DNA of 42,571 nucleotides from Albidovulum denitrificans (lineage in GTDB: Bacteria > Pseudomonadota > Alphaproteobacteria > Rhodobacterales > Rhodobacteraceae), in assembly GCF_002973535.1 (NCBI RefSeq), contig NZ_PVEP01000015.1:1-42571 (forward strand). The letters run 5' to 3'. The position numbers and the translations under genes are program-made. Positions 1 through 42,571 of the stretch are shown one piece after another. Positions within the stretch are counted from its first letter, which is position 1, and each line of letters begins with the position of its first letter. A model generated the notes under the pieces. It saw only the letters and a program-made list of their open reading frames with translations. It searched no databases and had not been told where the DNA came from.

Positions 1-39
1 GAATCTTTGCGGTTCTTTCACTCCTGCCGGGGCCGCCAT
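1..39. repeat. 39-bp terminal direct repeat, left copy (att core candidate)
   Basis: The first 39 bases, starting GAATCTTTGCGGTTC and ending GGGGCCGCCAT, recur exactly at 42533-42571. Identity stops at base 40, where no sequence remains on the right to compare. The copy lies about 30 bp beyond the integrase stop codon, the usual place for an attachment site of a tyrosine integrase. It can be attL core or a circular-assembly overlap. It does not fold like a tRNA 3' end because no T-loop consensus is present. Confidence 0.85.
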
Positions 40-69
40 CTTCCGATTTTCTCGTTTATTATCAATGCT

Positions 70-1122
70 CTATTTCTGGTTTACAGAGCGGTTTACAGGG
101 TTTCGTTTTTGTTCCGTTCCCAAAAGCACCTTCCGGCGGTCTGCTTCGCGGGTGTAGCCCTCGGCCTCGGACAGGGTTTTGTGGCCGCCCCATGTCATGA
201 TTGCATGCGCCGGGCCGCCCGATTCCGCGATCAGGGTTAGGCGGGTGGCGCGCAGGCCGTGGGCGGTCTTGCCGATGATCTTCGCATCCTCGGCCGCGCG
301 GCTGATGAGGTTCGACAGGCCCTTGAACGATCGGACGCGGCCGTTGACCTCCAGGAAAGTGAAGCCGCGCACCTCGGCGAGGCACTGATGCAGGATCTTG
401 CGATCCGCCTCCATCCATTCCGCCCAGGCGGGCAGGGCGCTAGTCCATGGCACCAGCGCGTCGTGGCCCGTCTTTGACTGGCGGAACCGCAGAAGGCCGT
501 CGCTGGATACCATCGAGGGCGTCAGTCGCACCGCGTCGTTCGTTCGCGCGCCGGTCCAGTACAGCAGTTCAAAGCAGAGCCGTTGCGGGGTGCCGATGGC
601 CCATTTCGCCCGATAGCGCGCGACCTCCCGCTCATCCCAGGGCGCGCGCTTCTGGACTGGCGCTGCCTTCGGCTTTGTCACGCCATCGGTGGCGACGATC
701 CGCGTCATGTTGGCCTCGCGCGCATGGGCGCAGATCAGCCGCCATGTCTTCAGGCGCGCGATGGCGGGATGCGCGTCGAGCTTTTCCAGGTCCTTCCTGA
801 TGTGATAGTCGCGCAGGTCGGCCATCGGCGCCTTGCCGTAGAGCGTGGCGATGGCATCGCCATGACGCACCACCTGCGCGCGGTAGACGGCGCTGTAGCC
901 CCGGAACGCGGCCGTAGCCTTCAGGCCCTCCCATGCCGCGCCGATGGTGCCTTTCGTGGCGCGTGACCGGTCCGGTGCCTTCTTCGCCTCCTCGGCGTTC
1001 CAGGCGGCGATGAAATCGGGGTGATCCTCGGGGATATCGGTGGGCAGAGGCGCGCGGGTGACGCGGTGCCATTTGTAGAGCGTCCCGCCCTTCGTCATGC
1101 GATGGACGCGGGGCTGTTTCAC
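70..1122 (-). CDS. int: Tyrosine recombinase / phage integrase
   Basis: Site-specific integrase of the lambda Int family, about 350 residues. It cuts and joins phage and chromosomal att sites through a covalent phosphotyrosine. The C-terminal catalytic domain shows the expected residues: Arg near 193 in GARTNDAVRL, Lys near 217 in RQSKTGH, the HGLR box near 288-291, a His in GGHKT near 314 and the nucleophile Tyr near 323 in GYTREAD. The N-terminal half is a core-binding-like alpha-helical region. I chose the GTG at 1122-1120 because GGAG lies 7 nt upstream and it overlaps the TGA of the excisionase-like gene as GTGA; an ATG 27 bases further upstream has no such support. It is the last gene of the left early operon and ends next to the terminal repeat. 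Confidence 0.93.
   Translation of the reverse strand: MKQPRVHRMTKGGTLYKWHRVTRAPLPTDIPEDHPDFIAAWNAEEAKKAPDRSRATKGTIGAAWEGLKATAAFRGYSAVYRAQVVRHGDAIATLYGKAPMADLRDYHIRKDLEKLDAHPAIARLKTWRLICAHAREANMTRIVATDGVTKPKAAPVQKRAPWDEREVARYRAKWAIGTPQRLCFELLYWTGARTNDAVRLTPSMVSSDGLLRFRQSKTGHDALVPWTSALPAWAEWMEADRKILHQCLAEVRGFTFLEVNGRVRSFKGLSNLISRAAEDAKIIGKTAHGLRATRLTLIAESGGPAHAIMTWGGHKTLSEAEGYTREADRRKVLLGTEQKRNPVNRSVNQK
78..98 (+). repeat. Tandem GGTTTACAG repeats, candidate integrase arm sites
   Basis: GGTTTACAG occurs twice, at 78-86 and 90-98, with a 12-bp period, inside the last codons of the integrase gene and next to the terminal repeat. GTTTACAG occurs again at 42461-42468, and a palindromic variant CCGGTTTACCGG at 42511-42522. 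Short direct repeats on both sides of a core are typical arm-type binding sites of lambda-type integrases. That role is inference. Confidence 0.4.
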
Positions 1123-1367
1123 CCGCTCGCTCCGAAGATGTCGTCGCATCCGTTCGCGCCCCCCGCTGATTCTCCCTCATAGGGAAGATCGGACGCGAAG
1201 CGGTCGAGGTCCAGCCGGTCATAGAGACGCTTCGCGCCCAGCGGCTTGCGGGGGATATCGAGCTGGCGCAGCATCGAGGGGCTGACGCCGAGGTAGTGCG
1301 CGGCCTCATCGGCTGGCATCAGTCGCGGCGCGAAAGCGTGGTCGATGCGGGCGCGCGGGGCGGTCAT
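1119..1367 (-). CDS. Excisionase-like helix-turn-helix protein
   Basis: An 82-residue protein with a winged-helix/MerR-AlpA-like DNA-binding segment at about residues 17-60 (PADEAAHYLGVSPSMLRQLD). Small proteins of this type directly upstream of an integrase usually act as recombination directionality factors or as regulators of integrase. Its stop overlaps the integrase GTG by 4 bp and its ATG overlaps the stop of the DUF5131 gene as ATGA, so translation of the three genes is probably coupled. The acidic C-terminal tail is not recognisable. The function is inferred from position and fold type, not from a specific family match. Confidence 0.7.
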   Translation of the reverse strand: MTAPRARIDHAFAPRLMPADEAAHYLGVSPSMLRQLDIPRKPLGAKRLYDRLDLDRFASDLPYEGESAGGANGCDDIFGASG

Positions 1368-2401
1368 GTCACCTCCGGGAAAGCATCATGCGTCACCCCA
1401 TCGAGGAGGCGGCCCGCGCGCTTCTTGCCGACGCGATATAGGTCAGGTTCATCATGCCAATCGGCCTCCGGGTCGGCCATGTTCGTTGTGCCGAATAGCC
1501 ACTGGTTGTCCCACCACGTCGCGTTGGCGCGGTAGCCGCTGATGACATCGCCTGCGTTTTCGCCTGGCGTCCATTCACCCCACTGCTTGAACAGGAACGG
1601 GACGCCTGCCGCCGCGCACTGGTCACGAAGATCACGCGCCCAATCCGGGTGCATCGGCCGCGCGCCGGGGCCGCTCTCGCCTCCGGCGATGATCCAGCGG
1701 AGACGGCGGCATAGATCGACATATGTCCGATCTCCTACGGTGGCGCGCGGGTCAATCGGCCAATCCGGTGCGCCTTTTGGCATCCAGATGCGCCCCGAAA
1801 GGGCGTCCATGAAGCTGGGGGCGTTCCCAATGGGATTGCCGTAGGGGATTTTCGTCAGGTCAAGCTGTCCAAGCAGCGGCTCACATGACGAAAAATGAAC
1901 CTTCGCCGGAATGCTCAGAAGGCGAGGTATTCGCCGATCCGCCTCGGTCTGGTTCTCGACCGTGGTGCCGAGCCAGACGTTATCCCAGCCGTTGCCCCAT
2001 GCCGGGGCGCCATATCCATCGGGCAGCATCTTCCCGATGTTCTGGGGGCGCTTGGTCAGGAGGAGCCAGTCGAGGTGCGGGGTCCGCGCGATCAGGTGCC
2101 AGAGGTCGCCGCGCCAGCCGCTTGTGATAGAGCCGTGGTTATCGAATACATCGGCCAGCGAGGCGCAGAACACGCGGTAGCGGATACCCTTCGCGCGTGC
2201 CTCGGCGTTCCATTTCTCCGGCCCCTTCCAGTACGCGGGCGATGTGCGTCGCCGCGACCCATGCGGCCCCCATTCGACATGACCGCTCCGCTTCGCCCAG
2301 CCCTCGGCGTAGCAATGATCGCAAGCCGGGCTGACCTTGGTGCAGCCGGTCCATGGGTTGAACGTCTTGTCGCACCACTCGATTGCGGTCTGGTTAGCCA
2401 T
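1364..2401 (-). CDS. DUF5131 family protein (phage Gp37/Gp68-like)
   Basis: A 345-residue protein starting MANQTAIEWCDKTFNPWTGC, which is the family signature of the DUF5131 / phage Gp37-Gp68 group. The N-terminal cysteines C20, C27 and C30 (C-x6-C-x2-C) resemble an iron-sulfur cluster motif, and the family is often compared with radical-SAM enzymes of the spore photoproduct lyase type. Its reaction is unknown. Further conserved-looking blocks are WLLLTKRPQN, HFSSCEPLL and WIIAGGESGPGARPM, and WARDLRDQC towards the C-terminus. It overlaps the downstream excisionase-like gene (ATGA) and the upstream methyltransferase-like gene (8 bp), so it belongs to the left early operon. A role in nucleic-acid modification or repair is only a guess. 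Confidence 0.85.
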   Translation of the reverse strand: MANQTAIEWCDKTFNPWTGCTKVSPACDHCYAEGWAKRSGHVEWGPHGSRRRTSPAYWKGPEKWNAEARAKGIRYRVFCASLADVFDNHGSITSGWRGDLWHLIARTPHLDWLLLTKRPQNIGKMLPDGYGAPAWGNGWDNVWLGTTVENQTEADRRIPRLLSIPAKVHFSSCEPLLGQLDLTKIPYGNPIGNAPSFMDALSGRIWMPKGAPDWPIDPRATVGDRTYVDLCRRLRWIIAGGESGPGARPMHPDWARDLRDQCAAAGVPFLFKQWGEWTPGENAGDVISGYRANATWWDNQWLFGTTNMADPEADWHDEPDLYRVGKKRAGRLLDGVTHDAFPEVT

Positions 2402-3083
2402 TCGCGGCCTCCATCATGGTCTCGGCATGTCCGCCCCACTGGTCAGCGGCGGCGGCCATCATTTTCGGGAAGGACCGGCTGCGCAGGCGGGCGCGCTCCG
2501 GTCCGGGTGGCATCCGATGGATGCGGCACCAGCGTTTCCATTCTGCGCTGAGGCGTTCCGGTTCGGGCAGCATGTCGGTCGGTTCCAGTTCCGGCAGGCC
2601 GCGCAGGTACCAGCCGGTCGCCTTGTAGGCCGGTTCGCCGAACCAGAAGGGCTGCACCATCTGCGGCGTGGGCAGGTCGCCCGGCATCCTGTCGCGGGCG
2701 AGGTCGTTCATTTCCGGGTTCTCGATTGCGACGCGCTCGATCGGGGCTGTCCAGCAGGCGGTGAAGACCGACACGCCAGTATCGAATTCGTCGCGCATGT
2801 CGGCCCATGTGCGCCCGGCGGGGAGCTTCTTTGGCTGCGTCCACTTCCCCGGTCCGCTCATCCAGCGGCGCCCCGACCGGCAGAGCCGGGTGCAGGGCGG
2901 ATGCATCACGGCCAGCAGGTCCCAGCCGTCGTTCAGGATGCCGTCACGGATATCGCAGACGACGTGGCGGTTCGATCCATCCTCGGCCGGGAGCATGTCG
3001 CAGGACCACACGTCATGGCCCCGCGCCGCGAAGGCCCGGCGGGCGATGCCGCTCGTCTCGCAGCCGATCAGGACCTTGGCCAT
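2394..3083 (-). CDS. C5-cytosine-methyltransferase-like phage protein
   Basis: About 229 residues, starting MAKVLIGCETSGIARRAF. The Rossmann-like start (glycine/Ser-Gly loop, then WSCDMLP), the HPPCT motif and the later IENPEMN motif match motifs I, IV and VI of C5-cytosine methyltransferases, where the Cys in PPC is the catalytic nucleophile. It is shorter than a full restriction-type enzyme and I see no clear target-recognition domain. It may be an orphan or degenerate DNA methylase, or a related base-modifying enzyme. The open frame extends further upstream, but GAGG 7 nt before the ATG at 3083 and the typical start favour the shorter form. The upstream junction carries the recurrent operon motif described for 4042-4071. 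Confidence 0.75.
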   Translation of the reverse strand: MAKVLIGCETSGIARRAFAARGHDVWSCDMLPAEDGSNRHVVCDIRDGILNDGWDLLAVMHPPCTRLCRSGRRWMSGPGKWTQPKKLPAGRTWADMRDEFDTGVSVFTACWTAPIERVAIENPEMNDLARDRMPGDLPTPQMVQPFWFGEPAYKATGWYLRGLPELEPTDMLPEPERLSAEWKRWCRIHRMPPGPERARLRSRSFPKMMAAAADQWGGHAETMMEAANG

Positions 3084-3102
3084 GGGGTGCCTCTGGGGGT
3101 GA

Positions 3103-4041
3103 TTAGGTGGACTGGCCTGACGGGGCTTCACCCTCCCAGCCGATCGGCATCTGGAAGCCCGCCGCGTTCTTGTGGCCGCCGCCGCCGTAGTTGGCGGCGA
3201 TCTCCGCAACATCGAGGCCGCCTTCCCCGCGCGATCGCAGCGAGAACACGCGTGCATCTGCGCGGTCGAAGTAGCAGGCGGCAAAGGGTGCGTCTTCGGC
3301 CATGGCACCGGCAGCATCGCTGGCCATGGTGTAGGGCAGGTTCGCGACCGGGACGCGGTGACCGCCGATCACCATTTCGCGGCGGGTGATCTTCAGAAGC
3401 TCACCAATGTCTTTGTGGTGCTTGCGCTCGATTGCGGCACCTTCTGCGGCGGCAGCGTTTCGCCCGGCGCCAGTTTCAAGCGTCGAGGCAAGATCGCTCC
3501 AAACCCTGAAGTCATAGGGGTGGCTGAAATACCATGCCGCAATGTCACGCGAGCGTGTCTCGCTGAATTTCCACAGATCTCGGTCAGCAACATAGTCCAC
3601 AAGTGCAGGGCGCTGCTCACCCGGATGGAAGAAGTCCCATGCGATCTGGGCGCCGGAGCGGTCCATGTCGAAAATGACATAGCTGGAAGCGTAGGGGATA
3701 CCTTCACAAATATCCTGCGCCACATTCATGGTGTGGCGCTTCCATCCGAATGGCGGTGTCCACGCACTCATGTCGACGCCGAACCCCTTAAGGTCGGCTT
3801 CCGCTGTCTTGTGATGATCGAGGATCAGGATCGAACGGGCGGCTTTGGCCATCTGGTCCAGCACCGGGCGCTTGTAGCTGAAATCGACCATGATCACGTC
3901 GGCGCCGTTCACGTCCGGCGCCGGCGCACCATAGGTGCCGGGCACATATTCGACCTGGTCGCCAAGCGCCTTTCGAACCGCCCAGGCGGCGGTGAACCCA
4001 TCGGCGCAGTTGCCGTGATATATGCAAATGGTCTTGGTCAT
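3103..4041 (-). CDS. DHH/DHHA1-family phosphoesterase
   Basis: A 312-residue protein of the DHH superfamily, which hydrolyses phosphodiester bonds in short oligonucleotides (nanoRNases) or cyclic dinucleotides with metal ions. The sequence shows the metal-binding blocks in order: YHGNCADGFTAAW near the start, MVDFSYKR, then LILDHHKT carrying the DHH triad. The C-terminal DHHA1 substrate-binding motif GGGGHKNAAGF follows. Two ATGs lie together; the second (4041) is at the better distance from GGAGG. In a phage early operon it could recycle RNA fragments or remove cyclic-nucleotide alarm signals used by CBASS/Thoeris-like defences. The second idea is inference only. The substrate cannot be told from sequence. 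Confidence 0.85.
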   Translation of the reverse strand: MTKTICIYHGNCADGFTAAWAVRKALGDQVEYVPGTYGAPAPDVNGADVIMVDFSYKRPVLDQMAKAARSILILDHHKTAEADLKGFGVDMSAWTPPFGWKRHTMNVAQDICEGIPYASSYVIFDMDRSGAQIAWDFFHPGEQRPALVDYVADRDLWKFSETRSRDIAAWYFSHPYDFRVWSDLASTLETGAGRNAAAAEGAAIERKHHKDIGELLKITRREMVIGGHRVPVANLPYTMASDAAGAMAEDAPFAACYFDRADARVFSLRSRGEGGLDVAEIAANYGGGGHKNAAGFQMPIGWEGEAPSGQST

Positions 4042-4071
4042 CATTCCCTCCGGGGTGGTCAGGTGGACTAC
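4042..4071 (-). repeat. Recurrent intergenic junction with ribosome binding site
   Basis: Read on the minus strand, the gap before the DHH gene is TCCACCTGACCACCCCGGAG-G followed by the start codon. Closely similar strings lie upstream of the neighbouring genes at 3084-3112, 4335-4354 and 4587-4610, and looser versions at 4811-4835, 40744-40769 and 41090-41110. The upstream gene's stop codon often falls inside the copy (for example ST-stop encoded by TCCACCTGA). The copies supply the Shine-Dalgarno GGAGG. Confidence 0.6.
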
Positions 4072-4328
4072 CGCGAGTGCGGGCAGTCCCAATCGCAATG
4101 TTCGGTTCCGGCGAGCATGCAGGTGCCGTCGGAGGTCATCCCGCATTCGTCGAACCCGCCGTCGTCCTGGTTATCCCATTCATCGGGGTGGCCATCGTCT
4201 TGGTCGCGGTCGATCCTGCCCGTCTTCAGATCGACGTATCCGCTGAAACTGCAATCGGCCTGGACGCACCAGCAGTTGATTCCGTCATCGCGCATCTGCG
4301 CTTTGCAGTCAGGGCAGTGTCTCGGCAC
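4068..4328 (-). CDS. Small cysteine-rich zinc-ribbon-like protein
   Basis: An 86-residue acidic protein with nine cysteines. CPDCKAQM at the N-terminus and CWCVQADC about 14 residues later look like the knuckles of a zinc ribbon; the rest (DDGHPDEW, GMTSDGTCML, HCDWDC) is rich in Asp and Cys. The start is GTG at 4328, 8 nt behind GGAGG. I do not recognise a specific family. It lies inside the left early operon between the DHH gene and another small unknown gene, so a host-takeover or regulatory role is possible but unproven. Confidence 0.65.
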   Translation of the reverse strand: MPRHCPDCKAQMRDDGINCWCVQADCSFSGYVDLKTGRIDRDQDDGHPDEWDNQDDGGFDECGMTSDGTCMLAGTEHCDWDCPHSR

Positions 4329-4357
4329 CGTCGTGTCCTCCGTGATTAGGTGGGCTT

Positions 4358-4582
4358 TCAGTCAGCAAGAAACCTGTAGTCGATCGCGCCGGGGCCGAGC
4401 GACGTTAGCGCCTTCAGTTCGGCTTCGAACGCTCGGAGTCGATCCTCATCGTGGGTTTGCGGCGACAACGTTCTGACCCACACTTTGACGGGAGTTCCAT
4501 TTTCATCAACGCCCTCCCAGATCCTGCATGGCGCACCTTCGATCATCGTCAGTTGTTTTGTTGGTTCGATCGTCAGTTTCAT
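4358..4582 (-). CDS. Small hypothetical phage protein
   Basis: A 74-residue protein starting MKLTIEPTKQLTMIEGAPCR, with predicted beta strands in the first half (CRIWEGVDENGTPVKVWVRT) and a helix in the second. It has no membrane segment or signal peptide. GGAGG lies 6 nt before the ATG. I do not recognise the family; position and spacing make it a genuine member of the left early operon. Confidence 0.65.
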   Translation of the reverse strand: MKLTIEPTKQLTMIEGAPCRIWEGVDENGTPVKVWVRTLSPQTHDEDRLRAFEAELKALTSLGPGAIDYRFLAD

Positions 4583-4600
4583 CGTTACCTCCGGGGGGTG

Positions 4601-4801
4601 TCAGGTGGATTCGTATTCCCAGCAGTCGATGTCGGCCTCGGCGCAAGCCTCTGGGCCTTCCTCGCGCTGGTAGTCTTCGGCGTAGTAGAGGGGAGCCGTC
4701 TCACGGGCGTACTCAGCAACGCTTGATCCATCCGCGAAGGTCTCACCGCCGAGGCGGACCATCTCTTTGACAAACCGCTCTGTGAATTCTTCTAGTTCCA
4801 T
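4601..4801 (-). CDS. Small acidic hypothetical protein
   Basis: A 66-residue, strongly acidic, mainly helical protein (MELEEFTERFVKEMVRL at the start, EYEST at the end). The ATG at 4801 follows GGAGGG at a 10-nt distance; an in-frame ATG further upstream lies within the ribosome-binding stretch and is unlikely. Small acidic early phage proteins often bind host proteins or mimic DNA, but nothing here identifies a partner. Confidence 0.6.
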   Translation of the reverse strand: MELEEFTERFVKEMVRLGGETFADGSSVAEYARETAPLYYAEDYQREEGPEACAEADIDCWEYEST

Positions 4802-4845
4802 CGCGATGTTCCCTCCGGGGGTCATTTTCTGGACTGGTCTGGCGG

Positions 4846-5160
4846 TCAGAGACCGCCCTTGCCCTGCCGGTCCCGCCAGCGGTCGTACCCTTCGGGGTCG
4901 GTGCGGCTGTCGGGTTCGCGGTCGGGGGTTTGGGTTTCGGGTCGCGCAGGCCTTGCCTTGGCTTCGCCGCGGCGGTCGGCCTGATCGCGGATCGAGGCGG
5001 TCGGGCGGTCGCAAAGGCAGCGGCCGGTTTCCGGGTTTGCGATGCACTGCCGCGTTGCCGGGTCGATGACCATCACGCAGCGGTCGCCCATGGCGGCGGC
5101 AGGTGTGGCAAAGCCGATGGCCAGAAGCGGCAGGGCCGGGATGATACGATACAGGGTCAT
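4846..5160 (-). CDS. Secreted/periplasmic small protein with signal peptide
   Basis: A 104-residue protein. Residues 1-23 form a signal peptide (RIIPALPLLAIGFATPAAA) with an AxA cleavage site just before MGDRC. The mature part holds four cysteines (RC, QC, RCLC), suggesting disulfides, followed by a long charged Arg/Pro/Glu-rich tail from about residue 60. GGAGAG precedes the ATG at 5160. The exported location and position next to tiny membrane proteins suggest an envelope role such as superinfection exclusion; this is inference. Confidence 0.6.
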   Translation of the reverse strand: MTLYRIIPALPLLAIGFATPAAAMGDRCVMVIDPATRQCIANPETGRCLCDRPTASIRDQADRRGEAKARPARPETQTPDREPDSRTDPEGYDRWRDRQGKGGL

Positions 5161-5204
5161 TGCACTCTCCATGCGGTTGGGTCCCCACCCAAATCGGAAA
5201 ACTG

Positions 5205-5288
5205 TCAGAAGAGGCGGCCAGCGATGGCGGCCGCGATCAGAAGGGCGACGGTCGCGCCCCATGCCAGAGCGGCGATGCGCGCGGTCAT
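5205..5288 (-). CDS. 27-residue single-span membrane peptide
   Basis: A tiny open frame, MTARIAALAWGATVALLIA and so on, ending GRLF. Nearly the whole length is one hydrophobic helix. Its ATG overlaps the TGA of the next upstream small gene as ATGA. It is the third member of a coupled chain (5576 to 5205) and is supported mainly by this arrangement and by the hydrophobic pattern. Confidence 0.5.
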   Translation of the reverse strand: MTARIAALAWGATVALLIAAAIAGRLF

Positions 5289-5416
5289 CCGCGCGGCTCA
5301 TCGGCGCCGTCGATGATTTCGCTCATCTCGGCCGCCAGCCAGATGCCGCCGATGACGATGACGGCGATCAGCAGCATCGTGGCGCACAGGCCCGCGAAGA
5401 ATGCCCCCCAGCACAT
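5285..5416 (-). CDS. 43-residue single-span membrane protein
   Basis: Open frame starting MCWGAFFAGLCATMLLIAVI, with one clear transmembrane helix at residues 4-29 followed by a short acidic tail (EIIDGADEPRG). The ATG lies 1 nt after the stop of the upstream gene (TGACATG) and its own stop overlaps the next start (ATGA). Size, topology and coupling make it a credible small phage membrane protein of unknown function. Confidence 0.55.
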   Translation of the reverse strand: MCWGAFFAGLCATMLLIAVIVIGGIWLAAEMSEIIDGADEPRG

Positions 5417-5417
5417 G

Positions 5418-5576
5418 TCAGGACCCCGACGCGATGCGGGCGGCGTTGTGATCGGTCCACGCGGCCTCGGCCAGCTGGGCCACCACGATGCTGGCGACGA
5501 AGGCGGCGGTCAGGATGAAAAGGCGGCGGCGCTGTTCGGCCTGCCTGCGGCGAATGTTGTGAAGCGCGGGTTTCAT
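5418..5576 (-). CDS. 52-residue membrane-anchored small protein
   Basis: Open frame starting MKPALHNIRRRQAEQRRRLF: a basic cytoplasmic head, one transmembrane helix at about residues 19-40, then a short tail (TDHNAARIASGS). This is a positive-inside single-pass topology. The ATG overlaps the stop of the upstream gene as ATGA, and the following gene starts 1 nt after its stop. Function unknown. Confidence 0.55.
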   Translation of the reverse strand: MKPALHNIRRRQAEQRRRLFILTAAFVASIVVAQLAEAAWTDHNAARIASGS

Positions 5577-5767
5577 GCTGCATCCCCGCCGGTCGAGGGC
5601 CGGGTGACCCGGCGCGGGCGGATCTGGCTGACGGTCGTGCCCCGCGCGCTGGTCAGGGTCAGCCAGGCAAGGTTGCGGACGCTTTGCCCGACCTTCTGGG
5701 CGAATTCAGGGTCAGTGACAATGCGCAAGGCATCCTGCACCGCCTGGGTCTTCGGGAAGATGGGCAT
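5573..5767 (-). CDS. First gene of the left early operon, hypothetical
   Basis: A 64-residue protein starting MPIFPKTQAVQDALRIVTDP. It is basic, with a helical first half (QAVQDALRIVTDPEFAQKVGQSVRNLAW) and a loose Arg/Thr-rich tail. I chose the ATG at 5767 because GGAGG lies 5 nt upstream; an in-frame ATG 12 bases earlier lacks that spacing. Being promoter-proximal under direct operator control, it should be among the first proteins made on induction. It is not recognised. Confidence 0.6.
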   Translation of the reverse strand: MPIFPKTQAVQDALRIVTDPEFAQKVGQSVRNLAWLTLTSARGTTVSQIRPRRVTRPSTGGDAA

Positions 5768-5795
5768 GTCGGCCTCCATCGGTTTCGATGAAGGA

Positions 5796-5825
5796 TATAT
5801 TGCGAATATCGCAACAGAAGGTCAA
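5796..5825 (-). promoter_or_regulatory. Left early promoter (PL-like)
   Basis: On the minus strand, TTGACC (5820-5825 on the plus strand) is followed after 18 nt by AATATA (5796-5801), a good sigma70-type promoter. The spacer contains operator 5800-5814, so a bound repressor would block RNA polymerase. It would drive the genes from 5767 down to the integrase. Confidence 0.6.
5800..5814. promoter_or_regulatory. Repressor operator, left site 1
   Basis: The 15-bp near-palindrome TTGCGAATATCGCAA lies inside the spacer of the left early promoter. It belongs to the same family as the sites at 5834-5848, 6840-6854, 6866-6880 and 6900-6914. Confidence 0.7.
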
Positions 5826-5833
5826 CTATAAAT

Positions 5834-5848
5834 TTGCGATATTCGCAA
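5834..5848. promoter_or_regulatory. Repressor operator, left site 2
   Basis: TTGCGATATTCGCAA is the exact reverse complement of site 1 and lies 34 bp from it (about three helical turns), allowing side-by-side binding of repressor dimers. It is directly next to the stop codon of the secreted protein gene. Confidence 0.7.
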
Positions 5849-6376
5849 TTAGTTTGACGTGCCGATCTGCGCGATGCTCCAGTCGAAGCTTGTGTAGCCG
5901 TTAATTCGTAGGCTTGACGGGTCGATTTCGGCGATGTCGTCTCCGTCTCTTACCGGCCCGGTGCATACTGCGGCTCCTGCAATTGATGCACCGAAGCTGT
6001 TGGCGGCCTCATACCGTATCCCCAGCCTCACGAGCTTATAGTTGCCGGATTCCCAAAGCCTCTTCGACAGGTCCATCGAATGCTTCGCTTCGGAATTGCG
6101 CGACATGAAGGCTTCATCATGCTTCTTCCGTTCTTCAAAGTTCCATCCTTGAGACTCTTCCCAGGTGGCGCTCGATACGGTCGGGCCAATCAATTCTGTG
6201 CGGCGATAGCTTGATGGCGACTTCAATCGCTCGGAGAGGACCTGTTCGCAAGCCTCGGCAAGCTTCTCTTCGGACGATTTGAAAGGCCACCAAGCCAGTG
6301 CTGGCTGACTGCCGGCAACTGTAATTAATACCGAAACAACGGCACATATTGATTTCGAATCACATATTTTCAACAT
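5849..6376 (-). CDS. Secreted hypothetical protein, lysogenic-cargo (moron) candidate
   Basis: A 175-residue protein with an N-terminal signal peptide (SICAVVSVLITVAGSQPALA, cleavage about residue 28) followed by WWPFKSSEEKLAEACEQVLS. The mature part holds an LKSPSSYRR stretch also seen in short exported proteins of mobile elements; I cannot name the family. It is less GC-rich than its neighbours, which suggests separate acquisition. It lies downstream of the repressor in the same direction, so the repressor transcript could read through into it during lysogeny. No Shine-Dalgarno sequence precedes the ATG. A role in changing the lysogen's envelope is inference. Confidence 0.6.
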   Translation of the reverse strand: MLKICDSKSICAVVSVLITVAGSQPALAWWPFKSSEEKLAEACEQVLSERLKSPSSYRRTELIGPTVSSATWEESQGWNFEERKKHDEAFMSRNSEAKHSMDLSKRLWESGNYKLVRLGIRYEAANSFGASIAGAAVCTGPVRDGDDIAEIDPSSLRINGYTSFDWSIAQIGTSN

Positions 6377-6525
6377 CTGGTAGTTTTTCCACTGAGCCAG
6401 TCGCGCAGCACGACATCTGGCGTATGGTTAATCGAGCGTGTTCGATATATGTTCTCAGAACGCTGTAGGGATATGGGGCATGGATCTGGCAGACATTGTC
6501 GAGGTCACGGAGCGGCTTCGTCAAA
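6377..6525. other. 149-bp gap downstream of the repressor
   Basis: This stretch is more AT-rich than the surroundings. I see no convincing terminator and no clear sigma70 promoter for the secreted protein gene. A plus-strand open frame starting at 6481 runs from here into the repressor gene antisense and is discussed as rejected. Confidence 0.4.
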
Positions 6526-6828
6526 TCACTTCTCTTCCGCCTGGCGCTGAGCGAGAAGCGCTCGTGCAGAGGTTAGCAGAAAATCCCGCTCTTTGGGTTC
6601 TAGCTGTTGTGCTACCTCAATCAGGTCTCGTAGCTCAGTCGGGACGATCGCTCCCTCACCGAAAAATTCGAGTATCCTTGGGTGCTCGGCCGGTTGGACC
6701 TGCCTTTCGCCAGTGATGATCTTCGTCAGCTGGTCGGGTCGGATGCCAATATGATCCGCGAGGCGCTTCTTTTCGCCCCGCGCGCCCGTCAGTCGGGCTG
6801 ATATCCAGTTTCCATCAACGATTTCCAT
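6526..6828 (-). CDS. XRE-family phage repressor (CI-like, short form)
   Basis: A 100-residue helix-turn-helix protein. The HTH lies at about residues 18-55 (KKRLADHIGIRPDQLTKIIT, then GERQVQPAEHPRILEFF), followed by a helical C-terminal part that may dimerise. There is no LexA/S24 autocleavage domain, so induction must work differently from lambda CI. It is divergent from the Cro-like gene across a region with three operator sites, and the left operon carries two more, so it is the obvious immunity repressor. AAATAT lies 7 nt upstream of the ATG and no ribosome binding site is present, suggesting a leaderless mRNA. Confidence 0.8.
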   Translation of the reverse strand: MEIVDGNWISARLTGARGEKKRLADHIGIRPDQLTKIITGERQVQPAEHPRILEFFGEGAIVPTELRDLIEVAQQLEPKERDFLLTSARALLAQRQAEEK

Positions 6829-6835
6829 GGTTTAC

Positions 6836-6841
6836 ATATTT
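6836..6841 (-). promoter_or_regulatory. -10 box of repressor promoter, leaderless start
   Basis: AAATAT on the minus strand ends 7 nt before the repressor ATG, with a weak -35 (TAAACG) 17 nt further upstream. The predicted transcript begins at or next to the A of the start codon, as known for cI from lambda PRM. The -10 box touches operator 6840-6854, so autoregulation is likely. Confidence 0.4.
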
Positions 6842-6854
6842 GCCGAAATCGCAA
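6840..6854. promoter_or_regulatory. Repressor operator, right site 3
   Basis: TTGCCGAAATCGCAA, a degenerate copy of the TTGCGATAATCGCAA operator, overlaps the repressor's own -10 region. Being the weakest copy and next to the repressor start, it fits negative autoregulation. Confidence 0.6.
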
Positions 6855-6865
6855 TTTTCGTTTAG

Positions 6866-6880
6866 CCGCGAAAATCGCAA
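6866..6880. promoter_or_regulatory. Repressor operator, right site 2
   Basis: CCGCGAAAATCGCAA keeps one perfect half-site (TCGCAA) and a partly matching second half. It lies between sites 1 and 3, 34 and 26 bp away start to start. Confidence 0.55.
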
Positions 6881-6889
6881 GAAACGGGC

Positions 6890-6918
6890 TTGCCAAACGT
6901 TGCGATAATCGCAATATT
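6890..6918 (+). promoter_or_regulatory. Right early promoter (PR-like)
   Basis: TTGCCA (6890-6895), a 17-nt spacer and AATATT (6913-6918) form a promoter whose spacer is filled by operator 6900-6914. Transcription should start around 6925-6926, at the ATG of the Cro-like gene. Confidence 0.6.
6900..6914. promoter_or_regulatory. Repressor operator, right site 1
   Basis: TTGCGATAATCGCAA is the most symmetrical right-hand site and fills the spacer between -35 and -10 of the right early promoter. Confidence 0.7.
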
Positions 6919-6925
6919 TGTGGCC

Positions 6926-7171
6926 ATGCTTCTTGAACCAGCAAATACAGTCATCACGATCTGCGGGGGTGTCACGGAAGTGGCGCGCATCACCGGGCGC
7001 AGCGAAATTCGCGTGCGTCGGTGGGGTTATCCGAAAAGCAGGGGTGGTTCTGACGGGTTGATCCCTTCGGATATCCAGCAGGTCCTGATGGACTTCGCTC
7101 GCGAGAACGATGTTCCGCTTCAGGCGGAACACTTCTTTCGCAAAAAGCAGCCGCAGGGAGACGCCGCATGA
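6926..7171 (+). CDS. Cro-like helix-turn-helix regulator
   Basis: An 81-residue protein whose segment TVITICGGVTEVARITGR, followed by RVRRWGYPKSRGG, matches the Cro/YdaS-type HTH common in alphaproteobacterial prophages (CGG-x-VA-x-x-TG, then RW-x-x-PK). It is the first gene of the right early operon, divergent from the repressor. The ATG at 6926 has no Shine-Dalgarno sequence and lies 7 nt after the -10 box, so the mRNA may be leaderless; an in-frame GTG at 6920 is an alternative. Its stop overlaps the next small frame as ATGA. Confidence 0.75.
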   Translation: MLLEPANTVITICGGVTEVARITGRSEIRVRRWGYPKSRGGSDGLIPSDIQQVLMDFARENDVPLQAEHFFRKKQPQGDAA

Positions 7172-7281
7172 CCCGGCGTCCCTCATCTGAACCGCCAGCG
7201 GCCTGCGACGCAGGCGCGGCGGTGCCTCCGGCGGCCGAAGCCGGTTTCCGTGTTTCCGTTCTGAGTACGAGGGGCAAATGA
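7168..7281 (+). CDS. 37-residue coupled small ORF
   Basis: A frame of 37 codons beginning MTRRPSSEPPAACDAGAA and ending STRGK. Its ATG overlaps the Cro-like stop (ATGA) and its TGA overlaps the next ATG (ATGA), with CAGGGAG in front. The composition (Ala/Pro/Arg) is not distinctive. The double overlap makes it either a real small protein or a coupling leader for the next gene. Confidence 0.4.
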   Translation: MTRRPSSEPPAACDAGAAVPPAAEAGFRVSVLSTRGK

Positions 7282-7631
7282 CATCTCCGAAACCTTTCCT
7301 GATCTGTTCGCAGCCCAAGCCTGCCAGCGATTCAGGTCAAAAGTCTTGGTCGAATGTTTTTGAGGGGCGGGGCCGGTCGCGGGATGCCTATCGGCGCACC
7401 TATCACCGCCCGGACCCGGCCGCCTATCGCAGCACCTTCCTGCCGCGCTGGTCGCGGCTGGTGGAATGCGTCTTCGGGACACGCGACCGCTGCGCGACCG
7501 AGATGGGCGTGACCTTGCAGACCGCCTGCAACTGGTTCGACGGGCTGTCGCGCCCGACCGGCGACAAGGTGGCGATGCTGGCCTTCATGCACCCCGACGC
7601 CTTCGGCCGGATCATGGGGGGCAGCGAATGA
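7278..7631 (+). CDS. Hypothetical phage protein with HTH-like segment
   Basis: A 117-residue protein. The N-terminal third is basic and loosely ordered; residues 70-117 (CATEMGVTLQTACNWFDGLS and following) look like a helix-turn-helix of the kind found next to Cro genes in Rhodobacterales prophages. GAGGGG precedes the ATG. It ends in an ATGA overlap with the next gene. It may be a second early regulator or replication-associated protein; the family is not identified. Confidence 0.6.
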   Translation: MTSPKPFLICSQPKPASDSGQKSWSNVFEGRGRSRDAYRRTYHRPDPAAYRSTFLPRWSRLVECVFGTRDRCATEMGVTLQTACNWFDGLSRPTGDKVAMLAFMHPDAFGRIMGGSE

Positions 7632-7951
7632 CCATCGTGCGGACGTCAGTGCGATCACCGGCGCGCGTCAAGCGGGCCGATCATCATCGCCTCTGGCGGC
7701 TGGTCGAGGGTGCGGTGCTGGATGCCTTTGCCAACCACCCCGAATACCTGACCGAGGCTGGCAAGAAGCTGGCCGTCCAGTCGGTCACGAAACGTGTCGT
7801 GGGCCAGATCGTCGGCCACGCGATGGAAGCGCAAGCGCGCGGGTCCTTCGGGACCTCTCGCCCGTCATTGGTTGCTAGACCGGTGTCGGGGGCGGATGCG
7901 GCGGCACCTACCGCATCTGCGGGCGACACCCCTTGCAAGGGGGTGCGCTGA
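7628..7951 (+). CDS. Hypothetical early phage protein
   Basis: A 107-residue basic protein starting MTIVRTSVRSPARVKRADHH. The middle (LVEGAVLDAFANHPEYLT, then GKKLAVQSVTKRVVGQIVGH) is helical; the tail is Ala/Ser/Pro-rich and probably disordered. Its start overlaps the previous stop (ATGA) and its stop overlaps the next ATG by 1 nt (TGATG). I do not recognise it. Confidence 0.55.
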   Translation: MTIVRTSVRSPARVKRADHHRLWRLVEGAVLDAFANHPEYLTEAGKKLAVQSVTKRVVGQIVGHAMEAQARGSFGTSRPSLVARPVSGADAAAPTASAGDTPCKGVR

Positions 7952-8253
7952 TGGCCCTGCCGGTTACCGCATCACAGCCAGGTCACACCCCCCAAAGGAG
8001 ACCCGCGGCAACCGGCAGGCCTTACCTCCCTGTTGGACTTCGGGCGGGATATGCCTTGGCATCCCGCCCGCCTTTTCCGCAGGGTCAAGAATTTTTGACC
8101 ATCCGCCCCGGCGCTGCCGTCCTCGCGGCATGTCTCGGCGCTGGCGGATCACTGGCGCGGGCGATTCATCCCGTTTCGTCCGCGCCCTTTTCTTTGGCGC
8201 GTGTCACTCACGGACGCCGGACCAGCGCCCTGGGCGGGGAGATTTCGGCATGA
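7951..8253 (+). CDS. Doubtful ORF spanning two hairpins
   Basis: An open frame of 100 codons, joined to its neighbours by TGATG and ATGA. Against it: the protein is a low-information mix (Pro, Arg, Ala) and the DNA contains a perfect 10-bp-stem hairpin with a T-run (8041-8074) and a second hairpin (8083-8100). The segment may instead be an untranslated regulatory spacer in the right early operon. Confidence 0.3.
   Translation: MALPVTASQPGHTPQRRPAATGRPYLPVGLRAGYALASRPPFPQGQEFLTIRPGAAVLAACLGAGGSLARAIHPVSSAPFSLARVTHGRRTSALGGEISA
8041..8074 (+). terminator. Intrinsic-terminator-like hairpin inside the right early operon
   Basis: The arms CGGGCGGGAT (8041-8050) and ATCCCGCCCG (8061-8070) pair perfectly around a 10-nt loop that can extend the stem (GCC/GGC), followed by CCTTTT. 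A terminator here, between the first regulators and the replication genes, would match lambda tR1, which is bypassed by antitermination. Confidence 0.55.
8083..8100. repeat. Short inverted repeat GGTCAA/TTGACC
   Basis: GGTCAA (8083-8088) and TTGACC (8095-8100) pair around GAATTT, 12 bp behind the terminator-like hairpin. It may be an RNA hairpin or a protein binding site; TTGACC also resembles a -35 box. Confidence 0.35.
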
Positions 8254-8729
8254 CACTGGGCCGGACGCCCGCCTGGGGCGCGTTGATGAATGTCAGGGAC
8301 TGGGGCAAGGACCCGCTGATCCATTTCGGCCAGACGCCGGAGATGGTCGCGCGTAAGGCTGCTGGCCTGATCTATGTCGCGACGCCCTACACCAAGCTTG
8401 CGGTCGATGATGCCGGGCGATGGTCACAGGTTGAATCGCTGGTGGCGGCAGAGCGTGCCGCGCGGGCCAGCTGCCGCCTTACCGCGCTTGGCCTGACCGC
8501 GATTTCGCCGATCGTGCAGGCGGCTGCCATGTGCCACGCCAGCGCGGCGCTGGACCCGCTCGATGTCGTGTTCTGGACGCGCTGGTGCGCGCCGCTTCTG
8601 TCGCGGTCTTCGGCCGTCGTCATTCCCGATCTTCCAGGCTGGGACCAGAGCGATGGCATCTGGCACGAGGCCCGCGAAGCGGTCGGCATGAACAAGCCCG
8701 TCTTTGTCTATGCGAGGGGAGAGGTATGA
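8250..8729 (+). CDS. DUF1937 family protein
   Basis: A 159-residue protein. From about residue 35, GLIYVATPYTKLAVDDAGRW, later LGLTAISPIVQAAAMCHAS and DGIWHEAREAVGMNKPVFVY, match the DUF1937 family. That family has a Rossmann-like fold resembling nucleoside 2-deoxyribosyltransferases and is often found in phages of alphaproteobacteria. The reaction is not established; nucleotide metabolism is a reasonable inference. An internal ATG at 8286 is an alternative start; the ATG at 8250 has GGGGAG in front and overlaps the previous frame. Its stop overlaps the ParB-like start. Confidence 0.8.
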   Translation: MTLGRTPAWGALMNVRDWGKDPLIHFGQTPEMVARKAAGLIYVATPYTKLAVDDAGRWSQVESLVAAERAARASCRLTALGLTAISPIVQAAAMCHASAALDPLDVVFWTRWCAPLLSRSSAVVIPDLPGWDQSDGIWHEAREAVGMNKPVFVYARGEV

Positions 8730-9658
8730 GCGCGCTTCGCAAGGTCGATATCGGCAACACGGCCATCCTGCCGCCCGATGAGGTTCGTGCGGGCGCGGTG
8801 CCTGAGTTGCGCTGGGTCGAGATTGACGATCTGCGCATCGATGACAGCTACCAGCGCCCGCTTGCCGCGGCGAATTGGACCGCGATCCGCAAGATCGCGG
8901 CGCAGTTCAGCTGGTCCATGTTTGCGCCGATCGTCGCGGCCCCCATCGTCGGCGGACAGTATGCCTTGATCGACGGGCAGCACCGGACCCATGCCGCGAA
9001 GATCTGCGGTTTCGACCGGGTTCCGGCGATGATCGTCATGACGGCCGAGGTCGGCCAGGCCGCCGCATTTGCCGCAATCAACGGCAACGTGGTGCGCATG
9101 TCGGCCTTCCATGTCTACAAGGCCGCACTGGCCGCCCGCGTCGATTGGGCCGTCGCGGCCGAGGCCGCGGTTTCGGCCGCGGGCTGCCGCCTGATGACCT
9201 ACAATCCCGGCAGCGGCATCAAGCCCGGCGACATCGCCTCGGTCAATGAGGTGCGCAGGTATATCGAGGGGGGATATGGGCATCTGGTGACGCTGGCCTT
9301 GGAGGCACTGCGGCAGATGGAGCATCAGCGCACCGACCTGTATGCCGCGTCGGTCCTTGTCCCGTGGTTTTCCGTGCTGCGCGAGTTGGGCGCGGCGGCG
9401 CGGGATGCGGACCTTGTCGCGTTTTGCGCCCGGCAAGATTTGGCAAAGCTGCAAGGCCAATGTCTCGCCCTGTCGCAGACCGACGACTATCGCGGGCGGC
9501 GCCCGGCGGAAATCTTCCGCACCGCCCTGATGGCGATCGCCCGGAAAGAGCTTTGCACCAACGCGCCCGTCCCGCAGCTGAGCGGCGAGGCCGCGATGGG
9601 CGCGCGCATGGCTGAAGTCGCGGCGAAGGAGCGCAAGGCGATGAGGGCGGTGACATGA
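8726..9658 (+). CDS. ParB/sulfiredoxin-like nuclease-domain protein
   Basis: A 310-residue protein. The N-terminal ParB-like domain contains RIDDSYQRPL (about residue 35) and the signature LIDGQHRTHAAKICGF (about 75-90), the motif that binds nucleotide in ParB/Srx-fold proteins. The remaining two thirds are helical without a known domain. Such proteins in phages may act in genome partition, CTP-dependent DNA binding or nuclease functions. It is sandwiched by ATGA overlaps between the DUF1937 gene and the adenine methyltransferase gene; ParB-fold plus methyltransferase is a common phage pair. Confidence 0.85.
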   Translation: MSALRKVDIGNTAILPPDEVRAGAVPELRWVEIDDLRIDDSYQRPLAAANWTAIRKIAAQFSWSMFAPIVAAPIVGGQYALIDGQHRTHAAKICGFDRVPAMIVMTAEVGQAAAFAAINGNVVRMSAFHVYKAALAARVDWAVAAEAAVSAAGCRLMTYNPGSGIKPGDIASVNEVRRYIEGGYGHLVTLALEALRQMEHQRTDLYAASVLVPWFSVLRELGAAARDADLVAFCARQDLAKLQGQCLALSQTDDYRGRRPAEIFRTALMAIARKELCTNAPVPQLSGEAAMGARMAEVAAKERKAMRAVT

Positions 9659-10392
9659 GCGCGCCATCCTCAAGATCGCTGTTCCGCGCCACGAAGGCCA
9701 AGCCGGTCGCCGACGCGCGGCAGGGCGCATTGCATGGCGATGACTGGCCTGAGCATGTCGCGCCGCGCGAGGATGTGCGCCGGGCGGACGATTTCTACCC
9801 CACGGGCCAGCCCGAGGCGATCCGGGCGCTGCTGGCGCGGGACGGTGCGCGGATCATGCCGCTGGGCAAGGTGTGGGAGCCATGCGTCGGCGCGGGCGAT
9901 ATGGCCCGGCCGATGGTCGATGCGGGATTGACGGTCCTCGGGTCGGATATCGTGGATCGGGGCTGGCCGGATACTGCCATCGAGAGTTTCTACGATTTCG
10001 CCGCCGCCCCGGCCCCCGCGATCATCACCAACCCGCCCTATGCGGAAATCAACGCGCGTGACGGTCACGGTCGCTGGCTGCGTCACACGCTGGACCTGCC
10101 GGAGTGGGAATACTGCGCGTTGCTCCTGTCCTGGGACTGGCCGGCGGCGCGGGCGAACGGGTTGGGCGCGCTCCTCGATGCGCATCCGTTTTCCTACTGC
10201 TACCTGATGCGCTGGAAGCTCGATTTCACGGGCGAGGGGTCACCGCCGCAGCGCAATGCCTGGTTCGTTTGGGACCGGCGGTGGGCGGGCGTGGAACCGG
10301 CGTTTCGCTGGATGGACCGGGACGATGACCGGCAGGCGGCGCTTGATCTGGCCGACCATATCAAACCGCTGGAGCCGGATGCCGGGGAATGA
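9655..10392 (+). CDS. N6-adenine DNA methyltransferase-like protein
   Basis: A 245-residue SAM-dependent methyltransferase. Visible motifs in order are DDFYPTGQPEAIRALL (Dam-like start), VWEPCVGAGDMARPM (motif I, SAM loop), VLGSDIVDRG (motif II) and IITNPPY (motif IV, the NPPY active site of N6-adenine methylases). The C-terminal part (WLRHTLDLPEWEYCALLLSW and WDRRWAGV) is typical of phage orphan methylases. No restriction endonuclease partner is nearby, so it probably marks phage DNA against host restriction or supports replication or packaging control. Start and stop are both coupled (ATGA). Confidence 0.85.
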   Translation: MSAPSSRSLFRATKAKPVADARQGALHGDDWPEHVAPREDVRRADDFYPTGQPEAIRALLARDGARIMPLGKVWEPCVGAGDMARPMVDAGLTVLGSDIVDRGWPDTAIESFYDFAAAPAPAIITNPPYAEINARDGHGRWLRHTLDLPEWEYCALLLSWDWPAARANGLGALLDAHPFSYCYLMRWKLDFTGEGSPPQRNAWFVWDRRWAGVEPAFRWMDRDDDRQAALDLADHIKPLEPDAGE

Positions 10393-10727
10393 CAGCCGCG
10401 CCGCACATATCCGGTGGACGGGCCGAACCGACGATGGGACCGGCCGATGCCGCGTTCGTTTCGGGGCTGACGGCCTATCTGCTGCCGGTGGTGCGGGATG
10501 CGGCGCGCGAACAGCTGCTGTTGTCGGCGCTGAAGGACCTGCGTCCGCGCCTGTCGCAGGTGCCGCAGATCATGGGGATGGCGCTCTGCTTCGACGCGCT
10601 TTGCGGCCTGACGCCGTGGTCCGAGGGCTGGCGGCATGAATACGAGGATCTGCGCGGGCGCATTGTCCGATTCAACGAATGGCGGCTTGGCCGCGCACAA
10701 GAGGCGCTGAGGCGCCAGCAGGACTGA
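10389..10727 (+). CDS. Hypothetical early phage protein
   Basis: A 112-residue, helix-rich protein (DAAFVSGLTAYLLPVVRDAA, later QIMGMALCFDALCGLTPWSE). It contains no signal peptide, but a hydrophobic central helix. It is coupled to the methyltransferase gene by ATGA and followed closely by the primase gene. Position suggests a replication accessory protein; no family is recognised. Confidence 0.55.
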   Translation: MTAAPHISGGRAEPTMGPADAAFVSGLTAYLLPVVRDAAREQLLLSALKDLRPRLSQVPQIMGMALCFDALCGLTPWSEGWRHEYEDLRGRIVRFNEWRLGRAQEALRRQQD

Positions 10728-10734
10728 CCGAGGG

Positions 10735-11865
10735 ATGGCTTACGACAGCGATTATCGCCTGGCCGATGCGAAGGCCAAGCCGATCAAGGATGTTTCCGAC
10801 CTGCTTGGCATATCGGGCCTTAAGCGCGCGGGGCGCGAGTGGACCGGCCCGTGCCCCGGCATCGGCTGCGGCGGTCGGGACCGCTTTTCGCTGAACGCCG
10901 CGAAGAACCTCTTCAACTGCCGGATCTGCGGGGCCAAGGGCGACCAGGTGCATCTGGTGATGTTCGTGCGCGGGGTGGAGTTCAAGGCGGCGCTGGACTG
11001 GCTTTGCGGCCCCAAGGCCGAGCTGACCCCGGCAGAACGCGCGGAGATGGATCGCCGCGCCGAGGAAAACCGCGCAAGGCAGGCGCGTGACGCGGCGAAA
11101 TACCGCGCCGACGCGATCGCCGCCGCGCGCGAGATATGGCTGGCATCGGTCCCGGCCGAGGACACGCCCGTGCGCGATTACCTCGCCCTGCGGGGCATTC
11201 CGCGCGAGAGGTATCCGGCGCTGCCGAACTGCCTGCGGTTTCATCCCGCCTGCCGATACATGGTCAAGGGCCAGACGGGCTGGCGCGAGGTCCATTGCGG
11301 CCCGGCGATGATTGCGTCCATCCAGGCGGCCGACGGCAAGGGAACTGCCGTCCATCGGACATGGATCGACCTGTCGCAGCCGAAGGGCAAGGCCCTGATC
11401 ACCGATCCGCTGACCGGCGAGGTCCTGAAATCCAAGAAGACGCTGGGCGCGAAGAAGGGCGGCGCGATCCGCCTTTCCGGCCCCTGGGCGCGGTCTGAGA
11501 CCATGGTCATGGGTGAGGGGATCGAGACGACGCTGTCCGCGCTGGCGGCTGGTGTCCCGGCGGGTGCAGTCTATTGGTGCGGCATCGATCTTGGCAACAT
11601 CTCGGGCGCGCGGATCATGGGGCAAGGCAAGAAATATGCCGGCATCCCCGACATGACCGATGCCGAGGCCTTCGTGCCGCCTGAATGGGTCCGCGACCTG
11701 ATCCTGATCCAGGACGGCGATTCCGAGCCGAAATCGACCCACGCCAAGCTTCTGTCCGGTGCCCGCCGCGCGATGGCCCGCCGCCCCGGCCTGTCGGCGC
11801 GGATCGTGCCGGTGCCGGAGGGCCAAGACCTGAACGACGTGCTGATGGGGGCAAGCGATGCCTGA
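10735..11865 (+). CDS. CHC2 zinc-finger / Toprim DNA primase
   Basis: A 376-residue primase-like protein. Residues 36-75 hold a CHC2-type zinc finger (GPCPGIGCGGRDRF, then NCRICGAKGD). The middle (DTPVRDYLALRGIP and following) is the linker seen in phage primase/Toprim proteins. The C-terminal Toprim domain has MGEGIETTLSAL with the catalytic Glu and ILIQDGDSEP with the DxD pair. It makes RNA primers for phage replication. With the separate P4/D5-type helicase protein downstream it forms a two-gene version of the P4-alpha module. It overlaps the next gene by 8 bp. Confidence 0.9.
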   Translation: MAYDSDYRLADAKAKPIKDVSDLLGISGLKRAGREWTGPCPGIGCGGRDRFSLNAAKNLFNCRICGAKGDQVHLVMFVRGVEFKAALDWLCGPKAELTPAERAEMDRRAEENRARQARDAAKYRADAIAAAREIWLASVPAEDTPVRDYLALRGIPRERYPALPNCLRFHPACRYMVKGQTGWREVHCGPAMIASIQAADGKGTAVHRTWIDLSQPKGKALITDPLTGEVLKSKKTLGAKKGGAIRLSGPWARSETMVMGEGIETTLSALAAGVPAGAVYWCGIDLGNISGARIMGQGKKYAGIPDMTDAEAFVPPEWVRDLILIQDGDSEPKSTHAKLLSGARRAMARRPGLSARIVPVPEGQDLNDVLMGASDA

Positions 11866-12109
11866 CATCACCCTTCACGGCAACGGCGAGGATTGCCCCG
11901 CCTGCGCGCTGCGCCGCGACGATCTGCGGGCTGCGGGGGCGATGGATCAGGTCGTTCCCTGCAACTTCTGCGGCGGGACAGGCCGCGTGGGCCGCGCCGT
12001 TGCCGAGATCATCCGCGAGGCCTGCGCCTGGGCCGTCGAGAACTACTGGCCCGCCCGTGAAGAGGCGTGGCGCCAAGAAAACGAAGGGGTGGGTCATGTC
12101 AGGCATTGA
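11858..12109 (+). CDS. Small zinc-binding protein (DnaJ-knuckle-like)
   Basis: An 83-residue protein with two CxxC pairs: CPAC at about 13 and CNFCGGTGRVG at about 35, the latter like a zinc knuckle of DnaJ. A helical tail follows (VAEIIREACAWAVENYW). It sits between primase and primase-helicase and overlaps both, so it may assist replication. Function unknown. Confidence 0.65.
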   Translation: MPDITLHGNGEDCPACALRRDDLRAAGAMDQVVPCNFCGGTGRVGRAVAEIIREACAWAVENYWPAREEAWRQENEGVGHVRH

Positions 12110-13937
12110 CCAGGTGAAGGAGCTGATGGGCGCGGCCGAAGAGGTCGACCTGCCGGAAGAAATGCAGGCAGCGGGTGGCGGGTCCACCCCGCCGATCGAC
12201 CCGCCGCATGATGCGCCCGTCGATGACGGTGGCGACGATGATGGGCAGATGCCGCCCGTTGACCCGGACCTGATCTGGCGCGCCGCGCGCTTTCCGCAGA
12301 ACGACATCGGCAACGGTGACCGATTTTCGCTCTATTTCGGCGAGGATGTCCTGTGGGTGCCGCGCGTGGGTTGGTTCGTGTGGAACGGCCGTCTCTGGTC
12401 GCCCGATGACGACAAGATCGAGGTGCGTCGCCGCGCGCAGAAGGTATCCGGCCTGATCGAAAAGGAGGTTCATCATCTCACCCTGCCCGAGTTCCAGATG
12501 GAGCTGATCGCGAAAGAGGCGGCGCTGGAGCGTGAGCGGCACGATCTGGCCCTGAAAACCGATGAGGCCGGGAAGATCGAGGCAGAGGCGCAGGTCAGGA
12601 TCGACGCGATCGACGCCGACCTGCGCCGCATCGCGCCCCTGAAAAAGACGCTGTCCGACCTGCGCCGTGCGCATCGCAACTTCGCCAAGACAACGGGCAA
12701 CACCGGGCGCATCGACGCGATGGTGACAGAGGCAGGTGTGGGCCTGTCGAAGCGTCTGGAGGATCTGGATTCCGGCGCGCTTGATGTGAACACGCAAAGC
12801 TGTGTGCTTCGGTTTTCGGTCACGGGCGCCTCGGACGATGGCATGTCGCGGGTCGCCAAGGTCGACCTGGTCCCGCATGACCGCGCGCAGCTTTTGACGA
12901 AGTCGGTTGCGCCGCCGCATGACCCGGCCGCGACATGCCCCGGCTTCGATGCCTTCCTTGAACGGGTGATGCCCGCGGCCGAGATGCGGCGATTCCTGCA
13001 ACGCTGGTTCGGGCTGTCGATGACCGCGCTGACCGGGGAACAGAAGCTTGTCTTCCTTTACGGGATGGGAGCGAACGGGAAATCTGTTCTGGTCGACCTG
13101 ATGTCGCGCATCCTGGGCGACTATGCCGCGACGGCGAAGATCGAAAGCCTGATCGGCAAGAATCGCCGGTCCGGCGCCGATGCGACGCCAGACATGATCC
13201 CGCTCGTGAATGCCCGTTTCGTGCGCGCATCTGAGCCGGAAGAGGGCGAGCGCCTTCAGGAGGCGAAGATCAAGGAGCTGACCGGCGGCGAGCCGATGCT
13301 GGTGCGCGGTCTGAACGCCGATTTCTTCGAGTTCCTGCCGGTCTTCAAACTGACGATCAGCGGCAACCACAAGCCCGATATTCGCGGCACGGATGATGGC
13401 ATCTGGCGGCGGCTTCTGCTGGTGCCGTTCGACGTTCAGATCCCCAAGGAAGAGCGTGACCCGCTTCTGGTCCAGAAGCTGTTCGAGGAGCGGGCCGGTA
13501 TTCTGAACTGGGCGATCGAGGGGCTACTGGATTACCTCGAAAACGGGCTGCAAGAGCCGGACATGGTGCTGGCGGCAACGCAGGAATATCGCGATGAAAG
13601 CGATCCGGTCGGCACGATGCTGGCCGAATGTGCCGTCGTGACCGGGTCCGAACAGGACTTCATGCCTGCCAAGGACCTGATCGAGGCCTTCCAGTTCTGG
13701 CTGGAGGAAAAGGGCGAGACGCGCTGGGGCAACCGCACCGTGTCGCTGAGGATGAAGGACAAGGCCCAGAAGTGGCGCCATCCGGCCACCGGAAAGGCCT
13801 TCATCCCCGGCAAGAGCGGCGTGACCGGATATCGCGGCATTCGCCTCACAGACACGTTCCAGCGCCGTTTCGATGACAGGCCGCAAGGCGGGCGGGGTGG
13901 ATCGTCGCAGCAAGGGGGCGCGGAATGGGATCTGTAA
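12096..13937 (+). CDS. P4/D5-type primase-helicase (SF3 ATPase)
   Basis: A 613-residue replication helicase. After a disordered acidic N-terminus (about residues 25-55) and a long coiled-coil stretch (about 125-225), the D5/P4-alpha C-terminal SF3 domain shows Walker A YGMGANGKSVL, motif B around NARFVRASEPEEG, and motif C with the sensor Asn in KLTISGNHKPDIRGT. The winged-helix tail follows (AFQFWLEEKGETRWGN). This enzyme unwinds the phage origin and works with the upstream primase. The coiled coil between the N-terminus and the ATPase is unusual and may replace the primase half of P4 alpha. Start ATG 12096 follows AAGGGGTGGG. Confidence 0.9.
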   Translation: MSGIDQVKELMGAAEEVDLPEEMQAAGGGSTPPIDPPHDAPVDDGGDDDGQMPPVDPDLIWRAARFPQNDIGNGDRFSLYFGEDVLWVPRVGWFVWNGRLWSPDDDKIEVRRRAQKVSGLIEKEVHHLTLPEFQMELIAKEAALERERHDLALKTDEAGKIEAEAQVRIDAIDADLRRIAPLKKTLSDLRRAHRNFAKTTGNTGRIDAMVTEAGVGLSKRLEDLDSGALDVNTQSCVLRFSVTGASDDGMSRVAKVDLVPHDRAQLLTKSVAPPHDPAATCPGFDAFLERVMPAAEMRRFLQRWFGLSMTALTGEQKLVFLYGMGANGKSVLVDLMSRILGDYAATAKIESLIGKNRRSGADATPDMIPLVNARFVRASEPEEGERLQEAKIKELTGGEPMLVRGLNADFFEFLPVFKLTISGNHKPDIRGTDDGIWRRLLLVPFDVQIPKEERDPLLVQKLFEERAGILNWAIEGLLDYLENGLQEPDMVLAATQEYRDESDPVGTMLAECAVVTGSEQDFMPAKDLIEAFQFWLEEKGETRWGNRTVSLRMKDKAQKWRHPATGKAFIPGKSGVTGYRGIRLTDTFQRRFDDRPQGGRGGSSQQGGAEWDL

Positions 13938-14260
13938 GGGTCTGCGCCGCACCCGGCTGCGGCAGGGTGCTGAACGAACGCAACAAGTCCGGCGTCTGCG
14001 CGAACCATTCACACAGCCAGTGGTGCGCCTGTACCCAGTGCGCATCCCATACCCGCGTGCCAAGGGCGGTCGCCACAGGCCCCCTGATGCGCAACATCCA
14101 CCCGCAGCTGGTCGATATCGGACCGCCGCCTGTGGATACCGTGCCATCCCTGCCGCCGCACCTGCGCACCGTCGAGGTGGCAGAGGTCATGACGGGCACG
14201 AACGGCATCCGGTTCAACCGGATCACCCTGCCGCGCGAGCCGTGGGAGGGTGCAGCATGA
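13925..14260 (+). CDS. Cysteine-rich putative zinc-finger protein
   Basis: A 111-residue protein. The first 45 residues have CAAPGCGRVLNERNKSGVC, then SQWCACTQCASHTRV: a treble-clef or zinc-ribbon-like pattern of Cys and His. The rest is Pro-rich. It overlaps the helicase gene by 13 bp and the following frame by 4 bp. A DNA-binding role at the nearby origin-like repeats is possible but not shown. Confidence 0.6.
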   Translation: MGSVRVCAAPGCGRVLNERNKSGVCANHSHSQWCACTQCASHTRVPRAVATGPLMRNIHPQLVDIGPPPVDTVPSLPPHLRTVEVAEVMTGTNGIRFNRITLPREPWEGAA

Positions 14261-14703
14261 CCTCCCCGCACCCCACCATATCCTTCTTCGAAGACGGAAC
14301 GCGCCGTCAGGCCCGTCACGCCCGCCACCTGAATTTGGGTCCGATGGGCCTGAGATTGCACCTGTTGGGCCGGAGATGTGTGGAAGGGGGTTCGGGGGAA
14401 GGTGTTTTACGTCAATGGCTTAGGCGGCGATTTGGGCCCGACGGGCTTGACGGGCCCGAGATTCCCGCCCGCGCGCGCGAGCGTGTTCATGGAAGGTGCG
14501 GAAGGGGAGGAAGTCGATTTCTGCGCGGGGGTAGAAATCTCAAGCCCGTCAAGCCCGTCGGGCCCAAATTCGCGTCTATGTCTTTGTTTTCGTTATATTC
14601 TTCGAACGATAATCTTTATCAATCTCAAGCCCAACTGAAACAGTTTCAAGCCCATCAAGCCCAACCGAAGAAACCACGAAATCAACATGAGGCAGATCAA
14701 TGA
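14257..14703 (+). CDS. Doubtful ORF across origin-like repeats
   Basis: An open frame of 148 codons with coupled start (ATGA at 14257) and stop (ATGA at 14700). The first 25 codons (MTSPHPTISFFEDGTRRQAR) look like a plausible start of a small gene, but from about 14335 the frame only translates the repeats and the AT-rich patch (ending in Gln/Lys/Pro-rich sequence). A second frame, 14378-14638, reads the same repeats as GPTGLTGP. I think the DNA itself is the functional element. Confidence 0.3.
   Translation: MTSPHPTISFFEDGTRRQARHARHLNLGPMGLRLHLLGRRCVEGGSGEGVLRQWLRRRFGPDGLDGPEIPARARERVHGRCGRGGSRFLRGGRNLKPVKPVGPKFASMSLFSLYSSNDNLYQSQAQLKQFQAHQAQPKKPRNQHEADQ
14335..14662. repeat. Iteron-like TCAAGCCC repeats with AT-rich patch, candidate replication origin
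   Basis: Copies of the octamer TCAAGCCC, or its complement GGGCTTGA with variants, lie at 14346-14353, 14365-14374, 14431-14455 (two units), 14541-14568 (two units), 14625-14632, 14646-14653 and 14655-14662. A perfect 25-bp inverted repeat joins 14431-14455 to 14544-14568 (88-bp spacer). Between the right arm and the last units, 14569-14625 is strikingly AT-rich for this genome. Iterons, a large dyad and an AT-rich stretch directly downstream of primase-helicase genes are what a theta-type phage origin looks like. This is inference from arrangement. Confidence 0.5.
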
Positions 14704-15419
14704 CGAGGGCGCACAATATGTTGGGAAATCGGCAGGTCGGATCGTCAAAAGTATTTGACCATCGCCCTGCGGTCGTGGCCTGCCGGGAAAAAAAGGCTGT
14801 CGGGGTGCAGCAAATCCTCGAATGGGCCTTCGGCCGGGAATGTGCCCAGATCAGGACCGATCCCCATGCCCGGCTTGAGGGGGAAACGCGGCCTGGCGTG
14901 GATATGATCTGGATCATGGCCAAGCGGGCTGAGCTTGGCGGGGTGCGGATCGACACGTCGATCGGCAGGTCCTATCCGCATGATGATGCCGAGATCGTGG
15001 CGGCCATCGTCGAAAACCTGCCTTCGAACCGGGGTGGCATCGGCATGGCGATCCGTATCGCCGAGCTGGCCCGCGCCGGGATCACCCCGGATTGGATGCC
15101 GGGGGCGCGGCCAAGGGTGGTGCCGCTCTTGGGGTGGCGGGACAGCAAGCATGGAGAGTTCGCCAGGACGCAGGTGTGCGAGGTGATCGAGTGGAAGCAC
15201 CGCGGCCGGAAGATGAGGCGCGAGGTTCGGTGCTGCCCGGTAACCTATGCGCCCTCCGCCCAGCAGATCGCCGCCGCAAGGCGTGGGTATCTCGACTGGT
15301 GGGGCGCGCTGCAAGAGCTGTCGGTCAACCTGCGCTGCGTCAGCCTGCGCGATCATATGGTGACCGATCATCTGCCACCCCGCACCCCTTGGGAGAGGCG
15401 GCAAGCGAAAGGGTGTTGA
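14700..15419 (+). CDS. Hypothetical phage protein, possible late regulator by position
   Basis: A 239-residue protein. The N-terminus contains QQILEWAFGRECAQIRTDPH and MIWIMAKRAELGGVRIDTS; the C-terminus ends in a block, YLDWWGALQELSVNLR then DHMVTDHLPPRTPWERR, that recurs in unnamed prophage proteins of alphaproteobacteria. It is the last gene of the early operon and is followed by a hairpin and then the late genes, the position of Q-type antiterminators in lambdoid phages. No zinc finger or HTH typical of Q is visible, so the regulator idea is weak. The ATG overlaps the preceding frame; a second Met lies at codon 7. Confidence 0.6.
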   Translation: MTRAHNMLGNRQVGSSKVFDHRPAVVACREKKAVGVQQILEWAFGRECAQIRTDPHARLEGETRPGVDMIWIMAKRAELGGVRIDTSIGRSYPHDDAEIVAAIVENLPSNRGGIGMAIRIAELARAGITPDWMPGARPRVVPLLGWRDSKHGEFARTQVCEVIEWKHRGRKMRREVRCCPVTYAPSAQQIAAARRGYLDWWGALQELSVNLRCVSLRDHMVTDHLPPRTPWERRQAKGC

Positions 15420-15464
15420 CAGGCGAGAATGTCAACGGCTAGACAAGATACCAGCAACCGAACT

Positions 15465-15493
15465 GCGCCCGGAGGGATCACCCCGCCGGGCGC
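15465..15493 (+). terminator. Hairpin at the end of the early operon
   Basis: GCGCCCGG (15465-15472) and CCGGGCGC (15486-15493) form an 8-bp GC stem with a 13-nt loop; only a weak T-rich tail (TTCGCATTT) follows. It lies 45 nt after the stop of the 239-residue protein and 23 nt before the next start, so it may terminate early transcription or cover the ribosome binding site. Confidence 0.45.
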
Positions 15494-15515
15494 TTCGCAT
15501 TTCAGGGGGGGCCGC

Positions 15516-16121
15516 ATGCTGAAGATCACCTTCGACATTCGTGCCTTTGAGAAAGCCCTGACCGATCTTGAGCGTCGTCAGCTGCCCTTCGCGGTAGCGA
15601 TGGCGCTGAACGACACGGCGCAGGATGCATCGGTCGCCGAGACGGCAGCATTGTCGCAGCACCTTGATCGTCCGACGCCGTTCACGAAGCGGGCTTACCA
15701 GATAGAGCGGGCGACAAAGTCGAAGCCCTATGCAATCGTGAAGGCTCGCCCGATCCAGGGGGCCTATCTTCAGTATCAGGTCTTCGGTGGCCGTAGGTCC
15801 CCAAAGGGGCAGGCGCTGGTCGTACCGTCGGGTGCCAAGCTCAACGCCTATGGCAACCTACCCAAGGGCGCGGTCAAGCGGGCACTTAGCCAGAAGAATA
15901 CCTTCGCGACCAAGCGGGGCAGTCGAAAGGCAAAGCACCTTGGCCGTGGTGTCTATCGTCGTGTGCGAGGCGGAGGATTGAAGAAGCTGATGGCCTTCGA
16001 ACCGATGGCGAAGTATCGGGTGCGGCTACCCTTCGGTCGGGCCGCGCGCCAGTCTGCCGAAAGCGTCTTCGCCATGCACTTCGAGCGCCGCTTCACGGCA
16101 GCGCTGGCATCCGCTCGCTAG
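15516..16121 (+). CDS. gpZ-like / minor tail structural protein, displaced
   Basis: A 201-residue, very basic protein starting MLKITFDIRAFEKALTDLER. The pattern (AVAMALNDTAQDASVAET, then TPFTKRAYQIERATKSKP, then an Arg/Lys-rich loop and RRFTAALASA at the end) resembles lambda-gpZ / minor-tail-Z-like proteins, which bind near the tail completion interface. In lambda the Z gene lies between FII and U. Here that slot is empty and this gene stands upstream of the terminase instead. The homology is my reading of the pattern, not a certain family match. AGGGGGGG lies before the ATG. Terminator-like hairpins flank the gene. Confidence 0.5.
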   Translation: MLKITFDIRAFEKALTDLERRQLPFAVAMALNDTAQDASVAETAALSQHLDRPTPFTKRAYQIERATKSKPYAIVKARPIQGAYLQYQVFGGRRSPKGQALVVPSGAKLNAYGNLPKGAVKRALSQKNTFATKRGSRKAKHLGRGVYRRVRGGGLKKLMAFEPMAKYRVRLPFGRAARQSAESVFAMHFERRFTAALASAR

Positions 16122-16250
16122 GCCTTGGGTCCTTCCGGGCACAAACGCCACGCGGGTAATTCGCACCGCGTTTTGTTTACTGGGGCGAATTTGGTTCGGG
16201 GTTGGCGATAGCGTTGCTGTTGTTGTTGGAAACACAGGAGAAATAGGAAC
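16122..16250 (+). other. Intergenic region upstream of terminase, candidate cos/late-control region
   Basis: No gene fits here. The 5' half holds a terminator-like hairpin (16150-16178); the 3' half is rich in G/T with GTTGCTGTTGTTGTTGG. Lambda-type terminases usually cut at cos just upstream of the small subunit gene, so this is where cos would be expected, but no lambda-like cosN dyad can be named with confidence. No clear sigma70 promoter is visible. Confidence 0.35.
16150..16178 (+). terminator. Intrinsic-terminator-like hairpin before the late operon
   Basis: ACGCGGGT (one bulged G) pairs with ACCGCGT around AATTCGC, directly followed by TTTGTTT. It ends 72 bp before the terminase GTG. 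Either early transcription stops here, or it is a Q-type antitermination target. Confidence 0.5.
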
Positions 16251-16892
16251 GTGGCCTTCGAGATAGAGGAAGCGCTACGGCGGTTTCCTCTGCCCGATGG
16301 GCTTTCGGATGCCGTCGTGAACCGCGCGCAACTGGCGACGGCGCTGGGTGTGTCAGAAAACACGATCACCAAGTACGTCACTCAGGGCATTCCAGTGATT
16401 ACGGCCGGGGCGAACGGGCAGTCCTATGAGTTCCAGTTGTCGGAGTGCTACGCCTGGCGCATGTGGCGCGATGATGAGGTCCGCGCGATCAAGGCGGCCG
16501 GTGATGCAGCCGCCCGTCAAATGGCGATGCTGTTTCGCAACAGCGACGATGATGACGACGATCAGCCGTTCATGTCGGCCCGCCAGATCCAGGAGGAGGC
16601 CGATGCCGACTATCGACGCCAGCGCGCGGCGGAATTGCGTGGCGAGCTGGTGCGCGCCTCGAAAATGCGTGTGCTTCTGGAAGACATCCTGATGGAGTTC
16701 AGGACCTCGATCACGACGCTGGTCGATTACTGCGAGATCGAGTTCGGGCTGAAGCCGGACCAGACCGACAAGCTGCAACGGCGCTGCGACCAGGCGCTTG
16801 TGCAGTCACGGGTCAGGATGTCGGAGGAACTTTGCGCCCCGGCCGGAGAGATGGCCGAGTTTGGCGGTGATCGCCAAGAGACGATGATCTGA
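16251..16892 (+). CDS. Terminase small subunit (Nu1-like)
   Basis: A 213-residue protein. An N-terminal winged HTH (VVNRAQLATALGVSENTITK, then YVTQGIPVITAGANGQSYEF) recognises phage DNA, like lambda Nu1 and DUF1441 proteins. An acidic run of six Asp follows at about 97-103, then a helical region (ELRGELVRASKMRVLLEDIL) for oligomerisation and contact with the large subunit. The start is GTG at 16251 with AGGAGAAATAGGA in front. It overlaps the large subunit by 1 bp (TGATG). Confidence 0.85.
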   Translation: MAFEIEEALRRFPLPDGLSDAVVNRAQLATALGVSENTITKYVTQGIPVITAGANGQSYEFQLSECYAWRMWRDDEVRAIKAAGDAAARQMAMLFRNSDDDDDDQPFMSARQIQEEADADYRRQRAAELRGELVRASKMRVLLEDILMEFRTSITTLVDYCEIEFGLKPDQTDKLQRRCDQALVQSRVRMSEELCAPAGEMAEFGGDRQETMI

Positions 16893-19051
16893 TGGTGGTG
16901 CTTTCGGATGCGAGGATCGGGCAGAGGCTGTCATTCGCGCCGTTGCCGCCGCATACCACACCGGAGAGCATCCTGGCGGATGCCCTGCCGATCCTTGATC
17001 CGCCGAGCCGGATATCGGTAACCGAGGCGGCGGAGCGATTTGTACGGGTCGAGGCGCAGGGGGCATGGTCATCAATCGATCGGATGACGACGCCCTACAT
17101 GGTCGAGCCTGCCGACATGACATCGTCGCGTCGGTTCAAGGCGGTCGGGTTCGTGGGGCCGTCGCAGTCCGGCAAGACGATGCTGTTGCAGACGACGGTG
17201 CTGCACCGGGTCAAGTGCGATCCGATGCCGGTACAGGTCATTCACATGTCGCGGCCGGAACGCGATAAATGGGTCGAACACAAGCTAGACCCGATCATCA
17301 GGAACAGCCCGGAGATCTGGGATATCGCGGGGAAGGCGCGAGACGACAGCACATTCAGCCGTAAGCGCTTCCGCGGCATGCGGATCGAGATCGGGTATCC
17401 GACCGCACAACAGCTGTCTGGCGGGACCTATGGCCTTGTGGCTCTGACAGACTTCGACCATTTCCCGTCCGTCCTCGGACCGAAGGACAGCCCAGAAGGG
17501 ACGCCGTACCGGATGGCGCGGCAACGGACGAAGACATTCCTGTCGCGGGGCTGCGTCCTGGTAGAAAGTACCCCGGCGCATCCGTGGGCCGATCCGAGCT
17601 GGCATCCGTCCGAGGCGGCGCCACATCAGTTGCCGCCAGTCCTGCACGGGATTGTCTCGATCTACAACGAAGGGACGCGCGGACGGTGGTACTGGGAATG
17701 CCCGGATTGCGAGGCGAAATTCGAGCCGAGCTTTGAGCGGCTGCATTTCGATGACAGCCTTGACCCTGGCGAGGCAGGCGACAAGGCTGCGATGATCTGC
17801 CCGGACTGCGGGTCGATCATCGAGCATCGTCACAAGGTCGAGCTGAACCGTCGCGCCCTGCGTGGTCATGGTGGATGGCTGCACGAGGGTGCGGCGCTTG
17901 ACGACGACGGCCATCGCGTCCTCTGCGGCATTGGCGATGAGGGGCTGAGAGCGACCGATGTCGCGAGTTACGCACTGGATGGCGCGGCCGCGACATTCGC
18001 AAACTGGTCGGAGATCGTCGCGAACTATCTGTCGGCGAAACGAAAGGCAGATGAACTGGGCGACGAAACCGAGTTGTCCGGCGTCTACTATACCGAGATC
18101 GGAAAGCCATACCGTCCGCGCCACATGGACCGGGCGGATGAGGTCGGTTTGCAGTTCCTGCGCGATCATCAGCAGGAGGCAGAGCGCGGCGTGGCGCCAT
18201 CTTGGGCGCGGTTTATCACCGTCACGATGGACGTGCAGGCCAACCGTTTTCCGGTGCTTGTCATGGCGTGGGGCGAGGGCGGTCGTTGCCAGATCGTCGA
18301 TCGCTACGACCTAGCGACGCCGCCTGATGGCGCACCGAACATGGAGGCTGAGCGGGCGCTTAGCCCAGCGAAGTACATAGAAGACTGGGATGTACTGGCG
18401 GGCCTAGAGGACAAAGTCTGGCCAGTGAAAGGCGAGACCTTTGGCTTGCAGGCCATGGCGCTGGTCGTGGACTTTCAGGGCGAGGCCGGTGTTTCGGACA
18501 ATGCCGAGGCTTTCTGGAAGGCGCGCAAGAGGGCCGGGACCGGGGGGCGCTGGTTCGTCAGCCGCGGTCACGGCGGCTGGAAGGTGCCGCGGCGGGTCTG
18601 GCATGAGCGCCCCGAGGGGGCGTCGAAGGGTAAGAAGGCGCGGTCGATCAAGATCCTGAACTTCGCATCAGATCGAATGAAGGACACGGTTTCAGCCGCC
18701 ATCGCGAAGTCGGACGGCGGCGCGGGTGGCCTTTATGTTCCGTCATGGCTTGGCGATGATCATAGGTCGGAGCTGATCGGTGAGATCAGAGGCGAGAAAG
18801 GCTGGGAAAAGCGCACGTCTCAGACCCGGAACGAAACGCTGGACCTCTGCGTCCAGGCGCGGGCGGTGGCGGAACATAAGGGCATGTTGTCGATCGACTG
18901 GGCGCATCCGCCTGTCTGGGCGGTCCTTTCGGATGGCAACCCATTCGCCGTCGCGAGCGGCGACTGCGCTGAGGAAAGCATTGCCGTTGATCGCCGCGCC
19001 GCCCCGTCGCGGGCGTCAGGATCGACGATCAAATGGCTTAGGAAAAACTGA
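16892..19051 (+). CDS. Terminase large subunit, lambda GpA family
   Basis: A 719-residue packaging ATPase-nuclease. The N-terminal ATPase domain has Walker A GFVGPSQSGKT at about residues 88-98 and a Walker-B-like LVALTDFDHFP. A zinc-knuckle pair CPDCEAKFEP and CPDCGSIIEHRH lies in the middle. The nuclease part follows from VTMDVQANRFPVLVMAW (first catalytic Asp) to DLCVQARAVAEHK near the end. Family size and order match GpA_ATPase plus GpA nuclease, used by cos-type phages. It translocates DNA into the prohead through the portal. Confidence 0.93.
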   Translation: MVVLSDARIGQRLSFAPLPPHTTPESILADALPILDPPSRISVTEAAERFVRVEAQGAWSSIDRMTTPYMVEPADMTSSRRFKAVGFVGPSQSGKTMLLQTTVLHRVKCDPMPVQVIHMSRPERDKWVEHKLDPIIRNSPEIWDIAGKARDDSTFSRKRFRGMRIEIGYPTAQQLSGGTYGLVALTDFDHFPSVLGPKDSPEGTPYRMARQRTKTFLSRGCVLVESTPAHPWADPSWHPSEAAPHQLPPVLHGIVSIYNEGTRGRWYWECPDCEAKFEPSFERLHFDDSLDPGEAGDKAAMICPDCGSIIEHRHKVELNRRALRGHGGWLHEGAALDDDGHRVLCGIGDEGLRATDVASYALDGAAATFANWSEIVANYLSAKRKADELGDETELSGVYYTEIGKPYRPRHMDRADEVGLQFLRDHQQEAERGVAPSWARFITVTMDVQANRFPVLVMAWGEGGRCQIVDRYDLATPPDGAPNMEAERALSPAKYIEDWDVLAGLEDKVWPVKGETFGLQAMALVVDFQGEAGVSDNAEAFWKARKRAGTGGRWFVSRGHGGWKVPRRVWHERPEGASKGKKARSIKILNFASDRMKDTVSAAIAKSDGGAGGLYVPSWLGDDHRSELIGEIRGEKGWEKRTSQTRNETLDLCVQARAVAEHKGMLSIDWAHPPVWAVLSDGNPFAVASGDCAEESIAVDRRAAPSRASGSTIKWLRKN

Positions 19052-19053
19052 GA

Positions 19054-19260
19054 ATGGCATACACACAGGCCGATATCGACGCCCTTCGCCGCAACATCGC
19101 GAAGGGCGTGAAAAAGCTGCGCCTTGGTAACGGCGAAGAAATCGAATTCGACAGCTACGGCGAAATGCGCCGGCGTCTGGCCGACATGGAGGCAGAGGTC
19201 GCCGGGACGACAAAAGCGGGATTCGCAGTCGGATATGTGACGACAGGGCGGGGTCTTTGA
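19054..19260 (+). CDS. gpW-like head-tail joining protein
   Basis: A 68-residue protein starting MAYTQADIDALRRNIAKGVK, with the beta hairpin EEIEFDSYGEMRRRL in the middle. Size, the QADIDALRRAI-like start and position between terminase and portal identify the lambda gpW family, which seals the filled capsid and prepares the FII docking site. Confidence 0.85.
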   Translation: MAYTQADIDALRRNIAKGVKKLRLGNGEEIEFDSYGEMRRRLADMEAEVAGTTKAGFAVGYVTTGRGL

Positions 19261-19261
19261 G

Positions 19262-20752
19262 GTGAGCTGGTTCGGAAAGGGGCTGGACAAGATCATCGGC
19301 GAGATCAGCCCGTCGGCCGGCATGCGCCGAACGCAGGCCCGCAATGCGATGTCGTTGATGATGAACTACGATGGCGCGTCGAAGGGGCGGCGCACCTATG
19401 GATGGAAAGCTCCGTCAACCGATGCTGACGCCGCCGCCTATGGCGTTCGCGCGCCGCTTCGCCAACTGTCCAGGGAGTTTCTGCGGAACCGGCCTTACGC
19501 CGTCAGAGCGCAATCCGTTGTCACCTCGAACGTCGTCGGGACCGGAGTGGTGCCTGCGGTGAAACATGACAATCCTGAAGTTCAGCGAGGAATCGCGGAT
19601 GCCGTTCTTGGGCATCTGCTTTCGCCATGGCTGGATGCGTTGGGGGAGCTGAACCTTTACGCCATGCAGGAGGTCGTGATGAACACGGTCTTCGCGGATG
19701 GCGAGGTGCTGGCCCGCCGCCGCCTGAGAACGGGACGTTATGCGCAGGGTTTGAGGCTTGGCTTTCAGATCGAGCTGCTTGAGGTCGATCACCTTGACAC
19801 GACGATCACCAGCAACGGCAAAAACGAGGTCTGCGAAGGGATCGAGTATAGCCCCATCGGGGATGTCGAGGCCTACCACGTTTTCCCGCGCCATCCCGGC
19901 AACGCGCGCCTTCTGGGAGATCGTGTCAGATCCGAGCGCGTGTCATGGGCCGACATCATCCATGTGCGGCGCTTCGACCGTCCGGGCCAGCTGCGGGGTG
20001 TGCCGTGGCTGGCGCCCGTGATGCTGGCGATGGGCGAGTTGAGCGATTACCAGGAGGCGCAGATCCTGAAGCAGAAGATGGCGGCGCTGATGGCTGCCAT
20101 CGTCGCCTATGACAAGGATAGCATGCCGGGCGATCCTGCTGACCGGTTGAAAGGCCTGTCAGAGCTTGAGCCGGGCGCCATCATCGGGGTGCCTGATGGT
20201 GCGGAGGTGTCGTTCACGCAGCCGCCGAAAGTCGATGCATATTCGGAATTCATGCGCGAGGGCCTCGGCGCCATCGCAATGGGGATCGGTATCACGCGGG
20301 AGTCGCTGACGGGCGATCTCAGCGGGGTCAATTTCAGCTCCGGCAGGATGGGCCGGATGGAGATGGACCGCAATGTCGAGAGGTGGCAGCAGCTCTTGAT
20401 GATCGGTCAGTTTTGTGCGGGCGTGGAGCGCTGGGTACGCGAGGCGTTTCCGATGACGCGCATTCATCCGGGCGAGGCGTTCGCGATGACATGGACGGCC
20501 CCGCGTCGCCCGCTGATCGACCCGAACGATGAGGTCGATGCAATGCTGAAGCAGGTCGCGGGCGGATTGAACAGCCGCCAGTCCGTTCAGCGCACCCTTG
20601 GGCTGGACCCGGATCGCGTCCGGCGCGAACGCGCCGAGGATCGGCAGCAGGATGAAACACTGCAACTCGATGAGCCTGTCGCGGTGGATACCCCGACCGC
20701 GCGCGTATCGAGGGCAGAAAAGCAGGCGAAACAGGTGGAGACAGGGCAATGA
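19262..20752 (+). CDS. Portal protein, lambda family
   Basis: A 496-residue portal. The N-terminus (RRTQARNAMSLMMNYDGASK, then GRRTYGWKAP) and the block LSREFLRNRPYAVRAQSVVTS, later DYQEAQILKQKMAALMAAIV and GVNFSSGRMGRMEMDRNVER, are those of the lambda gpB portal family. Twelve copies form the DNA gate of the prohead. The start is GTG at 19262, 1 nt after the gpW stop. The stop overlaps the protease-capsid start (ATGA). Confidence 0.93.
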   Translation: MSWFGKGLDKIIGEISPSAGMRRTQARNAMSLMMNYDGASKGRRTYGWKAPSTDADAAAYGVRAPLRQLSREFLRNRPYAVRAQSVVTSNVVGTGVVPAVKHDNPEVQRGIADAVLGHLLSPWLDALGELNLYAMQEVVMNTVFADGEVLARRRLRTGRYAQGLRLGFQIELLEVDHLDTTITSNGKNEVCEGIEYSPIGDVEAYHVFPRHPGNARLLGDRVRSERVSWADIIHVRRFDRPGQLRGVPWLAPVMLAMGELSDYQEAQILKQKMAALMAAIVAYDKDSMPGDPADRLKGLSELEPGAIIGVPDGAEVSFTQPPKVDAYSEFMREGLGAIAMGIGITRESLTGDLSGVNFSSGRMGRMEMDRNVERWQQLLMIGQFCAGVERWVREAFPMTRIHPGEAFAMTWTAPRRPLIDPNDEVDAMLKQVAGGLNSRQSVQRTLGLDPDRVRRERAEDRQQDETLQLDEPVAVDTPTARVSRAEKQAKQVETGQ

Positions 20753-22884
20753 GGCACGGGCGCGATCTTATCACTGGTGGGCAGGTCATCCTGTCCGGCT
20801 ATGTCATGTCGGACGAAAGCGCCGGTTGGGCCTGGGAAGACGAGGTCTATTTCTGCCCGCAGATGGTGCGCGAGGCCTTGGCCGATCTTGGCAACGGCGA
20901 GGTGACGGTCAGGCTGAATTCCGAAGGCGGCGACCCGGTTGCGGGTGAGGCGATCCGCTCCATCCTCGCGGGTCATCCGGGCGGTGTCAGGATCGTCGTG
21001 GAAGGTGTTGCGGCGTCGGCGGCATCGCTGTTGCTGATGGGGGGTGCGCGCCGCGAAATGACATCGGGCAGCTGGATCATGATCCATGATCCCTCGGCGA
21101 TGATCTGGGGGACCGCAGAGGAAATGCGGGCGGGGGCGGATTACCTCGACAAGATCGCGTCGATCTATGGATCCGTTTATGCGCAGGCGAGCGGACAGAC
21201 GGCAGATCACATCGCCGCGATGATGAAGGCGGAGACCTATCTGTCGCCGCAAGAGGCGGTGGATATGGGGTTTGTGCATGAGGTCGTTGACAGCGTGGCA
21301 CCCGCCGCGTCCGCGCCGTCCGCGCCTGTCGTCGTCCCGGCCGATCGTGCCGCCGCCGAAGGCGCCATGCGCGCGTCCCTTAACACCTATGCCGCGCTGA
21401 TGCGCAGCAAGAAACCGGGGCCGACCGCCGCGCGGCGCCCCCGGAACGTCACCGCCGCAGAGCGCGGTATCCCGGCCCAAGAGGCCACATCAACGGAGGG
21501 TCACATGCCCCAAGAAGATCTGATGCCCGCGCCGGGGCAAATTCCGGCGACCCCGCCCGCAGAGGTCAATGACGATCCTGCGGCCACCAGCGCCGATGCG
21601 GTGATGCAGGAGCGCCGTCGCGCCACCGGCATTCGCCAGATGGCGCAGCCCTTCATGGTGGCCGGGCGCCTGACCGATGAGGATGTGCAGGTGCTGATCG
21701 ACGATGGCACCTCGGTTGACGCCGCCGGTGCGCGCCTGATGGCGACCATGGCGGCGCGTGAGCCGATCGGGTCCAGCATCTCGGTGACGCCGCGCGGGCG
21801 CGATGAAACCGAGACGCGACGCATGGCGATGGAAGATGCGCTGACGATGCGTCTTTCGACCGAGCGCGTCGAGGATGCCACCCGTCAGGCGGCCGCGCGC
21901 GAGTTCATGGACTATTCGCTGGTCGAGATGGCGGGTCATCGCCTTGGCCGCCAGCGTGTCCCGTCCGGCTTTGCGGCGCGGGAAGAGATGCTGCGGATGG
22001 CGTTCCACTCCACCAGCGACTTCCCGGCGTTGTTCGAAAACGCGCTGAACCGCTCGCTGGCGGCGCGCTACGCCTCGGCCCAACCGACCTATCGCCGGAT
22101 TGCCCGTCAGCGGAGCTACGTCGATTTCCGCGACCACACGACGGTGCGCGTCGGTGATTTCCCGGACCTTCAGCCGGTCGATCCGCAATCGGGTGAGCTG
22201 AACGCCGGGACCTTCGGCGAGTCGAAGGAGAAAACGGCGGTCAAGGCCTATGGTGTCCAGGTCCTGCTGTCGCGGCAGATGATGGTTAACGATTCGCTCG
22301 GCGGCATCGCGCAGGTCCTTAACGATCGCGGGATGGCGGTCGCGCGCTTCGAGGACAAGACCTTCTACGCGATGATGCTGGGTGGCGCCAATTCGGATGG
22401 TCCGACCCTGATCGAGACCGGCCGTCAGGTGTTCAATACCACCGACAAGACCAAGGCCGGGACGGCGGCGGCGATCACGCTCGCCTCGCTCAGCACCGGG
22501 CGCGCCGAGATCCGCAAGAAGAAGTCGGTCGATGGGGCCGAGCTGGAGCTTTCGCCGTCCATCCTCCTCTGTGGGCCGGACAAGGAGACCGAGGCGCAGC
22601 AGATCGTCGCGCCGATCCAGGCGCAGCAGGCCGGAAACGTGAATCCGTTCGCCGGAACCCTGTCTGTCGCTGTGACCGCCAAAATCACCGGCAACGCGTG
22701 GTATCTGTTCGTCTCGCCGGATGAGCTGCCCTGTTTCGAGTGGGGTCTTCTGGACGGCTACAGCGCGCCGCGCTTCCGCATGGAGGACCCGTTCGGCATC
22801 CAGGGCACGAAGGTGTCGCTTGAGCATGACTTCGGCTGTGGCGCGACCGACTATCGTGGCGGCTGGAAGAACGCGGGCGCCTGA
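20749..22884 (+). CDS. Prohead protease / major capsid protein fusion
   Basis: A 711-residue fusion. Residues about 1-190 are a ClpP/SppA-type serine protease: RLNSEGGDPVAGEAIRS, then EGVAASAASLLLMGG with the nucleophile Ser, then WIMIHDPSAMIWG with the catalytic His. A Pro/Ala-rich linker (about 190-290) may act as scaffold. From about 330 the chain is a major capsid protein of Mu-gpT type (EFMDYSLVEMAGHRLGRQR, AFHSTSDFPALFENALNRSL, LLSRQMMVNDSLGGIAQVLN). In lambda and HK97 these are separate genes; fusions are known in some phages. Self-cleavage after assembly should release the coat. Confidence 0.92.
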   Translation: MRHGRDLITGGQVILSGYVMSDESAGWAWEDEVYFCPQMVREALADLGNGEVTVRLNSEGGDPVAGEAIRSILAGHPGGVRIVVEGVAASAASLLLMGGARREMTSGSWIMIHDPSAMIWGTAEEMRAGADYLDKIASIYGSVYAQASGQTADHIAAMMKAETYLSPQEAVDMGFVHEVVDSVAPAASAPSAPVVVPADRAAAEGAMRASLNTYAALMRSKKPGPTAARRPRNVTAAERGIPAQEATSTEGHMPQEDLMPAPGQIPATPPAEVNDDPAATSADAVMQERRRATGIRQMAQPFMVAGRLTDEDVQVLIDDGTSVDAAGARLMATMAAREPIGSSISVTPRGRDETETRRMAMEDALTMRLSTERVEDATRQAAAREFMDYSLVEMAGHRLGRQRVPSGFAAREEMLRMAFHSTSDFPALFENALNRSLAARYASAQPTYRRIARQRSYVDFRDHTTVRVGDFPDLQPVDPQSGELNAGTFGESKEKTAVKAYGVQVLLSRQMMVNDSLGGIAQVLNDRGMAVARFEDKTFYAMMLGGANSDGPTLIETGRQVFNTTDKTKAGTAAAITLASLSTGRAEIRKKKSVDGAELELSPSILLCGPDKETEAQQIVAPIQAQQAGNVNPFAGTLSVAVTAKITGNAWYLFVSPDELPCFEWGLLDGYSAPRFRMEDPFGIQGTKVSLEHDFGCGATDYRGGWKNAGA

Positions 22885-22907
22885 TCCGCGCCATCCCTGA
22901 TGTGATG

Positions 22908-22931
22908 GCGGGCGGCGTCCCTGTCGCCCGC
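22908..22931 (+). repeat. GC hairpin behind the capsid gene
   Basis: GCGGGCG (22908-22914) and CGCCCGC (22925-22931) form a 7-bp stem between the capsid and decoration genes. There is no T-run, so it is more likely an mRNA-stability or partial-termination element than a full terminator. It could set the capsid-to-downstream ratio. Confidence 0.4.
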
Positions 22932-22961
22932 TGACCTTCACCAAAAACTTGGAGAAACACG

Positions 22962-23285
22962 ATGAAAAACTATGTCCAGGATGGGGTCCGCGTGACGGTC
23001 CCCGCGCCCTATGACGTGCTTTCCGGCGGTGGCCTGCTGGTCGGTACGCTCTTTGGCATCGCCGTCTATGACGCCACGTCCGGCAATGATGTGCTGATCC
23101 AGACCACCGGCGTTGTCCAGCATGCGAAGACCTCTGCCCAGGCGTGGACTGTCGGCGCCGCGATCTACTGGGACGATACCAACAAGGTGTTGACCACCAC
23201 GGCGACGGGCAACACGCTGGTCGGCAAGGCGCTTCAGGCGGCCGTCAACCCGAGTGCCACCGGCATCGTCCGCCTGAACGGCTGA
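22962..23285 (+). CDS. DUF2190 capsid decoration (cement) protein
   Basis: A 107-residue all-beta protein: MKNYVQDGVRVTVPAPYDVL, GLLVGTLFGIAVYDA, then GAAIYWDDTNKVLTTTATGN. This is the DUF2190 family, which in several phages coats the outside of the mature capsid, a functional counterpart of lambda gpD. GGAGAAACACG precedes the ATG. Confidence 0.85.
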   Translation: MKNYVQDGVRVTVPAPYDVLSGGGLLVGTLFGIAVYDATSGNDVLIQTTGVVQHAKTSAQAWTVGAAIYWDDTNKVLTTTATGNTLVGKALQAAVNPSATGIVRLNG

Positions 23286-23286
23286 C

Positions 23287-23610
23287 ATGACGCTGTTCGA
23301 CGGTATGGCGGGGCTGCTGAACGACGTGTTTGGCAGCCCTGTCATGATCATCCCGAGATCTGGCGGCAGCTTTAACGTTCAGGCCGTGTTCCGGTCGGAG
23401 CCGATCGAAGTGGCCGATGCTGACGGTGGATCGGTCTGGATCGGGGCGCCAACGCTGAAAGTACCAGCCGGTGTTGCTCCGAAGCTTGCGCGTGAGGATC
23501 GGATCAGGCCTGGAAACGGGAAGACCTATATCGTGCTGAATCGCGTTCCGGGGGAGTCCCCGGCCGCCGACGGTTTCGTGATGTTCGAGCTTGAGGAACA
23601 GGACCATTGA
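23287..23610 (+). CDS. Head-tail attachment protein, gpFII-like
   Basis: A 107-residue beta-rich protein (MTLFDGMAGLLNDVFGSPVM, SVWIGAPTLKVPAGVAPKLA, KTYIVLNRVPGESPAADGFV). Position and pattern fit the lambda FII / HK97 head-tail connector group. It starts 1 nt after the decoration gene's stop; the next gene overlaps as TTGA. Confidence 0.7.
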   Translation: MTLFDGMAGLLNDVFGSPVMIIPRSGGSFNVQAVFRSEPIEVADADGGSVWIGAPTLKVPAGVAPKLAREDRIRPGNGKTYIVLNRVPGESPAADGFVMFELEEQDH

Positions 23611-24023
23611 CATCGCCGCGCAAAACCATTCGCAACGCGGCCAGATCGACGCTGGTAGTATCGACGCCCACGCGGCACTGGACCTATCTTCCTGCCTGGT
23701 CGCAGAGCGTCGATCGTGATGCCCTACCGGTCTATTCGGTCGCGACACCCAGAACCATCACGGTCAAGATCGACAAGGATAGCGATGAAGACCGGATCGA
23801 CCTGTTGGTGATCTTCAAGATCATCGGTGGCGACGATCTTGAAGATCTGGTCGACGACCATGTTGCCGCTATTGTGGCACTTCTTCTGCCGGCGCTTTCG
23901 CCGCTGAGCTTGCAGCCCGAACTGACCCTGACCGAGATAAATATCGATGGCGACGGCGCCCAGCGTGTCGCCACGGCGGTCATCACCATGACCGTGCCCG
24001 TTCAGACCCCAGCGATCATCTGA
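23607..24023 (+). CDS. Tail terminator, gpU-like
   Basis: A 138-residue alpha-beta protein with a minor-tail-U-like pattern: RNAARSTLVVSTPTRHWTY, ITVKIDKDSDEDRIDLLVIF, DDHVAAIVALLLPALSPLSL and TAVITMTVPV at the end. Tail terminators stop tail tube growth and join tail to head. A TTG start overlapping the previous TGA is used by inference, as no ATG lies nearby in frame. Confidence 0.7.
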   Translation: MTSPRKTIRNAARSTLVVSTPTRHWTYLPAWSQSVDRDALPVYSVATPRTITVKIDKDSDEDRIDLLVIFKIIGGDDLEDLVDDHVAAIVALLLPALSPLSLQPELTLTEINIDGDGAQRVATAVITMTVPVQTPAII

Positions 24024-24058
24024 TCGCGCAACCCAAAACCTGAAACCAGGAGGCCGAA

Positions 24059-24481
24059 ATGGCAGGAGAGATCGCGGGCCGGAAGGTCCGTATCAAATAT
24101 GATTCGGACGGTGCCGGTGCCGGTGCGGCGGTCGAGATCGCGCGAGCAAAGGCCGACAGCGGCACGATCAACAATGAGGCGATCGACGCAACCACCAAGG
24201 ACGATGCGGGTGTTCGGACCTATCTGAACGACATCGGCGTCAAGAGCATGTCGCTGTCCTGTTCGGGCATCCTCAGCGATGGCATCACGACCCTGATCGG
24301 CCTTGCCGCCAATGCGGGAGACGGTACCGCTCTGCACTGGTTCGAGCTGGACATCGAAGGGCTGGGCACGTTCCGGGGGCAGTTTTTCATCACCACCTTT
24401 ACGCCTGGAGGCAACGAGGGCGCCGAGGCCGCCACCTTCGAGATGGCGCTGGAATCGTCCGGCGCGATCGCCTGGAGCTGA
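24059..24481 (+). CDS. Major tail tube protein
   Basis: A 140-residue protein: MAGEIAGRKVRIKYDSDGAG, DDAGVRTYLNDIGVKSMSLS, then FITTFTPGGNEGAEAATFEM near the end. This is the TP901-1/lambda gpV-type major tail protein, which stacks as hexamers to form the tube. A strong AGGAGG precedes the ATG. Confidence 0.88.
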   Translation: MAGEIAGRKVRIKYDSDGAGAGAAVEIARAKADSGTINNEAIDATTKDDAGVRTYLNDIGVKSMSLSCSGILSDGITTLIGLAANAGDGTALHWFELDIEGLGTFRGQFFITTFTPGGNEGAEAATFEMALESSGAIAWS

Positions 24482-24486
24482 TCCTG

Positions 24487-24822
24487 ATGGCCTCTTTCTT
24501 TCGCGAGATCATGATCGCCTGGAAGGGTGTGGACTATCCCGTCACGGCCAGCATGCGGCTTTTGCAGCGAATCGAAAGCCGCGGCATCTCTCTGCCTTCC
24601 ATGGTGACGAACATCCTTCGGGGTGAGGCGCAAACCAGCCACATGGCCTATGCACTTTGGGTTCTGCTGGTATCGGCCGGCGCCGATGGCGTGACAGAAG
24701 AAGAGATCTATGCCGTCCTGATGGGTGCCTCCCCGGAAGAGATCGGTCCGTTGCGCGATGGGCTTATTTTGGCGCTGTCGCCAGCGGAGATTGACGGAAA
24801 AAAGACCGACGCCTCCGACTGA
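24487..24822 (+). CDS. Tail assembly chaperone, short form (gpG-like)
   Basis: A 111-residue chaperone: MASFFREIMIAWKGVDYPVT, then SMRLLQRIESRGISLPSMV and ALSPAEIDGKKTDASD at the end. It follows the tail tube and precedes the tape measure, the position of lambda gpG. The heptamer A AAA AAG at 24798-24804, in the right frame just before the stop, should make a fraction of ribosomes shift -1 and add the extension described next. The chaperone binds tape measure protein before tube assembly. Confidence 0.88.
   Translation: MASFFREIMIAWKGVDYPVTASMRLLQRIESRGISLPSMVTNILRGEAQTSHMAYALWVLLVSAGADGVTEEEIYAVLMGASPEEIGPLRDGLILALSPAEIDGKKTDASD
24798..24804 (+). promoter_or_regulatory. -1 ribosomal frameshift site
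   Basis: A AAA AAG, in the zero frame GGA-AAA-AAG, is the most efficient known bacterial -1 slippery heptamer (as in dnaX). It lies 6 codons before the TGA of the short chaperone. After slipping, reading continues with GAC CGA CGC and stays open to 25043. Confidence 0.85.
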
Positions 24823-25043
24823 AATGCCATCAGATCGATGGCGAGGCGGAGGAAGTCGATTGGCAGTCGATGTACCTGATCGCGCGCGGTTGGGGGCTGG
24901 CCCCGGACGATTTCTGGAACATGACCTTCGCCGAATTCACCCTTGAGTTCGAGCTGCGTCGCCCGCGCGAAGACGACCATGATCTGCCCGGAAGTCTTGT
25001 CCGAGCGGATATTGACGACCTGAAAAACTGGAACCCAGAATGA
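24804..25043 (+). CDS. Frameshift extension of the tail chaperone (gpT-like)
   Basis: Read in the -1 frame, this part adds about 79 residues (RLKCHQIDGEAEEVDWQSMY, then LIARGWGLAPDDFWNMTFAE and FTLEFELRRP) to the 106-residue short part, giving a 185-residue fusion like lambda gpGT. It has no start codon or ribosome binding site of its own near its beginning. The stop overlaps the tape measure ATG (ATGA at 25040). Confidence 0.82.
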   Translation, partial: DRRLRLKCHQIDGEAEEVDWQSMYLIARGWGLAPDDFWNMTFAEFTLEFELRRPREDDHDLPGSLVRADIDDLKNWNPE

Positions 25044-26632
25044 TCCCTGCCATCGGTGTCAAAATCGGCGGAGACAGCGCAGCTGGCGAGGCGGCGCTGG
25101 CCCGTATCCGCCAGCGCGCAGCCGAGGCTGCGGCCGAGTTCGGGCGATTGGGTCCAGCCGCCAATGCCGCTGCCGTACAGGTCGATCGCGTTGCCGGGTC
25201 GAGCGGAGCGCTAGGGCGCGGCGTTCAGAACGCAGCCTATCAGGTGGGCGACTTCGCCGTTCAGGTGGCTGGCGGGACTTCCGCGATGAGGGCGATGTCC
25301 ATGCAGTTGCCGCAGCTGCTGGGCGGCTTCGGTGTGTTCGGCGCCGTCGCTGGCGCGGCCTTCGCCATCCTGGGGCCGCTGGCCGGGTCATTCTTCGACG
25401 CAGCCGACGGTGTTTCGAAACTGACCGATGAAATCGACGCCAACAAGGTCAGCCTCGATTCAGTTCGCGGAACGATTTCGCAGCTGGCGCAGCTGCATGA
25501 GACATACAATAAGGCAATCAATGCGACCGGCGGCGCCTCTTCCTCTGCCGCAGCAATCGTCGCTGCCAACTCGAAGAAGGAGTACGAGGCCCGAAAACAG
25601 GTCCTTGGTGTCGAACTGGAGCTTCTTCGTATTCGCGGCGGTGAGCTGGCACAGGGTCGTCAGAACCTTGCGGATTCGATCAAGCGCGAGGGCGATGCGG
25701 CGATGCGGAATGCCGCCAGCAACCCGACAGATGTCTTGTTCGGTGGCCTCGACGGCATCGTTAATACCGGCGCCCGCAACATGGCGGAGATGGACAAGGC
25801 GCTTGGCGGATTCATCGCGCGGAATGAACAGGCGGCGTTGGCGTTGCGTAAGCTCGATGCCGAAATTGCCCTAAACACCTTGGCGGTGGAAGAGGCCAAC
25901 GCAGCCCTGAACGGAGACTTCACAGTTTCAGAGGGGCTGGACGGTTCGAAGGGGAAATCGAAGGGCGGCGGGGACAGTCTGGCCAAGAAGATGGAGCGCC
26001 GGTTGGAGACCCTGACCAATGGTCTGATGACCGAACGTGAGGCGCTGGACAAGTGGCACAGCGAAAGCCTTGACGCGATCAATGCCGCGACCGACGCAGA
26101 GCTTGAAGCACTTGGTGGTCGGAATGAGGCCAAGCTGCGCCTGGAAGAGGAGTACCTTCAGCGACTTTCGCAAATCCGCGAGCTTGGCAACCGGGCGGCG
26201 CTGACCTCGGTACTCGGGGCTGGCGAAGAGATCCTGTCGGCTCTTGGGGGGATGAATGCGAAGGCCCTGCGGATCGCCAAGGTGTTCGGGGCGGCGCAGG
26301 CCCTGATCTCCACCTATCAGGGCGCCGCCGCCGCACTGAAGCTGCCGTTTCCGTACAACCTTTCCGCTGCCGCGGCGATCATCGCCAAGGGCCTTGGGTT
26401 TGTCGCGGCTATCAAAGGCGTAAACAGCAGCGGCGGCGGGGGCGCCGCCGGTGGCGGTGGTGGTGGGGCATCATCTGTCGCGCCCGCCGCGGCCGGACCA
26501 TCACCGCTCGACATTCGTATCTCTGGCCTCGACCCGAACCAGTTCTACAGCGGTGGTGCCGTCGGGAAGCTTCTCGACGCGCTGACGCAAGAGGCTGGCG
26601 ATCGCGGCTTCAAGTTGGTCTACACGAAATGA
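25040..26632 (+). CDS. Tape measure protein
   Basis: A 530-residue protein with long helices: AAGEAALARIRQRAAEAAAE at the N-terminus, a hydrophobic segment about residues 85-120 (LPQLLGGFGVFGAVAGAAFA), a charged coiled-coil middle, and a second hydrophobic segment before a Gly-rich stretch (NSSGGGGAAGGGGGGA). By the usual rule of about 0.15 nm per residue the tail would be around 80 nm. The gene follows the frameshifted chaperone, as expected. Confidence 0.9.
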   Translation: MIPAIGVKIGGDSAAGEAALARIRQRAAEAAAEFGRLGPAANAAAVQVDRVAGSSGALGRGVQNAAYQVGDFAVQVAGGTSAMRAMSMQLPQLLGGFGVFGAVAGAAFAILGPLAGSFFDAADGVSKLTDEIDANKVSLDSVRGTISQLAQLHETYNKAINATGGASSSAAAIVAANSKKEYEARKQVLGVELELLRIRGGELAQGRQNLADSIKREGDAAMRNAASNPTDVLFGGLDGIVNTGARNMAEMDKALGGFIARNEQAALALRKLDAEIALNTLAVEEANAALNGDFTVSEGLDGSKGKSKGGGDSLAKKMERRLETLTNGLMTEREALDKWHSESLDAINAATDAELEALGGRNEAKLRLEEEYLQRLSQIRELGNRAALTSVLGAGEEILSALGGMNAKALRIAKVFGAAQALISTYQGAAAALKLPFPYNLSAAAAIIAKGLGFVAAIKGVNSSGGGGAAGGGGGGASSVAPAAAGPSPLDIRISGLDPNQFYSGGAVGKLLDALTQEAGDRGFKLVYTK

Positions 26633-27492
26633 CCCTGACCATTTCTTCCGCCCGTGCGGCGCTTCTGGCGGCGGCCGGGACGCAGAACAATCCGATCATC
26701 GCATGGGAAAACCTTGCTGCGACCGCGACGATCACCACCCCGCTGCGCACGGCGCCCGTGGGTGGAGAGGCGATCAATGCAGTCAGCGGGACGACGTTCG
26801 ATGCCTGGACACCCGATGCGCTGGCCTCGATCGGCAACGTCATATTCAAGTGCGACATGGGGTCAGCCGTCGCGCCCGATTTCATTGGTGTGATCGGGCA
26901 TAACGCGGCCGCGCTTGGCGTGACCAGCATTCGGGTTGACCACTCCGTCGATGGATCAACATGGGTCGCCATCGGTGATCCGATCACAGCGGCTAACATG
27001 TCCGGCGTCGCGGATGGCAGCTACTTTTCCGGCGCGCCTGCGCGGCAGTACTGGCGTGTCGTTTTCTACGATTTGCCCGCCTTTGCTGACCTCAGCGTCG
27101 CGGGGATCTTCATCGGTAATGTCCTGACGGTGCCGGACAGGTTCTACCAGGGGTTCGCGCCTGTGATCACGCCGACCGAGGTCGAGCTGCAATCCAACGT
27201 CTCCGCGGGTGGGAACCTTTTGGGGTCCAGCGTCATCAAGCGCGGCAGTCGCATCGGCCTGAACTTCGACCACCTGCCAGAGTCCTTCGTGCGCGGCGCC
27301 CAGTGGATGGCCTTCCAGCGCGCGTTCAACGATGGCAACCCTGCCTTCATCGCGTGGCGGCCGACAAAATACGGGCAAGACCTGCACTACATCTGGCGGG
27401 ATGGTGCGGTGATCCGCCCGTCGAATTCCGGGCCGAAAGACTATATGAGCGCGCAGGTCGAGGCACGGGTGTTCGAGGGGGCCGCCCCATGA
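26629..27492 (+). CDS. Distal tail-like protein
   Basis: A 287-residue beta-rich protein: SARAALLAAAGTQNNPIIAW, RVDHSVDGSTWVAIGDPIT and YYWRVVFYDLPAFADL-like strands (seen as QYWRVVFYDLPAF), ending with a block (FQRAFNDGNPAFIAWRPTKY). Position straight after the tape measure and the jelly-roll-like pattern fit a distal tail protein that joins the tube to the tip. Start and stop are coupled (ATGA). Confidence 0.65.
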   Translation: MTLTISSARAALLAAAGTQNNPIIAWENLAATATITTPLRTAPVGGEAINAVSGTTFDAWTPDALASIGNVIFKCDMGSAVAPDFIGVIGHNAAALGVTSIRVDHSVDGSTWVAIGDPITAANMSGVADGSYFSGAPARQYWRVVFYDLPAFADLSVAGIFIGNVLTVPDRFYQGFAPVITPTEVELQSNVSAGGNLLGSSVIKRGSRIGLNFDHLPESFVRGAQWMAFQRAFNDGNPAFIAWRPTKYGQDLHYIWRDGAVIRPSNSGPKDYMSAQVEARVFEGAAP

Positions 27493-29264
27493 CGTTGGCC
27501 CGCCGCCCGATCAAGATCGTCGAGATCGACCTGCCGCAATGCACCCGGACCTATGGCAGCCTGCCCTGTACGGCGGTGCTGGGCACCACGGGCGCTCGCA
27601 AGTGTTTCAACAGCCGGGCAACATGCCAGTCTGTGACCGCGTTTTCGCCCGCGGACATGACGCTGCGCTTCGGTGAAAACGTCTCTGGCGCGCGCCCGGC
27701 GAACAACGTCTTCCCGGCGCTGACATCGGTGTCCGCGCGGCCCGGTCGGGTGAACCTGTCGGGCATCGACCCGAAGTCCACCCCGCTTGGGCAGCGGGCA
27801 CGGGTGACGGTCGTGCTTCAGGATTTCACTTGGCAGGACAGCATACTTGACCCCTACCGCGCGCAGCGCGTGACAGGGGCGGCGCAGGCCGATGGCATCG
27901 GCTATGATCCCGCGACGCGCGGCACGTTCTTCACCCGCCTGCATGCGCGCTGGCCCTACTATCTCGGCCGGTCCTTGCGCGTCCTGACCGGGTATGAGGG
28001 TGACGCATTGGGGTCGATGCGTGTCGCGCATTACGTCATTACCGAATGGTCTGGGCCGAATGCCGCCGGTGTAGTAACGATCACCGCGCAGGACGTGTTG
28101 AACCTGGCCGACCCCGACAAGGCGCAGGCGCCGCGCCCATCGCAGGGCAAGCTGGCGGCCGACATCACTGACACCGCTACCGCCTTCACGCTGACACCGG
28201 CAACGATCGGGGATGAATACGATGCAGCGGGCCTGATCGCGGTCGGGCGGGAGCTGATGCGCTTCACGCGGGTCGGCGACGATTTCACGGTCACCGAACG
28301 CGGCGTCGCCGAAACCGATGTGAAGGGGCATTCGGCTGGCGACGTAGTGCAGCAGGCGCTGGAATATGTGAACCAGCCTGCCGACGCAATCATCGCCGAT
28401 CTTCTGGTGACCTTCGCGGGCGTCTCATCCGCATTCATCGACAGCGCGGCCTGGCAGGCAGAGGCGGAGCGATGGCTGGGCGGCATCGTCTTCAGCGCGA
28501 TCATCGCGAAGCCAGAGGGCGTCGCGACCCTGATCGGGGAGCTTTGTCAGCATGGGATCATGGTCTACTGGGACGAAATCGACCAAGAGCTGAAGTTCTA
28601 CGTCAACAAGCCGCTGGAAATCTCTCAGACCTATGTGCCTCTGACCGATGGGGCGCAGATCGTCGAAGGGTCGGCTGACATCGAGGATAGCGTGGAGGAG
28701 CGCGCGAGCCAGATCCTGTTCTGGCATGGCGTGATCGACCCGACAGATACCGTTACCGATGGCAAGAACTTCAAGCGCCTGCATGTCGCCGCAGACCTGA
28801 TTGGAGAGGGGCCAGACCTTTACGGCGAGAGCCGCGTGAAGGAGATTTTCAGCCGCTGGTTCGGGACATCCGGTGACGATGCAAATGCCGGTATTCTGGC
28901 CGATCGGCTGCTGAACCGATACCGGAACACCCCGCGCACCCTGACCTGCGACATCGATCGCAAGGACCTTGCCTCAATCAATCTGACGACGCTGGTCGAG
29001 GTGTCATCGCATCTGGTCCTGGATGATACCGGTGCCGCGCTGCCCTATCCGATGCAGGTCCGCTACCGCGAGGAAACGGCGGGTGAGCGGATCAGGATCG
29101 AGGCGCAGACCTTCACCTTCGACGGGCGGTTCGGCTTCATCATGCTGGACACCGCGCCGGACTATGACGCGGCCTCGCCAACCGAAATCGCCGAGGGGTG
29201 TTTCATCGTCGACGACACCCTTCTCCAGTTCCCGGACGGAACCGGACCCTACGTTCTTTTTTGA
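27489..29264 (+). CDS. Tail tip / baseplate hub protein
   Basis: A 591-residue protein. The first 110 residues contain four Cys (CTRTYGSLPC, CFNSRATC), an arrangement that could bind a metal or form an iron-sulfur site as in siphophage tip proteins. Later parts include ELMRFTRVGDDFTVTERGVA, GIMVYWDEIDQELKFYVNKP and HGVIDPTDTVTDGKNFKRLH, which are hub-like beta domains. It probably nucleates the tail tip under the tape measure protein. The ATG at 27489 overlaps the previous stop; longer in-frame extensions are shadows of the upstream gene. Confidence 0.7.
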   Translation: MTLARRPIKIVEIDLPQCTRTYGSLPCTAVLGTTGARKCFNSRATCQSVTAFSPADMTLRFGENVSGARPANNVFPALTSVSARPGRVNLSGIDPKSTPLGQRARVTVVLQDFTWQDSILDPYRAQRVTGAAQADGIGYDPATRGTFFTRLHARWPYYLGRSLRVLTGYEGDALGSMRVAHYVITEWSGPNAAGVVTITAQDVLNLADPDKAQAPRPSQGKLAADITDTATAFTLTPATIGDEYDAAGLIAVGRELMRFTRVGDDFTVTERGVAETDVKGHSAGDVVQQALEYVNQPADAIIADLLVTFAGVSSAFIDSAAWQAEAERWLGGIVFSAIIAKPEGVATLIGELCQHGIMVYWDEIDQELKFYVNKPLEISQTYVPLTDGAQIVEGSADIEDSVEERASQILFWHGVIDPTDTVTDGKNFKRLHVAADLIGEGPDLYGESRVKEIFSRWFGTSGDDANAGILADRLLNRYRNTPRTLTCDIDRKDLASINLTTLVEVSSHLVLDDTGAALPYPMQVRYREETAGERIRIEAQTFTFDGRFGFIMLDTAPDYDAASPTEIAEGCFIVDDTLLQFPDGTGPYVLF

Positions 29265-29270
29265 GGCAAC

Positions 29271-29825
29271 ATGGCAACGTACACCACCGTCACGGATATC
29301 GAGACCGGCCACAAGAAGCCGGTCACAACATCGCTGTTGCGTCGCCTGCGCGACAACCCAATCGCCATGTTCGAGGGCGCATCAGGCGCCCCGCGCCTTG
29401 ACGTTGACGCCCTTGAAAACCCGACGCTCGGCGACGTGGTGCGGTATAGCGATGCATCGACGTATTCCTCCGGCACGGGGTTTACCTACACGGCGGCCTG
29501 GAAATATCTGTTCGTGCAGACCGGCGAGGTGCGGCTGACATTTACCCAAGCCCCGGCAAGCGGCTCCAACTCCGAAACGCAGGTTGTCCTCAACGGATCG
29601 GTCCTGACGACCTATTCGACATCCACGACAGCCGCGCGGTCCATCGATCTGACGATTGCCAAGGGCGACGTTCTGGAGCTTCGCCATCGCGCCAACAACG
29701 CGTCGAACGCGGCGTCGCTGACCCTGATCCGCCTCAAGACGGCGGGTGAAAACCTGTGGCCATTCAGCCCCTACGCAGCCAAGGACGGGCAGGGCGGCCA
29801 CAACAGTACATGGGTATTTGGATGA
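29271..29825 (+). CDS. Hypothetical tail protein
   Basis: A 184-residue protein. The N-terminus (TTVTDIETGHKKPVTTSLLR then RLRDNPIAMFEGASGAPRL) is a type seen in tail-tip-attached proteins of many phages; the rest is beta-rich (TAAWKYLFVQTGEVRLTFTQ). GAGG precedes the ATG. It is probably a fibre-anchoring or tip-decorating protein. Confidence 0.65.
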   Translation: MATYTTVTDIETGHKKPVTTSLLRRLRDNPIAMFEGASGAPRLDVDALENPTLGDVVRYSDASTYSSGTGFTYTAAWKYLFVQTGEVRLTFTQAPASGSNSETQVVLNGSVLTTYSTSTTAARSIDLTIAKGDVLELRHRANNASNAASLTLIRLKTAGENLWPFSPYAAKDGQGGHNSTWVFG

Positions 29826-30301
29826 GCTACATTTCGGCATCATACGTTTCGGCGGGCAATGACATGATCGTGGCATCGCGCGGTGACGGCAGCGACCGCG
29901 TGATTTCGCAGGCGCGCGACCCCATCGAGTGGGCCGCGATTATGGCATCTGGCGTGACGATCACCGCCTATGCGCCGCCGCCCGCGCCGACGCAGGCAGA
30001 GATTGACGCCGCCGCCCGCACCACCATGACGCTTTCCTTCGCCCAGCTCCTGATCGGGCTGGTGGCGGAGGGGTGGATCAGCGAGGCGGAGGGCGATGCG
30101 TGGCTGGCGGGAACGCTGCCCGCCGGGGTGCTGGCCCTGATCGCGACCATGCCGCAGGCGGCGCAATTCGCGGCGCGGGCGCGGGCGATCAAGCCGTCCT
30201 ACATCGTCCGCCTCGATCCGCTGGTCATCCAGCTCGCCCAGGCGCAGGGCAAGAGCGACGCCGAACTCGACACATTCTTCCTGGCCTACGCGCAGGTCTG
30301 A
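29822..30301 (+). CDS. Hypothetical tail-associated protein
   Basis: A 159-residue protein: a beta N-terminus (MSYISASYVSAGNDMIVASR), a Pro-rich linker (APPPAPTQAEIDAAARTT) and a helical C-terminal domain (EGWISEAEGDAWLAGTLPAG and onwards). Fibre-associated chaperones sometimes look like this, but I cannot assign a family. Coupled start (ATGA). Confidence 0.6.
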   Translation: MSYISASYVSAGNDMIVASRGDGSDRVISQARDPIEWAAIMASGVTITAYAPPPAPTQAEIDAAARTTMTLSFAQLLIGLVAEGWISEAEGDAWLAGTLPAGVLALIATMPQAAQFAARARAIKPSYIVRLDPLVIQLAQAQGKSDAELDTFFLAYAQV

Positions 30302-30374
30302 TCCGGCCCGGACGGGCAACCCCTGAAATCCCGAAACTGAAAGACGCCTGCGGGCGAATTAATGGAGTTTGACC

Positions 30375-30803
30375 ATGAGCAAGGGCAACACGTTCGAGAA
30401 CGATTTCCTGAAGATGATCTTCAACGCGATCGCCATCGCGAACATCGCCGACAATGCTGGCACGTCTCCGCTGACGAACCTCTATGTCGGCCTGCACACC
30501 GCCGATCCCGGCGAGGCTGGCGATCAGACGACCAATGAGTGCGCCTATACCAGCTATGCCCGCGTTGCTGTCGCGCGCACGGCGGTCGGCTGGACGGTGA
30601 CGAACAATGTCGTCAACCCGGCAGCCGACATCACGTTTCCGGCCGCGACCGGCGGCAGCGAAACGGCCACGCACTTCTCTGTTGGCACAGCCGCCAGCGG
30701 GACCGGGAAGATCCTCTACAGCGGTGCGATTTCGCCCACCATCGCGATTTCGACCGGCGTCACGCCGAAGCTCGACACCTCGACCGCTATTACCGAGGAC
30801 TAA
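30375..30803 (+). CDS. Putative tail fibre protein
   Basis: A 142-residue protein: MSKGNTFENDFLKMIFNAIA, LYVGLHTADPGEAGDQTTNE, CAYTSYARVAVARTAVGWTV. This matches a widespread short phage tail-fibre family with a helix at the start and a beta domain (LHTADPGE is typical). GGAG lies 7 nt before the ATG. Confidence 0.75.
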   Translation: MSKGNTFENDFLKMIFNAIAIANIADNAGTSPLTNLYVGLHTADPGEAGDQTTNECAYTSYARVAVARTAVGWTVTNNVVNPAADITFPAATGGSETATHFSVGTAASGTGKILYSGAISPTIAISTGVTPKLDTSTAITED

Positions 30804-30812
30804 GTCCGGTCC

Positions 30813-32522
30813 ATGACCACGGTCCTCAGCACCACTGGCAGCCCCGGCTATGCCCAGATCACGGATGGCGGGAAGACATGGGACGTGTATACGTTCCTGT
30901 CTTCCGGTTCGATCACCTTCGACGTTGGCGGGATCGCGGAGTATTTCATCGTCGGCGGCGGTGCTGGCGGCGGCGGTCGTAACTTTGCGGCGGGCGGCGG
31001 CGGCGGGGCTGGCGAAGTTCAGACCGGACAGTGGTCACCGTCTGATGGGCAGACCTTCGACGTTACCGTTGGCGCTGGCGGCGCTGGCGGTAACAACACC
31101 GTTGGCTCGAATGGTGGCGACTCCGTTCTCGCGCTGAGCGGCGGTGCGGCAGTAGCGACCGCCCTTGGCGGCGGCTATGGCGACGGCAGTTCGACCGGCG
31201 GCACGACCGGCGGTATTGGCGGCTCCGGCGGTGGTGGCCGCTGGGATACGACCGGCGGTGCGGCCTCCGGCAGCGGCAACGCTGGTGGCGACGGGAACAA
31301 TTCCGGCACGACGCTGAACAGGTCCGGCGGCGGCGGCGGCGGTCAGGGCGGTGCCGGTCAGACTGCCGCGGCGGCGGCCGGTGGTGCTGGCGGCGCCGGT
31401 ACTTCGACCACCTTCCGAACCGGGGCATCTGAGGATTATGCGGGCGGCGGCGGCGGCGGATCGCGATCGACCGGCGGCGCGGCGACGCATGGCGGGGGTG
31501 CTGGTGGCTCGAACGGTGCCGGTGTGGCCGGGACCGCGAACACTGGCGGTGGCGGTGGCGGATCTGGCAACAATACTTCTGGTGGCGCCGGTGGCAGCGG
31601 CATTGTCGTGGTGCGGGTCGAGGTTACGACCGGGGGCAGCACGGTCACCGGATCTGGCATCTCCTCTGCCACCGCATCGGTGTCAGGCGTTGGCAAATCC
31701 ATGGCGGCCGCAAGCGGGTCGTCCGATGGTGCGGCGACGGCCAGCGCCGTTCCGGCATCCGGCACGACTTGGTTCGGTGATCCCGCCTTCTGGATTGATG
31801 AAAGCACGACCTGGACCTCTGGTGCCGTCGCTATCGGCAGCGGCGCGGCTTCTGGCGCTGCCTCTGCCGATGGTGTCGGTGCGGCCGATGTTGCAGCCTC
31901 CGGCAGCTCGGACGGCGCGGGGTCCGCTATCGGGGCCGGTACATCGTTTGCGACCAGCTCCGGGTCGGTCTCCGGTGCCGGGGCGGCAGATGGCGGTGGG
32001 GCGTCCATCGCGAGCGCAAGCGGGTCGGCGGCCGGTGCGGGCGCTGCCGCAGCGTCCGCGCCCGGATTGGGAAGTGGCTCTGGCATATCGGCGGGTTCCT
32101 CATCCGCAACGGGCGGGGGCGGATCGATCGTTGCGACGGCCGGAAGCGCTGCTGGAAATTCAACGCCGTCTGGCACCGGAAAGTCTGAGGCGGCTGCGTC
32201 GGGCGCCTCTGGGTCTTCGTCATCAGCTGTAGCCGTCGGCCGGTCGGTCATTACGGCAGTCGGGGCATCGTCCGGCGCCGCGAATGTTTCAGGGTCGGCT
32301 TCCGGCGCCGGAACCTCATCCGGTAACGCCTATGGCGCGGTCACGGTTCAGGGCGTCGGGAAATCAGTCGCCATCTCGTCTGGCGCGGCAAGCGGCATTT
32401 CGACGGCATCTGGCAAGGTGCCGCAGACCATCACATTCATAATCCTCGCGTCCCGCAACCGCCCCGGCGCTCGGGCGATTGGCGGGCGCGGATCAGCAAG
32501 AGCAATCGGAGGCGGCCGGTGA
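30813..32522 (+). CDS. Glycine-rich tail fibre / adhesin
   Basis: A 569-residue protein in three parts. Residues 1-50 are a beta start (TDGGKTWDVYTFLSSGS). Residues about 45-270 are extremely Gly-rich (VGGGAGGGGRNFAAGGGGGA), as in polyglycine-II adhesin domains of T-even-like phages. From about 280 to the end a Gly/Ala/Ser repeat of about 20 residues recurs (VGKSMAAASGSSDGAAT, VAASGSSDGAGSA). A short basic tail ends the protein. It probably binds the host surface. Low-complexity repeats of this kind vary by recombination, so the host range may be adjustable. Confidence 0.8.
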   Translation: MTTVLSTTGSPGYAQITDGGKTWDVYTFLSSGSITFDVGGIAEYFIVGGGAGGGGRNFAAGGGGGAGEVQTGQWSPSDGQTFDVTVGAGGAGGNNTVGSNGGDSVLALSGGAAVATALGGGYGDGSSTGGTTGGIGGSGGGGRWDTTGGAASGSGNAGGDGNNSGTTLNRSGGGGGGQGGAGQTAAAAAGGAGGAGTSTTFRTGASEDYAGGGGGGSRSTGGAATHGGGAGGSNGAGVAGTANTGGGGGGSGNNTSGGAGGSGIVVVRVEVTTGGSTVTGSGISSATASVSGVGKSMAAASGSSDGAATASAVPASGTTWFGDPAFWIDESTTWTSGAVAIGSGAASGAASADGVGAADVAASGSSDGAGSAIGAGTSFATSSGSVSGAGAADGGGASIASASGSAAGAGAAAASAPGLGSGSGISAGSSSATGGGGSIVATAGSAAGNSTPSGTGKSEAAASGASGSSSSAVAVGRSVITAVGASSGAANVSGSASGAGTSSGNAYGAVTVQGVGKSVAISSGAASGISTASGKVPQTITFIILASRNRPGARAIGGRGSARAIGGGR

Positions 32523-32893
32523 ATTACGCGCGCATTTGTCAGACGGTCGGAAGCTACGGTCATGCCTGGGGGGTTCAGTTGCTGGACGAGGCCGGGAAGC
32601 CGGTCCCCCTGAACGGGGTCTCGAATGTCAAATTCTCGATGAAACTTCGCAATGGAACAGTGCGCAAGGTGGATAATGCTGATGGGTTGGTCGCGAACGG
32701 AACCTATACTTTTGAAGATGGATCGTCGCAAACCCTAGGCCCGACCGATGGCATTCTGATCTATCAGCCTGTCGCTGCCGACGTAGATACCGAAGGGGAC
32801 TATATCGGGCAATTTACCTACGACCTTGCCGGAAAGCCGGTCATCAAGCCCGGCTGCGGTTACGTCGAAATAGAACTTCAGGCAGCGGTCTAA
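32519..32893 (+). CDS. BppU-like baseplate/fibre domain protein
   Basis: A 124-residue beta-sandwich protein: GHAWGVQLLDEAGKPVPLNG, VKFSMKLRNGTVRKVDNADG, GDYIGQFTYDLAGKPVIKPG. This is the pattern of the N-terminal domain of lactococcal-phage upper baseplate proteins (BppU), also found as separate proteins. GTG start overlapping the fibre stop (GTGA), with GGAGGCG in front. Confidence 0.7.
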   Translation: MNYARICQTVGSYGHAWGVQLLDEAGKPVPLNGVSNVKFSMKLRNGTVRKVDNADGLVANGTYTFEDGSSQTLGPTDGILIYQPVAADVDTEGDYIGQFTYDLAGKPVIKPGCGYVEIELQAAV

Positions 32894-32904
32894 GGGGGCG
32901 CGAA

Positions 32905-33315
32905 ATGGTTGAACTGAACAAGACACCAACCCCGGTCGTCATGGATGATTCTGCTGTCGTCGGGCGGTCGGGCGCAAACGAAATGGTCTACCTCACGCGC
33001 ACCAAGACCAACCGGCAAAGCGGTACGTCCTATGCCATCGTTGCTGGTGATATCGGAGGTCAAGTCATCATGGATGGCGTGTCGCCATCCACGGTAATCC
33101 TACCTGCCGACGCAACGTTGACCGTCCCCAATACCTCGCTGGTGCTGATTGGCCGGGCACAAGGCGCCGGGCCGGTCACGGTTGGTGTTGAATCTGGCGA
33201 CACGCTGAACGGCATTGTCGATGGAACCATCGTCATCGACGAGGCGGCCAAGGTACAGTTCGAAAAATCAGGCGTCGATGCTTGGGAGAGCTGGGGCGGC
33301 GGGGTCGCATCGTGA
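32905..33315 (+). CDS. Hypothetical tail protein
   Basis: A 136-residue protein with a beta-rich, repeat-like pattern (VIMDGVSPSTVILPADATLT, then LVLIGRAQGAGPVTVGVESG). Such short proteins before spike genes usually cap or anchor receptor-binding proteins. No defined family is recognised. Confidence 0.55.
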   Translation: MVELNKTPTPVVMDDSAVVGRSGANEMVYLTRTKTNRQSGTSYAIVAGDIGGQVIMDGVSPSTVILPADATLTVPNTSLVLIGRAQGAGPVTVGVESGDTLNGIVDGTIVIDEAAKVQFEKSGVDAWESWGGGVAS

Positions 33316-34997
33316 CCTTCGCGCTCGCGCTTGCCGCCAGCGTTGCCAGTCATCGCAAGCATGGCGCTGGCGGTGGCCCGACCTTCCTGCCGCAGATCGA
33401 CACGATGCAGGGCCTGATGGGCAGCACGTCCTATGTCGCGTTGTCGGGCAGCGCCTGGGGCGACAGCATCACGGCCAATGCTCAGGCCAACACCATGCTT
33501 GCCTCTGGTGCCGGGTATTCGGAATACGTCAACCTCGCCTACACGCCGACCGATGACGTGATCCGGCACGGCGACTGGCCGGGCGAGGTCGAGACGCTGA
33601 CGGGCGGCACCTTCGCCAACGAGGGTGGCGGCGGGCAGACATCGGCGCAGATCGTGACGCGGATGGAGGCGGCGGGGCCGGGCGGCGTCGATGTGGTGTC
33701 GTGGGGGACCAATGACCTTGGCGCTGGCGGCGGGGCTGTCGCGATCCAGCAAGGCATTCAGGCGAGCGTTGATCGCGCGGCAGCGGCGGGCTTCGACACC
33801 GCGACGACGCTGTTTATGCCGTTCGACGCCAACGGGCCAACGGGGGCCAGCTACGGCAGTCTGGACTATGCCCGGTCGCTGGGATTCCACGGCTACAACT
33901 GGCATTGCGGGATGCTCAAGCTCGCGCACCGGATGAGCGCGGAAAGCGCGGTCGCGACCCTGCCGACGGAATGGATCGAGGGCGCGGCCCCGGCGGCGTT
34001 CATGTCGTCGCCAACCCCGACCGGGGGACTGGACACCACCCACCCCGGCAGCGCGTTTTCCGAGGCGCAGAGCGCGGAGATCGCGGCGATCTGCACGGCG
34101 ATGGCGGGCGGCGCCCCCTACATGCACATGCAGACGATGGCGGTTGACTGGTCTGTCCCGGCTGGAACGCTGATCGGTCAGCTTGACACCATCGGCACCA
34201 TCACCGCATCGAACGTCAACAACGATTTCGGCAACACGGGCGCGATCACCCTGTCGGGCCGGAATGTCTATCGTGGGGCAGGGGCTGCGCCCACGGGCGA
34301 CTGGGCGGAATTCTTCATCGAGGTCCATAACGCGCAGGGATCGAACGTCAATCGGCTGATGCTGGGCCTTGCCACGGGCGGAACCACGTTCCGGCCCTGC
34401 ACCCCCGTCCTGCAATCGTTCATCGCGGGCAACTCGACCGCCGGGACCATCTCTATCGTGGTGTCCAAGATCAGTTCGGCGACATCGCGGTTCATGAAGG
34501 TCGGCAACTGCGAAATCCAGCTGCGCACCAATGGCCAGCTGATGTTCAGCGGACCGTTTTCCTCGAACCTTCTCTTCGGGACGAACGTCACCACGAAACA
34601 GCATTTCATGGTCACCTGGGACGCCTCGAACTGCTACACGGTCCTCGGCACCACCTATACCGATCGTGCCGGTATCTATACCGGCGGCAACGTCAACGGG
34701 GCGCTGCAACTGTTCGGTGCGACCTCTGGTACGCCCGCGCTAGTGACCGACCGCACGGCGCGGATCGAGCATATCTATGTGTCCGACCAGTACCACGGGC
34801 CGGGGTCCGACCTGTCGCCGATCTGGGACGGCACCGATTCCGCGATCACCGGGCCGGGAAGTGTCCTGTCGGGCGACACGCCGCACTATTCGATGCGCGG
34901 CGGACCGGGGAAATTTGCATCGGAAAACTACGGCTCTCTCGGGCGGCTCTGCATGTGGCCCGATTGGGATGCCGCCAACGCGCGCCTGCGCAGCTAG
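33312..34997 (+). CDS. SGNH/GDSL-hydrolase tail spike
   Basis: A 561-residue protein. An SGNH-like catalytic domain occupies about residues 35-280: block I SGSAWGDSITANAQAN with the Ser, block III WGTNDLGAGGG (the GxND Asn), and DTTHPGSAFSEA (Asp/His of block V). The remaining part is beta-rich, carbohydrate-binding-like. Such enzymes remove acetyl groups from capsular or O-antigen polysaccharide during adsorption. The first residues are hydrophobic (TFALALAASVASH) without a good signal-peptide cleavage. GTG start with GTGA overlap. Confidence 0.75.
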   Translation: MTFALALAASVASHRKHGAGGGPTFLPQIDTMQGLMGSTSYVALSGSAWGDSITANAQANTMLASGAGYSEYVNLAYTPTDDVIRHGDWPGEVETLTGGTFANEGGGGQTSAQIVTRMEAAGPGGVDVVSWGTNDLGAGGGAVAIQQGIQASVDRAAAAGFDTATTLFMPFDANGPTGASYGSLDYARSLGFHGYNWHCGMLKLAHRMSAESAVATLPTEWIEGAAPAAFMSSPTPTGGLDTTHPGSAFSEAQSAEIAAICTAMAGGAPYMHMQTMAVDWSVPAGTLIGQLDTIGTITASNVNNDFGNTGAITLSGRNVYRGAGAAPTGDWAEFFIEVHNAQGSNVNRLMLGLATGGTTFRPCTPVLQSFIAGNSTAGTISIVVSKISSATSRFMKVGNCEIQLRTNGQLMFSGPFSSNLLFGTNVTTKQHFMVTWDASNCYTVLGTTYTDRAGIYTGGNVNGALQLFGATSGTPALVTDRTARIEHIYVSDQYHGPGSDLSPIWDGTDSAITGPGSVLSGDTPHYSMRGGPGKFASENYGSLGRLCMWPDWDAANARLRS

Positions 34998-35008
34998 GAG
35001 ATCATCAC

Positions 35009-36430
35009 ATGACCCTCGACAAGATCGATCCGCGCTATGAGTACGCGCCCGACGTGGCCCCGTCCGACGGGCTTCGGTCTACCATCTATGACAAGACCCA
35101 CGGCATCCTCTTCCTGACCTCGGTCGCGCAGATCGAGAGGGTCAAGGAAGGCGACTATCTGGTCACGATGCGCGCCAAGAGCATTGGCGACCTCGATGCA
35201 GATGCCCCCGTGCCGGAACCTGTAGATCCGCCGGTGGAGCCGACGCCGGTTGACCCGCCGCCCGATCCCGATCCGGTCCCGACGCCGCCGGTGATCGGCT
35301 CGACCGTTGCGATCAACGAAACCGACCTGCGCGACAAGGTGGCGAAGCTGGGCAGCGGCCCTGCGACCATCGGCGTCAAGAACGGGCATTTCGGGGCGAT
35401 CACGCTGTCCGGCGTCAACCTGGGCGGCCAGCTGACCATCGTGGCCGAGAACCGTCGCGAGGCGAAGTTCGAGAGCATCTTGCTGAAGGGCGGATCGAAG
35501 GACGTGCAGCTCTTCGGTCTCGGCACCTGCCCGAAAGGCAATGCCACGGGCGGCGGCACCGGGCCGGAGTTGCAAAACAAGGTCTACGGCATCACGGCTG
35601 ATGCCTCGACCTCCAAGATCATCGTCATGGATGCCTTCTGCCAGGGTCACCTGGACAGCGCGAACCATGCCTGGTGGACCGAGGCCGAATGGCGTTCTCG
35701 GGCGCAAGGCGGTGTCATGATCCAGGGAGCGGACAGCGCGATCATCGACAGCTACGCGGAGGGCGTCCGGTTCGGCTTCAACATGATGGGCGATCGCGGC
35801 GTCATGGATAGCCTGCGCGTCTTCGGCGCATCGGGTGACTGCTTCCGGGCGACCGCCCACGACCTCGTCTGCCGCAACCTGCTGGGCTCCGACCTCGTCT
35901 ACATGAACGACGGCAACCACCCTGACGGCCTGCAATCCTTCCTGCTGGACAGCAACAGGAAGGTCGTCGTCATGCGCAACCTGACCCTCAAGAACATCGC
36001 GCTCTTTGACTGGACGGTGCGCCACGACAACCCGATGCGCTTCGCCAGCGAGAACACCAATCCCGCGATGCGGCGCTGGGGCCGGATGCAGGGCCTCGGC
36101 CTGCACCAGGCCGGGTTCTCGAACATGTCGATCGAGGATGTCTACATCAAGACGCCGGTTCCGAATGGCCTCCACATCGGCGGCGTCAACGGCCTCTACG
36201 GCCGCCGCTGGACCGTGCTGAACAGCGACTATGGCCTGAGCGACATCGACAGCTACGACACCCGCTGGCCGAAGATCAATGTGAACGCCACGGGCATCGT
36301 GGACGTCGCCGACACCGAGGCGGAGGACTACGCGGGCAGCCTTGCCGGTCAGATCGTCAATGCCAAGGGCTGTGACTATACGGCGCCCGAACCGGCATGG
36401 GTTGCGCCGCTGCGCCAGCTGGCCGCCTGA
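35009..36430 (+). CDS. Beta-helix tail spike
   Basis: A 473-residue protein. An N-terminal domain of about 65 residues is followed by a Pro-rich linker (PVDPPVEPTPVDPPPDPDP), then a right-handed parallel beta-helix from about 100: repeated short strands (FGAITLSGVNLGGQLTIVAE, AIIDSYAEGVRFGFNMMGDR, RNLTLKNIALFDWTVRHDNP). Asp/His clusters inside the helix could form a polysaccharide-lyase or hydrolase active site. Acting with the SGNH protein it probably degrades surface polysaccharide. GGAG lies 8 nt before the ATG at 35009. Confidence 0.75.
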   Translation: MTLDKIDPRYEYAPDVAPSDGLRSTIYDKTHGILFLTSVAQIERVKEGDYLVTMRAKSIGDLDADAPVPEPVDPPVEPTPVDPPPDPDPVPTPPVIGSTVAINETDLRDKVAKLGSGPATIGVKNGHFGAITLSGVNLGGQLTIVAENRREAKFESILLKGGSKDVQLFGLGTCPKGNATGGGTGPELQNKVYGITADASTSKIIVMDAFCQGHLDSANHAWWTEAEWRSRAQGGVMIQGADSAIIDSYAEGVRFGFNMMGDRGVMDSLRVFGASGDCFRATAHDLVCRNLLGSDLVYMNDGNHPDGLQSFLLDSNRKVVVMRNLTLKNIALFDWTVRHDNPMRFASENTNPAMRRWGRMQGLGLHQAGFSNMSIEDVYIKTPVPNGLHIGGVNGLYGRRWTVLNSDYGLSDIDSYDTRWPKINVNATGIVDVADTEAEDYAGSLAGQIVNAKGCDYTAPEPAWVAPLRQLAA

Positions 36431-36451
36431 ACTGAAAACGAGGGGCAGAGG

Positions 36452-36478
36452 AAGGCCGGGCCGCGCGCCCGGCCTTTT
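36452..36478 (+). terminator. Strong intrinsic terminator of the structural operon
   Basis: AAGGCCGGGC (36452-36461) pairs perfectly with GCCCGGCCTT (36467-36476) around CGCGC, followed by TTTT. It stands 21 bp after the beta-helix spike stop and before the lysis genes. Confidence 0.85.
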
Positions 36479-36503
36479 GCATACTGGGAATGAGGGGATG
36501 GCC

Positions 36504-36812
36504 ATGACGGCGTTGGAATGGCTGCGCGACCACTGGAAGGGCGCGGGAACGATATTGGGCGCGGCCCTCTACATCTGGGTGAACCATAAGGACTTGCCCT
36601 TCTGGCCGCGCACGGCGAAGGTCGCCAGTTCGGCGCTGATCGGTCTCGTCGTTGCCCCCGAGATCGTCGAGAAGTGGGGGACCAGCCCATACCTGACACT
36701 CGCCTCGGTCATGGTACTGGCGTGGGTCGTGATCGATGGCGCAACCACGATCCTGCGCAATCCGAAAGAGGTCCTGGCCGAAATCCTGCGCCGCTATGGA
36801 GGTGGGAAATGA
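36504..36812 (+). CDS. Putative holin-like membrane protein
   Basis: A 102-residue protein with three hydrophobic segments (about 12-28, 42-56, 65-87) and a basic C-terminus (LAEILRRYGGGK). Position directly before the endolysin group and topology suggest a class I holin or a holin-like membrane protein. GAGGGG is 6 nt before the ATG at 36504; the ATG at 36498 lies inside the binding sequence. The stop overlaps the next start (ATGA). Confidence 0.6.
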   Translation: MTALEWLRDHWKGAGTILGAALYIWVNHKDLPFWPRTAKVASSALIGLVVAPEIVEKWGTSPYLTLASVMVLAWVVIDGATTILRNPKEVLAEILRRYGGGK

Positions 36813-37282
36813 ACGACTTTCGCCGCCGCACCCTGCGGCTTCGCATGCTGATCCCAATCATTCTGGCGCTGCTGTACCTCGGGCCGAGTATGGTCATGCC
36901 CTATGTCTGGATCGACCTGCGGGCGGTGACCGTCACTGACGCGACCGATGCGATGCGCGCCCGTGTCCATGCCGATCGGGTGACGCACATCGGATTTCCG
37001 GGCCGGTTCATCGTCAGTTTCCGTGAGGCTGACGGGGTGCCGGTCTGCGCGCCCTATGTCTCCCCCGTGATCCAGTACAAGGGCGGCCTGTCCGCACCGA
37101 TCGACAAGCCGCTCTGGTGGTGGGCCGGTGGGCTGCGCACCCTGCGCGACTGCATCGAGGAGGGCCTGGCTGACGGCGTGTTCTACGCCCTGACCTGCCA
37201 TCAGGCGATGATGTGGTGGACGGTTCCCATCGCGCAGCGCTGCGTCCGGTCGAATGAGTTCAGGCTGGGGGCCGCACGATGA
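36809..37282 (+). CDS. Membrane-anchored hypothetical protein of the lysis region
   Basis: A 157-residue protein with one N-terminal transmembrane helix after a basic head (RRRTLRLRMLIPIILALLYL) and a mostly soluble periplasmic domain with four cysteines. This is signal-anchor topology. It resembles Rz-like spanins only in topology, without the usual coiled coil. GGAGGTGGGAA precedes the ATG; the stop overlaps the endolysin start. Confidence 0.55.
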   Translation: MNDFRRRTLRLRMLIPIILALLYLGPSMVMPYVWIDLRAVTVTDATDAMRARVHADRVTHIGFPGRFIVSFREADGVPVCAPYVSPVIQYKGGLSAPIDKPLWWWAGGLRTLRDCIEEGLADGVFYALTCHQAMMWWTVPIAQRCVRSNEFRLGAAR

Positions 37283-38064
37283 ATCGCGCCGCCTTCTACG
37301 CGGCCCTCCGCCGCCGCGACAGCGGCGTGTTCGGGACCAGCCTTACCCAGGGCCAGGTTCGGGGCATGGACGCCATCCTGGACGAAGCAGAGGCGCGGGA
37401 GACGTCGCTGCGGCACCTCGCATACATCCTCGCCACGCCCTACCTTGAAACCGGCGGACGGATGCAGCCGGTGCGCGAGAGCCTGAACTATTCGGTCGAT
37501 GCGCTGCTGACCAAATTCGGCCGCCACCGGATCAGCGAGGCCGATGCGCGGCGCTATGGCCGATCCGGCAGCCGCGCGGCCAATCAACAGATGATCGCCA
37601 ACCTGATCTATGGCGGGGAGTGGGGCCGAGCGAACCTCGGCAATACCACCTATGGCGATGGCTGGCGCTATCGCGGCGGCGGGCTGGCGCAGATCACGGG
37701 TCGGGCGAATTTCACAACGTTCGGCATGGCGGCCGATCCGGCCCAATCCGGCGACCTGATCCCGGCTGTCCGCATGATGTTCGACGGCATGGAGCGCGGC
37801 CTGTTCACCGGCAAGCGCCTGTCCGATTTCACCGACTATCGCCCGATGCGGCAGATCATCAACAGGATGGACCGCGCCGACGACGTGGCGGGTTATGCCG
37901 AGGCGTTCGAGGCGGCGCTGCGGGCGGCGGGTTACGCCGCCAAGGTCGCGCCGCCCACGCCGTCGCCTCTGCCGTCCTCGCCTACTGGTGGCGGCCTCGC
38001 ATGGGTCATCGGCCTGATCGTCGATGCCTTGAAGTTCGTTTTCGCAAGCATGAAAGGACGCTGA
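37279..38064 (+). CDS. Endolysin, GH19 chitinase-like, with C-terminal membrane anchor
   Basis: A 261-residue lysozyme. The GH19-like domain includes LAYILATPYLETGGRMQPVRES with a catalytic Glu at about 57, ANQQMIANLIYGGEWGRANL, and WRYRGGGLAQITGRANF, the typical Tyr-Arg-Gly-Arg-Gly-like substrate groove. A Pro/Ser linker (PPTPSPLPSSPTGGG) leads to a C-terminal hydrophobic anchor (LAWVIGLIVDALKFVF). A C-terminal membrane anchor on an endolysin is unusual; it may hold the enzyme inactive in the membrane until the holin triggers. Confidence 0.85.
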   Translation: MNRAAFYAALRRRDSGVFGTSLTQGQVRGMDAILDEAEARETSLRHLAYILATPYLETGGRMQPVRESLNYSVDALLTKFGRHRISEADARRYGRSGSRAANQQMIANLIYGGEWGRANLGNTTYGDGWRYRGGGLAQITGRANFTTFGMAADPAQSGDLIPAVRMMFDGMERGLFTGKRLSDFTDYRPMRQIINRMDRADDVAGYAEAFEAALRAAGYAAKVAPPTPSPLPSSPTGGGLAWVIGLIVDALKFVFASMKGR

Positions 38065-38065
38065 C

Positions 38066-38635
38066 ATGAACCGGATGACGGTCAAGCGTGAGATTGATGC
38101 CGTGCAGTGGCGCGGCCCCGACCATGAGATGCCGGAAGGGTTTTTCGAATGCTTGCCAGAGGTGCATTGGGCGGCTGGTAGGAACTTTGTCTATTTCACC
38201 TATGGCAAACTCGACAGCCGCGATTGGATCGGCGTTGAGAAGCTGCCAGAGGAACCAGGCAAGGCGGCACTCGAAGGGTGGGTCGGGTACACGCCGAAGG
38301 GTGAAGCGCCCTACTGGCGCAAGGTTCTGCCGTTCAATTTCTGGTCGGTGAAGTCAGAGGCATCGATGAAAGCGCGCTCTGGTGATGCCGCTTCCCATCA
38401 CGCCGTCTTTCTGGACCTCGACAATCCCGAAGAGGTGCAGCTTTTCCATGACTATTGCGCCTATGAGCGGTGGCCGAACCCGCTGCCCCGCTTTGCCGAG
38501 TTCCGGGTCATCGATGGCAGCTATGGCAGGGGCTATCGCCCGTACTACCTGTCGCCGGGCGACTGGCTTCTTCGCGAGCCGGGAAAAGACCCGACAGTCA
38601 TCAGCGATGACGACCTTCAGAAGATGATTGCATAG
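38066..38635 (+). CDS. Hypothetical soluble protein in the lysis region
   Basis: A 189-residue protein: REIDAVQWRGPDHEMPEGFF near the start, a WRKVLPFNFWSVKSEASM middle, and GDWLLREPGKDPTVISDDDL at the end, a motif frequent in small phage proteins of unknown role. It is soluble and neutral to acidic. The lysis context and separate origin suggest a late-expressed accessory (moron-like) gene. Not recognised further. Confidence 0.6.
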   Translation: MNRMTVKREIDAVQWRGPDHEMPEGFFECLPEVHWAAGRNFVYFTYGKLDSRDWIGVEKLPEEPGKAALEGWVGYTPKGEAPYWRKVLPFNFWSVKSEASMKARSGDAASHHAVFLDLDNPEEVQLFHDYCAYERWPNPLPRFAEFRVIDGSYGRGYRPYYLSPGDWLLREPGKDPTVISDDDLQKMIA

Positions 38636-38645
38636 GAGTTCTGAC

Positions 38646-38900
38646 ATGCCCCCCATCTTTTTCGCGTGGACCCGGTCCTTCTGGGCCACCGTTGTTGGAT
38701 TCGCGATCCTGTTCTTCGGCGCCCCGGCCGAGGTGGTGCAGGGCGCGGCGCAGCTCCTCGCTTGGGCGCTGCCGTGGTCGGCCGATGAGATCGGCGCGGC
38801 GCTGCTGCGGATCGCGCCCATGGTCCTCTGGGCCTTCGCGATGCAGCAGCGGAGCGGCGCCGCCCGACCGTATACGACCGACCCGAGGGCGCTGCGATGA
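38646..38900 (+). CDS. Small two-to-three-span membrane protein
   Basis: An 84-residue hydrophobic protein (WATVVGFAILFFGAPAEVVQ, LRIAPMVLWAFAMQQR). GGAG precedes the ATG at 38646. It starts a chain of four tiny genes coupled by overlaps. A holin or antiholin is possible. Confidence 0.55.
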   Translation: MPPIFFAWTRSFWATVVGFAILFFGAPAEVVQGAAQLLAWALPWSADEIGAALLRIAPMVLWAFAMQQRSGAARPYTTDPRALR

Positions 38901-38974
38901 GCTGGCCCATGGTGCAGCCGGATTGGCGGCTGTCGCTGATCCTCGATGCCATCGCGCGGCGGCTGGGACGATGA
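38897..38974 (+). CDS. 25-residue small ORF
   Basis: MSWPMVQPDWRLSLILDAIA followed by RRLGR: an amphipathic helix. Start overlaps the previous stop (ATGA) and stop overlaps the next start (ATGA). Support comes from this double coupling only; it could be a leader peptide. Confidence 0.4.
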   Translation: MSWPMVQPDWRLSLILDAIARRLGR

Positions 38975-39081
38975 TCTGCATCCTGATCGGAGCAGGCGCC
39001 GGTGTCGTCGCCGCCTATGGCGCGATCATGGCGCTGGCGTGGTGGTATGGCCGGAAATGGAGGGCACCATGGAAGCGGTGA
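38971..39081 (+). CDS. 36-residue single-span membrane protein
   Basis: One transmembrane helix (MICILIGAGAGVVAAYGAIM) followed by a Trp/Arg/Lys-rich C-terminus (WYGRKWRAPWKR), giving an N-out, C-in topology. Coupled at the start. Resembles pinholin or small regulatory membrane proteins; unproven. Confidence 0.5.
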   Translation: MICILIGAGAGVVAAYGAIMALAWWYGRKWRAPWKR

Positions 39082-39239
39082 TCGCAGGGACGTTCGGGGG
39101 CATGGCGATAGGCTTCACGATGGGGCTGATGGGCGCCATGGGATCGCGAGACGGCATCTGGCCGGGTGTATGGGCCGGGCTGATCTTGGCCGGTGGCAGC
39201 ATAGGTGCCGTGATCGGCGCGATATCGGCCCTGTTCTGA
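39069..39239 (+). CDS. 56-residue two-span membrane protein
   Basis: Two Gly-rich hydrophobic helices (IAGTFGGMAIGFTMGLMGAM, GVWAGLILAGGSIGAVIGAI) with a short SRDGIWP loop. It overlaps the previous small gene by 13 bp. Gly-rich packing helices suit a small pore former. Function unknown. Confidence 0.55.
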   Translation: MEAVIAGTFGGMAIGFTMGLMGAMGSRDGIWPGVWAGLILAGGSIGAVIGAISALF

Positions 39240-39253
39240 GGGAGGGTGAAGCG

Positions 39254-39622
39254 ATGGGCTTCCTGAAATGGATCTTCGGCTGGCTGGCCTCCGGCCCGCT
39301 GGACCGCATCCTGTCCACCGTCGACCGCAAGATCGATGCCGAGACGGATCGCGAGGCGCTGAAGGCCGAGATCATCAAGACCTATTACACGACGCGGGCC
39401 GACTTCATGCGTGCCGGGGGCTTCTGGCTGATGCTGATCTTCGCACTGCCGCTGGGCTTCTGGTTCGCGGCCGTCTGCGTCTATTCGGTGTTCTGGTGCG
39501 CTGGCTGCGCCTATCCGCAGGACTGGTCCATCGCCGCCCTTCCCGCGCCGCTGAACGACTGGGCGGGTGGCATCGTCATTTCGATCTTCGGGGTGGTCGG
39601 GGTGTCGCGGATCAGGCGGTAG
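39254..39622 (+). CDS. Holin-like 2-3 TM protein
   Basis: A 122-residue protein: an amphipathic start (GFLKWIFGWLASGPLDRILS), a charged helix (DAETDREALKAEIIKTYYTT), then two or three transmembrane segments (FWLMLIFALPLGFWFAAVCV; GGIVISIFGVVGVS). The layout resembles the 3TM-holin family in alphaproteobacterial phages. GGAGGG precedes the ATG. The stop region overlaps the end of the convergent XRE gene by 11 bp. Confidence 0.6.
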   Translation: MGFLKWIFGWLASGPLDRILSTVDRKIDAETDREALKAEIIKTYYTTRADFMRAGGFWLMLIFALPLGFWFAAVCVYSVFWCAGCAYPQDWSIAALPAPLNDWAGGIVISIFGVVGVSRIRR

Positions 39623-39788
39623 TCTCGGCCGCCAGCCCCCGCAGCGCCAGCGCGTAGAGGCGCAGCTTTGGGCTGCTGCCGTCCTCGATGGCCGTGATTG
39701 TCCTGAGCGATACACCGAGGGCGACCGCCAGCTCGGCCTGCGTGAGGCCGAGTGCTTTGCGGTAGGTGGCAAATTCTGTGGGGGTCAT
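39612..39788 (-). CDS. 58-residue XRE-type regulator
   Basis: Start MTPTEFATYRKALGLTQAEL, then AVALGVSLRTITAIEDGSS: a complete, very short helix-turn-helix of the XRE/Cro type with little else after it. It is the third gene of a minus-strand operon behind the CGCA-N5-TGCG operators and probably regulates that promoter. The start lies 3 nt after the stop of the preceding gene. It ends convergent with the holin-like gene. Confidence 0.7.
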   Translation of the reverse strand: MTPTEFATYRKALGLTQAELAVALGVSLRTITAIEDGSSPKLRLYALALRGLAAETTA

Positions 39789-39791
39789 GGG

Positions 39792-39971
39792 TCAGGCTTT
39801 GATGTACCGAATGGCATCGACGCCGGTGAAGCGGCACCCGTGTTCATCATGCACTCGCGCCGTAAAGTGAACCCCGAGGCGCTTGAGTTTCGTCATCGCT
39901 TTATAGGCCGCGCGCTTGTTGGTGAACGATTGGGAGGTGGCTTCGCGCTCATTGCTGATGATGTAGGTCAT
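39792..39971 (-). CDS. Small hypothetical protein
   Basis: A 59-residue basic protein: MTYIISNEREATSQSFTNKR, then AAYKAMTKLKRLGVHFTARV and a HDEHGCRF end. GGAGAG lies 6 nt before the ATG at 39971. Probably a nucleic-acid-binding or regulatory small protein in the second-switch operon; not recognised. Confidence 0.6.
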   Translation of the reverse strand: MTYIISNEREATSQSFTNKRAAYKAMTKLKRLGVHFTARVHDEHGCRFTGVDAIRYIKA

Positions 39972-39989
39972 GTCTCTCTCCATCAATTT

Positions 39990-40196
39990 TCAGTAGCCAG
40001 CATAGGCGCGGTCTTCCCACATGACAGGCTGATCGCCCAGCCCTTGCCCGCTGACCCACTTGGCATAGCAGCCGGGGTTTTCATCTTCGAAGGTCGCAAA
40101 GGCAGCATCTGCCTCAGAAACCTTGTTTTCAGGAACGCGAAAGTAGATCACGGTGTTTGCGAAGCCGCGCGAAACTTTCAGGAACTTGTCTGCCAT
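39990..40196 (-). CDS. Small hypothetical protein, first gene of second-switch operon
   Basis: A 68-residue protein starting MADKFLKVSRGFANTVIYFR, acidic and beta-alpha in pattern. GGAGAG lies 6 nt before the ATG at 40196. An alternative in-frame ATG at 40235 lies exactly 7 nt behind the -10 box and would give a leaderless 81-residue form, beginning MSNGDSPKDRRD. A GGGG/CCCC hairpin (40215-40226) lies between the two starts. Confidence 0.6.
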   Translation of the reverse strand: MADKFLKVSRGFANTVIYFRVPENKVSEADAAFATFEDENPGCYAKWVSGQGLGDQPVMWEDRAYAGY

Positions 40197-40241
40197 CTTG
40201 TCTCTCCGATCCTTGGGGCTATCCCCGTTGCTCATGTAGTA

Positions 40242-40270
40242 TATATACGCAACGGTTGCGCATTCGTCAA
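40242..40270 (-). promoter_or_regulatory. Promoter of the second-switch operon
   Basis: On the minus strand TTGACG (40265-40270), a 17-nt spacer and TATATA (40242-40247) make a near-consensus sigma70 promoter. Operator 40248-40260 fills its spacer, the same design as the two main early promoters. Confidence 0.7.
40248..40260. promoter_or_regulatory. Second-type operator, site 1
   Basis: CGCAACGGTTGCG is a perfect 13-bp palindrome (CGCA-N5-TGCG core) between -35 and -10. It differs from the TTGCGA-type sites of the main immunity region. Confidence 0.6.
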
Positions 40271-40279
40271 GATCAAATG

Positions 40280-40292
40280 CGCAATTAGTGCG
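40280..40292. promoter_or_regulatory. Second-type operator, site 2
   Basis: CGCAATTAGTGCG has the same CGCA-N5-TGCG arms, 32 bp centre to centre from site 1 (three helical turns), upstream of the -35 box. Confidence 0.55.
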
Positions 40293-40348
40293 TATTATTT
40301 TGGTGTGATCGGCATCGGCGCAGGGCTATCGCGGCTGGGGCGGTGATC

Positions 40349-40467
40349 GGGTTAGCTGGATGGGTCTGGTGGATCGCCGACATCTCTAGCTTTGCCGGGG
40401 CGTCCCCCGGTAGGGAGCCGGACTTGACCGGCGACCCGCCAGACCCATCCTAGTGGGGTTAGCTGGA
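40349..40467. repeat. 12-bp direct repeat flanking the folded element
   Basis: GGGTTAGCTGGA occurs at 40349-40360 and 40456-40467, framing the inverted-repeat element. The right copy contains the stop codon of the adjacent minus-strand gene (its reverse complement includes TCCAGCTAA). A duplicated target or gene-end sequence on both sides is what an insertion event leaves. Confidence 0.6.
40358..40450 (-). ncRNA. Strongly folded 93-nt element, candidate structured RNA
   Basis: The 22-nt ends (40358-40379 and 40429-40450) are almost perfectly complementary: 20 Watson-Crick pairs, one wobble and one mismatch. Inside, read on the minus strand, a GCCGG/CCGGC hairpin with loop TCAAGT and a CCGGGG/CCCCGG hairpin with loop GACG can form, giving a three-way-junction shape. 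The element starts 11 nt after the stop of the minus-strand gene ending at 40459, so it would be the 3' end of that transcript or be processed from it. There is no T-run, no tRNA T-loop and no ribozyme core I recognise. It may be a terminator-like or decoy RNA, an att-like structure or a small mobile element. Confidence 0.45.
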
Positions 40468-40740
40468 CTGTGTTGCGTAGCGGGCGTGCCGCTCCGCGCG
40501 TTCGCGATCCCGGCGAGCTCGGGCTTCGAGCAGCCGGTCGATATGGCGTTGGGCGTAGGCGACGGCCTCGCCCCGATCGGGGAAGGTGACGCCGCGCACC
40601 GGGTGGTAGGTTTCGCCGCCGTTGGTGAGCGCCTGCCAGTGCTCGGTGTGACCACGTTTCCCGACAACCTCGGTTCGCCCGCTGTCGTGAATGATCAGCG
40701 GCTTGAATTCTCCGAGGCTTTTCCGTGCGCTGGCTTTCAT
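40459..40740 (-). CDS. Hypothetical protein
   Basis: A 93-residue basic protein: MKASARKSLGEFKPLIIHDS, HWQALTNGGETYHPVRGVTF, then a long helix (RHIDRLLEARARRDRERAER). GGAGG lies 5 nt before the ATG at 40740. It is the last gene of the right accessory operon, followed by the folded element. DNA or RNA contact through the Arg-rich helix is likely but unproven. Confidence 0.6.
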   Translation of the reverse strand: MKASARKSLGEFKPLIIHDSGRTEVVGKRGHTEHWQALTNGGETYHPVRGVTFPDRGEAVAYAQRHIDRLLEARARRDRERAERHARYATQSS

Positions 40741-40759
40741 GGGCCCCTCCTGCGGGCGT

Positions 40760-41089
40760 TTACTGGACTGGTTTCGGTTGGCCCGGCGCGGGGCGATCCG
40801 GCCAGACCTCGTGGAAGGTTGCGGGGTCGGTTGCGTAGACCATCTCGCGGTCTTCGCTATCCATGTCGCAGACGTTGAGCAGGCAGTCCTCTTCGCCGCG
40901 AATATCGCGGGCCCAGAGGATTTCCCCGGCCCGCTGGCAGGCGAGGTGCGTTTTCCACGTCCATGCATCGCCGCCGTCGACGCAGCGCGCCCGGCGATAG
41001 ATGGTGCCGGACGCGATCTCGCGCAGGCAGCTGTTGCAGCGATGTGGCTTTCGGGCTGTCGGCGTTTCCGAGCTGATGACGGTGACCAT
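40760..41089 (-). CDS. Zinc-binding hypothetical phage protein
   Basis: A 109-residue protein. Residues about 15-50 contain HRCNSCLREIASGTIYRRAR then C-x-DGGDAWTWKTHLAC, a Cys/His zinc-binding arrangement; the C-terminal half is acidic (EEDCLLNVCDMDSEDREMVY). GGAGG precedes the ATG at 41089. Similar proteins are frequent in phage accessory operons; role unknown. Confidence 0.65.
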   Translation of the reverse strand: MVTVISSETPTARKPHRCNSCLREIASGTIYRRARCVDGGDAWTWKTHLACQRAGEILWARDIRGEEDCLLNVCDMDSEDREMVYATDPATFHEVWPDRPAPGQPKPVQ

Positions 41090-41105
41090 GGTGCCTCCGG
41101 GGTTT

Positions 41106-41690
41106 TCAGGATTGCCCCGCCCGCGCGGCCAGACCGGCATCGCGAGCGGCATTCAGTTCAACGGTCGCGCCGCCAGCTTCGCGGCAGGCGTACTTGTATG
41201 CCTCGCGAATCGCCTTCTCCGTCGCATCGTCCTGCACGCCAAGAACCATCCACCAGGATCGCAATGGCGCATCCGACATTGCGCCGGGCGGGGGCAGGGC
41301 GGTGAAGCCCTCGAATGCCTGGTCAAGCACCTGACCGGCGCCCCAGCGATCCATGTCGCGCAGCGCCTTGATCGACAGGCCGATAGCCATAATATTCTCG
41401 AACGGCAGGCTGTAGGTATCGCAAGACAGGCAGACCAGCCGCTTCTTCCGTGTGAAATAGACAGCAACGCCCGGATCATCGAGAGGATCGTCAAGCGCGT
41501 CTGCGTAGGGAGTCCCATCCTTCCGCAGCGGCGCATTCGTGCTGACGACAGGGTTTCCGGCGCCGAAGCGTACCAGCTCATCCATCAGCTCATCGAAGGC
41601 CCTGCGCGGCGTCACCTTGAACGATGACGAACCCCGCGCCTTGGTGCGCGGCCTGCCGTGCGGCCATTGCAGGGGGTATGCTTGCGTCAT
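41106..41690 (-). CDS. J-domain-like protein lacking the HPD motif
   Basis: A 194-residue protein. The first 130 residues are unique (FKVTPRRAFDELMDELVRFG, VAVYFTRKKRLVCLSCDTYS). The C-terminal 55 residues (WWMVLGVQDDATEKAIREAY, then KYACREAGGATVELNAARDA) have the helix pattern of a DnaJ J-domain, but the loop that should carry His-Pro-Asp reads CREAGGA. Without HPD it cannot stimulate DnaK ATPase in the normal way and might block host chaperones, or serve only as a fold. GGAG lies 5 nt before the ATG. Confidence 0.7.
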   Translation of the reverse strand: MTQAYPLQWPHGRPRTKARGSSSFKVTPRRAFDELMDELVRFGAGNPVVSTNAPLRKDGTPYADALDDPLDDPGVAVYFTRKKRLVCLSCDTYSLPFENIMAIGLSIKALRDMDRWGAGQVLDQAFEGFTALPPPGAMSDAPLRSWWMVLGVQDDATEKAIREAYKYACREAGGATVELNAARDAGLAARAGQS

Positions 41691-41707
41691 GCTGACTCCA
41701 CGCCATA

Positions 41708-41767
41708 TGGACTAGGTTTCTGGACTTTACGCCTCGCCCATTGCCTTGTCCAGTTTAATAGTCCAGA
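41708..41767. promoter_or_regulatory. Promoter region with four TGGACT-type sites
   Basis: TGGACT or its complement occurs at 41708-41713, 41721-41726, 41749-41754 (GTCCAG) and 41760-41765, arranged as an inverted array; TCTGGACT (41719-41726) and AGTCCAGA (41760-41767) are exact reverse complements. On the minus strand TGGACA (41747-41752), 17 nt and TAAAGT (41724-41729) form a promoter for the operon 41690-40459, so two sites cover -35 and -10. The plus-strand resolvase may be controlled from the same array. Confidence 0.55.
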
Positions 41768-41803
41768 TTGCTTGCGACATTCTGGCTGAGAGTGCGTAAG
41801 AAA

Positions 41804-42445
41804 GTGGCGTCTGAATCCAGCAACCTGCCTGTTCGCAAGATCGGCTATGCCCGAGTTTCGACGCATGACCAGAACCCCGACATGCAGATCGACGCGCTGC
41901 GAAAGTACGGCGTTCCAGAAGATCTGATCTTCGTCGATCGGGCCTCCGGCGGCAGCTTGTCGCGGCCGAACTTCCTGCGCGCGCTGAAGTATGCCCAACA
42001 TGAGGGGGCCGAGTTCGTCGTATGGAAGCTCGACCGTCTCGGCCGGACGCTGGGCGGTGTCCTAGACACCCTGAAAATCCTCTCCGACCGCAATGTCGCG
42101 TTCATCAGCCTGACCGAGCGCGTGGACACGACAGGCCCTATGGGCAAGGCGATGATCCATCTGCTGGCGGTGTTCGCCGAGCTGGAGCGTGACCTGATCC
42201 GCGAGCGGACGATCGCCGGAATCAACCGGGCGCGAGAGCGGGGGGAGCAGGGCGGCCGCCCGCGCGCCATGACCGAAGACCGGATCGCCAAGGCGGTCGA
42301 GCTGATCGCCGTGGGCGAACGCGGAAACACGGTCTGGAAGGCGATGCAGGCGATGCCGGGGCCGAAGATCAGCCGCGCGGCCTACTACGCCTGGCAGCAG
42401 GAATGGGATGCGGAGAACCGATCGCCCGACCAGGTAGGCGAGTGA
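41804..42445 (+). CDS. Serine recombinase (resolvase/invertase family)
   Basis: A recombinase of about 213 residues. KIGYARVSTHDQN at the N-terminus carries the catalytic Ser (about residue 19). Conserved blocks VVWKLDRLGRTLGGVLDTL, ITERVDTTGPMGKAM-like (seen as LTERVDTTGPMGKAM) and LAVFAELERDLIRERTIAGI follow, then GGRPRAM and a C-terminal DNA-binding HTH-like end (KISRAAYYAWQQEWD). It cuts via a Ser-DNA link at short sites. Resolution of phage/plasmid multimers, DNA inversion or integration are possible. The start is uncertain: GTG 41804, GTG 41792 and TTG 41768 are open and none has a strong Shine-Dalgarno sequence. Confidence 0.85.
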   Translation: MASESSNLPVRKIGYARVSTHDQNPDMQIDALRKYGVPEDLIFVDRASGGSLSRPNFLRALKYAQHEGAEFVVWKLDRLGRTLGGVLDTLKILSDRNVAFISLTERVDTTGPMGKAMIHLLAVFAELERDLIRERTIAGINRARERGEQGGRPRAMTEDRIAKAVELIAVGERGNTVWKAMQAMPGPKISRAAYYAWQQEWDAENRSPDQVGE

Positions 42446-42460
42446 GTCTGAAAAGGAGCA

Positions 42461-42522
42461 GTTTACAGCGCTCCGAAAAAACCGTTGCAAATCAACGCAC
42501 CACACCTCCCCCGGTTTACCGG
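42461..42522. repeat. Right-end GTTTACAG repeats
   Basis: GTTTACAG (42461-42468) and the perfect palindrome CCGGTTTACCGG (42511-42522) lie between the resolvase stop and the terminal repeat. They echo the two GGTTTACAG copies at the left end and may be integrase arm sites or resolvase sites. Confidence 0.4.
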
Positions 42523-42532
42523 ATAGCGCATT

Positions 42533-42571
42533 GAATCTTTGCGGTTCTTTCACTCCTGCCGGGGCCGCCAT
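42533..42571. repeat. 39-bp terminal direct repeat, right copy
   Basis: Exact copy of bases 1-39. In an integrated phage this is the opposite att core; in a circular genome it is the same site read twice. On the minus strand the copy starts with ATG and reads MAAPAGVKEPQRF, so the chromosomal target could be the 5' end of a host gene. Confidence 0.85.

Follow-up and report, generated by a model that had tools for sequence, protein, structure and literature searches.

What is the long hairpin that lies between two gene clusters of a putative prophage, and what brought it there? The window, the whole stretch of 42,571 bases analysed here, is one complete contig (C15) of the host assembly. Its two ends have 39 bp in common (1–39 and 42533–42571), and a 35-bp pattern taken from this terminal repeat has one further copy in the host genome, at the beginning of contig C7, where it stands behind sequence identical to the right end of the window. 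Because the repeat closes both ends and recurs at this host junction, we read the window as a prophage whose att core is the 39-bp repeat at the contig ends, adjoining the tyrosine integrase gene at 70–1149 (Pfam PF00589). The hairpin lies far to the right, at 40358–40450; the coordinates of its parts and neighbors are collected in Table 1.

Table 1. Features at and around the hairpin, in window coordinates.
Feature	Position	Strand	Basis
Small HTH regulator gene	39612–39788		Family search
Next gene past the hairpin (listed as 81 aa), preceded by an A+T-rich gap that holds a palindrome	39990–40235	-	ORF
Direct repeat, left copy GGGTTAGCTGGA; its final 3 nt also open the stem	40349–40360	+	Exact match
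Hairpin, left arm	40358–40379	+	Inverted repeat
Hairpin, inner part: irregular stem with one apical GC stem-loop	40380–40428	.	Predicted fold
Hairpin, right arm	40429–40450	-	Inverted repeat
Direct repeat, right copy; spans the last two codons and the stop codon (40459–40461) of the minus-strand gene	40456–40467	+	Exact match
Gene of 93 aa, with its stop, upstream of the hairpin; resembles DUF6894 weakly, under the cut-off	40459–40740	-	ORF, family search
Serine recombinase gene (Pfam Resolvase), 1.3 kb from the hairpin	41768–42445		Family search

The hairpin and its fold

The hairpin described by the first-pass annotation is real. Its arms, of 22 nt each and separated by 49 nt, are 91% complementary, differing at 2 of 22 positions, and the 93 nt fold with a minimum free energy of -66.3 kcal/mol on the plus strand and -66.2 kcal/mol on the minus strand (z-scores of -8.31 and -7.53; none of 200 shuffles per strand folded as well). 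When we scanned the whole window for inverted repeats with arms of 22, 20 or more Watson-Crick pairs and no more than 80 nt between the arms, only two places emerged, this hairpin and 14438–14561, and none of 40 dinucleotide shuffles of the window contained an inverted repeat by the same criteria. Energy alone sets the locus little apart: across 93-nt windows slid through the whole window in steps of 5, the lowest value was -60.5, at start 40356, versus -60.1 at 31321. The two internal GC hairpins that had been proposed do not appear in the predicted plus-strand fold, which is a single uninterrupted hairpin with bulges, topped by one GC stem at roughly 40393–40412. Self-complementarity over the 93 nt is 71%, with the outer stem pairing better than the inside.

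The flanking direct repeat

Exact 12-bp copies do flank the hairpin, as had been noted, and GGGTTAGCTGGA has no further exact copy in the window, but the framing is not symmetrical: the left copy shares 3 nt (GGA) with the stem, while the right one stops 5 nt short of it. At 19,754 random window places we compared 60-nt flanks at equal spacing and found shared words of at least 12 nt at 55 (0.28%), so that the repeat is unlikely to be there by chance. Other 12-bp repeats within 130 nt occur at several points across the window, many of them in low-complexity stretches; a 12-bp repeat by itself is thus unremarkable, and what is remarkable is its position at the hairpin. Of the two copies, the right one is coding sequence of the neighboring gene and for that reason probably the original, the left one having arisen by duplication.

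Transcription and RNA

The hairpin is placed between two gene clusters of the prophage, and only 8 nt separate it from the stop codon of the 93-aa gene, the last of its minus-strand series. This location, its high stability on both strands and the A+T-rich gap that follows, with its imperfect palindrome, suggest the main rival to the reading that we prefer below: a functional 3'-end stem that would end or stabilize the minus-strand transcript of genes 41690–40459 and insulate the next promoter (at about 40236–40300), the direct repeat being incidental. The palindrome in question, two 20-nt imperfect inverted arms ATACGCAACGGTTGCGCATT / AATGCGCAATTAGTGCGTAT at 40245–40295, precedes the gene at 40235–39990 and is a possible operator for the small HTH regulator. 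Like an intrinsic terminator or a 3'-UTR stem, the hairpin is GC-rich and sits right behind a stop codon; unlike them, it has no T-run on either side, is unusually long and is framed by a duplication, which a 3'-end stem leaves unexplained. Ordinary intrinsic terminators are shorter than 93 nt, and a terminator scan that requires a T-run reported the hairpin on neither strand. We regard a functional 3'-end stem as doubtful, though it deserves to be weighed.

Could the stem instead belong to a small structured phage RNA, transcribed from either strand? The stable fold on both strands, with its low z-scores, is what such an RNA would offer. Against it, the strands fold about equally well, as palindromic DNA would, and the only match to a sigma-70-type promoter in 38500–42571, at 41752–41724 on the minus strand, is at chance level (1 found, 0.9 expected). 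A tRNA/tmRNA scan was empty. Rfam, where the first-pass annotation had proposed to look, holds no family that matches the hairpin, either at the gathering threshold or at E 10, and with no homologue found in phages, plasmids, family and order genome samples or viral contigs there is nothing in which compensatory change or covariation could be judged. The suggestion of a new structured RNA has accordingly lost ground, and we consider it improbable.

A site for recombination, packaging or replication

An inverted repeat framed by direct repeats, with a serine recombinase gene nearby, might also be a DNA site that extrudes as a cruciform for recombination, packaging or replication. Recombination had been raised before, but the att core at the window ends lies about 2.1 kb from the hairpin, and the ends of the hairpin are not those of an attC-type site. 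Such sites are defined by inverted RYYYAAC / GTTRRRY ends; by eye, the hairpin carries GTTAGCT on both sides, in direct rather than inverted orientation, and this word is not GTTRRRY. Replication, for its part, has a candidate in this phage type elsewhere, in the origin-like hairpin at 14430–14570 described below. A role as a DNA site is in our estimate very unlikely. Near the hairpin, 40319–40340 matches 22 bp of the host exactly (C5:145186–145207, apparently coding there); this is perhaps a chance coincidence, and we dismissed the stretch as an att site, the core being at the window ends.

Relatives of the hairpin sequence

Sequence searches returned short matches only. With 40230–40570 as query, 50,697 phage records gave one short match (E 0.3) and 72,556 plasmid records gave short matches in nine records (E 0.03–0.3). 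The host genome holds no second copy, and overlapping samples of 394 family and 390 order genomes gave only matches of 26–31 nt, in seven genomes besides its own in each sample, four of them common to both. We set all of these aside: six of the family-sample matches, at query 34–63, read like the motif ADIxIFAGA, which we take to be that of LspA; the seventh lies at query 19–45, and the three new ones from the order sample at 35–63, 31–56 and 77–107.

Pattern searches with parts of the hairpin gave a similar picture. Among viral contigs the arm patterns matched in this phage only, and the apical-stem pattern matched in three other contigs, none of which carries a similar hairpin by eye. In genome contigs the arm pattern picked out 29 stretches, several of them strong palindromes and several coding-like by eye. 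The inner parts of 28 were unlike that of the hairpin, with at least 23 of 200 shuffles scoring equally; the exception, L046, is weak (1/200). A framing repeat of at least 8 was present in one of the 29 (of exactly 8), versus 12 at the hairpin. With about 2 such stretches roughly expected under even base composition, and more under GC bias, the 29 may represent an excess of such palindromes. Four contigs of one Chloroflexota MAG (L044, L049, L052 and L053) contain near-perfect palindromes of 74–75 nt with arms GGGTCTGGCGGG, apparently a multi-copy palindromic repeat of that MAG.

With up to three mismatches allowed, a looser 22-mer arm pattern was present in 107 of 295 family genomes (own included), and its reversed control in about 39 of 295 by hand count; we suspect that codon bias accounts for the excess. 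Among the matches listed for the 295 genomes, no two lay close together on one contig except the hairpin's own arms. Nor did these searches find a parent element with the hairpin's ends, and the one host arm match that we inspected is coding sequence. The lack of homologues in these searches argues, weakly, against an old conserved RNA and for a recent arrival.

Related phages and the hairpin's place

A related phage lacking the hairpin would offer an empty site for comparison. We sought relatives with this gene order via the neighboring genes and found none, and because of this there is no empty site to compare. Searches with the 93-aa gene turned up a single distant relative in the viral contigs, which lacks a long hairpin behind it, and a single match, weak and partial, in 394 family genomes. 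For the 194-aa gene the closest relative, at 76%, is contig L016 of genome G394, which stops 273 bp behind that gene, short of showing the hairpin's place. Seven records that share the origin-like element gave no DNA match to 35000–42571, in a search that had no positive control and on records that are possibly fragments, three being just 18–22 kb. We also scanned five related phage records, four whole and one nearly whole, for long inverted repeats, defined by arms of 18 with 16 or more pairs and a gap not exceeding 150. Of the eight found, two form one overlapping pair; four places are origin-like by sequence or position and three lie within long ORFs, and none resembles the hairpin at 40.3 kb.

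A second, origin-like hairpin

The other inverted repeat of the window, at 14430–14570 (within 14333–14664), is larger, with z-scores of -8.3 and -11.5. It stands about 500 bp behind a gene with a D5_N domain (11685–13937), with one small ORF between, and its arms and surroundings are made of GGGCTTGA-like words. From this position and these repeats, it is probably a phage replication origin with iterons. A literature search by the letters of the GGGCTTGA-type motif found no paper.

Counting the window, 15 viral contigs contain the pattern TTGGGCTTGAYGGGCTTGA. Seven of the 14 others (L125, L126, L127, L129, L131, L136 and L137, with L125 cut at its end) have the words and the hairpin in the same order; the remaining seven have the word pair only, four of them as the same stretch, apparently coding by eye. 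Of the related phage records, L138, L141 (8181) and L144 show the origin-like element, and in L126, L138 and L144 it lies beside an ORF of 610–616 aa that we tentatively read as the same helicase. We aligned the origin-like hairpin from the window and from six of the seven contigs with words and hairpin, leaving out L125; two of the seven sequences, L131 and L136, are near-identical. Of 36 pairs in the consensus stem, five are changed on both sides yet kept in at least one sequence and 12 are broken or gapped in at least one. Covariation in this hairpin is slight, and its energy term is correspondingly small (-0.71 kcal/mol).

Two further palindromes were seen. In contig L147 of G394, the gap that follows a 652-aa ORF carries at 5105–5193 a hairpin of other sequence, with arms GTAACGATGTTACGG. 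Its relative position equals that of the window's origin-like hairpin, and it is perhaps a counterpart built on different iterons. The other, a short operator-like palindrome TTGCGAATATCGCAA / TTGCGATATTCGCAA, lies at 5797–5851, toward the left of the prophage.

Discussion

The reading of the hairpin at 40358–40450 that we tentatively prefer, and hold to be possible if somewhat short of probable, is a single, lineage-specific, MITE-like insertion behind the 93-aa gene, about 95 bp long and accompanied by a 12-bp duplication of its target. Its observed basis is a fold-back, an exact framing duplication and the lack of any copy in what was searched. A small stray insertion is more likely than a new RNA family. 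Fold-back DNA of about 95 bp would have entered immediately past this gene's stop codon, and the 12-bp target, which forms the end of the gene and reads TCCAGCTAACCC on the minus strand, would have become duplicated, presumably by a staggered cut or by fill-in on entry of the hairpin. The insert would be specific to this lineage and would itself carry no gene. Transcription would now include it as the 3'-UTR of the preceding gene, which would stay unharmed, and the stem may passively slow the polymerase or protect the 3' end.

MITEs and bacterial fold-back elements are short and non-coding, with terminal inverted repeats and a flanking direct repeat, and lie between genes. The hairpin resembles them in being short, non-coding and intergenic, with 22-nt terminal inverted repeats and a flanking direct repeat, while matching none in sequence. 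It differs in being single-copy in what was searched, with no parent transposase found, in a repeat that is not flush with its ends (it reaches 3 nt into the left arm and stays 5 nt clear of the right one) and in the length of its duplication, 12 bp being long. From REP-type palindromes, which like the hairpin are extragenic and GC-rich, it differs in not being repeated in the host genome, where many copies would be expected. The earlier idea of a tiny mobile hairpin that duplicated its target thus survives in part: the anatomy fits it best, but a second copy, a source element and an empty site were not found. Against the insertion stand this lack of a second copy and of a parent element and the asymmetrical way in which the arms end at the repeat, unlike a textbook transposon end.

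The single occurrence in what was searched and the asymmetrical framing would suit a different origin, in which template switching or slippage during replication made the quasi-palindrome and the short duplication and no mobile element was involved. A fresh inverted duplication would be uniformly identical, whereas here the arms differ at two positions and the inside pairs worse, and we give this origin little credence. The better pairing of the outer stem could alternatively mean selection for a stem. Insertion and 3'-end stem are compatible, in that a hairpin behind a stop codon acts as a 3' stem whether or not it has been selected to do so.

A stronger form of the insertion reading would make the hairpin a mobile fold-back element in its own right, about 95 bp long, that duplicates 12 bp of target when it inserts behind phage genes, is moved by some enzyme and is represented so far by one copy; we see only a slim chance of this. 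A small fold-back insertion between phage operons is little surprise by itself. The origin-like hairpin, which recurs in other viral contigs, may deserve separate attention. If more copies of the hairpin at 40358–40450 exist with other 12-bp duplications, it would be a minimal mobile hairpin.
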